The translations under genes were made by a program, and so were the position numbers. A DNA stretch of 64,000 nucleotides from Proales similis (taxonomy: Eukaryota > Rotifera > Eurotatoria > Ploima > Proalidae), in NCBI GenBank assembly GCA_019059635.1, contig JAGVRJ010000006.1, positions 1,736,001-1,800,000 of the forward strand. Direction: 5' to 3'. This document shows positions 1 to 64,000 of this stretch, piece by piece. Every line of letters starts with the position of its first letter. The first letter of the stretch is position 1. The notes below the pieces were generated by a model. That model searched no databases. It saw only the letters and a program-made list of their open reading frames with translations, and was not told where the DNA came from.

Positions 1-876
1 TACCAGTCGGGATGTTAAGTCCAACGATGTCGTTGTCAGACACGTTGTCCAAGTACTTGACCAAAGCTCGCAGAGAATTTCCATGAGCAGCAATCAGCAC
101 GTTTTTGCCAAGCTTTTAAAGAGTTGAGGGAAAAAGATAATCGTATAAATAAAGAAAACCTCATAAACCTTGATCTGGGGCACAATCTGGTCATGCCAGA
201 ATGGCATGAAGCGCTCAACAGTGTCCTTCAAGCATTCGGTTCTTGGGATCACAGATTTGTCCAGATTCTTGAGAAGAAATAGAACGAAATGAAATTGCAA
301 AGGCTCGAACAATAATAGATACAGCGTAGCGATGATCTTTTTCAGGCAAGTCAGGATCGTCCAAACTCATCTCTGGTGGTCGGATGTCGTAAGATCGGCG
401 CCAGATCTAGCAGCAGTTCGGGGAAACTTGAATTATTGAGACGCGACAAGTTTTGCTAATCTACCTTGACTTGCTCGTCGCCGTGCTTTGCAGCAGTTTC
501 GGCTTTATTCAATCCCTGGAGGCCGCCGTACATTCTCTCGTTGAGTCTCCAGGATCGGGTAACCGGAATCCAGTGCAGATCGAGCTCCTCCTGAACAAGG
601 AACAGGGTCTTGATGGCTCTTTTGAGGACGCTTGTGAAAGCAATGTCAAACGTGTAGCCAGCCTCTTTGAGCCACTGCAAAATAAAAGTCGATTAAATGA
701 CGTCTAGTTTCCAGAGAAAAGCGTAGTGAATGCCAACTGACCTTTCCAGCTTGACGCGCCTCTTCCACGCCCTTGGCTGAGAGATCAGCGTCGTGCCAGC
801 CGCAGAACCTGTTCTCCAGATTCCACTCGCTCTCGCCGTGTCTGACGAGTACAATTCGATAGGCTGCGTTGCTCAT
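1..876 (-). CDS. PGAM: 2,3-bisphosphoglycerate-dependent phosphoglycerate mutase (3' end outside window)
   Basis: Glycolytic enzyme interconverting 3- and 2-phosphoglycerate in the cytosol. Exons read as 876-742, 674-475, 406-323, 267-169 and 112-1, with GT-AG introns and consistent phase. The first exon holds the phosphohistidine motif [11 protein letters not shown] with the catalytic His. Later exons give the family stretches [40 protein letters not shown] and [16 protein letters not shown], which contains the second active-site His. The ATG at 876 gives the usual N-terminus, [15 protein letters not shown]. The reading runs off the left edge at NIPTG, so about 20 C-terminal residues are missing. 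An in-frame upstream ATG at 1044 exists but would add 56 unrelated residues. The family assignment is certain; splice sites are by eye. Confidence 0.93.
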
Positions 877-1150
877 GTTTCTAATTGCTTTTAGGACGAC
901 AGAAAATGAAAACAAAAGGCAATTTTCAAATCTAGCTTTCAATAAGCCAAGGACGATCTCAATATCGAGGCCTACCAGAATGGAAAAGGACGCTTCGCTT
1001 ATTCGCAAATTGCAGAAATAAAGCCATTCTATTTGCATTCGCAATCATCACATAATTTATTAAAATCTAAAGCGCGTAGGTCGAATCAGAGAAAATTTTC
1101 CTTCATTTCAAAGCGCAGCCGTTCTTCTTCATCAGCTCTCAACGCGTCTT
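877..1150. other. 5' flank of phosphoglycerate mutase
   Basis: Short AT-rich spacer upstream of the mutase start. The in-frame ATG at 1044 could be 5' leader. I see no other coding signal here. Confidence 0.4.
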
Positions 1151-1159
1151 GCAACAAAA

Positions 1160-1650
1160 CGACAAGAGACCCTCTGACAGCGTTCGCCTATTTTACATGA
1201 TTGGACTCAATTACTTTGGCAACGTGCTCCAAACGCGCTCCAGCATTACAACGCTCTCTTTTACCCTCCACCGCTATCTCTTCAACAATCTTTAGAACGA
1301 AGTGCGTCAGAGACTAAAAAACAGCGGTGCTTATATGAAACCCGACACCAAAGCTATCGGCGATGACGATGAGCTGAATAAACGACTTACTCGCACGATT
1401 ATCAGCAACGTCCTTCTTTCTTCGCCTGCCTGATCTATTAACAACTTGCTTCAAGCTCTACACTCTGTTGGTTGAGCTGTTCGACTACTTCGCCTTCTCC
1501 GACAGCAGCTTTGATTCTCTGTGTCCCAATTTCAATGCTATCTCTGAGACAATCTTCCTGGTCAGCTGCTCAGTTCCTTTTTTTCGTTTTCTATTGTTTT
1601 GAGACCAACTTCAAAAATTCACTCTTCGAATTGCTTTAATTCAAGTAGGA
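1160..1650 (+). pseudogene. degenerate rhodopsin-like (neuropeptide-type) GPCR fragment
   Basis: Conceptual reading on the plus strand gives pieces that look like a class A receptor but in broken frames. A TM3-like stretch around 1195-1290 (IGLNYFGNVLQTRSSITTLS, then LHRYLF at a DRY-like place) ends in a TAG. The same frame continues into a basic loop (NKRLTRTIISN, about 1375-1415). A one-base shift gives a TM6/TM7-like segment (LPDLLTTCFKLYTLL, then NFNAISETIFLVSCS). After a run of seven T near 1577-1583, another shift gives YCFETNFKNSLFELL and a stop, like the post-TM7 helix. TM4-TM5 appear to be missing. Seen: stops and shifts. Inferred: the GPCR origin, from hydropathy pattern and recalled TM7/tail shape. 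A multi-exon live gene is less likely because the breaks lack splice motifs. Confidence 0.4.
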
Positions 1651-1699
1651 TCAATCTTGACAGAAACGCCTGCTTATTCTGATTACTCTATTGTCCGTG

Positions 1700-3577
1700 A
1701 TTGACGGTCACCGGCTAACAAACAGCTTCATGCGACAATCAAACGCTTGGCTAATGATTCGTATAAAACATTTGCCTCTAGTCGTTAGTGGTGGACAATT
1801 GTTCTTTATTTAGCGCCAATTCACTTGTAGAATAAAGCCGAATGTGAAATCAGACAAGTTAATTTCAATTGAGCGATCATGGTCCGGTCTTCTTGAGGTC
1901 ATTATCGGTCTTTAGGCGGTTTGATCTCTGCCCGATTGCTCAATGAAGCAGTTGGGCGTTTCGCACATTATGCAACAGGCGACCAGAAAGCAATGAAAGA
2001 GTGTGCGACGTTGCGTGTCGGCCAGTCAACACAGACTAGTGAACTGAGACTAGCGCGCGAGGCGTTTATAATCTGCGCCTTATACTAGTTTGGTCAAAGG
2101 CGATGGTGTGCAGTTAATTGTAGGCGATTGTGGTCACGGCACGGAGGACAGGATAATTTACCGTTTTGTTCCCTTTCATCGCCTTCTCTTTATCAAGTGA
2201 TCTGTGCCGCCGTCTCCTCCTCACTTGTTCGCATGCTGGTCACTTTCAAAACGAACCGAACGCGTCGCCTCCCTTTCCAAATGAAAGCGATCATTATGAT
2301 TACGGCCAAGATGACACTAATGACAACGGTACGGTGTCGGCGGCCGCTTTCAGTGCAAAGATGATTGCCGACCTACATGCAAATGCTTTATTTCTAAATC
2401 GATCTCGTCCGGTGAGGAAATTCTAAACCGCCATAAACACACACTTGCCATTGTCCTTTCTTTGACATTTTTGTCCGCTCGTGAATTAAATATTCGACTG
2501 TGATCATCAACGGGTCGGGTCCTAAGCTCTCACCCTCTCTGAATGAACCCTTCGTGCGCATTAACCTGAGTCCACCGCTTAAAATGTCAAATCAATCAAC
2601 GCACACTCTGCTCTTGCTTCAAACCACAGATTTGGTTCAGCTTGTTTACGTGACAAATGAGTTAAACACGCCATGTGTCGATTTCATACCACTCCCGTCT
2701 TGAGTGAGTGCGAGCTTATCCGATTAGAGTTGAAGAAACGAGGTTGCAATTAAATTTCTTGTCGATTCCCTAAAGAAGCTTGCGGTCAAATTACTTCGGT
2801 TCACTTCTGTGTGTGTGTGTGTATGGCATTCATTATTGCTTTTGATTGTCGACCAATTTTGCTCTGCCTGCCTCGGGGACTCAACCTGTCGTCATTATCC
2901 TCGCCGTTTTCTTAACCCGTCGCCGGTCACATGTCAATGAACGTGTTCAGAGATTATTTGATTTTATTAATTTTCCTTTACAATACGTCTCGTATAAAAT
3001 AACTTGAAATTTTACTGAGATTCAAATGGTCAAGTTGAGAAGCAGTTTAGAGTTGAAACGGCTGAAGAATAGAAAGATAGAGGGAACTTGACATCAAGAA
3101 AGTGAACGTAAAATGGGCAAAAATATTTGAGAAATAATTTCAGATTAAAACTGACTCAGATGTGAATCAGCCGAATTGATCGCAAAATCAAATAAATCTA
3201 AACTCAGTGCAAACAGAAAATGCATAACAACTGCACACACATACAAGTAATCCACGTGTTGATGAAGAAAAGAAAATAGATCGGCTTAATAGAGAAACAC
3301 GAACAAGAAGGAGAGAGAACGAAAAGATAGGGTCCGATTGAGATGCCGAATTGGTTGCCTGGGTCAACTGAACCAATGTCAACTGCCGCAAACAAATTCA
3401 GATTCACTTGAATTGGGCTAACTTGGGCTTCCTTTGCTTCTATTGTTCTCTCATAAATATGCCAACTGATTCGAAGGCATGAACACGATAGTTCTTGTGC
3501 GGCAATCGATTGGACAAGTGAAATTAGGTGAAATGCTATTGGAGCAAAAAGAGGACGAGGAACAATCGCGCGCGCTC
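1700..3577. other. intergenic region, no supported gene
   Basis: About 1.9 kb between the GPCR-like relic and the T-box gene 3' end. One open stretch (2166-2426, +) lacks an ATG but contains three N-glycosylation sequons (NAS, NES, NGT) in an acidic context, resembling a receptor ectodomain; it could be further debris of the relic upstream. A (GT)n run lies near 2811-2821. Nothing else is supported. Confidence 0.4.
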
Positions 3578-6500
3578 TTATTCTTTGTTGGATTCGTCGC
3601 CACTCGACTCTCTTTTTACTCGTTTGTGAGCCTTTTCGACTGCATCTTCGTGTTCATCGTCGTCTAGTTCGCGACGTTTCCATATTTGACTCGTTGCCTC
3701 GTCGCCACTGCCACAGTTTATGCTGCTCTCGTTCAGCTCGCTGTCGCTGCTGTCCGCCGTTTCTGCTCTTGCCGTCTCCACTTTGACGTTTGGTGCTTCT
3801 TCTTCTTCTTCCACTTGTTCATCAAGTTTCTCTTCAGATTCTGACTTGGCATGCGCGGTCGGTTCGCTCTTAGACTGCGCTCGGTTATCTTGATTCGATT
3901 GAGACGACTCGGTCTGTTCCTGTTGGTGAACACTTTGCGACTGCTGCTGCTGCTGATGTTGTTGTTGTTGCTGCTGCTGAAAGTTTAAAGCGTACAGATA
4001 CCAGAGCAAGTGAGGAGGCATGGAAGCTTGGTTGGCCATCAAGCTGTTGAATGTGTCTCGAGAAGCGAGTTCAGCAGGGAAGCCGGGAGGAAACATTGCA
4101 GAATGTTTCTCTTCGCCTGGCTTGTCCTCGTCGGGCTGGCTCGACTCGATTAGCGATTCAATGTTGGAGATGTCGCACTTTTTCTTGGATGGCGCAGGCT
4201 TGGCCGGACTGGTCGTAGGCACAAATTTGGACATATTGTCTAATGCTGCTGAGCCGAATGAGGGAAAATGCGACGAAGCCGATGGGAACGGCGCAAAGGG
4301 CGGTAGCATCGGCATAGTCAATGAGGAACTCGAGCTGTCCATTCTCTGTCTCTTTAAGTCTCTGCTGTTCGAAGATGGACTTGGCGAACGCGATTTGAAC
4401 GGCGGACTTGAATAACGCGCCTGTTGGATGGACGAATTGGATTCATTTAGACGCGAGTTGCTCTCTTCGTCGTCCTCCTCTTCTTCATTGTCCTCCTCAT
4501 CATCGCTCTCGGTATTGGCGCGTTTCTTGGCCAAGCCGAAGCCAATTTCGGCCCCTGGGCGATGATGATGATGCTCAAAGTTGGACGGTAGTCTTAACGA
4601 GCTGTTAAGATGTCCCAATCCGAATTGATTAATGAAGTGCGGCGAGGCAAAGTGTTGATGATGTTGAAAGGGCGAGCCAATCTGTGTCTGTCCGACCATT
4701 TTGCCTCCGCTGAAAATCATACGTCTTGTAAAAGAGATTTGTTTAGTGATCTATTGCCTCGCGAAGCTGATTGGTCGATAATTGTCGACACTCTGCGCTC
4801 CGATTGGCTCACAGGTGCTGATCATTAATCGGCCGAGTGTAAAAACTAAAAGCTTACTTCTTGTCTCGTTTGCCTTGTCCGTTGTCTCTGAAGCCTTTGG
4901 CGAACGGATTGTTGTCAATCTTGAGCTGTGTAATCTGAAATGAGAAAGAAGAAAAGCGTGAAACAACGCTCGGCGAAGGAAAGATGGAAAAAATGGAACC
5001 TTTTCATTTTGGTAAGCAGTCACAGCAATGAACTCGGTCTCTTTGAACACGAACGTTTTGAACTCGCTCCATGGAAGCTTGAGTATGTCGCTCTGCTTTA
5101 CAATGTGAAAGCGCGGCTGATATTTATGCATCGAGTTGAGAATGGTCTTAAACGAAAATTGCTGTGAATATTAGTTGCGCACAAAATGGGGCAATTTCTT
5201 GAAGTTGAATTGTAAAAGATGGGACAAATAAGATGATCAAAAAGGAGACAGAGAGAGAGATAGAGTGACAAAGAGAGAGGGAGAGCCGAAAAGAGACAAG
5301 GGGGGAATAGGAGAGATGGAAAGAGCTAAAGGTAAAACTTACGAATCCGTGTTTGTCTTGAATGTTGTTTGTCAGCTTGAGCTTGTGGAACGAGATTACT
5401 TTGGACATCCACTGCTCACCGGTGGCCGGCGAGTCGGGATGAATGTACATTCGTTTGGGCATTTCCGGATCTGCCTTGCCGGCCACCACCCATTTGGAGT
5501 TGTGAAACTTGTAACGACAGTCGTCGGCCGGCACAATGTCCATTAGCAAGATGTACTTGGCGCGTTTGTCCAGGCCGCTCACTTTGACTTTGTAGGCCGG
5601 AAACATGCGCCTTTAATGGGCGAGAAGAAAATAAAATATCATTTGATTTGCAAGTTATTTTATCGAGTTGTGATCAATCATCGCTTTTGACCCGAACATT
5701 ATTGACTCGCCTGGTCATTAGGCGATCAGCAAAATTGATAAAAATGGCCCTGACGGTTATGCGTCTCGGATTCATAAAAATAATAATAATAAAAAAATAA
5801 TTAGCCATTAAGTGCTATGTGCCATCAAGCTTGAGATAAAAGCTCAAGAGGCCAGTTCTCATCCAGATTCAATCAAGCCCACTTGACTTGTCCCCTGGCC
5901 TCTCGCGCAATAATCGCCAGCAATACAAGTGCACCGTCTAAACGTCCGCACTTAACTCCGCCGCCGCCGTCGTGGTCGACCACAAAATCGAACACGGCCA
6001 CGATTAATACGACGCCTGTAAATTGATTGTAGTTGTTGTTGTTGTTTTTATTTGCGAAGCGTGTCGGCTGACCTCACAATGGACAAGTCCAAACATCAAC
6101 TTGGCAGCCTTAATCAACTCCCATTGGGCAAATAGAATGGCGACCAAAGCGAAACATCAAGAGCGCATTCTCACAACTCGACTGTTATACAAATGCAAAT
6201 GTTTGCCACTTACCTTCCCGATTTGGTGATGACCATTTCAGTGCCGTGCTTGTAAAACTGGTCCCATAGCTCTTTTCCGTCCAGCTCTACCTTGATCTCC
6301 TCTTGTGTGAGCTCGCTCTTGGCCGCACTACTGCCGCACGAAGGTGACGCATTTTTCACGTGCGGTGGCGTCATGGTCAAAGCACTTGGCGACATAGACT
6401 TTGAAGAAGACGCAGAAGAGTTGTGCTCGAGCTGATGCGGCAATGTCGGATGTAGAAGAGAAGAGCCAGAGGATGAAGACGACGACGGCGACAGGGTCGG

Positions 6501-6893
6501 ATTTTGTCCGAGCATGAACGGACCTGGTAGCGAGCCAGATTTCAAGTTGAACAGCTGCTGTAGCTGTTGTTGGCCTCCGAACGAATGATTCATCGAGCTC
6601 GACTGGTTGAAAGCGGACGCAACATGTCCGGCTGCGGGGTTCATTTGGGCGGCGGCCATCGCCATCGCCGCGTAGTACGGATTGCCGAGAAGGTTAGAAA
6701 ACTCCGGAGACGATTTGGTGTGCTGAGCTGCGGCAAGCATTGACAGCTGCTGGGCAGAGGCGCTCGGGGGCAAGAAACTTGCATTTACACTTGGCGCTTG
6801 CACTCCTGGCCAAAAATACTGGCGCATTGCGTTCATATGATTGGGAGATTGCTCTGAACGAGACGCTGAGGTCGGATTCACCACCATGGACAT
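3578..6893 (-). CDS. Tbx2: T-box transcription factor, Tbx2/3 (optomotor-blind) class
   Basis: DNA-binding developmental repressor of the Tbx2/3 subfamily (Drosophila bifid/omb). Exons 6893-6214, 5610-5343, 5146-5000, 4934-4858 and 4724-3578 join in phase to about 772 residues. The T-box spans residues ~205-390 and includes [33 protein letters not shown], the subfamily-diagnostic [40 protein letters not shown], and AVTAYQNEK joined to [15 protein letters not shown]. The N-terminal ~200 residues are Ser/Ala-rich with no clear domain. The C-terminal exon has acidic runs, Ser-rich tracts and a poly-Gln/His tract near residues 640-652. I chose the ATG at 6893 ([11 protein letters not shown]); the second Met at 6887 is equally possible. 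Subfamily call is strong from the T-box core; the gene symbol is by homology class. Confidence 0.93.
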
Positions 6894-8275
6894 GGAAACG
6901 TGCAACTGTTCTCCTTCTCTCACTCTGTCTAAACAAGCAACAAGAAAATTGTAAATGACACGCGATTGGAGTACAAAATCAGATCGAAATTTGTCTCGTG
7001 AGTCGTTCGGTCGCAAAGTGGAAAAGAAAGAACTAGGAAAAGGAGGAGGGAAAGAAAAGCGGGTTTCGCCTGAGTTAATGACTATATTAACGGGCTTGAG
7101 CAAGAGCGAGCGATTGAAGACACGCCACCAGCTAAAGAGCGGTTCGAGTTATAAACGACTGGCGCCGACATATGAGTTGAGAGCTCGCGCAAAGCGGCGC
7201 TGGCGAATAGACCTCATTAAATGCGCTTGGGCATTAAGGCGTAATTTTGATTGGCGATTGTTATGAGCTTGCAAAGCGGCTTTCAAAGTATACAACAATT
7301 ATAACAACAACAACAATAATATCAAGAATACGAGGAGAAGCTAGAGTGTCGAACGGGCGGCAGGATTTGCGTAAATATGCGCCATAATGATCAGAAGCGA
7401 TTAGAACACAGCATGCAACTGTTGAGAAATGAAATTAAGCCGGCTCGGTCAGCTGCGGTGGTAGCCTCTGCTCGCTACTTGACCGATACTTGGAAGGGTC
7501 TTAGCTCGGCTTGTACATGTCGTTTGTAATGAGGATGAGGCTTGAGCGAACAGGCGGCAAGCGAGCGCGACCGACAGCGGCGTCAAACGGGCGCGCGCCC
7601 TCAGAGCAATAATTGCCGAGTGGCTCACCTAGCTTCGTATCCTAATCAAAAGTATAAACTCGCACACACACACACACACACTCTTATCAAGCGTGCTAAT
7701 GACACCGCTTAGCAAAGATAACACACATAATCTCAAGCCAAACATTCTCTAATCATCATGGGGCGACGTACAGAGACCATATTTGCGGTACCTGAGCGCG
7801 CGAGTGCGAGATAAACGAGAACAACAACAGCGCGGCACAAGAGTAAAAGTGGAAATGTTAGAGTACGTGAGCAATCAGCATCCAAGCTACTTCGATTTAA
7901 GCAGCAGAAACTAGAACGTGAATGCGCGCCGTTCTCGCTATCGACAAAGCGGCAAAAAAGATTGAGACCGAAGAAAAAAAAGAAAGAAATGAGGCGAAAT
8001 GATTGAGTCGATTGTGGTGACGGTTTTGTCGCTCACTAGACGGAGTGAGCAAACAATCGATTGAAAAGCGCCAATGCGAACTAAAACGAAACTCCAGAGA
8101 GGCGGCCTGCACTGAGCTGATTGGCCGCTTTTAAGCAGAGCGTCTTGACAAATCAGCGCTTTGCTTCGACACCCGAAAATTACAATAATTATGTTAATGA
8201 TGCCAACCGCTCAGAGTCAATTCGTTGAGCTCTGCCTGAGAGGTGCAGCGACGCGTGAGCCATTCTTCACTATGT

Positions 8276-8291
8276 TTGTGTGTGTGTGTGT
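8276..8291. repeat. (TG)n microsatellite
   Basis: Uninterrupted TG dinucleotides in non-coding DNA upstream of the T-box gene. No gene effect is evident. Confidence 0.8.
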
Positions 8292-8740
8292 GCGTGCGAG
8301 CGAGTAGGCAAAAATAAAAAATGACAAAAAGAGAGGGAAAACAAATGAAAGAGAGCTACAACTTGAAGTGCGCCAAAGCAGACTGAAGCCAGCTCGACTA
8401 TAAGAGCGCAATACTTGGCGTTAAATGTAATAAAACAACTAGTGTGCCATTTAATGGGCTTTAGATGCAGCGAGTTCGTCACTTTAACGCGTACCCTTTC
8501 CCAACCTTTGCTCGCCATGTTTGGATCTCTTTTTGTTGCACAAATGCTATCTGTGTTTGATTTAATTAAAATGCGTTTTGTTCGGTGTCCGTGATTATTA
8601 GATTTATGGGTAAAAGTAATCGAAAAGGCACGGCGCTTGCAGTGAGTCGTCAGCACATTTTGTGCACAGTGCTCTCTTGCCGTGTGAGGTGCAAATAGAA
8701 TTAGAAAACACAAAAAAAAAAAACCAGAGACGCTGAACTA

Positions 8741-8775
8741 GAGAGAGAGAGAGAGGGAGAGAAAGGGTGAGAGGG
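8741..8775. repeat. (GA)n purine tract
   Basis: GAGAGA run with a few interruptions, in the T-box upstream region. GAGA tracts can act as chromatin-opening sites in arthropods; here that is only a possibility. Confidence 0.6.
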
Positions 8776-8799
8776 TGGAGATATCAAGGCAGATGTGCT

Positions 8800-8881
8800 C
8801 CGGCGTCTGAATGTATCAAAATGAAAATGAACGGCCGAGTCCAAATGAACATATCACATGAAAGCTTATCTCAGACGCCGG
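8800..8881. repeat. 11-bp perfect inverted repeat with 60-bp loop
   Basis: The left arm CCGGCGTCTGA (8800-8810) is exactly complementary to the right arm TCAGACGCCGG (8871-8881). It lies in otherwise AT-rich non-coding DNA and could form a long-loop hairpin or a paired protein-binding site. No gene is adjacent. Confidence 0.5.
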
Positions 8882-11800
8882 AAGTCAATTGAAATAAAAA
8901 AAAAATTCACATGATAGTAGCGAACGTTCGATTGAGACGTACTTTGACTGCTTCGACTCGCCGCGCCGCTAAATTAAATATTTACACGAGAGGCAGAAGA
9001 GACGCACGCCTATTGGGCCGCGCTGAGGCTCACACTCGGTTGGCTCTTTATTCAGCAACACATCGCATGAACGCACAATCACGATTGGCCTCATCGATTA
9101 TTATGTTCTGATTTTCTTTTATACTTTTTTTTGGGCGTTGTCGCTCGCTGATTGACTCCGACTGCTGCCGGTGCTGGTGTGTCGCTGCAAATGGAGGCGC
9201 TGCATGTGGATATTGTCGTAAAATTGAAATGTTAATTGCGAGCCCTCTAAATTTACATACTGCTCGGCAAAATGTTGTGAATGGAGGGCGCGATGCAAAA
9301 TGATGAAGATGGCTTGTCGACTTGGGCGATAATGGCCGCTGCTGCCCAACTTCTGCTCTCAACAAACACGCATTCATCTCACAAATGGCTTTCCACTCGG
9401 CCGAATCGGCCACAATCATACACCATCACCAAGAAGCAAGTTTGTAATTAGCATACGAGACGAGTAAGAGCCAAGACGCTGCCGAGCGTCGTCGAGCAAG
9501 CCGACTGCGGCCACCATTGGCAATGCAGCAAAGCAAAAATGTGAAGAGAGACATTATGAAGCTCGCGCGACAGACCGAAATGCGGCGATTTGCGAGTATT
9601 TTGTTGTCGAAATAACAATCGAGACGTTGTGCTGCGCTATTCTTCTCCTCCGACTTAATTTGTGTAATTTTGATCTAATTGTGCCAAAGCAGACCATAAT
9701 TTATTGATTCGTCATATTAAAAAGATCGATTACAACTCGATTCGTTATTTATTCCGACTTTCTCATCGGCTCTATCGGCGACCAGTCAACACACAAGAAA
9801 AAAAGGAGAAAAAAATTTTAATGCGCGCTAATAGGGCGGCTGCTCTACTCGCTCAAGAGTTGGATCAAATTAACTTGTTCCCATCGTGTGCGATGCGGAA
9901 TCACTCAAGCACTCCAAAACGAGTGCGAGTGGTGAAGTTTTGCCGAGGCAGCTGAACGCGCAAGGCTCGAGTCAGCGCCGAGCAAATGCGTGCCTGTCTG
10001 ACACCAATCAGACGACGTAATAGGGCCTGCCAGAATGATTCAAGAGCGTCGTAAATCAGCAGCAACGTCTGTTTTATGGCACGCTCAATTCATGCTAAGT
10101 GGTATGAATAATAAAATGAAATAAAAGAAGAAAAAATGCTAAGAATACAGAGAGAGAGAGAAAGAAGGGGAGCGAATAGGGAAAAGAAGATGAGCGCCGC
10201 TTCTTTATCTGATGCGTCGATGCAAACAAACCGTAAAACTGATTGATTAAACAGTGGCACGGATTGAGCATTGGTGTTAGAGTAGGCTAGATAGACGGTA
10301 AACACTCGAATCTATCTTTATTGTCTCGATTGAGACCAATTGTCTGACGTAGATAGCGTCTTATGAGTGAAGCGCTTGATCGAAAGAGAGAGAGAGGGAA
10401 GGAGAGGGAAACAGTTAAAATTAGTGTTTGTGCACTGTGCGCAGATGCGTACGTGATTGACGTTTAAGAGCGAATGAGGGAAAAAAGAAGAGCAAGCGAG
10501 CCAAATAGCGGAAAAGTATGAAGAAGAGCGAATGCCACATGTGAAGCCGCTCATGAAACGACGCGCTTCCTCTCACAAATACTTATCGGCACGCCGCACG
10601 TCAACCGTGTTTCAAATGAAATTAACAAATTTCCCCGCTTTGATATTTCTCCATTTATTTAACCTACTCAGTGCGGTTGTTGGTAAATAAATTCTGTTTC
10701 ACTCTTGATTTGCTTTTCGTGTTCTAATGGCCCTTAGCGAGCTTTTCGTTTCAACACAATGCCCACCACCAATCACCATCACAAGCAACGTCTTGATTGC
10801 CACCATCACCACCACCAAAACCACCGTCGCCGTCAGTGACGACGCCGTTTCGGCACTCATTCCCAAACACGCACATTCAACAACAACAACAAAACACGCT
10901 CACAAACATAACGCAGCAGACACAAATCGGCTTCAAACAAAAGTGGAAAATTGATTTTTGTGTTGTGTTGTTTGATTCTTGACGATAAGAATGATTGTAA
11001 TGTCTAATGTGGGCTTTCATTTGGCGATGGCGGCGCAGCCAAACAACAAAAGACATTTTGTTAGAGCAAATAGAACTCACTGAAATAAAGTCAGCGTCAT
11101 CAGGTGCATCGCCGCCATGTATTGTATAATTGAATGAGAACGCACACATGAACCGAACGAACTGAGAAGCCTCATTGCCGATCTGTGGTTACTCTTGAAG
11201 AAACAAATATTGAAAGAGACGCGCGCGCTGTGCCTTTCAATTGATAAGTCATCGCACTCATCGCTCTCTGTCTCTGTCTCTCTGGTCGATTGCTCTCATT
11301 CGCTCGTCGTGATCGTCATTCTCAATCTAGTCGAACAAAGTCAATCAGGACAGCAGAATAACAACGATATACGTGTTTGTGTTCATTAGGGAGACGATCA
11401 TGACAAATTGAGACTCAAATATTTACATGCGGTGCCTATTGTGCGCTGGGAGTCGGAGAAAACTTGAAGAGCGGCGCGCTGCCTCGATCAACGGCGGCGA
11501 CACGCTCATTTGTTGAATATGTATGCCGCCCAATCGACGGAATCCGGCTCACCTTACAAATATTTGCAAGTCTGTTGGATGGAGAGATAACAAACGGCGC
11601 AGTCACACTTGATCTGATCGAGCAGCCTGCGCGCCCACCCGAGGTCGGCCTTCCTCGGTCGAATGATGACTCGCGTGGCACTTGGCTATTGTTTATTAGC
11701 ACGCTCTTGCCAACTCAGACGGCTAAGCCTTGCTCTTCCTGTCCGAGCCGCTCTCTCACCTAATTGCGGCGATTTGCTTAGGCATTACCGAGCTGTGATC

Positions 11801-12734
11801 ATTGTGTCAGTGGAGCAATACAGCTCAAGCAATAGAAACCAACTGTCTCCGAATAAATATTTAAATCTGATGCGAATAAAAGAGACGCGAGAATCTATTT
11901 CCCATTGCCTTTTCTCTCTCTCTCTCTTTCTCTGTCTTTTCCTACTTTGCCTTTCTACTTCCCATTCTCTCCTAACGCCTGAGCAAAGGCGACTAGATTG
12001 CCAACGCGCAAGCGAGCGAGTGATTACTAAACCCGGCGACGACTCGGTCCTAATTAAATGAACAATGATATTTGTGAACGGATTAGTGGCTTGTCTGAAT
12101 GAGAAGATGCGTGCAAGAACGCTGCTGGGATATAGGGCGTCCAATCAGAGCGACTTATGGAAAGCGACATCGCGCATGGTGTAGATCTGCCACTCTCGCT
12201 CACTCTATTTTCTCTTGATTATTATTCGCACTTGGCTTTTGCTCTGCTTGTCAGCGATGTGCAGTCAGCGTTTGACATTTTTTTCCACTCGCATCGCATG
12301 CCTGCCATTCTCATTTGGCGCAGAGAAAAATTAGGAAGATGATTGATACGCGAGCCGATGTATGGATGGATAAAATGTAATCAGTGATAAGCGAGTCGTG
12401 ACTACGATTCGGATGCTGGCGTCAGAAGAGACGGCACCGTCAAGAGAGATGGCTGGCGACAAATTGACATTTCGTGTTGCTACTAGATCACTTGTGCGTT
12501 TATAAGATCGCAATCTAGATCAGTAAGAGTGATCAGCGGCACACCACCAGAGGGGCCCGATGTGACTGTGAACAGTCTCCCTTGTGTTCAATAAAGAATG
12601 CCCAAATGAGCGAATTGACTCATCAACACTGTTTGCAAACACGCTAGATCAAATGAATTTGATAATAGTATTATTAATTATAGTAATAGAGTGTTTACAA
12701 AAACGAGACAACCAGGAGCGAATAGACAAGGCCA

Positions 12735-12795
12735 AAGAGAGAGTGAGAGAGAGAGAGCGAGAGAGACGGAGAGAGGAAGAGATGGAGAGGGATCG
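12735..12795. repeat. GA-rich purine tract
   Basis: Dense GAGAGA/GCGAGA purine tract of about 60 bp on the plus strand. It creates spurious Arg/Glu-rich open frames that I do not regard as genes. Confidence 0.6.
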
Positions 12796-14321
12796 AGAGG
12801 CGGATGATTGAAAAGAAAGAGAAATTAATGTCAAATTGAGCCAACTCGAGTGCTGTCTCGCTCATCGAATAGTTTAGATTTCGATCAGACTAATTTAGCG
12901 TAAAAATGTTAAGAAGCTGATAAGCCCAATGACAAATAGCTGGTTTAGAGTGACTTGAGTGAATTAGATGGTAGATGGCACAGATTAATAGAGCAGATGA
13001 AAGCGTAGCCAAAGTAAAAATCAGCAGTTTGAGCGGCGCACATGAAACCCGTGTGCGCGACTTAACTTTCTCGGCCTTGTAATCAAATTACAGCCAAGAT
13101 TAGCTCTCTCCCTCAAGTGGCAATTAGAGCCGAATTAGTCGTAGATTTTAAGTCCATCCAACCGGGCACAAGCACACTGCTGCTGATGATGACGATGAAG
13201 CAACTGTTGGATGACAGGCGGACACTGGCCAAGGCAGAGCAGTTTAAACGAATGGCAGACGCGCAAGAACTAGAAGAAGAAGAAGTAGGAGGCGTCCGAC
13301 GCAAGACAAGTAAAGAACAAACAGTCGTTAGTTGACGAGAGTTTAATGAGCATCAAGCGAGCACAAGCCAGCTGTGCACAGTCGGTTTGGTATGAGAGAA
13401 ATGAAGATGATCATGATGATTCAAATGCGAGCATTTGGCCAATTTTCGACGTCCTTTCACATCAACAACGCTGTTTGTGTTTACAAGCGTTTAGCTCGTC
13501 GAGTCGCACACGAGAAATCCCAATTGAAACGTTGAACTTAGACAGCAGCCGCACGCCTGTCCAGGCGTGTGATACGTGGGCATGTCTGTGTTGATATAGC
13601 TAGAGTCGTCACTGTTGTTGTTGTTGTTAGTTCACTTTAAGACGAAGATAATTACAATCAAAATGATGATGATCGAAAAGCGCAGCAGTTTGCTCCTATA
13701 AGATCCGTTTAGAAGTTTAGACGTCCGACTCTTAATCCCCGCGAATGACATACAAACTCACATAGATGGATAGATATTAGCTTAATTCGAATCAAATATT
13801 GTGAACAATTAGCCTCGCTTATTGCACGCTTGGCCGGCCGAGCAGCCAGACATTTGATACATACAGACGAGAGTGTAAGTACTCGCGCACAGATACACAC
13901 ACAAACAGGCATCAACAACAGTTTGCCGTTTTTGTTGTTTGCTTATCTGTCAATGGCAAGAGTGGCCAAGCACTTTGTGCTTATCCGTCTTTGAGGGCGC
14001 GCGTCTGGCTTTTACCATTCGCGTCGGCTTTTGCTCGCTCATGCGGCGGCTCTCGTCAGGCCCATCTTGTCTCGACCTATTGCATCCACATTTTCGTTTC
14101 CTTATTCTTGGTCTAATTGACTTTCGCCATTAAATAGGCCTGCCCCATAATGTCGCCGCCATTAATCCAATTCTCAATCCCTGCCTACTTGCCCGTCCTT
14201 GCTGCCAGTTAATTCAAGAGAGCAGATAAACGGGCATTTCCGTTTATTTTTATTTCTCATGATAGAATAAGTGCTCTGGGTCAAAAGTGGTGTCCTTAAG
14301 ATTCGAAATAAAACCTTTGGC

Positions 14322-15148
14322 TTATTTGTAGTCGTCCTTGGTGTTGCAAACGATTTAGACGAGTGCGAGTGAAATCAGAAGCTAAGGAAAGCTTATCCTT
14401 ACCAACTTGTTCTGCAGCATCTTTCTATTCATTCGCAGTTCGCTCAGCTTCTTCCTGAGGTTGTCCTCTCTTTGGCAAATTTTCGATTAGAATCGACGAC
14501 GACCACGAACCGAGCCGCCTGATCGACTTACTTGGCCGTGTCACGACGGATTTCGTCTTGCAGCGCTTCAATCTTTTTTTCTTTGGCCAATTTCGATTCG
14601 TAAAGCTCGTCCAGTTGCTCACAAATGCTCTTGTCATAGTGAATCATTTCTTTCAACTTTTGCTAATTAAATCCAAACAGATCATTCGATTGCCAGTGCC
14701 AATAGTGATCGTTCGATTGACTTACGTTTGCATTCTCGTAGCTGTCAATGTCAGAAGCGCCTCTGCGGCCGCCACGCGACGACGACGAGACTGACGAAGA
14801 TGCAGCCGTGCGGCGGAATCGGTCATTGCGGTCATCGCTGTCACTGTCGCTGCTTCGACGCGATGAGGTTGCACGTCGCGAGCTCGCTCCGTACCTTCCT
14901 CCGCCTCTGACGTCATCGTCCTCGCTATCGCTAAAACGGCTATCTGCTTTGCTGCTTCTATATCCGCTGAATCGAGTGCTCTTTGTCTCGTAACGGTCAC
15001 TATCTCTGTCCCTGTCTCGATCTGACGAGAACCTTGACGAGAGCACTCGTGAAGATGAGAGGCCACCACCAACACGCGAGCTGCTTCCACGTCTTGTGTC
15101 AAAATCGCTATCGTCATCGCTCAAGTCCTTTCGCCGGTAATAGCTCAT
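14322..15148 (-). CDS. Ser/Arg/Asp-rich protein with C-terminal coiled coil, unknown function
   Basis: Not recognised. Four exons join in phase: 15148-14726, 14656-14532, 14469-14403 and 14336-14322, giving about 209 residues. The first exon (141 codons) is low-complexity, rich in Ser, Arg and Asp (many RRxS and SDSD motifs), and looks disordered. Exons 2-3 encode an uninterrupted charged helix (LKEMIHYDKSICEQLDELYE, then LQDEIRRDTAK, LRKKLSELRMNRKMLQNKL) with heptad spacing, a likely coiled coil. The terminal exon encodes only DDYK and a stop; its acceptor (ACCAAG) is modest, so the last residues are less certain. Start ATG at 15148 gives MSYYRRKDLSDD. The Ser/Arg content resembles splicing or cytoskeletal adaptor proteins, but that is not evidence of function. 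Confidence 0.7.
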
Positions 15149-15960
15149 TTTCGTTTATCTGCTTGGCTTGGCTCGCTCTCTCAATCTAACCACCAGCGAT
15201 CTTTCAACGTTTGTTAGAAAACCCAAAGTAGAAAATTAGGAAAGCAGAAAACGAATCGCGTCGAGTTGAATTCAGGCACCGATAGAAAGATTGAATGGAC
15301 TCTGTAGTCGGCACCAATGTTTTGGCTTGCTTAGTTTGGTTGCCTATGAACCGTTCTTATAGAAAGCAAATGAGAGAATAACCGAATTTCTCGCTGCATA
15401 ATCAATTTTTACGCTTTAGAGTTCCATAATAAAAGTCACGGCTAGAAAAACTGAATGAGAAGCCGCCAAGACGTGTGTGTGTGCGTGTGTGTGTGTGATG
15501 CAGTTGCCATCCAGGACCTGACTTGGCCCTTCAAGCCCGTGTATTACAAATTGGCACCAATTTCTCTGTTTCCGAGTCAAGATTTAAATTATCACAAACT
15601 CTTGTACAGAACAAGAGACGAAATACTAAAAGAAGAATGGGCCAGAGAGCGAGAGCGGTAAGCTTTCAAAAATTCTGCCGGTCCGCTCTTGTACGCTTTT
15701 TTAATAATACTACGAGAGCAAGGCGATTATGTGAGGTAGGACGGTTACGTGATCAACCGTTGCCTTAGTGACATTCTCTTTACCTTTCTAAGCGCTCGCG
15801 TTGCTGTTTGCATACGCGTCGTGTGATACGAAAGAACACAGAGAGAGAGAGAGAGATGAGGAGAAATGATTGCATATCTTAAGCAGCCGCTCGAAATAAA
15901 ACTAAAACAAGAAATAGGCAGCAGCTTGCTGACCACTGTTCTTGTTCAAGCTGAGTCGAA
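15149..15960. other. intergenic region, no gene seen
   Basis: About 0.8 kb between divergent genes. It holds a (GT)n run near 15473-15498 and a (GA)n run near 15841-15856. Short open frames have no recognisable content. Confidence 0.5.
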
Positions 15961-15966
15961 CTCGAT

Positions 15967-17590
15967 AAGACTCATTGGCAGGCATCAATCGCTCTCTTAA
16001 ATTGGCCAGTTTTTGGCGCGAAAATAAAAATTCAAATGCCCGTATTGTCTACCGGTATATGCAGATTGAATTCAATCTGCTCTCACCGCGAGTTGAGTCT
16101 TCTCCGTTTAAGAGTTAAACTAAAGCCAAATAGAAAAACTAGAAATAGAAAGCATGAAGAACCTTATTGGCAGGTCATTGCTGAGCGTCTTGTTTGTTTT
16201 AGCCCAGCTCGTTTCTGCCGATCAAAGTGGAATAAAAGGTTTGATCAAGACTCGTTAAAACTCTATTCAACTAATTTCAACAAAACCTTCTGCCTCTATT
16301 CAGCTCCTGAATTCCTTGAAGCGTGGAAGCTGTCTGAGGGATACTACACTTCGTATCGTCAATCAGACATAACGTGTTCATTCAAATTCGATTCAATTCA
16401 GTTCATACAAGACGATTTAGAGCTGAAGCCTCAAATCAATCCCAAGCAGTTTGATGACCCCCAATTGGTTTTCATGAGTACGAACGAAAAAGAAATGGCG
16501 TCCCTTAGATTAACAAAGCAAACCAGAACTATTCTGCTCAATCTGACGTATTCAGTAACCAAATTCGATTTGTCGGGCAACATTAGAATAAGCGCCAACA
16601 GGCTGAATGACGTCAACTATTCGTGCTGCTTCCGAGGCTCAAGCGCGAATAAATCTGACTCGGTGTGCTCCCGGCTCGAGCTGCCTTTCAATCGCATTCA
16701 GAAATTCGATTACTCAAGCTATAGGGACAGTTACATTATTCGACAGCTAGCTAACTTTTCAAACACCTATAACATTTCTACAGACTTTAAGTTAAAATCA
16801 AGTTCAAGCCCATTTGAGTCAACTGATGAGAAAGAATTTTCAGACAACATTCCAGAAAAAATTCAATTCAGAATTTTCGTAGCACTTATCCTTTGGTTCA
16901 TCATTTTGACCACAGTTGGAGTCAAATGGGCCAATAAGCGCCGAAATAAGAGACTAGAGAGATTGTCGGCACCCGTTTGCATGGCTGAAGCTGGTCAAAA
17001 TCAGGAGTGCGTCTCCGCCAACAGCGCCATCTACTCTGTACTTATGCAACACATTCTTGAAAATAGGACTGTGCCTCAGCCGAAGAGCGATGACCTGCCG
17101 CCAACCTACGAAGAGTGTTCAGAGAGAAAGCAATCAGCCGACCATTATTGATAGATATCACTCTCCTTGACTTGTCCAGTCTATTGTTATCTTGATGTGC
17201 TTTTTATTTTATATTTTTGTAGTTTGATTTTTGTCTAGTCAAATAAAGTTTTTGTTATTTTGAGCACTTATTCACGCATAGAGCTCTTTCAGAGATGAGG
17301 AAAAGAAGCTGAGTGCGAAATGCAACTGAGACAAGAATAAAGAAAAATTGACAAGAAAGGCCAGGCGAAGAGAGCTCTCAAGTCAACGTCAAGTTATACT
17401 CAGTAAGACTCATTGTCAAACATCAATCGCTCTCTTAAACGGTGCAATTTTTGGCGCGAAAATAAATATCGATATGTCCGTGTTGTCTATCGGTACATGT
17501 AGATTGAATTCAATCTGCTCCCATACCGAGTTGATGTTTCTCCCAAGGCATGAACCAAAGCCAAAAAGAAAATCAAAGACACAAATCATG
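15967..17590 (+). repeat. direct repeat: duplicated 5' flanks of the PPxY membrane-protein genes
   Basis: The ~190-bp stretch ending at the first gene's start codon (15967-16154) is clearly homologous to 17405-17588 before the second gene. Both contain ATCAATCGCTCTCTTAAA-type and TTTTTGGCGCGAAAATAAA-type blocks and GATTGAATTCAATCTGCTC. The 3' flanks are also similar (near 17240 and 18280, AAGTTTTTGTTATT). This marks a tandem duplication of a whole gene unit, with the core promoter preserved in both copies. Confidence 0.8.
16154..17151 (+). CDS. type I membrane protein with cysteine-containing N-glycosylated ectodomain and PPxY tail
   Basis: Not recognised as a known family. Exon 1 (16154-16238) encodes a classic signal peptide, MKNLIGRSLLSVLFVLAQLV, in a different frame from the long open frame; a 65-nt GT-AG intron (16239-16303) restores frame into exon 2 (16304-17151). 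The mature ectodomain of ~190 residues has several Asn sequons (NLT, NYS, NKS, NFS, NIS) and paired Cys. A single membrane helix follows (IFVALILWFIILTTVGVKW), then a basic stop-transfer and a ~75-residue cytoplasmic tail ending in LPPTYEECSERK. The PPTY motif fits WW-domain ligands such as NEDD4-type ubiquitin ligases (family knowledge; target inferred). The longer single-exon reading from 16036 is rejected because the spliced form supplies a signal peptide. Confidence 0.75.
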
Positions 17591-18204
17591 AGGATTGTCC
17601 TAGGCCCAATATTGTTCAGTCTCTTGCTTATGGCCAGGTTTGGAAAAAAAATGGAAATTTGCTTTTTCTTGATCATCTTTTCTTGATCTCTTGTTAAAGT
17701 TCAAGCGCCGATAAATCGGTCTGCCCTCGGCTCGAGCTACTTTTCAATCACATTCAGACATTGAGTTATTTCAAATCTGGCGAAAGCCATTCGAAGGTCC
17801 AAGAGCTATTGAATCATTCAGAAGTTATTAAGTCTCTAAAAATGCGCAAGCTTTTACAACATATTTCAAATCAAGATGCATACTCAACAAACTCTAGTTT
17901 TATTAAAAGAGATGAAGCTCTATTTTATTCAACGTTAGTTTCGGTTGGATCGGTTATGATTATTAAACTGTGCTTCAAATGCTGGAGATGCAAGCTAAAC
18001 CCCCCAGTTCATACAGTTACGGTCCCTCTTTCTTTTATAGAAAACGGCCTACTTCGGGATAACGACCCTGACAATTGCATTATTGACTCGGTAGTTGTGC
18101 AGCAAAGAGTTGAAAATGCGCCTGTCCCGCAGCAAGAGTGCGACGAACCACCGCCCAGCTACGAAGAGTATTTAGAAAGAAAGAGATTAGCTGAACAGCT
18201 ATGA
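17588..18204 (+). CDS. shortened paralogue of the upstream PPxY membrane protein
   Basis: Tandem copy of the preceding gene. Exon 1 (17588-17637) encodes MRIVLGPILFSLLLMA, a signal peptide. A 62-nt intron (17638-17699) joins in phase to exon 2 (17700-18204), about 184 residues in all. Exon 2 starts at a point matching the last third of the sister ectodomain: SSADKSVCPRLELLFNHIQ here against SSANKSDSVCSRLELPFNRI there. The central ectodomain is therefore deleted while frame is kept. One membrane helix (STLVSVGSVMIIKLC) and a tail ending in PPPSYEEYLERKRLAEQL follow. Tail and PPxY are better conserved than the outside, suggesting the cytoplasmic interaction is the retained function. Either a working short form or an early pseudogene; open frame and intact splice sites favour the former. 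Confidence 0.65.
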
Positions 18205-18516
18205 TTGTTGCTACTCTATTGCCGTTTCAATCCATTTACTTCGTCTTTTTAATTCTTATCCTTTTAATGCTGGCTAGCCGAATGAAGTTTTTGTTATTCT
18301 GAAAATTGAACTTTAAAGAATCGAAGAAAGGAGAAACGGGAGGAAGAGTGCAATTGAGGAAAGAGAACAGGCGAATTGAGATGAAGACGCAGGAGCCGAA
18401 GAAGAGGAGGAAGATGAGGGGGAGAGATTTGCGCGAAATGAAGTTTATTCTGTGTGCAAACGAAATAAGACCAAACGAGCGTAGTGCTCAAAGTCAGAGT
18501 TCGCTACTCGGCAAGA

Positions 18517-21500
18517 ATGGAGCTGATCGAAGACGAGCTAAATGAGAACTTACGCGCTTTTCTCCATTTCACCACCCAGGCGCCCATAGAGCAGGTGTGC
18601 AAATCGGCCTTGTATTTACTCAAAAATGTGCCCGCCGCTCGATCAGCCGTACTCGAATATTTGAGCACCTTTTACAAGGTGGCCACCTTTTTGCATCTGC
18701 GTTTTAACTTGAATTCGAAAAACCCGAATTATGCCGAACTAGCCAGCGACAAGGCCAACATCGAACACATAAACCAGGTGATCGAACTTGTCGAGGCTTC
18801 AATCAGCGAGCTTTTAAGTAGCGGAGAAATAGCCGAGCTGTGGTCGCTCGAACTGGTCAAGTGGCAAATCAGCCTGCTGGCCGACATAGCCTCGACCACA
18901 GGAAGCCAGTTCTCCGACTCGCCCGGTCTCACAAGCGATGAGATAAACGCTTTCAAGAATCCGTCGCTTCTAGACGGCCTTGAGATTTGGGCGAATCAGT
19001 GCAAGCCAACGCAGAGTCTCCTACTGATGGTGCAGCGCTGTTTCAGCAGTGTATCCGAGTCGAGTCAGATAAAGCTGTTCGACGCGGCGTTCATGATGAG
19101 CAGCGAATATGCGACCAGAATGGACTGGTTCCTCTATTACATAAGTGCGTTCAATCAGATCGCGTTTTTGAAGAAGCTTCTCTTGTTCGGCCTTCAGGAA
19201 TCGCTGAGCTTTCAAGTAAATGTCAATCATCGTCTCAGCCGCATGAATGTCTTCAATTTTTTCGCCCTGAACAACTCGCGGATTGTAATTGACGAAACTA
19301 AAACGCTCATCGTCGATTCAATGAGCCCCACCGGCACTGCCAACAAGGCTGTGCTTATATTCATACTCAAATTGGCCGCGCTCTCGGCTGACTTTAGCAA
19401 TCTACTGCTGAACGAGCAGTTCAGCTACTGCTCTTCAATTCGAATGTCCGCTTATCTGCTGCCATGGTTGGACGATCCGAATCTGGGCGCTCATTTGACA
19501 CATGCCGTCAAGCAACTGGCCAACAGCCAGGCCATTGCAGAGCTGGCCAAGTTCATTCTTCTTTCGATTCGCAACTCTAAAAGTCAGCAAACTGACAGCA
19601 ACCAGACCGATCGGCTCAAGTCGTTTATTGACGCCCTGCTTGACGAGCTGATCTGCTTATTCTACGTGACAAGCTCGCAAAATCTGAGCGAGCACATCAA
19701 ATGCTTTGACTCAAGTCCGTTTCTGAACGCGCTCAACTCAATGAATCACTCGGATCGTATTGAGCTTATTCAAGATCTAACCGAATACTTGGACGATTCA
19801 AAATGGTGTCACGCTGCCTACAAATTCCTGAAACTCATCACGTTGACGTGTGAGCGTCACTTTGCCGATCTGATCATGTCAATCCTGATGACCAAACGAA
19901 TGGGAAACAAGCAACTCAGAGCCACTCTGCTCGACGATTTTCGCAGCTCCGTTTCGGCGTTGTATCCAAACATGATGCACGAGTGGATGGCGTTTTTCCT
20001 TCGCGATCAGATACGCCACAAAAGCAATAAGGCCTGTCTCTCGGCTGTGTTTGGGAACCTCAACGAGCTGATGAATATGGACGCACGGAACGAAAGCTCA
20101 ATGAGTCCTTGTGTGGCCGCAGTTCTTTGCGATGGCGAATGTTTGAAAGTAATCGGCCAGTTCTTGGACTCGGACATGAGCGAGGAGGCGCTTGCTATTA
20201 TTCATCGAGCATTGACCAGCAAACATTGTCCGGCAGTGCTAAGCTTGCAGATCGATGACCTCTTCTTGCTGGCCAGCAGACTGAATGACTGCTTCTACAA
20301 AATGGGCCAAGACGCAAGCTGCCCTGAACCGTTCTCTGGCGAACAAGCGCAACACCGAGTCGATCGATTGATTGCTCGATTTCATCGTTTAAAGTCAATC
20401 GTCAAGTCGTTGTTGGCTCACCTCACCCTCGAAGACGGTCGTGTAATGCGAAATTTCTTGATAAGAATGACTCTGAAGCGCGCATACGAACAGGCAGTAA
20501 GTGCGTCGAGGTCGTTTCTTTATTGACTTTTATTGACCTTCAAGTAATCAAAGGCAGCCAACGAGCAAAAAGAAATCGAAGAGTTTGACGAAAACGAAAA
20601 CCTCTATCGATGGAACATAAAAGCAATCCGCGAAGATTTGTCCAGTTCGAACGCTCGTTTCAAAGCGATCAAACGCAGTCTAGTCGAAAGCGGCAGTTTC
20701 GCCAAACGAGTCAATCTGGTAAATTAGCCAAACCGTTTGGTCGTCTGTCCAAGGTCTTTTAATGCGCAACTTTGGCTCGGCAGGAGAGCAAAAGCGAGAT
20801 AAAAGCCCTTAAGAACTTGATGCTCATCGATTTGTTTGATGTGTTCTGCCGATCGAGCGATTCGAACGATTTGATTACATCACACTTGACCTACTTGGCC
20901 GAGCTGTTAAACGATCAAATGACCTTGTTTCGCAACGACACGTTCGAGTGGCCGCGTCAAGCCAACTCTCACGAGTTGATTGAGAACTTCGAGACCGAAT
21001 TAGACGCTCTACGAGGCTTCATCGAACGAGACGTAAAAGTCTTCAATCAACTGGTCGGCTCCGATCAGAGCCATTTGTCCTGGCTCCTACTTGAGTTCAT
21101 TTCACAGGGTATCTCGTTGAAACGACGCGTCGTTCAAAGAATTTCAAATAATTTTCAGAACTGCAGACCGGACGAGCTTTCTAAAATGCGGTCCTATTTT
21201 GAGAAGCGTCTTCAGCTACGTGGCCATTCAGCTGGAGAGCTATCAAGAGCAGCCGATCAGGAATGCGTCCAAGCTCCTCGGGATCAGTCGGCATCTTCTC
21301 GACTTGGTCAGTCAGGTAAACCAGAACCGTCAAGATCGACTTTTATTTGCTGATCGCCCTTCTCAAGTGCCCTGAGCTGCTCGAGCATCCTTTCGACCGA
21401 ATAGTGGACATAATCGGAATGGTGAACACATACGAAGCACATTTGCTCCTTTTGATTGTCTGGCGCAATCTGAGGGTAATTTGGGACACAAGCTGAGCGA

Positions 21501-21678
21501 TCTAGATCTGATCTGAAGTTTGATTTAGAGAGAAATGTCGCCATCGCTCAAAGTCCTCATCAACCAAGAGGTTAAAAAGCATCAGCAGAGACTCGAGCTG
21601 GACAAAATCCGCTATTTGTTTCAGAAGAACATTTCCACTTTGGCTCCACTTTACTCCAAATTTTTCCTCACAAAATGA
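18517..21678 (+). CDS. INTS5: Integrator complex subunit 5
   Basis: Subunit of the nuclear Integrator complex that cleaves snRNA and paused Pol II transcripts. Exons 18517-20496, 20554-20718, 20784-21108, 21167-21315, 21368-21475 and 21529-21678 join to about 958 residues (human about 1019). The protein is all-helical, HEAT/ARM-like. Recognition rests on the N-terminal block (LLKNVPAARSAVLEYL; LWSLELVKWQISLLADIAS; RMDWFLYYISAFNQ) and the C-terminal block (YEAHLLLLIVWRNLR; LFQKNISTLAPLYSKFFL), which align by recall with human INTS5 (APFEVRLLLLSVWGFLRE). The exon 4/5 join uses a 52-nt intron; the residues lost there (DFYLLIALL in another frame) would also fit the family, so that junction is uncertain. 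Start ATG 18517 gives MELIEDELNENL. The gene converges on DDX56. Confidence 0.82.
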
Positions 21679-21696
21679 CACTTCCAATTTCCCTCT

Positions 21697-22133
21697 CGCC
21701 CATCTTTCCACCTTTTTCTTCCCTGAGCACTCAATAATTTCAACGCAAATAGATCGTTAATCTCACTTTCTTCACTTGGCATTTAGCTTGCGCATTTTAT
21801 TTCGATTTTTTCCGCCTAACAGCAGCGAAATTGAAGCTTTTTAATGGATCGGATGCTTTTTTCTGAAAAACAAGAATCGAAATCCAAATTTCGTTCAAGC
21901 TAAAGGTTTGGTGACGCCCATCTTTCCACCTTTTTCTTCCCTGAGCACTCAATAATTTCAACGCAAATAGATCGTTAATCTCACTTTCTTCACTTGGCAT
22001 TTAGCTTGCGCATTTTATTTCGATTTTTTCCGCCTAACAGCAGCGAAATTGAAGCTTTTTAATGGATCGGATGCTTTTTTCTGAAAAACAAGAATCGAAA
22101 TCCAAATTTCGTTCAAGCTAAAGGTTTGGTGAC
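21697..22133. repeat. 218-bp perfect tandem duplication containing the DDX56 terminal exon
   Basis: The unit 21697-21914 recurs at 21915-22132 with no difference that I can see, 218 bp apart. Each unit carries most of the last DDX56 intron (from just after GTAAG), the acceptor TTTTTCAG, the final 22-codon exon with its TAA, and the start of the 3' UTR. It lies between the convergent INTS5 and DDX56 genes. The distal copy is a spare terminal exon outside the normal transcript. Identity implies a recent event or an assembly artefact. Confidence 0.9.
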
Positions 22134-24238
22134 TTACGCGATACTTGAGCTGACCGGCGCTGAGTCGCTTCCTGTTTTTGACTTTCTTCACATTCGTCAC
22201 TCCTTTGACTTGAACGCCCCTCAGTGAGTCAGGAATGATGTAGTCGGGAACGTTGCGCAGATGCTCGTCAAGTCTTGTGACGTTCAGCTCTTTGTCGTGT
22301 CGAAGCACTTGCTCTTCGCGCGGGTTCTCCTCGAAATAAGACTTGAGCTTCTCAGAGTTCAGCAGCTCCATTTTTATCTCCTTGATGCGCGCTTCCTTGA
22401 TCGCGATCGAAGTTATAGCTCTGAGCACATCACGAGCTCTGTACCGAAAGCCTTCGATTTCCTTCATTTTGAATTTGAACGGCTTGAAGAGCTTGAGGTC
22501 GGACTCCGGGTCCATGTTGTACGTTTCCTTCAAGTCCTCCTCGACCATCATGAGCAAATCCTGTTCATCTTTGTCGACCAACGACAAAGCGGTTCCTTGG
22601 CTCTTGCCTCTTGCCGTTCTGTCAATCAAGCGAGCAGTTAACGTCGAATTAGAGCCAACGCTTGGCACTTATCTCTTACCGTCCCACTCGATGAATGTAC
22701 GAATTGGTGCTCAGCGGGAAATCAAAGTTTATTACGTTGGCCACGTTTCTGAAATCGATTCCTCTCGATATGTTGTACTCTTTGTCTTTTCTGCGCATCG
22801 TTTTGTTGGTTAGGCAATTTTGAATTTAAAATTTTTTGATCCGAACCTTTTGTTGGCGTTTTTATCCGTCTCAAGCTCGACGAGCTTTTCGTCCGAGGCG
22901 ATTATTGTGTCATACAGACCGCCGTTGAACTGCTCAATTATATGCATTCTATTTTCAAGAGAATCGCGAAACAGTGACAAAGAAGCGGATCAGGGTAAGC
23001 ACTCCACCAACCTTGAGTTGACCGGCAGCTCCGAGTTGAGAGCACACGATCGTATACCGAACTGTTCGAGAAACATTTTCAGCCTTTGAAGCGATTAGTC
23101 ATTTTAGAGCAAGTTCCGAGTCGAATTATTTTGATGAAATACTTGTAGCATCGATTGACAGTGTTGACGAATATGAGCGATTTGCCCTTGATAAGCTGCA
23201 GCTTGAGCATAGAGTAGAGAATGACGTATTTGTCTTCTTCTGTGTCGCAGCTGATCTGATACTGCTCTAGTTGATCGGTGTTTGGCAGCTCGGCTGACTC
23301 TTTTAGCTTCAAGATGGCCGGATTGTGGAGGTAGAGACTCTTTAAAATTTGCACCTCGTCGTTTAGAGTGGCCGAGAGCAGAATGCTTTGAACGTTCTTG
23401 GGCAAATAACTAATTTTCATTCAAAAGGGTGAAGAATGTGGCGCGAGCAAGGTTCCTCTTACTTGATCAGCTCTCTCATGTCTTGCTCGTGTCCGAAAGA
23501 AAAGAGAAGATCGGCCTCGTCGATGACCAACAGCTCCAGCGAGGACTTGAGGTCCATGCCGATCGAAGAGTCCTTGAGATGAGAAAGAATCTTGGCCGGC
23601 GTTGAGACGATTATGTCCGGCTTGGTGAGCAGCGCTTGACGTTGCGATTGAACATTCGCCTGAATCGGCGACAAGTCGACCAGACTTATCTCACGACCAC
23701 AATGCGTCATCAAATCGTTGAGATTTTTGCTCGCCTGTGAGCACAGCTCTCTGCTTGGAGTGAGCACTAGAGCGCTGGTTTTCTGCACGCCCGAGCGAAA
23801 TTTCTTGCCGATCAGAATTTTGTGCAAGAGAGGAATTGCGTAGGCGCCAGTTTTGCCCGATCCAGTTCGCGCCTTGGCCAGAATGTTTCTACCTTCCAGA
23901 ATCATCGGAATGGCCGTTTCCTGAATCGGGGTCGGCTCAAGCCATTGAAGCGCAAGAATTGCGACCAAAATTCGATCGTCGATCCCCATCTCAGCGAAGG
24001 TCACAATCTCATCATCGTCATCTGCGTCGGCCTCGTTTTTCTTCTGCTCATTCTTTGACAAATCGACCATGTCGCTGTGTGCCTCCTCGGTCAGCATCTC
24101 TGATTCGTTCTTATTCGAACTGCTTGCCTCCTCGGCGACATCATTTTGGCCTAAATTGTTGGCTACCTCACCTGGCGCCTTGGCTGTTTTAGTTTTTTTC
24201 ACCTTTTTCTTTTTTTCTTTCATTTCTTTGGTCTTCAT
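22015..24238 (-). CDS. DDX56: DEAD-box RNA helicase DDX56 (Dbp9 family)
   Basis: Nucleolar ATP-dependent RNA helicase acting in large-subunit ribosome assembly. Exons 24238-23463, 23409-23143, 23083-23012, 22948-22847, 22790-22680, 22618-22138 and 22080-22015 keep phase throughout, giving about 624 residues. Motifs: Q-motif ([19 protein letters not shown] then PTPIQ), motif [10 protein letters not shown], Ia [31 protein letters not shown] region [29 protein letters not shown]. The family tail is present: [44 protein letters not shown], and DPLKSF in the last exon (human NPLRSF). The N-terminus has a Lys-rich and an acidic stretch, making it longer than the human protein (547). The last exon is duplicated downstream. 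Start ATG 24238 precedes [12 protein letters not shown]; a later Met is possible. Confidence 0.93.
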
Positions 24239-24495
24239 CTGAATTATTCAAATCGGAGATAAGGTCTTTTCGGCATAGATAAGCAATTTTCTCCCAAAGA
24301 ATACAAGGGAACGGGAATTTCATTTCCCAAGGGCTGTCGTGCACAAATGTTGAATCAAAACTTCACAAAATTAGTTTACTAAAACTCGCATCATAAAAAG
24401 GGTGAGTAGAGGACGGCAGTGAAGCTTTTCCAAAAGCGGTGTGATTCTATCAAATGGAAAAGTACAGAAGCGAAAGTAAGGAGCGAAATGGCCGA
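24239..24495. other. short spacer: DDX56 promoter and HEATR6 3' end
   Basis: About 260 bp between the HEATR6 stop and the DDX56 start, both on the minus strand. No separate gene is seen. The DDX56 promoter must lie here or in the HEATR6 3' end. Confidence 0.5.
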
Positions 24496-27400
24496 TTAGT
24501 CGTAGGTTTGCTCGAACGGATATTTCTTTCTCGTTTCTTTATGGTGGACGGACGCCGGTGACTGTTCGTTCGATTGCAGCCTCGAGCGTTGGAGAAAGCT
24601 TCGCAGCAGATGAATGCAATCTTCTTCCAAACTGCTGGTCTTGGTCAAATCCATCAAGTTCACTTGATTTAGCGCGTCGTTGTAAAATTGAACTTGAACA
24701 CCACGATGAGCAAACAGCTTAGCAAGAATGGACTGTGAGTTTACCTTCGTGCTTGTAGATCTCAATTTTGGCGAATATTTCCTCGATGTATCGACTCATA
24801 AGCGAACGCAGCTCGTCCAGAGTTATTCGATCGCTTTGTGACTCGTTCGGACTTTTCAGCTGATTCAGCACCGAGTTCATCAGCGGCGACAGGGCCTCTG
24901 TTTTCAAATGCTTACACAGGCACACAAACAATTTGCATAAATTGTGAACAAGAATGTTGCGGTGCTCGAGCTCGTTGCCAGAGTCGAGCTCGGTCAATTT
25001 GCCAAAGTTCTGGATGAGGCATTTCCAAAACGGAATATAATATGAATATTGCTTGCAATTGCCCACGTTTGTGTTCATAAGGGCTATGCAGGCGTTTATG
25101 CGAACTTTGAAATTGCTCGACTCGGCGAACAAGTAGAGCAGAGTCTTGTAGAACGACAACATCCACTCTCGTTTGCAGAGCGGCCATTCGTGAAGCTTCT
25201 TGACCGCTACACCGATCGCGTGAGACAAATTCCACTTCACTTTCAGAATCTTGGTCGTCTGGCAAGAGCAAAGAGCCTGCACCGCGGTCTCGATCGACTC
25301 GTCTACACGAACGCTTGAGGGCAGTTTGGCGCCCATCGTCTCACCGTCCAGCGTGGTGATGTAGTTTATCATGTTTCCTATGGTGCGGGCCAAATATGAT
25401 TTGAGCTTGTCCGAGTCATTTACACACGCGTGACTGGCCACGCTCATCAGAGAGAATAAAAGCTCAATATTGAAGTCGTCTGTGAACGAACGGCCCAGTT
25501 TGTCGGCATTTTCCATGAGCACTTCGCTTAGATTGGACAGTGACCAAGCGGCTTTCTGTCGGACCAGATTATTGGCGTCGTTCTGCAGCATGTCGAGCAG
25601 ACACTGAGACAGGTCATTCAAAAAGCCCTGGTCTTCCTTCAATGAAGTGAAAGTTACATACACGCCCAAGGCTCTTATGCTCGCCGATCGAATCAAATTT
25701 GACTTTGACTTGGTCAAGTGAAGAAGGTTGGTGATGCAGTAGACCCGCTTCTCGAACGGCAACAGCTCGAACACACAAGTGCCGATTGTTGCCAGGCAGT
25801 CACACGCCCCGGCAGAGAGCATGTACCGCTGCTCGTCCAGTAGTATCTCTCGAACCAGTTTGGAGCCCAGCAGCGAAGACCAGAATTTACACGAGTCGTT
25901 CAGGTCAATGTCGATTAGCTTGCGAAGCTCTTCGGTCGCCAAACACCGGCCGAACTCTTCCAGCAGTTTGCACGTTTTCAGTTTGATTTGATCGTTGAGG
26001 TCGCTCTTGGCCGCCTGCGATTCAATGTTTTGCACAATCAACTCGCACACCTGATTGAATCGGATCAGGTTGAAATATTTGGAGCAAAACACAACGAGCA
26101 AGTCCAAGCAAGCCAAATTCAGCGCGTTGGACTTTTTCTCCAAGCTTGCGTTCTGTATGCAGAAGTCAAACAGAGAGCTGCTGCTGCTGCTGCTTGCCAC
26201 TGTTTGCGACTCGTCGTTGAGAAACGAGGGCGTCTGCTGCCCGCTTGTGTTGATTGACGAGCAGTACGAGGACTTTTCGTAGAAATATGTGACCGGATTA
26301 ACACTGGGCAGTTTGACTTGGCTCGCAGTTTGAATCTTGCTCTCAATGTCTGGCTCATTCTCGCCTCGTGCTGCGACTTGCTGCAGTGCCAAATGCACTT
26401 CGGCCAACTCGGCATTATTGCTCATGATCGCGTTCAAACAAGCCAGAGCTTCGATTTGAATTTGCGCATTCGCTTGCCGATCAATCAATGATCTGAGCCG
26501 TTTGATGAGTTTAAACAGGAGACCGGGCTTGAGCTTCTGATATGGCGAGCATTGAATCAAATTTTGAATGCAACGCAGCATCTCAACTCGGACAAGTGGA
26601 AATGTCTCCGTCTGGCATGCGCAAATCAGTAGGTTGTGGTGGTAGCGGTGGATTAGCGACGCGATCTTGTACGAGACGGGCAGGAAAGCGGCGCCGCTCT
26701 GATGCATTGTCTGCAAATCTTCGGCTGCCGCTCGACTGAAAAACTCTTTGACGATGCGCAGATATTCGTCGAGCGTCTGAGATGCAATCAGTCGGACCTA
26801 GTGAATTTTTTTTAGCTAGAAATCACCGTTTTTTTCTTGAATAAAAGTGAGAGCAACCTTGGGCGACGGATCGTTTCTCATCGACCAAACAAAGTCAATG
26901 TCGACTTCCCAATAGTTGAGAATTGAGCGTTTCTCGCCCGTTTGAAATGCGGTCAGAACGACGCCGAAAGCTGCAATTCTGACTTTGGCGTTCTGTTTCT
27001 CGCCGCCGCCAGCGCCGCACGTCTTGCCTTGAAACAGAGGAACTTGTGACTCGGCCAAGCACTCAAGCGATTTTGTCGACGCCTCTTTGAACGAACTGCT
27101 CGCCGATCTCTGATTCCATTTTCGGCCTTTGCACTTTTTCTCGTTCCATCTTGAGGCTTCTTCGACGCCTTCGCAAGCTTCAAGACGAGAGCTAAGGCGA
27201 TCAATGAGCGCCACATCTGCGGCCACCTCTCGAAGGCCAAAGTATGCGAGCGGTCTGATGACCAGCAGCAGGTCAAACAGGTCCTCAGTGCTTAGCCAGC
27301 TTCGATCTTTTTGAATCGAAGAGACGAGTAGTTCGAACGACTGCAGGATCTTTGAGTAACACCTGACTCTAATCTCTTCGGTCTCGTTCCATTCTTTGGT

Positions 27401-28178
27401 GCCATCTGACACTTGACCAAGGCTTTTGACAATTTTCAGAAGCCACGCGCACGCTTTAAGCTTATAGCGATCGCCAATGAAAATCTCCTCGCTGTCCAAG
27501 CAAATATTGAAAATTAGCTGGGCCTGTACAAGCCGTAGAGCGAGGCAACTCTGAGCTGGCTGCTCTATATGGTTCAACAGACCCAGACTGGATCCGTTCT
27601 TTGAATCCAAAATGGACTTGAGATTAAAATCGTTTAATAATGGACCACGTTGATAGACAAGAGAGCCAACGGTACGACACAGCTCTTGGACTGACGTCGG
27701 CGCCAAGCCTTCGTTGGTCACAATTGTTCTCACGAAGTGATCCACCAGTCGGTTGAGTAAAGGCTGAAACTTAAAATCCTGGGCCAAGTTCGTGCTCAAC
27801 TCGATCTTTTACTTCAAATTTCTTCTTTTAACTTACCGTCTTTTCAGCTTGACTAGCGACCAGCTGAGAGAACTTCAAATGAACTGTCTGATTGACTGTA
27901 TTGTCGATTGGAGCACAACTGCTCACGAGGTCAGTTAAAGTGAGGAGAGTGCTTACGAGCCAAGTTGAATCCAACTCTTGCTCTGTTCGTGCCTGGCAGT
28001 TGCCGTGTATTGAGAGTAGACGTTCGATCAGGGCCAACAGAGAGGCGGAAAACTCGGGCGAGACGACTGCCCTGGTCCATGGTGATGATTGACTCTTTTT
28101 AAGAGTGGCCAGATCTTTGTCGACTGCATCTCTGAACGGGTCTCGATGGCTAGTTTGACTCATCAGATCGGCATGCAC
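24496..28178 (-). CDS. HEATR6: HEAT repeat-containing protein 6
   Basis: Large helical-repeat protein of unclear molecular role. Exons 28178-27837, 27799-26858, 26797-24745 and 24692-24496 join to about 1177 residues, essentially the human length (1181). Family stretches seen: CSPYQKLKPGLLFKLIKRLR, NLIRSASIRALGVYVTF, VRQKAAWSLSNLSEVL, KVKWNLSHAIGVAVKK, SNFKVRINACIALM; each corresponds by recall to human HEATR6 repeats. Successive helices with Ala/Leu spacing fill the whole length; no enzyme motif is present. The start could be ATG 28178 (MHADLMSQ) or 28163 (MSQTSHRD). The last exon ends in a charged, non-repeat tail. The gene sits 258 bp upstream of DDX56 on the same strand. Confidence 0.88.
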
Positions 28179-28387
28179 GAATATCGAGGCTCAAAATATT
28201 TGCTCGTGTACTATGCATGTCTCGGCCCGTTAAAATTCAACAATTTAATTCAACGCTCAGAGTTGGAGTTAGACTCGATGTGCGCTTTATTTAGTCTTAT
28301 CGTATTAAAATAGAACTAAAATCGGAAACAAAATAAAACTCAAAAATTAAATAAAAGCAAAGTGAACGAGTATTAAGAAGAAATGCG
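28179..28387. other. spacer between HEATR6 5' end and Glass-like gene 3' end
   Basis: About 210 bp, AT-rich, with AATAAA-like strings on the minus strand suitable for 3' processing of the zinc-finger gene. No gene seen. Confidence 0.4.
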
Positions 28388-29440
28388 TCAATAATAGGCG
28401 TAGGAGAGCGACTCGTGGTTGGAGGCGTCGTCGAAATTTAGCTGCTTTACGTCAAATTGGCTGAAATCAAACGCATTTGTTTTGAACTGATCGGCACTTG
28501 CTTCCACTGCCAGCGAGCTACTGGTGTCCGAATCGGTGGACAGTCGCACGTGGGTCTGTAGGTGTCGCTTTAGATTGCCAGACTGTGTGAAGCGTTTGGA
28601 GCAAACTCGACAAACGTACGGCTTTTCGCCCGTGTGTGTTCGCATGTGCTTTTTCAGCGTCGACGAGTCGCAGAACGAGTTGGGACACATGCGACACTTG
28701 TAAGTCTTTTCTTGCATGTGCGCTCGAAGATGCACCAGAGTGTTGGCCTGATTGCCGAACGTTTTCACTTTGAGAACAGATTAGAGTTTAGACTCACACA
28801 TTGACGAGTGAGTAATGAGCGACTTACGGCAGATGGGACACTGGGTCGAGCTTCCGTTGTTGTGCATCTTGTGCTGGTGCATCAGAAGTTTGGCGGCACC
28901 TGTAAATGTCATTTCACATAGATCGCATTTGAACTGCTTCTGTCCGGTGTGGTCGTGGCCTAGCTGCTCTAAATTAAGATCTTGATCGTCGTATTTTCTC
29001 ACCTTTGTTCGCTTGACCATCTTGCTTTGCTGTCTTTTGGACTCGGTCTCTTCAATTTCATCTGACCTGGCCCGCTTTGAAGGACGAGAGCTTTTCTCCG
29101 GAGATGGGATTGCAAGAGGTTGGGGTGGCTTGGGCACCTCCAAGTACACCTGCGGAGAGGCGGGATAATAATGAGGGGCTAGAGTGCCAGTGAACGAGTG
29201 ATAAGCTGAATCGTTGAATGAACTAGAGTAAGGTGAAGATGATGAATAAGACGAGTAAGGAAGAGAGCCCGAGAAAGGTGTTGTGGCGAAGCGACTCTCA
29301 TTGAACGAATAGTGAGACTGAGAAGTCGAAGGTGCCGGGGAAGAGTAAGCCGAGCGGTAGTCATAACCGTAGGGACTAGAGTATGCCGAATAGGCATAGG
29401 CCTCTGGATAAGAAGTCATTGCATTGAATTGCTGCTCCAT
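28388..29440 (-). CDS. C2H2 zinc-finger transcription factor, Glass-like
   Basis: Two exons, 29440-28828 and 28767-28388, join across a 60-nt intron to about 330 residues. The N-terminal 110 residues are Tyr/Ser-rich (many YSS/SSYS repeats), typical of activation regions. A basic stretch (SKRQQSKMVKRTKVRK) precedes four C2H2 fingers: CDLCEMTFTGAAKLLMHQHKMH, CPICLKTFGNQANTLVHLRAHM (made by the splice), CRMCPNSFCDSSTLKKHMRTH and CRVCSKRFTQSGNLKRHLQTH, with the last two joined by TGEKPY linkers. Fingers 3-4 resemble the last two fingers of Glass ([26 protein letters not shown]), and the gene lies directly downstream of glass on the same strand. I infer an old tandem duplicate or a Glass relative; function unknown. 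Confidence 0.82.
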
Positions 29441-30241
29441 TTTGTGGACGGTCTGGAAAATAAAGAGTTAGGGCGATGCGAGAGTGTTCCAATGATGCTC
29501 GAAGATCTGTATTGATGGGAGGGAATGGGATTCGATATTTATACGAAGACGATAGTTGGCATTGCTTCGCAAGGGTTTATTTCAATTTCATGAAATTCGT
29601 TAATAGCACAAAGGGAGAGAGAGAGCGGCACGGTCTTGGCGGTGGTGAGGTGCGACGCAATCTCGATTGAAACTTAATTGATTATCAAAGCAGCGCGCCC
29701 GAGACACGAGCAATCACATGCGAAGCTCATGCTCGTCCAACTTTTGAACTGCAACACGAGGCGGTGCAGACTCAAAGGTTCTGCCAGTTGCTCAGGCTGA
29801 CTGGCAATGTCAATCGTTGTTTATGGCTAATTGCGAATCTTAGACCGGACGCCGACTCAGCTCTGATCGACACTGGCTTGGCGGATTAATCATCGACGCA
29901 GCCCAATCAATTAAGACCGCAGACCGCCACGCTCTACTCTGCTGCGAGCCCGGTCGAATGGACCACTGACGTCTGCACAACAAATTCATTTATTGGCGAG
30001 ATCACAAGAAAAAGTCAAACGTGAATGCGAAAACGTTACAAAAAGCACTAAATTACGAAAACAAAAAATAGCTCACTAGAGGATCTGAAAAAGAAGATTC
30101 ACACAACAACAGCTCGACGATTAAATATTTAAGACAATGAGACAAGGGTTGGAGGTGGTCAGCAGTGAATGGCTCTTTTTGTTTATGCCATTTGGAAGAA
30201 GAGGAGGACACTGTGAGAAGCAGACTCGCTCTGTGTTGTCT
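29441..30241. other. intergenic region between the two zinc-finger genes
   Basis: About 0.8 kb, non-coding. It contains the Glass-like promoter region and the glass 3' flank. No conserved open frame. Confidence 0.5.
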
Positions 30242-32292
30242 CTAATCAACGCACTCCATTTTCTTCATGCCGAACAGCTGCTGTCGTAGTTGAAATTGAT
30301 GCGCGGCCGCCATGCTCGAGTGTGACGAAGACGCATTTAAATAGGGATTGCTCGGATTCGGGTTGAGACTGAGATGGCCGCTGGAGCCGAAATTTGAACT
30401 GAACGCTTGATTGCCGAATGGTAGAGAGTGGTGCATTGCATGAGCTGGCTGCTGCTGTTGCTGGAACTGCAGCTGTTGGTGGTGGTTTAAAAAGAGTTCA
30501 TCGTGACTTTGATGCGGCAAGAACTGATGTGGCTGAGCCAAGTGCGAGCCGGACAGATTGGACGAGCCGGTGTAGAACGAATGGGTTTGACCGATTGACT
30601 GCTGATTGAAGTACTGGTGTGACTGATTAGCGTAGGCATGCTTCATGGGCGAAGCGGACGAGTCGTTCGACTCGTCGTGCTCGTCTTCCTCTTCTATTGT
30701 GCTCTTGAGCCAACTGGGATGAGAGAGCATTCCACTCTGCGAACCTGTGCCGTTTGGCTGCTGCTGCTGCTGCTGCTGTTGATTCGCCTGGTTCTGGTGT
30801 ATGCGCATGTGTCTGTTCAAATTGCCCGACTGTGAGAATCGCAACTGACACAGCTGACACTGGTACGGCTTTTCGCCGCTGTGCACTCTCATGTGCTTGG
30901 TCAGAGTCGACGAGTCGGAGAATGCTTTGCGGCAGTATTTACAACTAAACGTGAACAATAAGACTCTGCCTGTGATTTAGAGCTTGAGTAGGGTTGACTT
31001 ACGCGTAGGGCCGCTCCCCCGAGTGCGTTCTCATGTGCGTAGTGACCGACGAGCTTTGCGAAAAGCGACGACCGCATATTTCGCAGGAAAAGGGCTTCTC
31101 GCCGGAGTGCGTGCGCAGATGAGCGGTCAAGTTGGCCGCCTGTGTAAAGGCCTTGTTACACTTGTCGCACTTGTACGGCTTTTCGCCCGAGTGAGTTCGC
31201 ATGTGCGTTTTGAGAGTGCTGGGCCGGGCGTAAGTCTTGTCGCAGATCTTGCAGCGATTCACTCGACCTTCGCCGCTCTTGGCAAGTGTGCTGGCCTCCG
31301 AGCTGAGCGATGATTTCATCGATGAAGTAGACGCTGTCGACGAGCTACTCGGCACCGTAGAAGCGCCGAAAGAAGACGCCATGCCGACACTTTTGACCAA
31401 TCAAATTAGAGCGATCTGATTGGCTGGCAATTTGCCGGCGCGCTTACCTCTTGCTGTAGTCGTTCAGAAACGATGGCTGATAGTACTTTGAAGAGTCGTT
31501 CTGCGAATAGTCGAAGCTCTGAGCGCCCGGGTTCAAATCGCCCAGGTGAGGCAGCGAGAACATGTGACGATGAAAATGTGAATTTCCGTACGGATACGAC
31601 GAAGAGCTGGCGGCAGCCGCTGCCTTGGCCATTTGAATCGGATCTGGCACGCCGACGTTTAGCGCCGATTGATACATTGCGGCCACCATGGCCGGATTGG
31701 GCGCCGGACTCGAGCTCGAGTTTATCGGCGGTGACGTCGATGCCGAAGTTGCTGACGACGAGGAAGAGGGAGGACCCAAAGGCGCCTGGCTTGTCCCAGT
31801 TGAGTAGCCGGCCTGGTTTAGTTGGGACATGTAACTGTCGGTGTCCACTTGTTCTGTTGCTCCACCTGGACCACTCTGCTCATGTCCTGTCGTACTTTGG
31901 TAGGCCCTTGAATTAAAACCGCTTGGTGCCGCATAGTAGGACTGTGCACTGGCCGAAGATGGGCCGCTGCTGAATGGCAGCTGTTGTTCGAGCTGATTTG
32001 ATCCGAATTGCGAATACTCTGGCTGTCGGAACATGCGATTATCGTTATTGGCCGCTCTGAAGTCGATCGGTGGCGCGAATGCCGACGAATTGAACGAATT
32101 GGAGGCTGCAGCGGCTGCATAGAACCCGGCCAAATTCTTCAATGAAGCCACCGATTCATTCTCGTGGCTGGTGTCCAAATGGTCGCGTTCGCTCTTTAGA
32201 GCTTTGGGAGCGACAGGCGACGGACTCGAATTGGCATCGGCCGCATCCGCATTGGATCCGACTGAGCCGTTGCTTGACACTTTGGCGAACAT
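30242..32292 (-). CDS. gl: Glass transcription factor (photoreceptor determination)
   Basis: C2H2 zinc-finger activator required for photoreceptor differentiation in Drosophila. Exons 32292-31448, 31389-31003 and 30944-30242 join in phase to about 644 residues. Five canonical fingers lie in a row: [84 protein letters not shown] and [21 protein letters not shown], joined by SGEKPY-type linkers. Recognition helices ([35 protein letters not shown]) match Glass by recall. Exon 2/3 splits finger 4 just before its first Cys. The N-terminus is Ser/Ala-rich; the C-terminus is Gln/His-rich with a poly-Gln tract. The ATG at 32292 is the first in frame; the frame stays open upstream to an AAG that could be an acceptor, so a 5' coding exon may be missing. 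Confidence 0.92.
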
Positions 32293-35200
32293 GTTAATGC
32301 GAGTGGCAAGGCAGCTCTCCTCCAGATGAATCTTAAGCAAAGCAACAAGAGATCAAACCAACTGCACTGTAAGTGTGGCTAAACAGAGAGAGAGAGAGAG
32401 AGAGGGAGTGTGTGTGTGTGTGTGTAAATGAGGCAGATCATGAAGAGTGAGTATTCGAAATTCTAATTAAACTTGTTGAGCTTCGAGGCGGCGTATTTAT
32501 ATTTATGCTCGCTTCAAATCATAAATAAGGCGCAAAATAATCGGTCGCTTTTTCTTCGCGCTGGCTGGCTGGTTCGCTTGACACCAGCCAGAGAAAGAGA
32601 GATCGGCGCGAGGGAATAGTTGCATGACGCTTTTGATTCAATTAGCTTGTAAGTATTCGCTCGTAAAGTGCTTGTGCATGGGCTGGCGCAGTTAAGACTC
32701 GCACTTGTTCCAATTCTTTCAATTTATAAATTTAATTTCGCTCCATAAGCGAGTAAATAGAAAATGAGACGAGAGAATGGGCAGAGATTGCCACAAATGG
32801 ACGAGCTAATCGGGGCAGCCAATCGCCTAGTCAATCGAGTGTTAAATTAGCTCATCATGACCGACGCCGGTGCCAGGCGACTTGATTCGTTCGCTTAAAA
32901 CTTGATACGACTTGGAAGCAAACGCCAATCGGACCGCACGCTTAATCTGTTCGATCTGAATTAGTTTTACACCGCAGCACACGTATGAAAGAAGCTTGTT
33001 CGCGCATCGACGAATTGTATGAAGGCACCGCCAGCGTCGCTTAGGAGAATCGCCGAGCACAAGTGGCCACCATCCTAGGCAGAGCAAGTGAACTCATTGG
33101 CGTGTTAATAAACAAATAAAATGAAAACCTGGCTGCAGATAATTATCAAAAATGATAAGACGAACGATGAGAGCAGAGAGGGCGGCATGTAAAGGAAGTA
33201 AAAAAAAAAAGGCAGCATGAGAACGGCTTCGAACGTGAGGCAAATTTGCCTCTATCAATTGAACGTCTTGAACACTTTCGACAGAGCAAGGCAGCCGTGT
33301 TTGGAAGCAAAGTGTGTGCTGAAACGAAATGAAGCGGTTCAGAGAGAAGCCTCGCACAATTTAAATAAGTGCTCTCGTTTGCTCTCTTTGATTGTGGAGC
33401 TGAGCACGAGCGAGACTCGAAAGCAGGTTAGCCGAAATCAACCACTGCCAGCGCCAAAGTTTCTCCTCTCTTTTCTTCTGTTTCGTTCTCTCGCTCAGGT
33501 AACACAGCAACTTCAATTATGTCGAGGCGAGAAGAAGCAACGAATGAATGCCAAGACAGAAAATAATTCGAGTTAAGAAAACAAATTTTTGTAAAAAAAA
33601 AAAATTAATGACTACCACATCAGCGGTGCGGTCGATGCCGCCAGGTTAGCGGCTGCAAATAGGGGCCAAGAAAGCCGGCTATCGACGATTGGCGCCAACC
33701 TGAAAAACAAATAAGCCGGCTCGAATGCTGCTCAAGAAGAAAAAACTCTAAACATGGGCGTCCGTCTTTATAATTAGGCAGGCTCGATCAGAATAGCTGC
33801 GCGGTGGTTGTTGGGATCGCTAACTGGATCGCAAATTGCTGAGTTGACGATTGGAAGCCAAACGAATACGGAAGAGTTTTGAGCGAATTGAGAAACAAAA
33901 TGTGACTGTGTCCGATCACTCAAAGGCTTCTACTGAGTCCAATCTTTGAGCCGGGCTAAAGCCAATGTCTCGGCTGCAACGAGTCGAATCGACCAATGAA
34001 AAGCGTCGCCGCCATGCAAAGAACGGCGATGATTGGCTGTTGATTAAAGAGAGAGAGAGAGCGCGCGCGCAGAGTAAGCACAGATTGGAAGCGCCAGTGT
34101 GAACGTAGAAGTGCGCACGTCAGTTACATAATTTAGGTGACTAATCTGCGCCATTCAGGTCGAGATTAGGACCGGGCGAAATCTGGAATCAAAACTGACC
34201 AAGTGTAGCACGGCCACAAGAGCAGAAATCTTTTGCTCAAATAAGCCTTACATGAGTGGAGTAAGTCACCGTCAACATTGACTGCTCGACTGACAACACC
34301 AGCCCAGAGCAGCGAGCGAGTATTTGCTCAGCAACATATCATTTGTTTGTCACTCTACTTGAGCAGAATTAGAGAAGCAAATACTCTGAAAAAAAAGGCA
34401 AACAAGTCGCGAGCTAAAGTTGATCATCAGCTTCGCTCTCCAACGGTAGCCTTGTTAATCCTCTTAAACACCGTTCTCTCGACTTGCTTGCTTACACAGC
34501 CATTCAGTTCGTTCTAAATTGACACTTATTTGCTCTTCATTTCTGTGAAACATGGTCACCACCAACACACACACACACACACGCCCAGACCACAATTGTG
34601 ATTTTTTTTTGCTGTCTCTTTGGAGAAGAGCTCGTGCTATAGAAATGAAGTAAAATGATTCAACTTTAGCTGGCGTCTCACTCTGCTCACTCACTCGGGC
34701 CCATGTGATCGGCCTCTCTTTATGAATAAGCTTCTTTCTTTCCACACCGCCCTCAAAGGATTCAAACTGGGCAACAATAAGGAACACTGAAGTGTTCATT
34801 GAAGATGACTCGCAAGTTGATTTTTCAATTTTCTCATCTTCGAAAGTGAAAAAAGGCGCCGTTAAGAAAACACCAAAAAAAAAAAGAAAGAAAAAAAGCA
34901 CCAATTTGAGTCACATCTTGAGGTAGAGATGCAACAGAGAATTGAGGTGCAGCGTTGTCGAAGAAGAAAAAGAAGAAACAAGGAGAAGAAAACAGCCGAT
35001 ACATATTGATGGCAAACGTAAACAGTCGATGGAAAATCAAAACAAAAAATCTCGAATCGCTTTGAACCAGCGCAGCCTTCGTCTGCAGCCTATGTTCAAG
35101 TGTATGTTTGATCACCGAGTTAATTAATTTCGATTCTTCTCTGGCGAAATAGGCCTCTTCTGACTAGCCTTTATTGAAGCATGAGCGAAGAAAGCGAGGC

Positions 35201-37544
35201 AGTCAGGCTGCTCTTTTAATTAAAATTCAAGGCACGCTTCAAAAGCGTTGTTTTGCCTTATGAGACACATCGCTTTGGATCAAGTCAAGTCAGCGGCATC
35301 TCAATCGCAAGCTAGAACCAAGCTAAGCCGTCTAGAATAGAGCGAGAGTGGCGGAATGGCAGATAGAGCTCGTTTGCCGACGCCGTGCAATATAGATTGC
35401 TCAGAACGAACGGGACCGATAAAGAGACGCTGATGAGTCGCTAATAGAGAAATTCCGCTCGTTTAATTAATTTTGCCGCCTTGAGTCGAACGGCGTCTCC
35501 TATCAAGTTACCCATTTTCTCCGCGTCCAATCAATTTGCCGCTTCGAAGGCTTCTGCTTAGGCTGGCAATTGATAAGTAACATGTAGAATGGCGACTGCT
35601 AAGGTATCTCATTGTTTTCGCTCGTTCGCACAAAGAAAGAAAATGGATTCGAGCTGAGCTAAGCTGCAGGCAAGTAAATTAGAATCGAGCAGAGATTTTG
35701 TGTTCTCACTCTGGTCACAGTTTCTATTCGCTCAATCTGCGTCTCCTTTTTCTCTCTCTCTCTCGCTCTCTTTCTTGAAACGTCACTTATTCGTCGCGTT
35801 CGATAGGGCTTCACTTTGGCACAGTTCGAAACGAATGCTTTGCTACAGAGAGGAGCACACGTTGATTTAGACCAAGTGGGCAGCATTGTCCGCCAGTGCC
35901 CTGTACCGCCGCCAAGCGTGCGGTCAACGTAGAGCCAACTGGTGTCCGTATTTTCTTTGGCCCGGCCAGAAACTATTTTATTTTCGTAGCCAAATCTAGG
36001 TCCAGTGGCCGTTCATATACAAAAAAATACAAAAATGATCAGCAGCGCAAATGCGGCCCGGATCGCATTCACAGTCGCTCGCTCTCTTGTGCAAATAGAT
36101 TTCTATTCAATTTGCTCAATCGGTCTTTGGCATCGTTTTAATCGATTAAATTGCTTTCGATCTATTCTATGAATACGCACTCAACCGGCCCGGGCGCCTA
36201 CTCCATGCCTGCCGATTGTTGTTTTCTGGTCTCTTGTGTTAAGTAAACTTAAACATCGCAAATGTTATTATTTTCTTCGAAATTCCGATGCGCAAGTGTG
36301 CTCGCTTGATTCTTTCTCGTCCCTTTTATTTCGTTGTTATTCTTATTTCTTTCTATTTCCATATACACAGGCAGGCCCAATTTTGGTGCGCTTGCTACTC
36401 AAAGGACGAAGGATGGCTGCAATCTAGCGCCCGCTTAGACTCATACGACACCGCAGATTCAGTCGGGCGGTCAGGTTCTGGAGCGTCCCCGAGGGTCACA
36501 TGGATACTAATTCATGTTACCGACGCAAGTCAACGCCCTGAAGAAAGAGTGACACGTCGTTTCTTGAATCTTCTCGCACGTGGACTCATGTTTGAGTAAA
36601 CAGGCGAGATCGACGGTCAGCGAACAAAAGACGGCCTCGGAAAATGTTTGAAAAAAATATAATAGGTAATTTGAAGTGCCGAAGCCCTCGTGCTGCTGAT
36701 CTGGTCCAATTTCGGCCGTTCTGCAAACATTAACTTTGTTTGAGAGTCAGGCTGATATGAATAAAAAGGGCCGAGCCTCTCGCCTTATTTATTTGCCATA
36801 TACTACCTTTACCGCGACCCTGACTGCTCGTTCTAAAATTCAAGACGATATGAGCAAATAGTGCGTCAGCAAACACGATCGACTCATTGAAACAAAACTT
36901 TCCACTTTCTGCTCAATTTTGTTCGTACTCACTCATAAATGAATGCTTGTGAGTGTGAGTTCTGGCAGACTCTGATTCGTTTAATTAAATTTCAGAGCGA
37001 AATAAATGTCAGAGCACATCTCTAATGCGTGCCGGAGCAATATGGAAAATCATTTGTGACAGAAGGAAACTTAGTGCCGCTCTTGGTCCATAGTCCAAAT
37101 ATTCGTCGCCAATCGGCCTCTGCGAATGCCATTCGACTCTTGAGTAGTGTGCCATGCACTCTTTCCGCTTCTAAGAGCTTCCATTTGAGCAGGAAAATGG
37201 GCCAATCAGAACTCGGTTGGAATTAAAGTTTGTTTGGATTAATCAAATGGACCGAGTCCACATTGGCAGCAAACAAAAAGTGTTTCTCTACATCTGCCAC
37301 TGATTGAGCGCCAAAATGGAGGGCTCTAATCGACCTGGGAAAGTTTCTAGCAGACCGCATTGCAGGGCCAAAGTTAGGTTTTCGGGTAAATTGTGAAATG
37401 GAAAAGGAAATGTTTTTCAATAATTTATTATCATTCGGTCGTAATGTCAATTATCGGCTGAGTTCTAAATGAATGATTCTGCTCATATAAAAAAAGAATG
37501 ATTTTTTTTTTTATTTTTCGCCGAGAGAAAAGCTAACAGATTAA
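32293..37544. other. large non-coding region upstream of glass
   Basis: About 5.2 kb without supportable genes. It includes a compound (GA)n(GT)n microsatellite near 32384-32425, a (CA)n run near 34563-34582, GA-rich tracts, and many TAATTA/AATTA sites. Open frames are short and lack domains or splice context. Likely cis-regulatory DNA of glass; the far end may include 3' UTR of the neighbouring p85 gene. Confidence 0.5.
32384..32425. repeat. compound (GA)n-(GT)n microsatellite
   Basis: GA dinucleotides followed by GT dinucleotides within ~100 bp upstream of the first Glass coding exon. If an intron or promoter lies here the repeat could vary between individuals. Confidence 0.7.
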
Positions 37545-40500
37545 TCAAAATGAATGAAAAGAGTTGAAGGCATACAGAAGAGGCGAGTCGAGCTTTACCT
37601 CCTCCGTGCTGATCGGGTGTTGTGAATAAAAGTGCACCAGCTCGGCCAGAGAGGCGAATACAGGCGTCTCTTCAGGCAGCTTGGAGTCTTGGCTCAGAAA
37701 TGAGCTTTCGCGCGAGCTCTCTCTCGAAGAGCCAGTTTTCAGATAGAAGCCCTCTTGGCTGTGATCAATTAACAAATGAACAACTTTGTCCTGGTGCTTA
37801 AGACTCAGCGCGTATTTGCAGTCTTGATAGCTCGACGGCCGAATGAGAAAGGTGCCGTTCTTGCGATTAGACAGAAGCTGAATAGACTTTTGGCGGTCGC
37901 AGTCGTGGACGAGCCACTCGTCATCGTCGCTTGGCTGCGTCCTTTTTTGACGCGGCGAAGATGGACTCGATTTCATTTGAGCGTCCGATTCGAGTTTATT
38001 CGACTGTTCGTCGACTGCCATGTCGCTCATTGATATAGAATGAACGACGTTTGACGAACTCTCGCTCGCTTTTCGACTGCTCGAGTCGCCAATCGAGCTC
38101 ATCGACTCAGAGACTTTCACAGCCGACTGAATTTTCTCGTCGCTCTCGCCGCGCTGAATAAGCCACATGTGATAGTTCTCGCGCTTCTTGCCCAACTCAA
38201 TGAGCTCTGGCTTAATAGAGTCGAGCTCCTCTTGAAGCTGATTGATCACAATGTTCAAATAATCAATGTCCGAGTTGACGCTCTGCTTTTGCGCTTGAAG
38301 TTCCTTGATTTTCTGGCTCAGTGATTGTCGGTTGTCTTCGAGCTTCTTCTCCAGTTCGCTCAGGTCGCTGAACGCCGGCTTCGAGTTGGCCGGCATCAGT
38401 TGAGAGACCAATGCTGACGTGGCAGACAACCGCCTTGTTCGCTTGTACAGCGTGTCCGTGTACGTCTTCTCCAGTTTCTTTAGCTGCTCGTTGTAAATGT
38501 GAGTGATTTTATCGAACGCCTGACAAGCCAGTTTCTTCTCGCGCAAATCCTCTCTGACCGCTTTAATCTCATTCTCCAGATTGTCGCTCTTCTGATTGAG
38601 ACCGTCAAAGGCCTGGACCGCGTCGCGAAACGCCTTGTACAATTGACTCGTGCTCCACTCGTTCGTCTTGCCGTACTCGTATTTTGACACTCCGTAAGTG
38701 AGCACCAAGTCTAACGCGTGGTTGTACTCTCTCAGAGAGATTCTCGAATAGTAGGCGATCAACGATTGAACCGAGTCGAATCTGCACGGCTTGTCAATAT
38801 CGAACAGAGGCGTTCCTTTGCCTGACTCTTGCCTGAAGATCTTTATCGACTTGGCAATGCCGCCTTTGGTCACACAAAGTGTGTACGGAGCTGACCGATC
38901 TCGGTCAGTCGAGTCTCTGATGAGAAAACTGCCGTCAGGGCCATTCTTGAGCACGAGCATGGTGGCGTCTCTCGATATGTCCTTCCAATACCAGTCGGCG
39001 TCTTCTAGCGAGTCTGACTTGAGGCTCGAATTGGACGAGACTGACTCAATGCTGGTGTTTGCTTTTGCTTCGCTCAGCGTCCGCTTAGGCCGAATTCTGT
39101 AGTCGGGCAGCTGATGGCCCCAGTCGCATTCGAATAAGAGACGCTCGATTACGAGCGCTTGCTTGTCAATGTTGCTCACTATTTCGCAGATGCGGTGCCA
39201 AGGCGGCCGAAGCAGGATGGAGCGGAATATGTGAAACATCTTGTCCGGCTTGTAGTGGCAGTCGTGCACCGTGAACTGATAGGCGCACACTTTGGTCAAA
39301 TGGGCCATGACGAAGGCCAGCGTGTCCTTGTGATATTGGTGCATTTCGTGCTCGATGATTTGCTTCAGTTCGCTTGTGCTCATTCGTTCGATGTTGTTTA
39401 CAAGTCGGTCGTAGAGTTCTTCGGGTATCACGCTGTTCTGAAGGTCTCTGAGGAAGGCTTTTATCAGCGCGGCGATCGTGTTCAAATCGAACTCGTCCAT
39501 TTGAACCAGCTCGACTCCTTGCTCGTCTATGCGCTGCTTGATGGCGTCCACCAGCGAGCTGTCCGAGCTGAGTCTATACACGTCGTACAGATCCTCTGAA
39601 GTTTTTCGCGATCGATCTTCGATTGCACTGAACGCTTTTACTAAAAGCCTGGGCACGTTTTTGCACTCTTCAGACTTGGAGCGCATCTTCTCGTCGCTGA
39701 TCAAGTCGAACAGACTGACGCCGAAGACGAAATGCCGGCCTGGCACACAGGTCTTGGGCTCGCAGGCGACCAGGCCAGTGCATGAGCATTGACGGTGCAC
39801 AAGGAGTCCGCATCGTTGACACATTAGGCCTTGGTGGACAATGCCGAGCAGGGGCCGTTTGCAGATGTTGCACTCGGTCGGTCTGCACACAGTGTGAAGC
39901 AAAAAGTGGTGATTCTCTGCCCGATAGGAATGAGTGACCAAGTGCTGCTTGAGTTGCTCTAATTCGTTCAAGAGCTGATTGAACGAGTTGTAGTTCTCGG
40001 ATCGGTAGGCGAGCTCGTCGCGAGCCTCTAGAATCGCTCTCTGGTGAAACTGGTCTCGAATGCGATACGCGTACAAATTGTGAATGTCGAGCTTAAGCAG
40101 TTTTGAGCCGTCTATCTCGTAGTTGGCGAACACTTCGGCGTATCGGTGAAGATTGATCACCGCCAGCCAAAGTCGAACGTCGTTCACTGACCAGCTCTTG
40201 ACTGGCGACCAACTTGAGTTGGAATACTGGTCACAGTCATGCACCGGCTCGCCTTCTTCGATGCATTCGCTGCTCTGAACAAACAGCTTGCAGCGGGTGT
40301 GCACGTGCCGACTGCATCTGACACAGCCCAGGCCCAAATAGCCTTCGCCCCACACGTAGTCTCCGCAGTGGGCGCATAGCACCGGCCGTTTAAAAAAGCG
40401 GATCTGAAACGAGTGCTTCTGTTTCTTGCTTCTCACCAGGGCGCCGACCGATGCGTTCGGACTTGCGTTCAACTCGTAGTTTACCTCGACGTATTCGTTC

Positions 40501-40577
40501 GACACCTTATTGCGACTCTCCTCTGCCTTACTCATTTGATTCAACCTACTGCATGGTTTCTCAATGCGTTGCTGCAT
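37545..40577 (-). CDS. PI3-kinase regulatory subunit (p85 type) with C1-SAM-C1 N-terminus
   Basis: Class IA PI3K adaptor that binds phosphotyrosine and restrains/stabilises p110. One uninterrupted 1010-codon frame. Domains in order: C1 zinc finger (~55-104; H-x12-C-x2-C-x13-C-x2-C-x4-H-x2-C), SAM (~127-190; WSVNDVRLWLAVINL), second C1 (~223-272), RhoGAP/BH (~285-480; NVPRLLVKAFSAIE, AFLRDLQNSVIPEELYDRL), nSH2 (~527-625; DADWYWKDISR, GSFLIRDS), inter-SH2 coiled coil (~640-830; LDSIKPELIELGKKRENYHMW, as in p85 SIKPDLIQLRKTRDQYLMW), cSH2 (~905-1000; WLVHDCDRQKSIQLL, GTFLIRPSS). Both SH2 FLxR arginines are present. Vertebrate p85 begins with SH3; here there is none. Start 40577; a second Met at 40535 would not affect domains. 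Lack of introns among intron-bearing neighbours suggests intron loss or retroposition. Confidence 0.92.
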   Translation of the reverse strand: MQQRIEKPCSRLNQMSKAEESRNKVSNEYVEVNYELNASPNASVGALVRSKKQKHSFQIRFFKRPVLCAHCGDYVWGEGYLGLGCVRCSRHVHTRCKLFVQSSECIEEGEPVHDCDQYSNSSWSPVKSWSVNDVRLWLAVINLHRYAEVFANYEIDGSKLLKLDIHNLYAYRIRDQFHQRAILEARDELAYRSENYNSFNQLLNELEQLKQHLVTHSYRAENHHFLLHTVCRPTECNICKRPLLGIVHQGLMCQRCGLLVHRQCSCTGLVACEPKTCVPGRHFVFGVSLFDLISDEKMRSKSEECKNVPRLLVKAFSAIEDRSRKTSEDLYDVYRLSSDSSLVDAIKQRIDEQGVELVQMDEFDLNTIAALIKAFLRDLQNSVIPEELYDRLVNNIERMSTSELKQIIEHEMHQYHKDTLAFVMAHLTKVCAYQFTVHDCHYKPDKMFHIFRSILLRPPWHRICEIVSNIDKQALVIERLLFECDWGHQLPDYRIRPKRTLSEAKANTSIESVSSNSSLKSDSLEDADWYWKDISRDATMLVLKNGPDGSFLIRDSTDRDRSAPYTLCVTKGGIAKSIKIFRQESGKGTPLFDIDKPCRFDSVQSLIAYYSRISLREYNHALDLVLTYGVSKYEYGKTNEWSTSQLYKAFRDAVQAFDGLNQKSDNLENEIKAVREDLREKKLACQAFDKITHIYNEQLKKLEKTYTDTLYKRTRRLSATSALVSQLMPANSKPAFSDLSELEKKLEDNRQSLSQKIKELQAQKQSVNSDIDYLNIVINQLQEELDSIKPELIELGKKRENYHMWLIQRGESDEKIQSAVKVSESMSSIGDSSSRKASESSSNVVHSISMSDMAVDEQSNKLESDAQMKSSPSSPRQKRTQPSDDDEWLVHDCDRQKSIQLLSNRKNGTFLIRPSSYQDCKYALSLKHQDKVVHLLIDHSQEGFYLKTGSSRESSRESSFLSQDSKLPEETPVFASLAELVHFYSQHPISTEEVKLDSPLLYAFNSFHSF

Positions 40578-41676
40578 GCTGACAAGAGAAGAGAATTTAC
40601 CTGTCGCCTGTGAATGATTGAATTTGAATCGATGTCTAGATTTGTGTTTTGCGCTTCAACGTTGGTTTATGTCAATTAAAACACGTAATCAAGCGCATTT
40701 TCTCAAATTATCTTGAACACAATGGAAAATTAAAATTAAATAGACTTGGATTGAGAGCGACACTCAATTTAAGCGCGTGCTCGTCGAGTTAATCATTCAA
40801 GGCGAGGCATCGTCAAGTCGAAGGCAACCAAGAGCCAGCACCGCAAACAGAATAGGAACCTCCCATCCCGTCGGCTCTCTGACGAGTGTGAGCGAGTTGC
40901 TGCTTGAATTTCAGCTTTGATTAATCAAGAGTCGTTTGAGGCTTTATTTCATAATTAGAGCAGCACGAGCATAATTTGCATCTCATTCCTTCAACACCGA
41001 TATCTGTCTAACACGGTCGGCAACCCATTTAGCCAGCTCATAATTAGGCCGCGGTTACCTTTGCCTGTTTCATACTTGCTCAACCTTGCGTCAACTAGGT
41101 CGTTTTCAAGCCAGAGACCGCTCCATCTGGAGAACTGCAAGCCCTACTACCGTCATCTACGCAATTCTTCTCTTGTTCCCTTTTACACGTTTCGTGTGAC
41201 CTTGACGTCCTGTCATTCAATGCTGACCTGAATCAATTCCAAAAAAGGCTCAAGGATCATAAATTTGAACTCGTCAGAGTGATGTCAGCAAAATCAAAGC
41301 TAAGGTCTCCTCTAGAGAAAGAGAGAAAAAGGAAATTTTCCAAGATCGAATTCCATCTCTCTTCTCTACTCGGCTGAAAGGGCGATTCTTGTCATTATGA
41401 ATAGTCTATCTTGCCTGGTCTCTTTGCGCTTCAGGTGCTCTGAGTCGAGAACCTGGTCTCCATCAGACCTTAAATTCACCGAGAGCAACTTGATAGGAAT
41501 CTAATTCGAATTAGAGATAAACAAACGCATTGAAAGGAGCCGAGTTCAAATTGGCACACGAGAGCAGAGAATGTCAGATCGAATTAGATAAGATTTCCTG
41601 CTTTTTCTCCTCAACTTGTCGAGGAACGAAGCGAATATCTGACGACCTGAGCAAATTGGCACCTGGGAATTCGAGT
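40578..41676. other. intergenic region, no gene seen
   Basis: About 1.1 kb between divergently transcribed genes, AT-rich, no credible coding signal. Confidence 0.5.
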
Positions 41677-41679
41677 AGT

Positions 41680-41687
41680 TATAAATA
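41680..41687 (+). promoter_or_regulatory. TATA box of the small orphan gene
   Basis: TATAAATA lies 91 bp before the ATG at 41778. A start site ~30 bp downstream would leave a ~60-nt leader, a normal core-promoter layout. Confidence 0.55.
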
Positions 41688-41777
41688 CGAGCGACCAAGT
41701 TGCCTCATTAGAGCAGTGAACAGCAAAAGATCGGCGCACAACAACAACAAAGCTTGAAACAGAGTCCTTAGAAAGCG

Positions 41778-42149
41778 ATGAGTTCGACACCGATCAAAGC
41801 TTCTTCCAAATCGAACAAGTCGTGCAAAAAGTGCTGCCAAGACTCGTCTTGTTCGATAAAATCGTATTCGAAATCGGAAGATTTAATCAGAGCGATAATC
41901 GAATCGGACCGGCCGATTGAGATTAACGAGGGAGAGCTGATCACCATCAATGGAATGACGGGCATTCTGATGAACAAAGTAGAAAGCGACTCATGGCAGA
42001 GCAAGGACGGACGCCGCGCCAATGACTACCCGATCAACATCGACTCGAACCCGATACGCATTCGCAAGGCCTACTCTGCCGCGAGCACTGGATCGTCACG
42101 ATCCCGTAAGAACCTGTCCGAATCTAAAGGCCTGCCTTCAAGATACTGA
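41778..42149 (+). CDS. small single-exon protein of unknown function
   Basis: Not recognised. A 123-residue frame with a TATA box upstream and an AATAAA signal downstream (42229-42234), so it looks like a complete transcription unit. The N-terminus is Ser/Lys/Cys-rich with a Cys cluster (KSCKKCCQDSSCS). The middle is a compact predicted beta region (PIEINEGELITINGMTGILM). The tail is Ser/Arg-rich and basic. No signal peptide or membrane segment. It converges on VPS29. The reverse strand is also open for 84 codons, but the promoter/poly(A) arrangement supports the plus strand. Confidence 0.6.
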   Translation: MSSTPIKASSKSNKSCKKCCQDSSCSIKSYSKSEDLIRAIIESDRPIEINEGELITINGMTGILMNKVESDSWQSKDGRRANDYPINIDSNPIRIRKAYSAASTGSSRSRKNLSESKGLPSRY

Positions 42150-42228
42150 CCGTCGATATTCAAATTTGCTTGTTCATTGCCGCCGAGACAAGGCCTCATC
42201 TAGGAAAGGAGATTATTGTTGATTATGA

Positions 42229-42234
42229 AATAAA
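42229..42234 (+). terminator. poly(A) signal of the small orphan gene
   Basis: AATAAA 80 bp after the stop codon at 42149, the first canonical signal downstream. Confidence 0.5.
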
Positions 42235-42408
42235 AATGCAGTTGCAATCAACTGGGGATTTTTATTTCTTAATGATGCTTGTTTCATTGATTTTCGGTTC
42301 GCTCGACTAGTTTGAAATGATTTGGTCGCCAAAGAACGTCGTGAATAAGGAAAAGAAGGAGAACGCCAACGCAACAGCAAATGTGGAAGCTGCTTTTAAT
42401 GGCGCGAA

Positions 42409-43128
42409 TTATTTCTTTGAAAATTCCATTCGCTCAACTTTAAGATCGCCGTCGATCAGTTTGTAAATGTAGACGATTATTGTGTTTGTTTGAATGTCCA
42501 TGAGAACAAACGACGGCGTGCTCGAGCTTGGAGAAACAAATCGCTCAGAGGTTAGATGGCGCTGAGTAAAATTGGACGCTTACTGCTGCAAAGGACTGAA
42601 AGCGCCCGTGGCTGAGCCGGGATTGATGAAAAATCGTCCATCTTCTTCGAACGCTTCAAACTGGTGTGTGTGGCCGGTGATGAGCACGTCGACATCAAGC
42701 TGTCTCTCGTACATGGCCAGACTTTCTTTGTCGCCCCACGGCACTATTTGATGACCGTGTGTGATTCCGATTCGAAACTGACCGACTGTGACCACCTTTT
42801 GTTCGGGAAATTCGCCCATCTGAAATGAAAATGCTCTTGAATCGAATTGAAGCTTGTTGTCGCTTGCTTCGGCTCTTACGTCGTCAAAATCGCCTCGAAC
42901 TACATGCACATCGTTTGCCAGTGACTTGAGGTAATCGAGCGTTTCCTTGTTACTCAGATTGCCTGTGCACAGAATGTGCTGAATCCTGCCCGGCACAAGA
43001 AGACTCTTGAAGCGCTTGGGCAGACCATGAGAACGATAGGGAATGTGCAAGTCACCGATGACCAAGACCAGCTTGACGTGGTTAATTAAAACGCCTCCAG
43101 ACCCTGAAATTAAGGCTGAACTTACCAT
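42409..43128 (-). CDS. VPS29: VPS29, retromer subunit
   Basis: Metallophosphoesterase-fold subunit of the retromer/retriever coats that recycle endosomal cargo. Exons: 43128-43126 (ATG alone), 43071-42880, 42819-42584 and 42526-42409, giving 182 residues, the human length. Landmarks: [87 protein letters not shown], and the terminal exon [14 protein letters not shown] ending VERMEFSKK. The first intron follows the initiator codon directly. The second intron (42879-42820) is 60 nt, in frame and stop-free; reading through would insert 20 residues absent from the family. Metal-ligand positions (GDLH, GHTH) are kept. Confidence 0.93.
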
Positions 43129-43378
43129 TCTGAAATTTTGATCGCTGTTTTCAGAGAATTTCTTACAAAAAATATCGACAACACCGTCTGCTTTCAAACT
43201 TGTCTTATAGTTTGGTCAGGTGACTCTGGACTCGGCTGAAGAATATTAGCAAGCCCATTTGACACGATTATTTCGGCATAATTTTGAAATGACAAACGCA
43301 AAAGCGAGCCGGTTTTGTCTTGATGCTTTATTTTTCGTTTAGAGCTTTTCTTTTATTCTGAGCACATAAACCAGACAA

Positions 43379-44869
43379 TCAGAGAAGAATCGGATTCGGT
43401 GTTATTTCTACAGTTGCTTGCGAATCTGAAGATTTAGGGATTACGGTCAAATGCAGAATGCTTGTCGACTGGTTGAAATTGTAGGCCAAATTTGAGCTGA
43501 CGCTAACGTGGAAGCCTTTTGGGTAAACGTGACCGGGAACAAATATGTCCGTGGAAAGGTCTGAGTCAAGATTTGCAACAAAAGAGAACTCAAATTCTCG
43601 GCTTGTTGAGTTGAAGAACATTTTAGTTGGCGCTCCGTCGATGGCTTTGGCGAAGACGCGCGAGAAAATGCTCAGCAGCTGTGGATCCGGGTTGAACGTT
43701 GCATCGTACAGGTCGGAGTCCCAATATGTCCACGATTGAAAGTGCAAGTCAGCGGCGTCGAGAATAAACATGCACTCGTCCAGATTGCTCGTGTTGTTGA
43801 AGCGGTAGATGCAGGTGCCGAACTCGGTCAGAAACGAGGCAGCACCGCCAATCCTTTGCATTTCAGTCTCAACCGTTTGGAAATAGGTATTGAGCTGCCA
43901 ATCTTCGCAAAACTGCCGCACGAACGCAGGAAGGGAGCCATTGACAAGTGGATGTTGATCAAGATCCAGTAGCCAACAGTAGAAATGCCACGAGAAGACT
44001 GTTCTGCCGACGTCTGAGCGAGGCGCATGTTGAAATCCGGTGCCGAGAGCAAGGCCGTTCGACATGAGGCTCCAAGTGACCGGCTCATAGAAGACAAGCG
44101 TGTCCTGGTCAAACTCTCTAATGCGATCGTAGACGCGGTCGTAGAGCGGCATTAAGTTGGTACTGTCCGCTACGCCGGGAAGAACCAGCAAAGGATCGGA
44201 GTAAATATCTCCGGCCCAAGGCTCGTTTATGAGCTCGTAGCCGAGCACAGAAGATTCGTTGGCAAACAGTTGCGCTGTGGTTGTCCAGAATTGCTGGAAA
44301 TAGCTTTCGAAAGAGCTCACATTGTGGTACAGTGATTGGAAAGCAGATCCACATGCTTCAGTGGCGTATGCGTTGAAGCCGAGATCTTTGCGCTTGAACG
44401 GCCACGGATACGGGTGTTTGGGCGCAGGCAGTTTGTCCACAAGCCAGCGCGGCACTCCGTCGTAGGATTCAAATTCACTCGACATCATGTCCTGATGCAT
44501 GTCCAAGATGACAAATATTCCGCGTCGGGCGAGGTCGTGCACTATTTGACGCATCTCGCTCACATAGCTCATGTTGAGCTGATTCTCTTGCGGGTAGAGA
44601 CCGGACCACATGAAACCGAGCCGAATTACATTAAAGCCCCACTTTTGCAGCAAATCCAGATGAGTGGCATTTTTTAAATTATTATGCCCTGAGTTGGGGA
44701 TCCAGGGGTGACTCTTGCGAACGGCATTCAAACCGTGAAATAATAAAACCCGACCACTCTGATCAATAAATTGACCATCTCTGATTCTGACCTTCTCCAG
44801 ACAAGTCGAGTATCTCACCAGCCCACTAGCCCAACACAATAGTAACAGTGCCAATGCCGATGCACGCAT
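43379..44869 (-). CDS. secreted glycoside hydrolase family 5, endoglycoceramidase-like
   Basis: Predicted to cleave the oligosaccharide-ceramide bond of glycosphingolipids. Single exon, 496 residues. Signal peptide (MRASALALLLLCWASGLV). GH5 core: LLFHGLNAVRKSHPW, WGFNVIRLGFMWSGLYP, FVILDMHQDMMS, LGYELINEPWAGD (acid/base Glu ~216), FSWHFYCW, and ASFLTEFGTC (nucleophile Glu ~349). The D-M-H-Q-D and NEPWAGD blocks and the large insert before 'PWPFKRKDLGFNAYATEACG' fit endoglycoceramidases of Rhodococcus/Hydra type (recall). A C-terminal beta domain follows the barrel; several N-glycosylation sequons are present. Intronless among intron-bearing neighbours, compatible with ancient transfer or intron loss. 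Cellulase-type GH5 is the alternative, judged less likely. Confidence 0.83.
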   Translation of the reverse strand: MRASALALLLLCWASGLVRYSTCLEKVRIRDGQFIDQSGRVLLFHGLNAVRKSHPWIPNSGHNNLKNATHLDLLQKWGFNVIRLGFMWSGLYPQENQLNMSYVSEMRQIVHDLARRGIFVILDMHQDMMSSEFESYDGVPRWLVDKLPAPKHPYPWPFKRKDLGFNAYATEACGSAFQSLYHNVSSFESYFQQFWTTTAQLFANESSVLGYELINEPWAGDIYSDPLLVLPGVADSTNLMPLYDRVYDRIREFDQDTLVFYEPVTWSLMSNGLALGTGFQHAPRSDVGRTVFSWHFYCWLLDLDQHPLVNGSLPAFVRQFCEDWQLNTYFQTVETEMQRIGGAASFLTEFGTCIYRFNNTSNLDECMFILDAADLHFQSWTYWDSDLYDATFNPDPQLLSIFSRVFAKAIDGAPTKMFFNSTSREFEFSFVANLDSDLSTDIFVPGHVYPKGFHVSVSSNLAYNFNQSTSILHLTVIPKSSDSQATVEITPNPILL

Positions 44870-45052
44870 TTCTTTGGCTATTTTTATAATCTCAAGTTTG
44901 CTAAATCCTGCGCATGAGCTCCATTAGGCCTGTTCGCATCATTGTTTGTTATCTATTTGAGGCCGATCACAAGACATGCAAGAACAACAAGCAAAGAGAG
45001 AGCAGCCCGCTTGAGCATTATAATCATCATCATGCTGTTTATTGAAGCTGCT

Positions 45053-45941
45053 TTAGTCCCATTTCTCTTCGGCGTCGGCCACTTCTCTGTGTTTGAGCAC
45101 CTCGATTTGCGACCTTCCTTTGGTCTCTGCCTGCACGATTTCGTCGATCTGACGAAACTGTCCTGGATCGATGAGCAAGATCTAGACACAATGAAAAAAA
45201 GATAAAAAAAAAGCAGTTGAGTGAGCAGCAAAGCAAAGCGAATGCACCGACCATTTCGATTGAGTCCGAGTCAATTTCGTCGCTTTCAACTTCCGAGGCC
45301 AAGCTGTGGATCTTCTCGCGCAGCTTCTTTCCCTCTTTGATCGGAAGCTGGAGACGAATTCTCATCTGAGCTCGTTGAATAGCCAGAGTGCCGGAGGTTT
45401 GAAGCAGTCGAACGACTTCAAGCGCCTGCTGCTTGCTGCTCTTGGCCGAATTCACTGAGAAATGCGCGTCTTTCATGGCCTGCTCTATCATGGACACGGT
45501 ATACGGTCGTTTGGTCTCCGGATTCACACACTTGTCCGCAACTATGGTCGCAATCTCTTTGAACAGATTTTCGATTTGATGATGACGCTCTTTGTCAGAG
45601 ACTTGAAGCTCTCCCTTTTCCAAGATCTAAACCGCCGATCATTGAGACTTGTTCAATACTAGCGAGCTTAGAAGAGCTACCTCATGAATGATTTTTTTCT
45701 CGTCATCGTTGCCAAACGCGGCTATCAGGTCTTCTTTCTTGGCCATTTGTCCTTTACTCACGTTGGTGAATATTGAATGCGACTGGAGCACATCGTCGAG
45801 GTCGGTGTCGACCTTGTTTCGCCAGGAGACCACCTTGTTCTTGTAGCAAGCCAGTTCGAATCGGCGTCCGGATTTCTTCAGCCGCACAACGGCCACATTG
45901 GTCAATTGAATTCGATTGAGCGGAGTGAATATTTTTGCCAT
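45053..45941 (-). CDS. SBDS: SBDS ribosome maturation factor
   Basis: Works with EFL1 to release eIF6 from pre-60S subunits. Exons 45941-45681, 45626-45252 and 45181-45053, all phase 0, give 254 residues (human 250). N-terminal FYSH domain: [60 protein letters not shown]. Central helical domain: [38 protein letters not shown]-terminal ferredoxin-like domain: [52 protein letters not shown]. Start ATG 45941 gives MAKIFTP, the conserved N-terminus. All three domains are complete. Confidence 0.95.
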
Positions 45942-46094
45942 TGTTGCTCTCTCTAACTCAAACAAACTCGAGTCAATTTACAAATAGCTGCTCTTTCCTT
46001 CTGTTTGGCGTAGTTTTGCCTCGTTGAATGCATTTGTCGAGCGCGCGCCGAGTCTTAATATACGCCATAATTTCATTCAAATTGGGTAATACTT

Positions 46095-46430
46095 GTCAAG
46101 ATCGCATTCTACTCTATATTGTCCGCCTTTTGTCTTGGCACACTATCTTGGCATTCTTTTTCCTGTGGCTGGAAGCACTGGCAGAGCGCTCCGTCCTGCT
46201 GAAATAGAAGGTATTGGAGATATGTCCTCGAAATACCAACGAATCGAAGGTATTAGGCACGTTTCGAGGATCTCCTTGTAGACGTACTGGTTCAAACGGC
46301 CTTGGATATTGTGAAGCTTGCCAAAACCTTGACTACAGATGCAGAAAAGCGAAAAATACTTCTTTTTCTCGATAATTTCTGGACACACATGTTGAATAGT
46401 GAGTTTGAGAGGCCTACAATCTTGCATTCT
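46095..46430 (-). mobile_element. Tc1/mariner-like transposase relic
   Basis: Minus-strand reading gives a stretch typical of the transposase catalytic region: LHNIQGRLNQYVYKEILETC, then LIPSIRWYF. After a frame break comes CQDSVPRQKADNI, resembling the FQQDNAPCHTAK block with the second catalytic Asp. The two parts are in different frames and there is no complete gene, so this is a decayed fragment. I could not identify terminal inverted repeats. The assignment rests on recall of motif shape only. Confidence 0.45.
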
Positions 46431-46643
46431 GTATCTTGTTTCAAAATGCGCGTTAAAGAATGCATCGCATCCTTCGCAGACTCGCCCCTTTCTAATTGGT
46501 GTTGATTAGCCGATGACATATCGTAGCGCAAAAAGGTTGCCAAGCAACAGGGTGTTGAGAGCTCTCAAAGGTAAAGCGTAAATGCTAATCAAATGAGGAA
46601 CGAAGCACACAGGGAATAGGACATGGAACGGCCCGAGTAAAAA

Positions 46644-48320
46644 ATGCTGTCGGATGAGAATATTGCGAATAGTGTGCTGTTCCGCGCGAGCTCGCCACGC
46701 GGTCGAGCGCCTTTTCTGGTCGGCAAGGCAAGCTCGACTGTACAGCTGGGCTCGATAGGCAGCAAAGACAGCAAGAACTCTAAAAAGTCAATTCGCCAGC
46801 TCAGGCCAGAAACCATAAAGCGAGCGCTCAATGACATATTCATGGCATCTGTGTGCGGTGATCTCAACTGGCTGAAGCAGTCGTTCAAAGTGGTCGAAGA
46901 GATGCCTACGGACAAGAACGGCTTCGATCCATTGCATCTGGGCAGCATCCATGCCAGACTAAACATAATTCAGTATTTGATCGAAAGCAAGGGCGTTGAC
47001 GTCAACCTGCCGTCCGCGCACGGCTGGCGTCCAGTTCATCTATGCATAAGTGTTCAAAACGGCGATCGAGCTGTGTCCTGTCTCAACTATCTCATTCAAC
47101 AAGGAGCCCAGCTTGAAGTGTAAGCCTCGAATCCCGTTTGTTCGTGCCACATTTTCAAGCATTCGAGTGACAATTTAAGTGAAAACGACGACGGAGTCTA
47201 TCCCATTCACATGGCTGCGATCGAAGGTCATTCGGGATGCTTGGAACTGCTGCTTCGAATGAGAGTCAACACCAAGGTTAAAGATAGACGGGGTCAAACT
47301 CCTCTTGAATTAGCCCGACTCTGGGGCAATCGCAAGTGTGCCAGGTACCAACTCGCCGCTCGAGTAGAAATTTTGACTGAAAACTGATCGCGCACAAAAA
47401 GATTGTTGAGCTCGGACGTCTGGCATTTGGAGAAAAAGCAAGAGTTTGAAGATAGGAAAATGGTGAAAAAGCTCAAGGCTCAGCAAATATTGACCAGCAT
47501 CGAAAAGAGCCATCACGAAGAGTTTGTGGAGCCAGGAGAATCGGAAGCCAGATTCGATCGCTGGCTAGTAAACCAAGGATTCGGTTCGTCAATTGGCGAG
47601 GAAAAGCCAGCCGAAAATCAGAAGCTTGAATCAGAAGCTCAAGAGACAAATGTGTCATCGAACATCAAGAAAGAGTCGCGCAGCAGGCGACCTGACCGAT
47701 GTCGTATGCCGATCCGGCACGCTTCCCACGACAGGCCGTGGAACCGTTCGACCAAGCCAAAGGAAAAAGAATACACGACCAACTTGAGTGATTACTTTCC
47801 ACGCGATCCGTACACTCTAATGCCAGAAGAGAAAGATCTGCTCATTCGCGAGCTAAAAGGCCTCAGTCTGGGCGAAGTTAAGAAATTCATGAAAACTGAC
47901 TTGTCCTCGATCGATCCGAGAATAAGAAAACTGTTGGAAGAAAATGAGCAGCGACCGGTCTACCGGAGGCCCAAGCACATTTTGGATGCGCCGACCAAAG
48001 TCAAGTCCCACGATTTATTGGAGCAGCCAGCCGAGTCTGCGCTGAGCTTGTTCAGAGATGTCAACACATTCCCGTACAAACAAGCGGGTACGCTCATCAA
48101 AAGAGGCAAGAGCGAGAGCCATAGAGACAACAGCTGGTACGGGAGCCATTTCGAAACACAGTCGGCTGTGAATCAAATTAAGCGTCAGCTTGCTCGGTCG
48201 CCTGCGGACGACAAGCTCAAAGTTGTTCGTGATCTGTATGGTGCCGAGCTGAGCCAGTTCATGACCGATAAACGACATGCACGAATGGATCAGAAGTTTG
48301 AAAAAGTTTTCATTTGCTAG
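46644..48320 (+). CDS. ANKRD53: ankyrin repeat domain-containing protein 53
   Basis: Vertebrate ANKRD53 is a spindle-associated protein with DDA3. Exons 46644-47119, 47180-47344 and 47402-48320 join in phase to 519 residues. Three to four ankyrin repeats lie at ~65-215: MASVCGDLNWLKQSF, EEMPTDKNGFDPLHLGS, GWRPVHLCIS, DDGVYPIHMAAIEGHSGCLE, DRRGQTPLELARLWGNRKCA. The sequence after the repeats (SDVWHLEKKQEFEDRKMVKK) matches human DAMWKKDKKDFAREMTKMK by recall, which distinguishes it from generic ankyrin proteins. The C-terminal ~300 residues are charged and likely disordered, with YRRPKHILDAPTK-like sequence also present in vertebrate forms (YRKPTVKRPT). Tandem AATAAA signals follow the stop. 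Start chosen at first ATG, MLSDENIANS. Confidence 0.82.
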
Positions 48321-48541
48321 GTTTTGTGGTTTTGAAATAAAAAATAAATGCCAATCTGACTGGGCTGTCTCACACACGGGCATCTTTGTTGCCTTATTTA
48401 TGCAATCAAATGTCTGTACGGACATTCTTTCTAGTAATTTCCTCTATTAATGCACTCACATATTCGACATTTCTACCCTATATAAAAACAGCTGTAAGAC
48501 ATTGCGATCTCAATTTAGTGTCAAAACATTTACGCAATCAT

Positions 48542-49342
48542 CATGGTCGACATTGCCAAAGCTGGTTGGCTCAGAAAAGAATGTAAGTAGACAAGGTCGA
48601 AAAAAAAGAGAAACAAGCCTTGACAGACGATTGCCCGGTTTGGTTCAGCCTCTCTGTTAAAAAGATGGAGCCGGCATTGGTTCGCTTTAACCGTCGATGG
48701 CTTCTTCCGCTACTTTGACTCGCCCGGGAGCATGGTGGCCAAAAAGACCCTGCTGATCCCGCGCGACGTGATTTCAATCAAAGTCGGACGCAATGTGGAG
48801 TCCAAGCCGCCCGAAGGTGCCAGATGTGACTACATGATCAAACTATTGACCAGAGACAAATCCGACTGGGTCATCTGCGCGGAAAGTGTCGACGAAATGC
48901 TGTAAGTCTCCTTGCCAGACTTTTAAATCAATCGAACACTCTTTACACGCTCCCAAGTGCATGGCAGCTGGCGCTCGAACAGGCCAGATTCCTCAACACT
49001 CGTCAGGCAATACCCAACGGTCGGCAAATACCCTCCTATCTAGTCGATGTGCTTCAAAACAGTGAGTATTTGGCCTGGTCGATCTTTAAATAGCCTACTG
49101 AACGCGAAACTAATCCGCAAGATCCAAACAATGGCTATCCCATGTACTATCGTGGCACCTACACAGGCAGATACCCGTCGCGAATAGTTCACACAGCGCA
49201 AGGGCCGATCACTGTGGTCTACATTGACGAGCCGTCGTACCGAGGCTATCGCGGCTCTGACCTCGCACTGGGCGCTCTGGCCGGCACAGCGGTCGCATCA
49301 ACTCTATTCTGGCCGTTCTGGTTTCCGTTATTTCTACTTTAA
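48542..49342 (+). CDS. PLEKHB2: pleckstrin homology domain protein, evectin type
   Basis: Tail-anchored PH protein; evectin-2 binds phosphatidylserine on recycling endosomes. Exons 48542-48581, 48649-48901, 48958-49061 and 49122-49342 join to 205 residues. The PH domain covers ~1-110: AKAGWLRKESSLLKRWSRHW, FFRYFDSPG, DYMIKLLTRDKSDWVICAES, then AWQLALEQARF. A Tyr/Pro-rich linker follows, then the signature SDLALGALAGTAVASTLFW (human SDLALGMLAGAATGMALGSLFW) as membrane anchor. The basic residues expected for phospholipid binding (K/R around the first loop) are present. The initial 40-nt exon was found by splice logic; it gives MVDIAKAGWLRKE. It converges with the asparaginase pair, stop to stop 236 bp. 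Confidence 0.9.
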
Positions 49343-49578
49343 AACGACAAGCAATCAACTGCAAGCAAAATGTGTTCACTAATAACAATTTTATGTAACC
49401 AATCAAGCTGTATAATTATCAATCCAGTTCAATAGCGCCAGCAATTGACTATTAATTATAAAAGAAAATGGCTTCTTCACCCTGATTTAGTTTTCGTTTT
49501 ACTCGGCTCCACATCTAACAAGCTGAATATGCTGAATCTAAAGAGCTAATGTGATTCGTTCGTTTGAATAAACTAATT

Positions 49579-50791
49579 TTAGCAAAATGTGATTCGATGA
49601 TTAAAGTAGTTCTCAATGTTCATTTCGCCCGGTATCTTTGAGTTGCCGATCACCAGCGAGCCGACACACATCGCCTGGTACGCGTTCAAATCCTGCGCCA
49701 TAATCACGCCCAGCTCGCGCAGGCTCTGATTGCCTTTGATTTAAATTCGATCAGATAGTGGACGAGCTCGTGTCGAGAATTGAGACAAGTACCGCCAATG
49801 TCACCGTATTCAGGCCTTGTTCCTCCAAATTTACAGTTCGTGACGAGAATTACTTTCACTCCGTGCTGAACGGCCTTTTTCATTGCCCAGTACATTTTGT
49901 CGGACACGTTGCCGCCTCCGTATCCAATGACCACAATGGCCTTGTGGTTCTTGACGAGAGGAGTAAGCAGCTCTTCAGTTGCTCCCGGAAACGCTTGCAC
50001 AATTGGCACCGGCTTCAACTGGTCGGGCAGCGGAATAATGCTCGCCTTGCTGCTCTTGTTGAGCCATTCGATGTAGTCGCGATGCATCATTCCGATCACG
50101 CCCATGCGTCCGCTGCTGAACGGATCTTGCCGGATTAAACACGTTCGGCTTAGAAACGTGATGGCGTAGATGGCGAACGCCACTTGATCTTACCGACTGC
50201 GAACGAATGCTCTTTGTAGATAAAGGTCGGACTGTGAATCTTATTGGCGAAATTGATTGAGACTCCGCTCGCGTAATCTCTGCATGCCGCATTCTCAACT
50301 TGTTTTATCGAGTTTATAACATTGGCCAGACCGTCCGAGTTGTGGTCGTCGTCAGCTCTACTTGAGCCGGTAACCACAATCGGCTTTCCATGTGCATAGA
50401 TGCATCTGTGCAGGAAGTAGGCGGTGATCTCAAGAGTGTCGGTGCCATGGATGATAATCACGGCTGCGATCAGTCGATCCCTAATCATCATTTGTGCCAG
50501 TTCAAATGAGGCTTAAGAGCGCATACCTGAGCTAGCCTGGCAGTTGACTTTGCGTTGCACAAGTTTGGCCAGCTCGTGCAAGAACTCAAGGTCAATTGAG
50601 CTCGAGTCCATGAGGGAGAACTCGGTGAGCTCAAGCTGATGGCTGCTGGTCACCTTTTTAATTCGTTCATAAAACTCGTTGGCGTCCAACAGAGGCAAAT
50701 AGCATTTCTTGCTCTCGTCAAAGCGCTCGAATATCATTCCGCCAGTGACGATTATTGAAATTTTCTGTTCCATTTTCTCACCGAATCGCAT
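49579..50791 (-). CDS. L-asparaginase homologue lacking the first catalytic threonine
   Basis: Member of the bacterial-type asparaginase fold (amidohydrolase releasing aspartate and ammonia). Exons 50791-50527, 50463-50194, 50125-49793 and 49733-49579 join to about 340 residues, aligning gap-free in key blocks with the upstream paralogue. Preserved: HGTDTLEITAYF with the second catalytic Thr and Asp, GVIGMMHRDYIEWL, IGYGGGNVSDKMYWAMKKA, GNQSLRELGVIMAQDLNAYQAM. Changed: the first active-site motif reads VTGGMIFE instead of TTGGTI; the Met codon is at 50737-50735. In the family that Thr is the nucleophile, so hydrolysis is probably lost. Frame and splice sites are intact, arguing against a simple pseudogene. 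Start at 50791 or 50773. Confidence 0.82.
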
Positions 50792-51001
50792 CAAAATGCG
50801 CTTCAGCAAAACGCTTGATTTCAACACACTCGCCCAATTCAAACCGGTTATGAGCTACACAAAATTCGTCGGCGAAGTTTTCCAAACATTTTTATTACCA
50901 CCGAAAGGACGAAGGGTGTGTGTGTGTGTGAACAGCACAGGGATCATTACGAAGGAGACGGGCTAGATTTGTCGACCTTGTCTGGAATGCGGGTCTCGCT
51001 T

Positions 51002-52086
51002 TCATTTGTTGGTAAAATAAACCTGCAGATTAGACTGGTCAACAGAAGGGTTGTCAATGGTCAACGATGCGACAATCATGGCTTGAAACGCATTCAAATC
51101 GTCGGCCATTATAACTCCTAAATCCTTGAGACTCTGATTGCCTTGTCGATGAGAAAAATTAGACGAGCTGGGTCAGTTGATACTTGCTGCTGAAACTTAC
51201 CTCCAACGCCGCCGTACTCGGCGTAAATGCCACCATAGCGGCAGTTGGTGACCAAAATTACGCGCAGGCCGGCTTCAGTCGCCGACTTGACCGAGTTGTA
51301 CATGTTTTCGTTGACATTGCCGCTGCCGTAGCTGACGATTACGACCGCGCTGAATTTGCCAACGTAGCCGTCGAGGAAGTCTGGCGTGCAGCCCGGAAAA
51401 GTGTAGAGAATGGGCACTGAGGCGAGCTTGTCGGGCAGAGGAATGAGCTTTGATCTTTTCGGATTGTTCAGCCAGTCCACTCGGTTGGTGTGCATCATTC
51501 CGATGACACCATAGTTGCCGCTGGAGAACGGATCGATGGCGAACGAATGCTCTTTGGACACGTGGATCGGACTGTGAATCTTGCCCGCAAAGTTTATTGA
51601 AACGCCGTAGCCAAAGCTGAGCGAGTCCGGATTGGAGACTTGTTTGATCGAGTTGCTGATGTTTGCTTTGCCGTCGTAGTCGCTGTTGGTCACCACTCTC
51701 ATCGCGCCGGTGATCACAATCGGCTTCATTGAAGCGTTTATGGCGCGATGCAAGAAGTACGCAGTGATCTCCATTGTGTCGGTGCCGTGCACGATCACAA
51801 TCCCGTCCACATATTCGTCGTTTATTTTGCATTGGACCAACTTGGCCAAGCCGACAAGAAAGTCGAGATCAACTGCACGTGAGTCGATCATTGCATACTC
51901 GACCAGCTCGATTCTTTCCAAATTCACTTCGGAGCCGACCGACTCGATTAGCTCGCGTCCGCTTGTCTTGGGCACATAGCCGCCCACAGATTCGTCAAAT
52001 TTTTGGACTATTGTGCCGCCGGTGGTTATCACCACAATTCGAGCGTTGCCCGACAGTGACGGAAAGCGTCTCACTCTCCCTTCCAT
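51002..52086 (-). CDS. L-asparaginase (bacterial type I/II fold)
   Basis: Hydrolyses L-asparagine to aspartate. Exons 52086-51201 and 51141-51002 give 341 residues. Active-site motif 1 is ITTGGTI with the nucleophile Thr at residue 25; motif 2 is IVHGTDTMEITAYFLHRA. Other family blocks: KPIVITGAMR, DGKANISNSIKQ, GVSINFAGKIHSP, KEHSFAIDPFSSG, VVIVSYGSGNVNENMY, VILVTNCRYGG, GNQSLKDLGVIMADDLNAFQAM. No signal peptide or ankyrin tail is seen, unlike the vertebrate lysophospholipase/asparaginase fusion, so probably cytosolic. The neighbour at 49.6-50.8 kb is a tandem duplicate with two extra introns and a damaged active site; this copy looks catalytically competent. Confidence 0.9.
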
Positions 52087-52550
52087 CTGCTTGTTGCTGC
52101 TCTCCCACTGGTTGACTCGTTCGGTCTCTTGTTCAGCTCTGGCAAGCTCTCCCTCTCTCTGTGCTTGACTTTGCCCGACTTTTTATCGATTTGCCGTCTC
52201 TCTAAAAATTCATAATTTTAAAGGCAACACTGTTTGGCTGGCATTCGCAGAGTATAGAACGCTGCATCTGCTGACGTCAAAACTAAATCGAGCTCAGGCG
52301 TGCTCTGATTGTCTGAGAGCAGCAACACAACAACAACAGGCGTGTGGCAGCGATTTCAATTCAAATACTCTATAGCCCACTCTCACAGTAGAGTAGAAAG
52401 CGTGACCAACAGTTTCCTTCAATAAAACGCACTTTCCTGCTTTCATTCACTTTATTTTCAAGCGAGATGGGCAATAAAGTTCGGCGGCGGTGAGTAAAAC
52501 TAGCGAGAGAGAGAGAGTTTATGATCCGCCGTGACGTCTAAAATCGCATT
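52087..52550. other. spacer between asparaginase and STKLD1
   Basis: About 460 bp. It holds the asparaginase promoter region and the STKLD1 3' flank, with a short (GA)n near 52503-52516. No gene seen. Confidence 0.4.
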
Positions 52551-55264
52551 TCACAGGCGCGCCTTTTCCACGCTTTGTTTAACAGACGCGCACAGCTCGC
52601 TTATAACCGGCTCGTCTTCATAGCGCTTTAGAATGTCGCTAATTAACGTCTCGCTCACTTCCATTGACCTCAATTCGACTCGCATCTCGTCTAAAAATAA
52701 AATTTATTTGAATAAAAAGCAGTCGCTTAGAGCGCGGCTCGCTCTTTACCATATTTGCTCAGCTGATTGAGAATTTGGCAAATGCACTCGACCGCAGCTT
52801 TGCGATCTTTGTGCTTTTGATAGGCTTCTTTGAGCATTTGAATGCCTTCGATTTCTGGCGTCGCATTCGAATCATTGGGCGGCACGTAGACAAATCGGAA
52901 AGCAGCGTCCTCTAAAGCCATTCAGAGTGAGCTCAGACTTTCATTTGACTGTGAAAGATTGCAGCCACCAACCGACTAAGCCGATCAACTCGGCTAGAGC
53001 TAGCGAGGCCACTCGCACCACTCTGAACGAGTTTATGTTTCTGTTCATTGCCCGAACGATCGAGCTTGTCAGGTCCGCCTTGAGCTCTTCGTCGAACACC
53101 AAGCGTTCTAAACATACTTTGATCGGTTCATGTTTTTTGGGGTTTTGAGGTTCGTTGATTACCATTGGCTGTTATGACCAGGGCTGCTTGACAGGCGTTC
53201 GCCACACAAGTTTCATCGTCTTCGTGATTGTCCAACACATGACCCAGGGCGGCGAGAAGCTTGTATTTGCCGAGAGTGCGAAGAATTGAGTCTTGAAGAA
53301 CACCGGTCGTGTCTGATCTGATTGAATTCAGTTCCGCAGTCACTTACGATTTGTTGCAAGTCTGGACAGAGCCAAGCAGGCAGCTGCACACACTTGCGCC
53401 TCTCTTTCAAATCGGTCGAGTGTGGCGAGGATAGACTCGACCACTTTGTACTCTTCCAGCTGGCGAACGCACTCATCGTGCACTGACAGTCTGGCAAATA
53501 TTGAGAGGCAGGAGATTTGAGTATCGGCCGACTGGTCGAATTTCTACAGACGAGCCGAACTGGATTAGACAAGAGAGTGAAGAAGAAGCGGTTAAACTAG
53601 ACGAACCAGATAGGCGTAAAAGATGCGTTTGATGAGGTCACAATCGAGCTCATGTTCGACCAGAGCCAGTGCCCTCTCAATCAGACTCAGACAAGCTGTG
53701 TTTATGCTCTCACTGTGCTTGTGCTTGGCGAATATTTGCTTAAACATTTCAACTTGTTCAGTCATTTTGGACGAGAACGAATCTGGTTCACGCCGCTGTT
53801 CGCTCTTCTTCTTCTTCTTCTCTGCCTGCTCCAACGCGCTGGCAAACGAATCGAGCTGAGCCCTCAAATCTTTAGTTAAAAAGCGAAATGAATAACGCTG
53901 ACGGCGTAATCCGAGTCTGTAGGCGCCTACTTGAGTCCATTGGACTTTTAGAATGACTGCTCGAGCTAACCAAATCTGAATGAATTAGCTCGAGGCAATC
54001 TTGGACGAAATAGTTCTTGACCACTGCCCTGGTTTGAAAATGTTTAAACGTTTGAATCCATGCACACAGTTAACAAACCGAATGCTCGGCCGTTGGGCTT
54101 GCTCTGTATTGAGCAGAGATCGGAGCAGATTAGTCAGCGAGCTCGACTGATAGACCTCTTGGATTTGAGTGAGAATTGTTTCGGTTAGCTCTTGGTCGTG
54201 GCGAATGTTGACTAAGTTGAATAGGAGCTCATCTTGCTTCGTTTGAATAGCGTTCGTTCTGATTTGGCACATTTGCAGCGGCTGGTTCAACCTACCGTTG
54301 AGAAGCTTGTGCTGCATACGTCGAGGAGAACAGCGCCCAGCGACCAAATGTCCGAGGCGAAAGAAAACGCCTGCGAGTCGAATATCTCCGGCGCAGTGTA
54401 GTCGAACGCTCCCTTCTTGAGACGAGTACGACTACGAACGTCCCGCATTACTTCATCGACGCCAAAGTCGCCCAAGTGAAGTTCATTTTCAGTTCGGCTG
54501 CTCAAATAGAAACTGTTCGGCTTTATGTTCCTGGTTAACTCACGCTGGTTAATCTCTTCGTCCAGACTCGGAAATCCTTCAACTCACCTGTGAATTATGT
54601 TGCGTTCGTGAATGTAATTTATCGCCTCTACCATGTAGGCGAGCCAAATTTGAACCGTCTATGAGCAACTTGAGTTTAGATTTGAGCAATTCAATGTCGC
54701 CTGCTGCTGCTCACCTCGTACGGAATCGGCTGGTTGTCAAGACGGCTGCGTTTCAGAGCGGCCAGCAAGTCACCATTTTCATAAAACCGCATCACGTAGC
54801 CCAGATGCGTTGTCTTTAGCTTTATTGGAAATTTATTTGAATGTTTGATTCATTTGAATCTGAAATTGAGACCAACCTCGTCGTTCCAATTGACAAATGC
54901 GTCTAGCAGAGGACAAATAAACGGATGCGATGTCATGCACAGGGCCTTGAACTAGTTCAGCTAAAGTTGAAACAAAATCAACACAAAACTGGAGAAGCAG
55001 GTTACTTGATTAAGCGCCCTTTGAGCCGAGCTCACGTCCAAGCATTCAATCTAACCAGGTAGAGATTAAACAGCCGGAAAGAGAATTTCAAATACGCGAG
55101 GCTTACTTCTTTAAGAACAAAAATCTCGCCGGATTTCGACTTGACTTTGGACACTTGCGCTAGCACGCCCTGCTCCAATCGACAATCAAACTTAATGTTT
55201 CCATTTAAAATCCAAAAGGTCCTTCTGAGCTGCAGAGTAGACAATCTACCTGATAGGCATCCAT
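52551..55264 (-). CDS. STKLD1: STKLD1-type pseudokinase with ARM-like C-terminus
   Basis: Many short exons. Confident ones: 55264-55250 (MDAYQ), 55190-55107 (FDCRLEQGVLAQ...VLKE), ~55050 (IECLDVSSAQRALNQ), ~54950 (ALCMTSHPFICPLLDAFVNW), ~54830-54720 (GYVMRFYENGDLLAALKRS), ~54655-54592 (MVEAINYIHERNIIH), ~54530-54290 (NIKPNSFYLSS, LHLGDFGVDEV, YTAPEIFDSQAFSFASDIWS), and later ARM-like exons down to DEMRVELRSMEV...QSVEKARL. The catalytic loop reads HRN instead of HRD, as I recall for human STKLD1 (IIHRNLKPSN), and the Gly-rich loop is degenerate; the VLKE lysine and DFG remain. The combination of pseudokinase head and armadillo tail supports STKLD1. Middle exon borders are approximate. Function unknown. 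Confidence 0.78.
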
Positions 55265-55624
55265 TCCAAGGCAATTTTATCCAACAACAACTTGTCCTGT
55301 ATTTGCCAGTGGTGATGATGATGATGATGATGGGCCTGTTAAAGGGAGGCAAGTACAACGCCGATATTTTCAAGCTCACCATGGATACGGGTGAAAGGTG
55401 GGGGAGGGAAGCGAGAGAGAGAGAGTGCGCCCGGGATTGGCGGCGAATTTAAAGTTTTATTTGTCATTCTAAACTCAATTCAAACGAAACAAAAGCCTCG
55501 TCTCAAATTCAACCGGCCCATCTGCGGTTCTCCGACGCATACACCAACGACAGTAGCAGCAACTTCAAAGAAGAAATATAAAAGGCAGCCAAAGAACATT
55601 TTCTAGTCAATCAAGCAGGAAATC
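55265..55624. promoter_or_regulatory. shared promoter region between STKLD1 (-) and SKI2 (+)
   Basis: The two start codons are 360 bp apart, head to head. The interval contains a GA-rich tract (near 55417-55427), a (GAT)n run (55314-55330) and no supported gene, so both promoters must fit here. Bidirectionality is inferred from layout. Confidence 0.45.
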
Positions 55625-58600
55625 ATGACCGCAGGCAAGAGCGCCCAGACTGATAACCTTCAGGCTTCGGTGCAGTCCTGGATTTCGAACTTGGACACGC
55701 TCGAAATTTACGATCTTGATCGAATCATGAGCAACTTGTAATTTGCCGACTTACACACGAGATCAGAGTTTCCTAAAACCGTTTTATTCAATCGGAAAAG
55801 GGCCAAAATTGAGCTGAAGAACATAGACCTCGAAAATTTGTCAACAATCGATCCAAGTGACTCGGCGTCGGAGCTGATCGTCAGACGAAATCCGACATCG
55901 GGCGAAATCCTTGACTTTTACGAGGTTCTCTTACTCTGCATGGCTCTCGTAGTCGAGTTTGATCTTAAAAGAAGATTGTTCATGAAAAAGGACTTCAAAG
56001 AGCAGAATGAGAGCGATGGCGCACCGATAAGAGGAAACTTTGACGAAGCATTCATCGACGCAAAAGGTAAATTAATTGAATCGGGTTCCATTTGGCACTG
56101 AAGAGCTTGAACACGTTGCGAGTCAAGACCTGCTGATGGAAATACCAACATTGGGTCTGGGCGTTGACTTTCTGAGCAAAGAAACCAATCCGAGCGGCAG
56201 CGAGTTTGAAGGAAGCAGTGCGATCGATTTGACCAAAGCGCTATTCAACGCCTCTCTGGATGAATCAATGCTGGACATCTCAAGTCAGTCGCTGCTCGAA
56301 GAGTCGTACATATCCACGCAAGGAAACGAGCACGACATATCTGACTTGCTGAGCATAAAAGAAAACGAGCGAATCGACGAGCTGTTCGGTGGAGACGAGG
56401 CCGCCAAGAGCCCGTCGTCGTCTTCATCTTCGTCGCCCACCATCGAAGATCTGCTCTCTTCAAAGCGAAAAGTGAAAAAATACGCCATCGAAGCAGACGC
56501 CAAGCTTGTCAAGAACTTTGAAGAGATTCGCTCCAAACTCGCTCACCAGGTTAGCCTCCCATCCTAACTGCTGCGCCTAATTCACTGCTCTTCATTTTGG
56601 CAAACAGTGGCCTTTCGAGCTGGACACATTCCAGAAGCAGGCAGTCTATTTGATGGAAAATTCCGAGTGTGTCTTCGTGGCCGCGCATACATCGGCAGGA
56701 AAGACAGTTGTGGCCGAATATGCGATTGCGCTCTCGTTCAAGCACAAAACAAAGTAAGCAGATCGACTCTCTCTCTCTCTCTTTTTTTGTAATGTCTATT
56801 GGAACCGTTCGAAAGGGTTATCTACACTTCGCCCATAAAGGCGTTGTCGAATCAAAAGTTCAGAGAGTTCAAGTCGACGTTTGAAGACGTTGGCCTCATA
56901 ACCGGTGACACACAAATCGCGCCCGAGGCCTCCTGTCTGATAATGACCACCGAAATCCTGCGGTCGATGCTCTATCGTCGATCAGAAACGCTGCACGATC
57001 TCGAGTGGGTGATATTCGATGAGGTCCACTACATGAACGACGCCCACGTATGACTCGATTCTGCTCCAATTTTAACCCAAAATGGTTTCATCGGCTCTTA
57101 GAGGGGCGTCGTATGGGAAGAGGTTTTGATTCTTCTGCCCGATCACATCAACATTGTCATGTTGAGTGCGACCATTCCAAATCACATGGAATTCGCCGAA
57201 TGGGTCGGGTAAGGCGAATGCTTGCGCTGGCCGATCTCTTGGAGTTTGGGCTCATCGTTTAAAAATAGGAAAATAAAGCGACGGCCCATTTATGTCATGT
57301 CAACCAAAAAGAGGCCGGTTCCGCTCGAGCACTTTTTGTACACCGGAAACAGCAACAAGACGAGCAACGAGTTTTACCTGCTCATCGATTCGGGCGGCAG
57401 TTTTCTCACACGAAAGTAAACACGCTTCGGAAATTGAGCTTGACAAACGTGAGTAACGCTCAAACGATTTAAGCTACAACAAGGCCGTCGAGGTTAAAAA
57501 CGAAAGGACCAAAGTGTCGAAATTTGGAGCCAAGACCACTAAGCAAAGCGCCACTCCTGCTCAGGTTTGAGTCGAAGCAAGCAGGCGTCTGCTTCAAATC
57601 AGTCAATGTTTGTTTTAGGAACGAAACATTTGGCTGTCGATAATCGGAATGCTTGAGAAACGTCAACTGCTGCCGGTGGTTGTGTTCACGTTTTCTAGGA
57701 AGCGATGCGACGACAACATATTTCTGTTGTCCAACATGGACTTGAACACCGCCGCCGAGAAGAGCAAAATCCACTTGTTCATAAAAAAGTCACTGTCGGC
57801 GCTGAGTCAAGAAGACCAAAACATTCCGCAAATACTTCACTTGACCGAGTCGCTCTCGCGCGGCATCGGTGTCCACCATTCGGGAATACTGCCAATAATG
57901 AAAGAAATAATCGAACTCCTGTTTCAGATGAGCTTGATCAAGGTGCTGTTTGCGACCGAGACGTTCGCCATGGGCATCAACATGCCGGCCAGAACGGTCA
58001 TATTCGACTCGCTTCGTAAACACGACGGCACCAAGTTCAGATCACTTCAGGCAAGCGAGTACATCCAAATGGCGGGCCGAGCCGGTCGAAGAGGCCTGGA
58101 CGCAACCGGCACTGTGATTGTGCTCTGCAAAAACGAAATACCTGATCTAAGAGAGCTGCAAGAGATCACCATGGGCAAGGCTCAGCTCCTGGAGTCGAAA
58201 TTCCGCATCACCTACTCGATGATTCTTTCGCTCTTGCGCAAAAAGGACATGCGCATCCAGGACTTTATGCGACGCAGCTTTTCAGAGCACAAAATGACTG
58301 AGAACGCCGAGAGCCCGGCAGTCTACGAGGCAGCCAACGTCTATCTGAACGAGAAGCTCGAATGGTTCAGAGCGAAATGCCGCAACGAGAGCGGAGTGAG
58401 CGCCTGCATATTCTGCGGCGAAGGTCGAATGAGTTCGTTCTACGCCACTTGCGAGGCCTATTCGGCAGCTTCGAAGCAGATATTCGAAAAGCTGCAGGTG
58501 AACGGCATGGTGTTCAAGTGCCTGCAGCCGGGCCGCATCGTGTTTGCAAAGACAAGGTCACGAGAGAGCTCAGACGACAAACAAGTGTTCAAGCTGAGTC

Positions 58601-59988
58601 CGCTCATACTCTTGGAGGCGATGAACAAAGACAACTTGCAGTCGTTGGCCCTCAGCTTGGACGAGCTAGAGCCGACTCGTGAGCAAGACGAAATCTGGCT
58701 GGGCGACGACGGCAATCCGATGAGTAAAATAAACAACTTTTACGACCGCTTCAACCAGGCGTATGAAGGCCTGGTTGAGAAGTTGAAAAAATTCAAGGTC
58801 AATCAACCTCAACTCCCATTCATATTGAGCTCGCTGGCCACTTTCAAGAACATTCAGAATGCCACTCTTGTTCAGGTGAAATTCGCCGACATCGAGGCCA
58901 TATCGAACAAGCAGTACAGAAAGAGCGCCCAGATCCACTTTGACATTCACTTTGTGGAAGTGTGGTACCGGCTCACTGGCCTGGGCGCCGGTCAACCTTT
59001 GCCCCAACGAACTCAAGCGTTTATCAACAACCTGAATAAGGAACTGGCCAACAACAGCTCATTCACCAGTCTGGCCATGGAGCTGTTCAGATACACAGAG
59101 TCGTACATATCGATGATGATCGACTCGCCCGAGCAGAGCTTGTCCAAATCGAATCTGATCATCGACCTGGTGAAAGATCTCAACATCCGAGATGTGCAAT
59201 TTGTCGACGTTTACGAAGACTATACGCGCACAATCCAGCAGCTTCACAACTATTCGTGTCTCGAATGTCCGAACTTTTCCTCTCATTTCGAGCAAATTCA
59301 AATCGAGCGGTCGATACAGGATCGCATCAGTTATGTAAACGACGTAATAAGTGGCAACAGTCTCTTGCTTGTCTCTGAGTACCGCTACAGAATCGAGGTG
59401 CTCAAGCGCCTGCATTTGATCGATGACAAGAACTTTGTTCTTCTAAAGGGCAAAGTGGCGCTCGAGATCAGCATGTCTGAGCTGCTCATCACCGAATTGA
59501 TCATCGAAAACGTGTTCTCGCAAATGCAGCCGGCCGAAATTGTCTCGCTCTTGTCCGCAATAGTCTATCAGCAAAAGTCAAGCAACAATGCGGGCGACGA
59601 GAGCTATTTCAAAACAAGCTTCAACAACGCATCTCTCGATCAAGGCCGAGATAAGATGCTTCAAATTGCCGAAAAGTTAAACCGCATTCAAGTCGAATGC
59701 CAGCTTCAGTTGAATGGCGAAGACGACTACCTCGAGCAGCTCAACTTTGGCCTTGTGCCGGTTGTCTACGAATGGTGCAAGGGCGTCTCGTTCGTGAACA
59801 TAACAAAAATGACCGACAAGCAAGAAGGCCTGATCGTGAGAACCATTCAGCGTCTGGACGAGCTGTGCCACAATCTGCGCAGTGCAATCCGAATAATCGG
59901 CGACACGGTCCTGGAGTCCAAGATAGAGCAGTGCTCGGTGCTTATTAGAAGAGACATTGTCTTTATTGGAAGCTTATACACCAAATAA
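55625..59988 (+). CDS. SKIV2L: SKI2 RNA helicase of the Ski complex
   Basis: DExH helicase that feeds RNA to the cytoplasmic exosome. Exons 55625-55737, 55801-56066, 56104-56549, 56608-56753, 56816-57047, 57102-57208, 57269-57415, 57474-57564 and 57619-59988 join in phase to about 1305 residues (human 1246). Motifs: Q-like [32 protein letters not shown], Ia [15 protein letters not shown], Ib [89 protein letters not shown]. The post-helicase Ski2/Mtr4 insertion and helical C-terminus are present. The specific SKI2 (not MTR4) call comes from the N-terminal acidic region and VHYMND; MTR4 is the main alternative. The intron after residue ~126 (37 nt) is the least certain join. Confidence 0.88.
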
Positions 59989-60005
59989 ACGCACTAGCTA
60001 GTCTT

Positions 60006-61212
60006 TTAATTTTCGTACAGAGGCAAGAACGAATTGCTGTTGTACTCCATCCTGTGGTCCAGACAGGTAAGAACTGGGTGAGATTGGGCGAGTCGGTTTG
60101 AAGCTGATTACCAGTTGTCTTCGGAGAACTTGGTGTTCTCGGCTTCGTACACATGAAATGTGTAAATGTGACGCGAATTGGCCGAATTGTTTGGCGCCGA
60201 CTGATGCACTACCAGGCCGTCGATAAGAATAGCGTCTCCTAGAGATTTTCAATTTTTAAAAGCAGACAAGTTTGCTCGACCAGGAACCTGAATTGGCTGC
60301 ATACCAGCTTTGACAGGAGCGGGCACAAATTTGCTCTGATCGTACTCGACTGGCTCGCCGGTGTAGATGAGAAATTTTCCGCTTTCGAACTCTTGTTTGT
60401 TCGGATTGCGAACCAGACGGCGCGGAAGGGGGCCATTATGAGAGCCAGGAATAAACGACAGACATCCGTTCTCAGATGTGCAGTCTTCAAGCGCAATCCA
60501 AACGCCGGCGATTTTCAACGGCTCAGTATGCAGGTAGCTTCCGTCCTGATGTGGCTGGACTAAACATCAATTAAACTTAAGAAATGCGCTGCCACTCAAT
60601 TAACTCGTCCAGTCTGACCTTCGCCACCAATGAACGGCTGCTTGAATATGTACATACTTTGGCAGACGGTCGGTTTTTTAAAGTCAAGCGACTTGAAAAT
60701 TGCCTGTCGATCAGCGTTAATCAGAGCGGGATCATTGTCAGCTAACACAAAAAGAAGATCGTACCTTGACCTTGTCGCTGAATGTTATTGAGCGAAAGAC
60801 CGGATCGTATACGTGAAGTGCGTGTCCGATTTTGTTGAAGATGTTCTTACGCGAGAATTTGCTCTGTCCTGCCTGGTCTGAATCGAGCTCTTTTAAGATT
60901 TCCGGAGCCTTCTTCTCCAGAAAAGGCCTGATCTTGTCAGTGCTTGTCAAAAAGTACAAATCTGACTCTCGCGTTTGGCTTTCGTCTGCCGAGAACACCG
61001 AAATGTTTTCGACCTCTTTGAGAAAGTTGTTCGACTCGATTATTTGAGAGCACTCCTCGCGCAGCTTGTCACATTCCTCTCGACTTATGAAGCTGTCGAG
61101 AACGAGATAGCCGTTCTCGTTGAACTAGTTTAATAAAAATTAGCCATGTTTGCAGCTGTTTGTGGAGAAAATTCGACGGTTCTACCGTTTTTAGTTGCTC
61201 AATTGACAGCAT
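60006..61212 (-). CDS. PHYHD1: phytanoyl-CoA dioxygenase domain-containing protein 1
   Basis: Fe(II)/2-oxoglutarate dioxygenase. Spliced from 61212 (MLSIEQLKT, then FNENGYLVLDSFISREECDK at ~61126) through exons around 60990-60770, 60690-60620, 60560-60300, 60240-60115 and 60056-60006. Landmarks: DLYFLTSTDKIRPFLEKKA, NKIGHALHVYDPVFRSITFS, QSMYIFKQPFIGGEG, PHQDGSYLHTEPLKIAGVWI with the HxD metal pair, ENGCLSFIPGSHNGPLPRR, DAILIDGLVVHQS with the distal His, YTFHVYEAENTKFSEDNW, ending NSNSFLPLYEN. All match human PHYHD1 in order. The stop is 18 bp from the SKI2 stop, so the mRNAs must overlap at their 3' ends. Confidence 0.88.
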
Positions 61213-61503
61213 TGCTTCTATTCTGCGTTCTTTTCAATTTTTAGACGCGTCTGAAAGCTAAAGCCTCCAAATCTATCTTTGCATGTACTTTATTCTCGGC
61301 AATATGGCCGAGCAAACCAGCTGCTAGTTCGTGCTATCTCACTGACTCGTTCAAGCGAACGCACCCACTCGCTACAACCATTTCACAATGAACAATCAAA
61401 ACTTGAGTGGAATTAATGATTTTCAACACTTTTATTCTCTACTCTACTCTAAACCTTGTTCATCAAGAGGATGAAAGGGAAGCGGGGATCTTTTCTTTGC
61501 ATC
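61213..61503. other. spacer between PHYHD1 and PEBP
   Basis: About 290 bp. It carries the PHYHD1 promoter and PEBP 3' flank, with no coding signal. Confidence 0.4.
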
Positions 61504-62413
61504 TCAGTTGCCGCTGAGCTGCTTGTAGAGCTCTGGAACGTAGTCGTCCCACTCAGCCTGATAGAAATTTCCGGCCACCAGCTCAAGATTATGCTTTTTG
61601 GCAAACTCTCTTTAATCGGGAATGGTCAGTTTTCATGCTCCTGCCGTGGCCTTATGGGCTATCAAAGTACCTGGCTTTGAAATTGGCTCGATGCTCAGCC
61701 GAACGGTTGGTCAAGTCTGGTACATCAGCGAACTCTTGTCGGCCGCTTTGTTTAAACAAAAGGAAAACGTAGCGGTGAAGGCCTCGATTGAATGATTAAG
61801 CCTCAGAACGAGAATGCGCATCGATTGCCTCTTACCAGTGCCTTGGGGCGGACCAGAGCCGACGTATTGGCTCGAAAGAATCAAAAGTCAACACGAGCGA
61901 TAAATTGAAAAGTCACCAAGAGGTCCCTACCTCTTCACTTGACCTTCGGAAATTTTGTCTCCCGGGATGTTGACCACCAGCCAATGATGCCATTCCCTGA
62001 ATTTCGGATCTTGACGACTAGGCGCGTCAGGATCGGTCATAATCAGCGTGTAAAACGCATTTTGGTCGGCTTCCCAACTCACCGTCGGCTGGTTTTTCAC
62101 CTGAAGAATGGAAATCGACCGAAGTAGGGCTCAAGATTTACTTATTGTCAGAATAAACCCAACAGACCTGGGTGGGAGTTAGAACATTTCCACTGTCGGC
62201 AGACACATTTGAATCGGTCCATCGAACCTGGTGGCAGGCGATTAGGCAAGAAGCAAGCTCGTATCAATTCATATCTACCTCAAGGCCTTGAACGGGCGCC
62301 GAGTCGATAACGTCTGGCACAATCTGATGTTTATCCATTGTTTGGCTTTGCAGCGACGATTCAGTCAAATATGAAAACGCAAGTAAGACTGAAAAGAATT
62401 TTAGATGCGTCAT
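61504..62413 (-). CDS. secreted phosphatidylethanolamine-binding protein (PEBP/RKIP family)
   Basis: Lipid-binding fold; family members bind anionic ligands and modulate kinases or proteases. Six short exons by splice logic: 62413-62279, ~62227-62169, ~62102-61930, ~61880-61838, ~61792-61670 and ~61614-61504. The first exon adds a signal peptide, [20 protein letters not shown], before the usual start ([15 protein letters not shown]). Family motifs: [39 protein letters not shown] (DPDxPSR ligand site), [33 protein letters not shown] (GxHR ligand site), [20 protein letters not shown]. Ligand residues are complete. The ATG inside exon 1 (Met-Asp-Lys) would give a cytosolic form. Confidence 0.87.
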
Positions 62414-62785
62414 CTCTTTTTTATAATCTGAATAACGCATTCAAAGCGGTCGCGTGTGTGTTTGCCTGCGTCAAATATGCTAAGAAAAGTTGAGATTATG
62501 CCTCGTGTAGTCTAGATCGACTTAAATTTAACACTTTCGAGGCTGGTCTAAACGCTGGAAATCCTTTAAAAAGTTCATCTGAAACACCAGCAGCATCCAA
62601 CGAGCTTGAACAATTCCAGAATAGATCGACTTTTTTGCTGTTTTTTTTCTGTTTCTTTATTTCGCTTAGTCAGAAGAGGAGAGGAATAGGTCGATCGAGG
62701 TGGGGGATTGACTAGAAAGATCTTTTTTTCTGTTTTGCGTTTTTTTTTTAATTTGTTTGTTGACTTGATTGAGGAGACGTTTGAA
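62414..62785. other. spacer upstream of PEBP, 3' flank of TRPV
   Basis: About 370 bp, AT-rich with poly-T runs on the plus strand (62633-62648, 62737-62749). No gene; it probably contains the TRPV 3' UTR. Confidence 0.4.
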
Positions 62786-64000
62786 TCAGCCCATATGATG
62801 CTGATCGACGTCACGAATCGACTCCTGAAAAGCCTGCTTATTCTCTTTTATTGTGGCGCGCTCGTCCTCCTTTTAAATTGCGAGAGTTAGGTTTAAGCAT
62901 TTTTTGCGTCCTTGAAAAGAATTCAAACTTACCGCTTGGTGCCATCTGACTATGAATGCTTTGGTGCCGTCGGCCCGCTCATGAATGTAGCGTTTCTGTT
63001 GCTTCAATCTCTCTTTGGTGTTTATGTTCTGCTCAACAGCTAGGACCTGCCTGCCCCACTTTTTTGCGCAAATTAGCTTCATTTAGCGCAATTGGGCAGA
63101 AACTTGACCAAGACTCGTTGCTCACCTGTCTGACCCATTCAGTGGCTCGTGCGTTTGTCTTTTGTTGAGTGTGGTCCATCATGGCAATGAGCATGTTCAC
63201 CAGCAGCACTTTGCCAAGCATCATGAAAACGGTGAAAAATACCTTTTAAGCAGAGGCGAGTTGATTGACAACAGTCGTTTAGGTCGTTTAGAGTAAAATG
63301 TCAAACTCACTTCGCCCATCAGCAGATATGAGGAGAAATAGCCGACGTTTTCGAACGAATAAGTCACTTCTCCAAGTGTCATAATGAACGCGTCGAGCAT
63401 GGACTGCAGTTGTGAATAGTAGACTATTCGGTCGCGCGGTCCACAAAAGTCAATGATCAAATAGAACACTTGGTCAAACAGACGCTTAGCAACGAATCAA
63501 GCGAGCAGGAGCATTTGGCCAAGACTTACTCTGTGAGAAACCGATCAAGAATATTGAGAAAATGATGAAGAATCGAAGCATGTCAAAGCCCAGAATCAGG
63601 TGGATATTGTAGACAAAATTGCAAATCAAACGGAATCCGCTGAAAGACGGATATATTAAACTTTGATGTGAATATTGACTGAATTGGACCTTACCGTCCA
63701 AAGTAAATTGAGTAGAATGATAATAATAAAATGATGAGAACAACAAGAATGTCTTCGGCCTGCGTGTTGCACGTCAGTCTGAACGGTAAAATCAAGAACT
63801 GACACAGTAATGCTAGAATGAAGCAAATCTTTGTCGGGTTCATGATGAGCGTCTTGAAAAATAGGCGCCACTTCTGAATGTAGAACTCGTTAAGAGTGAT
63901 CAAGAAGAACACGAGCGAATAGAGCAGAACAATAATCTCCATGATTGTCCTCGGCTAAACAGTTTGAGATAAAGGTTAAGTTGTTGGTTTAAACAAGCTC
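62786..64000 (-). CDS. TRPV-type cation channel, C-terminal half (5' end outside window)
   Basis: The window holds the transmembrane region from about S2 to the tail, on minus-strand exons from ~63945 down to 62786. S2-S5 helices read VLLYSLVFFLITLNEF, CFILALLCQFLILPF, DILVVLIILLLSFYSIYF and FDMLRFFIIFSIFLIGFSQ. The pore area is DAFIMTLGEVTYSFENVGYF. S6 is VFFTVFMMLGKVLLVNMLIAMM, with the TRPV-like NMLIAMM. After it come HTQQKTNARATEWVRQ, then WGRQVLAVEQNINTKERLKQ, YIHERADGTKAF and a final exon 62869-62786 (EDERATIKENKQAF...HHMG). The W-x-RQ-WGRQ-ERLK tail fits the invertebrate nanchung/inactive/OSM-9 group of TRPV channels by recall. Exact subtype undecided; N-terminal ankyrin repeats would lie outside. 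Confidence 0.75.

What the first reader, a model, noticed from the sequence alone, without database searches (positions are those of the whole stretch)
37545..40577. PI3K p85 subunit whose SH3 is replaced by C1-SAM-C1
Seen: one 1010-codon frame encodes two complete C1 zinc-finger patterns, a SAM domain between them, then RhoGAP, SH2, p85-type inter-SH2 coiled coil and SH2. Known: vertebrate p85 begins with SH3; Drosophila p60 has neither SH3 nor RhoGAP. I recall no described p85 with C1 and SAM domains. Inference: the subunit could be recruited by diacylglycerol/phorbol-type lipids or SAM polymers, linking PLC output to PI3K. The gene is also intronless.
Basis: partly seen in the sequence, partly recalled or inferred. 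Interest (0 to 1): 0.82.

Follow-up and report, generated by a model that had tools for sequence, protein, structure and literature searches.

The report
Rotifer PI3-kinase subunit with ancestral domains
A tiny rotifer carries a PI3-kinase regulatory subunit with two C1 zinc fingers and a SAM domain that the human protein lacks; the same layout is found in many invertebrate groups, so the human form is probably the trimmed-down one.

Summary
In detail: the minus-strand frame 40577-37545 encodes C1a-SAM-C1b-RhoGAP-nSH2-iSH2-cSH2 in one intronless 1010-codon reading frame. Contig sizes identify the rotifer Proales similis. It is the only p85-type gene found there; a p110 with adaptor-binding domain exists.

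Relatives with RhoGAP, C1 and SAM occur in molluscs, a nemertean, spiders, a millipede, an ant, echinoderms and a hemichordate. In 22 of 28 aligned rows outside the rotifer-type clade an SH3 precedes the C1/SAM region, against 0 of 16 inside. So the likely ancestral bilaterian p85 was SH3-C1-SAM-C1-RhoGAP-nSH2-iSH2-cSH2; rotifers lost SH3, and human p85-alpha has no room for C1-SAM-C1. A 2025 shrimp paper already reports two C1s and a SAM in p85.

Phorbol/DAG recruitment is doubtful: the essential Gln is aligned in only 2 of 44 C1a rows, the strictly conserved Pro in only 1 of 44 C1b rows. That one is this protein.

The parts
37545..40577 (-). p85-type PI3K regulatory subunit, single 1010-codon intronless frame (Met1 at 40577; alternative start Met15 at 40535)
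   Evidence: relatives' start
40263..40415 (-). C1a (residues 55-105): all zinc ligands, P11, W22, G23, G28 kept; Q27 is Leu
40011..40202 (-). SAM domain (residues 126-189); nearest solved SAM is diacylglycerol kinase delta, E 5e-6
39762..39911 (-). C1b (residues 223-272): all zinc ligands; P11, G23, Q27, G28 present, W22 is Leu
39117..39653 (-). RhoGAP (BH) domain (residues 309-487) with arginine finger R335, K373 and R377 (their catalytic role is recalled)
38748..38993 (-). nSH2 (residues 529-610) with the FLxR arginine R554
38121..38663 (-). p85-type inter-SH2 coiled coil (residues 639-819), the p110-binding part
37578..37922 (-). cSH2 (about residues 886-1000, limits approximate) with FLxR arginine R913 and a Ser-rich insert
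37510..37515 (-). AATAAA on the minus strand about 30 nt past the stop, possible poly(A) signal
   Evidence: read from the sequence; not tested

Best explanation
This is the single class IA PI3K regulatory subunit (p85 orthologue) found in the rotifer Proales similis. It keeps the old bilaterian layout C1-SAM-C1-RhoGAP-nSH2-iSH2-cSH2 and has lost the leading SH3, as have all 16 rows of its clade in the alignment. Shown by sequence and model: the domains, their order, their conservation and the presence of a p110 with the adaptor-binding domain. Inferred from the p85 family: iSH2 binds and stabilises p110, and the two SH2s dock on phosphotyrosine motifs of receptors. Inferred and less sure: C1b plus SAM, which between rotifer-type and other rows are about as similar as nSH2, form a membrane-proximal adaptor that adds a second contact (anionic lipid or protein through C1b, self- or partner-association through SAM), rather than a classical phorbol/diacylglycerol switch.
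For: Domains and fold. Closest solved proteins are human p85-alpha chains, E 2e-45, colinear over RhoGAP-nSH2-iSH2 plus cSH2. One p85-type locus in the genome: 1 of 7 matches covers the whole query, the other 6 are short C1 or C1-RhoGAP matches. ABD, E 1e-17, and RBD lie in one 357-aa frame. Of 44 aligned rows 44 have RhoGAP, C1 and SAM, 43 SH2, 40 iSH2. The quick tree from the RhoGAP-to-cSH2 part alone follows animal phylogeny (SH-aLRT): rotifer-type clade of 16, 100; arthropod-type 7, 97; molluscs and nemertean 10, 99; ambulacrarian-type 10, 100 (unnamed rows are in each group). Mean identity between rotifer-type rows and the rest: SAM 0.40, C1b 0.41, nSH2 0.42, RhoGAP 0.31, iSH2 0.20. No SH3_2 match near the gene in its own genome.
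Against: No expression, binding or structural data. The relatives were collected by words from the whole window protein or from N-terminal parts, which favours proteins with C1-SAM and may raise their C1/SAM similarity; the frequency among all p85s is not measured. Among the rows outside the rotifer-type clade nSH2 (0.74) is clearly more conserved than SAM (0.52) and C1b (0.54). C1a is eroded in places: 12 of 44 rows lack at least one zinc ligand in the alignment. Eight shorter p85 rows left out of the 44 show no SAM, and three of them no C1, by precomputed Pfam. P0029 sits on a very long branch and its place is unsure.
Confidence: 0.9

Rival explanations
1. The C1 domains are true diacylglycerol/phorbol sensors that bring PI3K to membranes where PLC is active.
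For: C1b of this protein has all four residues named as strictly conserved in DAG-sensitive C1s (Pro241, Gly253, Gln257, Gly258 in PKC-delta; PMC9110374): P, G, Q, G. G23 and Q27 are kept in 44 of 44 C1b rows. C1a keeps P11 in 39 of 44 and W22 in 41 of 44.
Against: C1a has Q27 in only 2 of 44 rows (P0029 and, in a longer loop, P0036; 2 more rows have a gap there). C1b has P11 in 1 of 44 rows (this one) and W22 in 0 of 44; here W22 is Leu and F13 is Glu. The same genome's chimaerin-like C1 (L011) and L013 keep P11, W22, G23, Q27, G28. So a conserved DAG switch is unlikely; a weak or lineage-specific one is not excluded.
Confidence: 0.15
2. A newly fused, rotifer-specific chimera: C1-SAM-C1 replaced the SH3 by domain swapping.
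For: SH3 is not found in 16 of 16 rotifer-type rows; C1a begins 3-67 residues from the N terminus in 15 of them, and the sixteenth (P0009) lacks C1a.
Against: The same C1-SAM-C1-RhoGAP order exists behind an SH3 in molluscs, a nemertean, spiders, a millipede and echinoderms.
Confidence: 0.02
3. Two neighbouring genes (C1/SAM and RhoGAP-SH2) read as one by chance or misassembly.
For: None found.
Against: One frame without stop over 1036 codons; the same fused order in many sources, among them the single JGI proteins P0002 and P0007.
Confidence: 0.01
4. C1-SAM-C1 is mainly an oligomerisation and autoinhibition module, with SAM polymers or C1-RhoGAP packing controlling the subunit as in chimaerin or DGK-delta.
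For: Nearest solved SAM is DGK-delta (E 5e-6), then Shank2; nearest C1-RhoGAP is N-chimerin (E 4e-19). That these SAMs polymerise and that chimaerin is autoinhibited is recalled.
Against: Sequence similarity of SAMs says little about polymerisation; model pTM is 0.55, so domain packing is not resolved.
Confidence: 0.3

Closest known systems
Invertebrate PI3K regulatory subunit alpha-like proteins with SH3-C1-SAM-C1-RhoGAP-SH2-iSH2-SH2 (e.g. Amphiura filiformis P0026, Argiope bruennichi P0038, Lineus longissimus P0043)
   Same: Same C1-SAM-C1-RhoGAP-nSH2-iSH2-cSH2 order; the 28 rows outside the rotifer-type clade are 26-32% identical to the window protein
   Different: These three carry an N-terminal SH3, absent here; their iSH2 lacks the insert seen in the window protein (for Amphiura)
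Brachionus p85 (P0004 B. calyciflorus, P0005 B. plicatilis)
   Same: Same domains, no SH3, 46-47% identity over 94-95% of the query
   Different: C1b lacks P11, which the window protein has
Penaeus vannamei PI3Kp85alpha (PMC12817958)
   Same: Described as having two C1 domains and a SAM absent from human p85
   Different: A shrimp protein; its sequence was not examined here, and its SAM is called N-terminal
Human p85-alpha (PIK3R1)
   Same: RhoGAP-nSH2-iSH2-cSH2 colinear, E 2e-45
   Different: No C1 or SAM matched; the RhoGAP match starts at chain residue 128, so with an SH3 of about 80 residues in front (recalled) there is no room for about 220 residues of C1-SAM-C1
Chimaerins
   Same: C1 followed by RhoGAP, colinear match E 4e-19
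   Different: Single SH2 before C1, no iSH2, no SAM (recalled); P. similis has a separate chimaerin-like frame (L004, judged by eye)

Membership tests
Class IA PI3K regulatory subunit (p85) | p85-type inter-SH2 coiled coil | tested here: met
   PF16454 62.2 bits over cut-off 31.5; model matches p85 niSH2 structures
Class IA PI3K regulatory subunit (p85) | Two SH2 domains flanking iSH2, each with the FLxR arginine | tested here: met
   Two SH2 stretches; R554 and R913
Class IA PI3K regulatory subunit (p85) | Partner p110 with adaptor-binding domain in the same genome | tested here: met
   PF02192 E 1e-17 and PI3K_rbd in one frame; binding itself not testable here
Class IA PI3K regulatory subunit (p85) | RhoGAP/BH domain of long p85 forms | tested here: met
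Class IA PI3K regulatory subunit (p85) | N-terminal SH3 of long p85 forms (not universal in the family) | tested here: not met
   No SH3 in the frame or near it (SH3_2 model only)
DAG/phorbol-responsive C1 domain (C1a) | P11, G23, Q27, G28 (PKC-delta Pro241, Gly253, Gln257, Gly258) | tested here: not met
   Q27 is Leu; criterion from PMC9110374
DAG/phorbol-responsive C1 domain (C1b) | P11, G23, Q27, G28 | tested here: met
   P, G, Q, G in this protein, but P11 in only 1 of 44 rows, and W22 is Leu
DAG/phorbol-responsive C1 domain (C1b) | Ligand binding | not testable with these tools
   Needs a binding assay
Chimaerin | SH2-C1-RhoGAP with a single SH2 and no iSH2 (layout recalled) | tested here: not met
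   Two SH2s and iSH2 lie C-terminal to RhoGAP
RhoGAP with catalytic activity | Arginine finger and supporting Lys/Arg (recalled criterion) | tested here: met
   R335, K373, R377; the position of the further Asn/Thr appears to be Ile (by eye); activity itself not testable here

The most novel reading that the evidence does not exclude
The ancestral bilaterian class IA PI3K took a second membrane or polymer input through a C1-SAM-C1 module in p85, whose SAM and C1b are, across the rotifer/other divide, about as conserved as the phosphotyrosine-binding nSH2. The human line lost it, so work on human p85 has missed an original control of the pathway. In Proales the SH3 was lost and C1b alone among 44 rows carries the full set of strictly conserved DAG-contact residues, which could make PI3K there directly DAG-responsive.
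Probability: 0.2. Interest if true: 0.65.

Novelty: new member of a known kind. Interest (0 to 1): 0.4.

Why it matters
Textbook p85 (SH3-RhoGAP-SH2-iSH2-SH2) appears to be a derived, stripped form. In sampled protostomes and ambulacrarians the subunit carries C1-SAM-C1 in front of RhoGAP, usually behind an SH3. The shrimp paper reads these domains as features that may help a crustacean virus; the survey here shows that they are far older than crustaceans. It also gives a direct test: does a C1/SAM-bearing p85 respond to lipid or oligomerise, and what was lost on the human line?

Tried and rejected
Rejected: SH3 replacement (SH3 coexists with C1-SAM-C1 elsewhere); gene fusion or misassembly (single frame, same order in relatives); a hidden SH3 exon upstream (one search lists 41 SH3_2 matches in the genome, none near C6:1776577; only the SH3_2 model was run genome-wide, so a divergent SH3 is not excluded).

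Led nowhere: a search with the Amphiura C1-SAM-C1 region alone found only itself and P0034 (2 hits among 227 candidates). Paper searches for p85 with C1, SAM or evolution terms: 1 paper listed; none; 2; 8; 10 of 15 listed; none. Of these listings I opened only PMC12817958 and PMC7458397 (passages); the rest were seen as listings. The library lacks most subscription papers, so this is weak evidence that the bilaterian distribution is not in print. The residue-name search gave nothing useful; PMC10002858 (passages) added nothing needed.

Not established: vertebrate, cephalochordate, tunicate and cnidarian p85 do not appear by name among the hits. Because candidates are chosen by shared words, this says nothing about absence there; only human p85-alpha was tested, by its solved chains. 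Drosophila p60 lacking these domains is recalled. VIA-align rows barely tested C1-SAM-C1, so no fold claim for that part rests on them.

SH3 caveat: 12 of the 22 SH3-positive rows were the seeds of the profile, chosen by eye. Pfam's SH3_1, SH3_9 and SH3_2 match 15, 10 and 9 of 44 rows at E up to 0.01; of seven non-rotifer rows scanned only Amphiura passes a Pfam SH3 cut-off and Mytilus matches below it, so several mollusc SH3s rest on my own profile.

Rows dropped before counts: of 52 p85 rows (window protein, P0002-P0032, P0034, P0035-P0053) 44 went into alignment A3. P0014, P0018, P0019, P0027, P0028, P0030, P0031 and P0032 were left out as shorter forms; by precomputed Pfam three of them show neither C1 nor SAM and five show C1 without SAM. 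The other 42 hits (1, 41) list RhoGAP or C1 but no iSH2 and were not used.

Full report

Where it comes from. The host assembly has 15 contigs and 32,716,893 bases. Its contig C1 is 3,837,811 bases and the window's contig C6 is 2,428,301 bases. The table in PMC11954553 (passages seen) gives for Proales similis 32,722,929 bases, 15 scaffolds, largest 3,837,811, N50 2,428,301 and GC 45.51%; the window's GC is 46.6%. I take the organism to be Proales similis, a monogonont rotifer. The genome search shows one full-length match to this protein; the other six are short matches in C1 or C1-RhoGAP regions. A p110 with adaptor-binding domain (E 1e-17) and Ras-binding domain in one 357-aa frame is present, so the expected partner exists.

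How common the layout is. A search with the window protein scored 7990 candidates and returned 32; one with an eight-protein alignment scored 7375 and returned 61, of which 20 are p85-type. Named carriers of RhoGAP, C1, SAM, SH2 and iSH2 include Brachionus (rotifers), Haliotis, Gigantopelta, Mytilus, Biomphalaria, Patella, Saccostrea and Littorina (molluscs), Lineus (nemertean), Argiope and Oedothorax (spiders), Chamberlinius (millipede), Wasmannia (ant), Amphiura, Acanthaster, Patiria, Lytechinus, Apostichopus, Anneissia and Antedon (echinoderms) and Ptychodera (hemichordate). Of 44 aligned rows, scanned one by one, 44 have RhoGAP, 44 C1, 44 SAM, 43 SH2 and 40 iSH2. Eight shorter p85 rows of the 52 were left out; three show neither C1 nor SAM and five show C1 without SAM by precomputed Pfam. 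Because candidates are chosen by shared words, these numbers do not measure how frequent the layout is among all p85s.

SH3. A profile built from 12 N termini finds an SH3 in 22 of 44 rows, the 12 seeds included; Pfam's SH3_1 matches 15 of 44. On a quick tree made only from the RhoGAP-to-cSH2 columns (591 kept), the 16 rows around Proales and Brachionus form one clade (SH-aLRT 100) with 0 of 16 SH3; outside it 22 of 28 rows have SH3. Outside the clade, arthropods, molluscs plus nemertean, and ambulacrarians each form a supported group, unnamed rows included, so the gene appears inherited vertically; P0029 stands alone on a long branch. The simplest reading is an ancestral bilaterian SH3-C1-SAM-C1-RhoGAP-nSH2-iSH2-cSH2 protein, loss of SH3 in rotifers, and loss of C1-SAM-C1 on the line to human p85-alpha, in which the RhoGAP match starts at chain residue 128. 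I could not test other chordates or cnidarians.

What the module may do. C1b keeps all eight zinc ligands in 42 of 44 rows and C1a in 32 of 44. Between rotifer-type and other rows the mean identity is 0.40 for SAM, 0.41 for C1b and 0.42 for nSH2, against 0.36 for C1a, 0.34 for cSH2, 0.31 for RhoGAP and 0.20 for iSH2, so SAM and C1b look constrained. Within the other rows nSH2 (0.74) is well ahead of SAM (0.52) and C1b (0.54), which tempers this. PMC9110374 (passages seen) names Pro241, Gly253, Gln257 and Gly258 of PKC-delta as strictly conserved in DAG-sensitive C1s, and Leu250, Trp252 and Leu254 as the deepest-inserted hydrophobic residues. In C1 numbering, C1a keeps P11 in 39 of 44, W22 in 41 and G23 in 40, but Q27 in only 2 of 44 (2 more rows have a gap there); C1b keeps G23 and Q27 in 44 of 44 and G28 in 39, but P11 in 1 of 44 and W22 in none. 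The one row with P11 in C1b is the window protein. As an internal yardstick, of the 12 best of 27 C1 matches in this genome five have all four residues (L011 chimaerin-like, L013, L020, L021 and this C1b, L018); L012, which misses by position because of a one-residue loop insert, also contains QG; this protein's C1a (L017) does not. A conserved phorbol/DAG switch is therefore unlikely; a weak or Proales-specific one stays open. The SAM is closest to that of DGK-delta (E 5e-6) and C1b-RhoGAP to N-chimerin (E 4e-19). From this I infer a membrane-proximal adaptor and association role, unproven. The RhoGAP keeps the arginine finger in 37 of 44 rows, K373 in 44 and R377 in 43, so weak GAP activity is possible.

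What was known. PMC12817958 (J Virol 2025; passages seen) says Penaeus vannamei PI3Kp85alpha has two C1 domains and a SAM that human p85 lacks, and speculates that they help a shrimp virus. PMC7458397, a review of class IA regulatory subunits (passages seen), has no match for 'C1 domain', 'invertebrate' or 'Drosophila'. My searches of the open library brought up no title that announces the layout's spread over Bilateria; most listed papers were not opened, so this is weak evidence only.

Intronless. The single frame shows it for Proales. P0002 (1050 aa) and P0007 (1090 aa) come from JGI contigs as single proteins; if those were called without introns, as is usual for metagenome contigs, the genes are intronless too (inference).

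Verdict. A real, well-observed protein; not a new kind. It is the rotifer member of a widespread invertebrate p85 type whose existence is little noticed, and the interesting part is evolutionary: the familiar human protein is probably the reduced one.

Noticed in passing
window 49704-50512 and 51118-52182, minus strand: Two neighbouring L-asparaginase genes or gene pieces (51118-52182: PF00710 and PF17763; 49704-50189: PF17763; 50150-50512 by eye); they resemble bacterial enzymes by eye, so lateral origin could be tested.
   Followed up: partly
window 43379-44869, minus strand: Glycoside hydrolase family 5 with GH5_C domain (endoglycoceramidase-like, name recalled), one open frame, with a possible signal peptide by eye.
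   Followed up: partly
window 42580-43128, minus strand: Calcineurin-like phosphoesterase resembling VPS29 (name recalled) in one open frame; whether it is complete was not checked.
   Followed up: partly
window 3578-7148 and 28388-32292, minus strand: A T-box gene (Tbx2/3-like, by eye only) and C2H2 zinc-finger genes (zf-C2H2 found for 30999-31400) with long low-complexity stretches.
   Followed up: partly
window 15955-17151 and 17698-18204, plus strand: Two tandem, apparently related frames (first one without Pfam match; second not scanned) ending in PPxY motifs (PPTYEE, PPSYEE): possible membrane proteins bound by Nedd4-type ligases.
   Followed up: partly
P0051 (ant) and P0034, C1a region: In these rows no SH3 was found and C1a is strongly rearranged, while SAM and C1b stay; P0034, unnamed, groups with the ant protein: perhaps a second, independent shrinking of the N terminus.
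   Followed up: partly
RhoGAP of P0026, P0029, P0034, P0037, P0039, P0049, P0051: Arginine finger replaced (K, I, C, H, H, H, H), so GAP activity may have been lost several times in invertebrate p85.
   Followed up: partly
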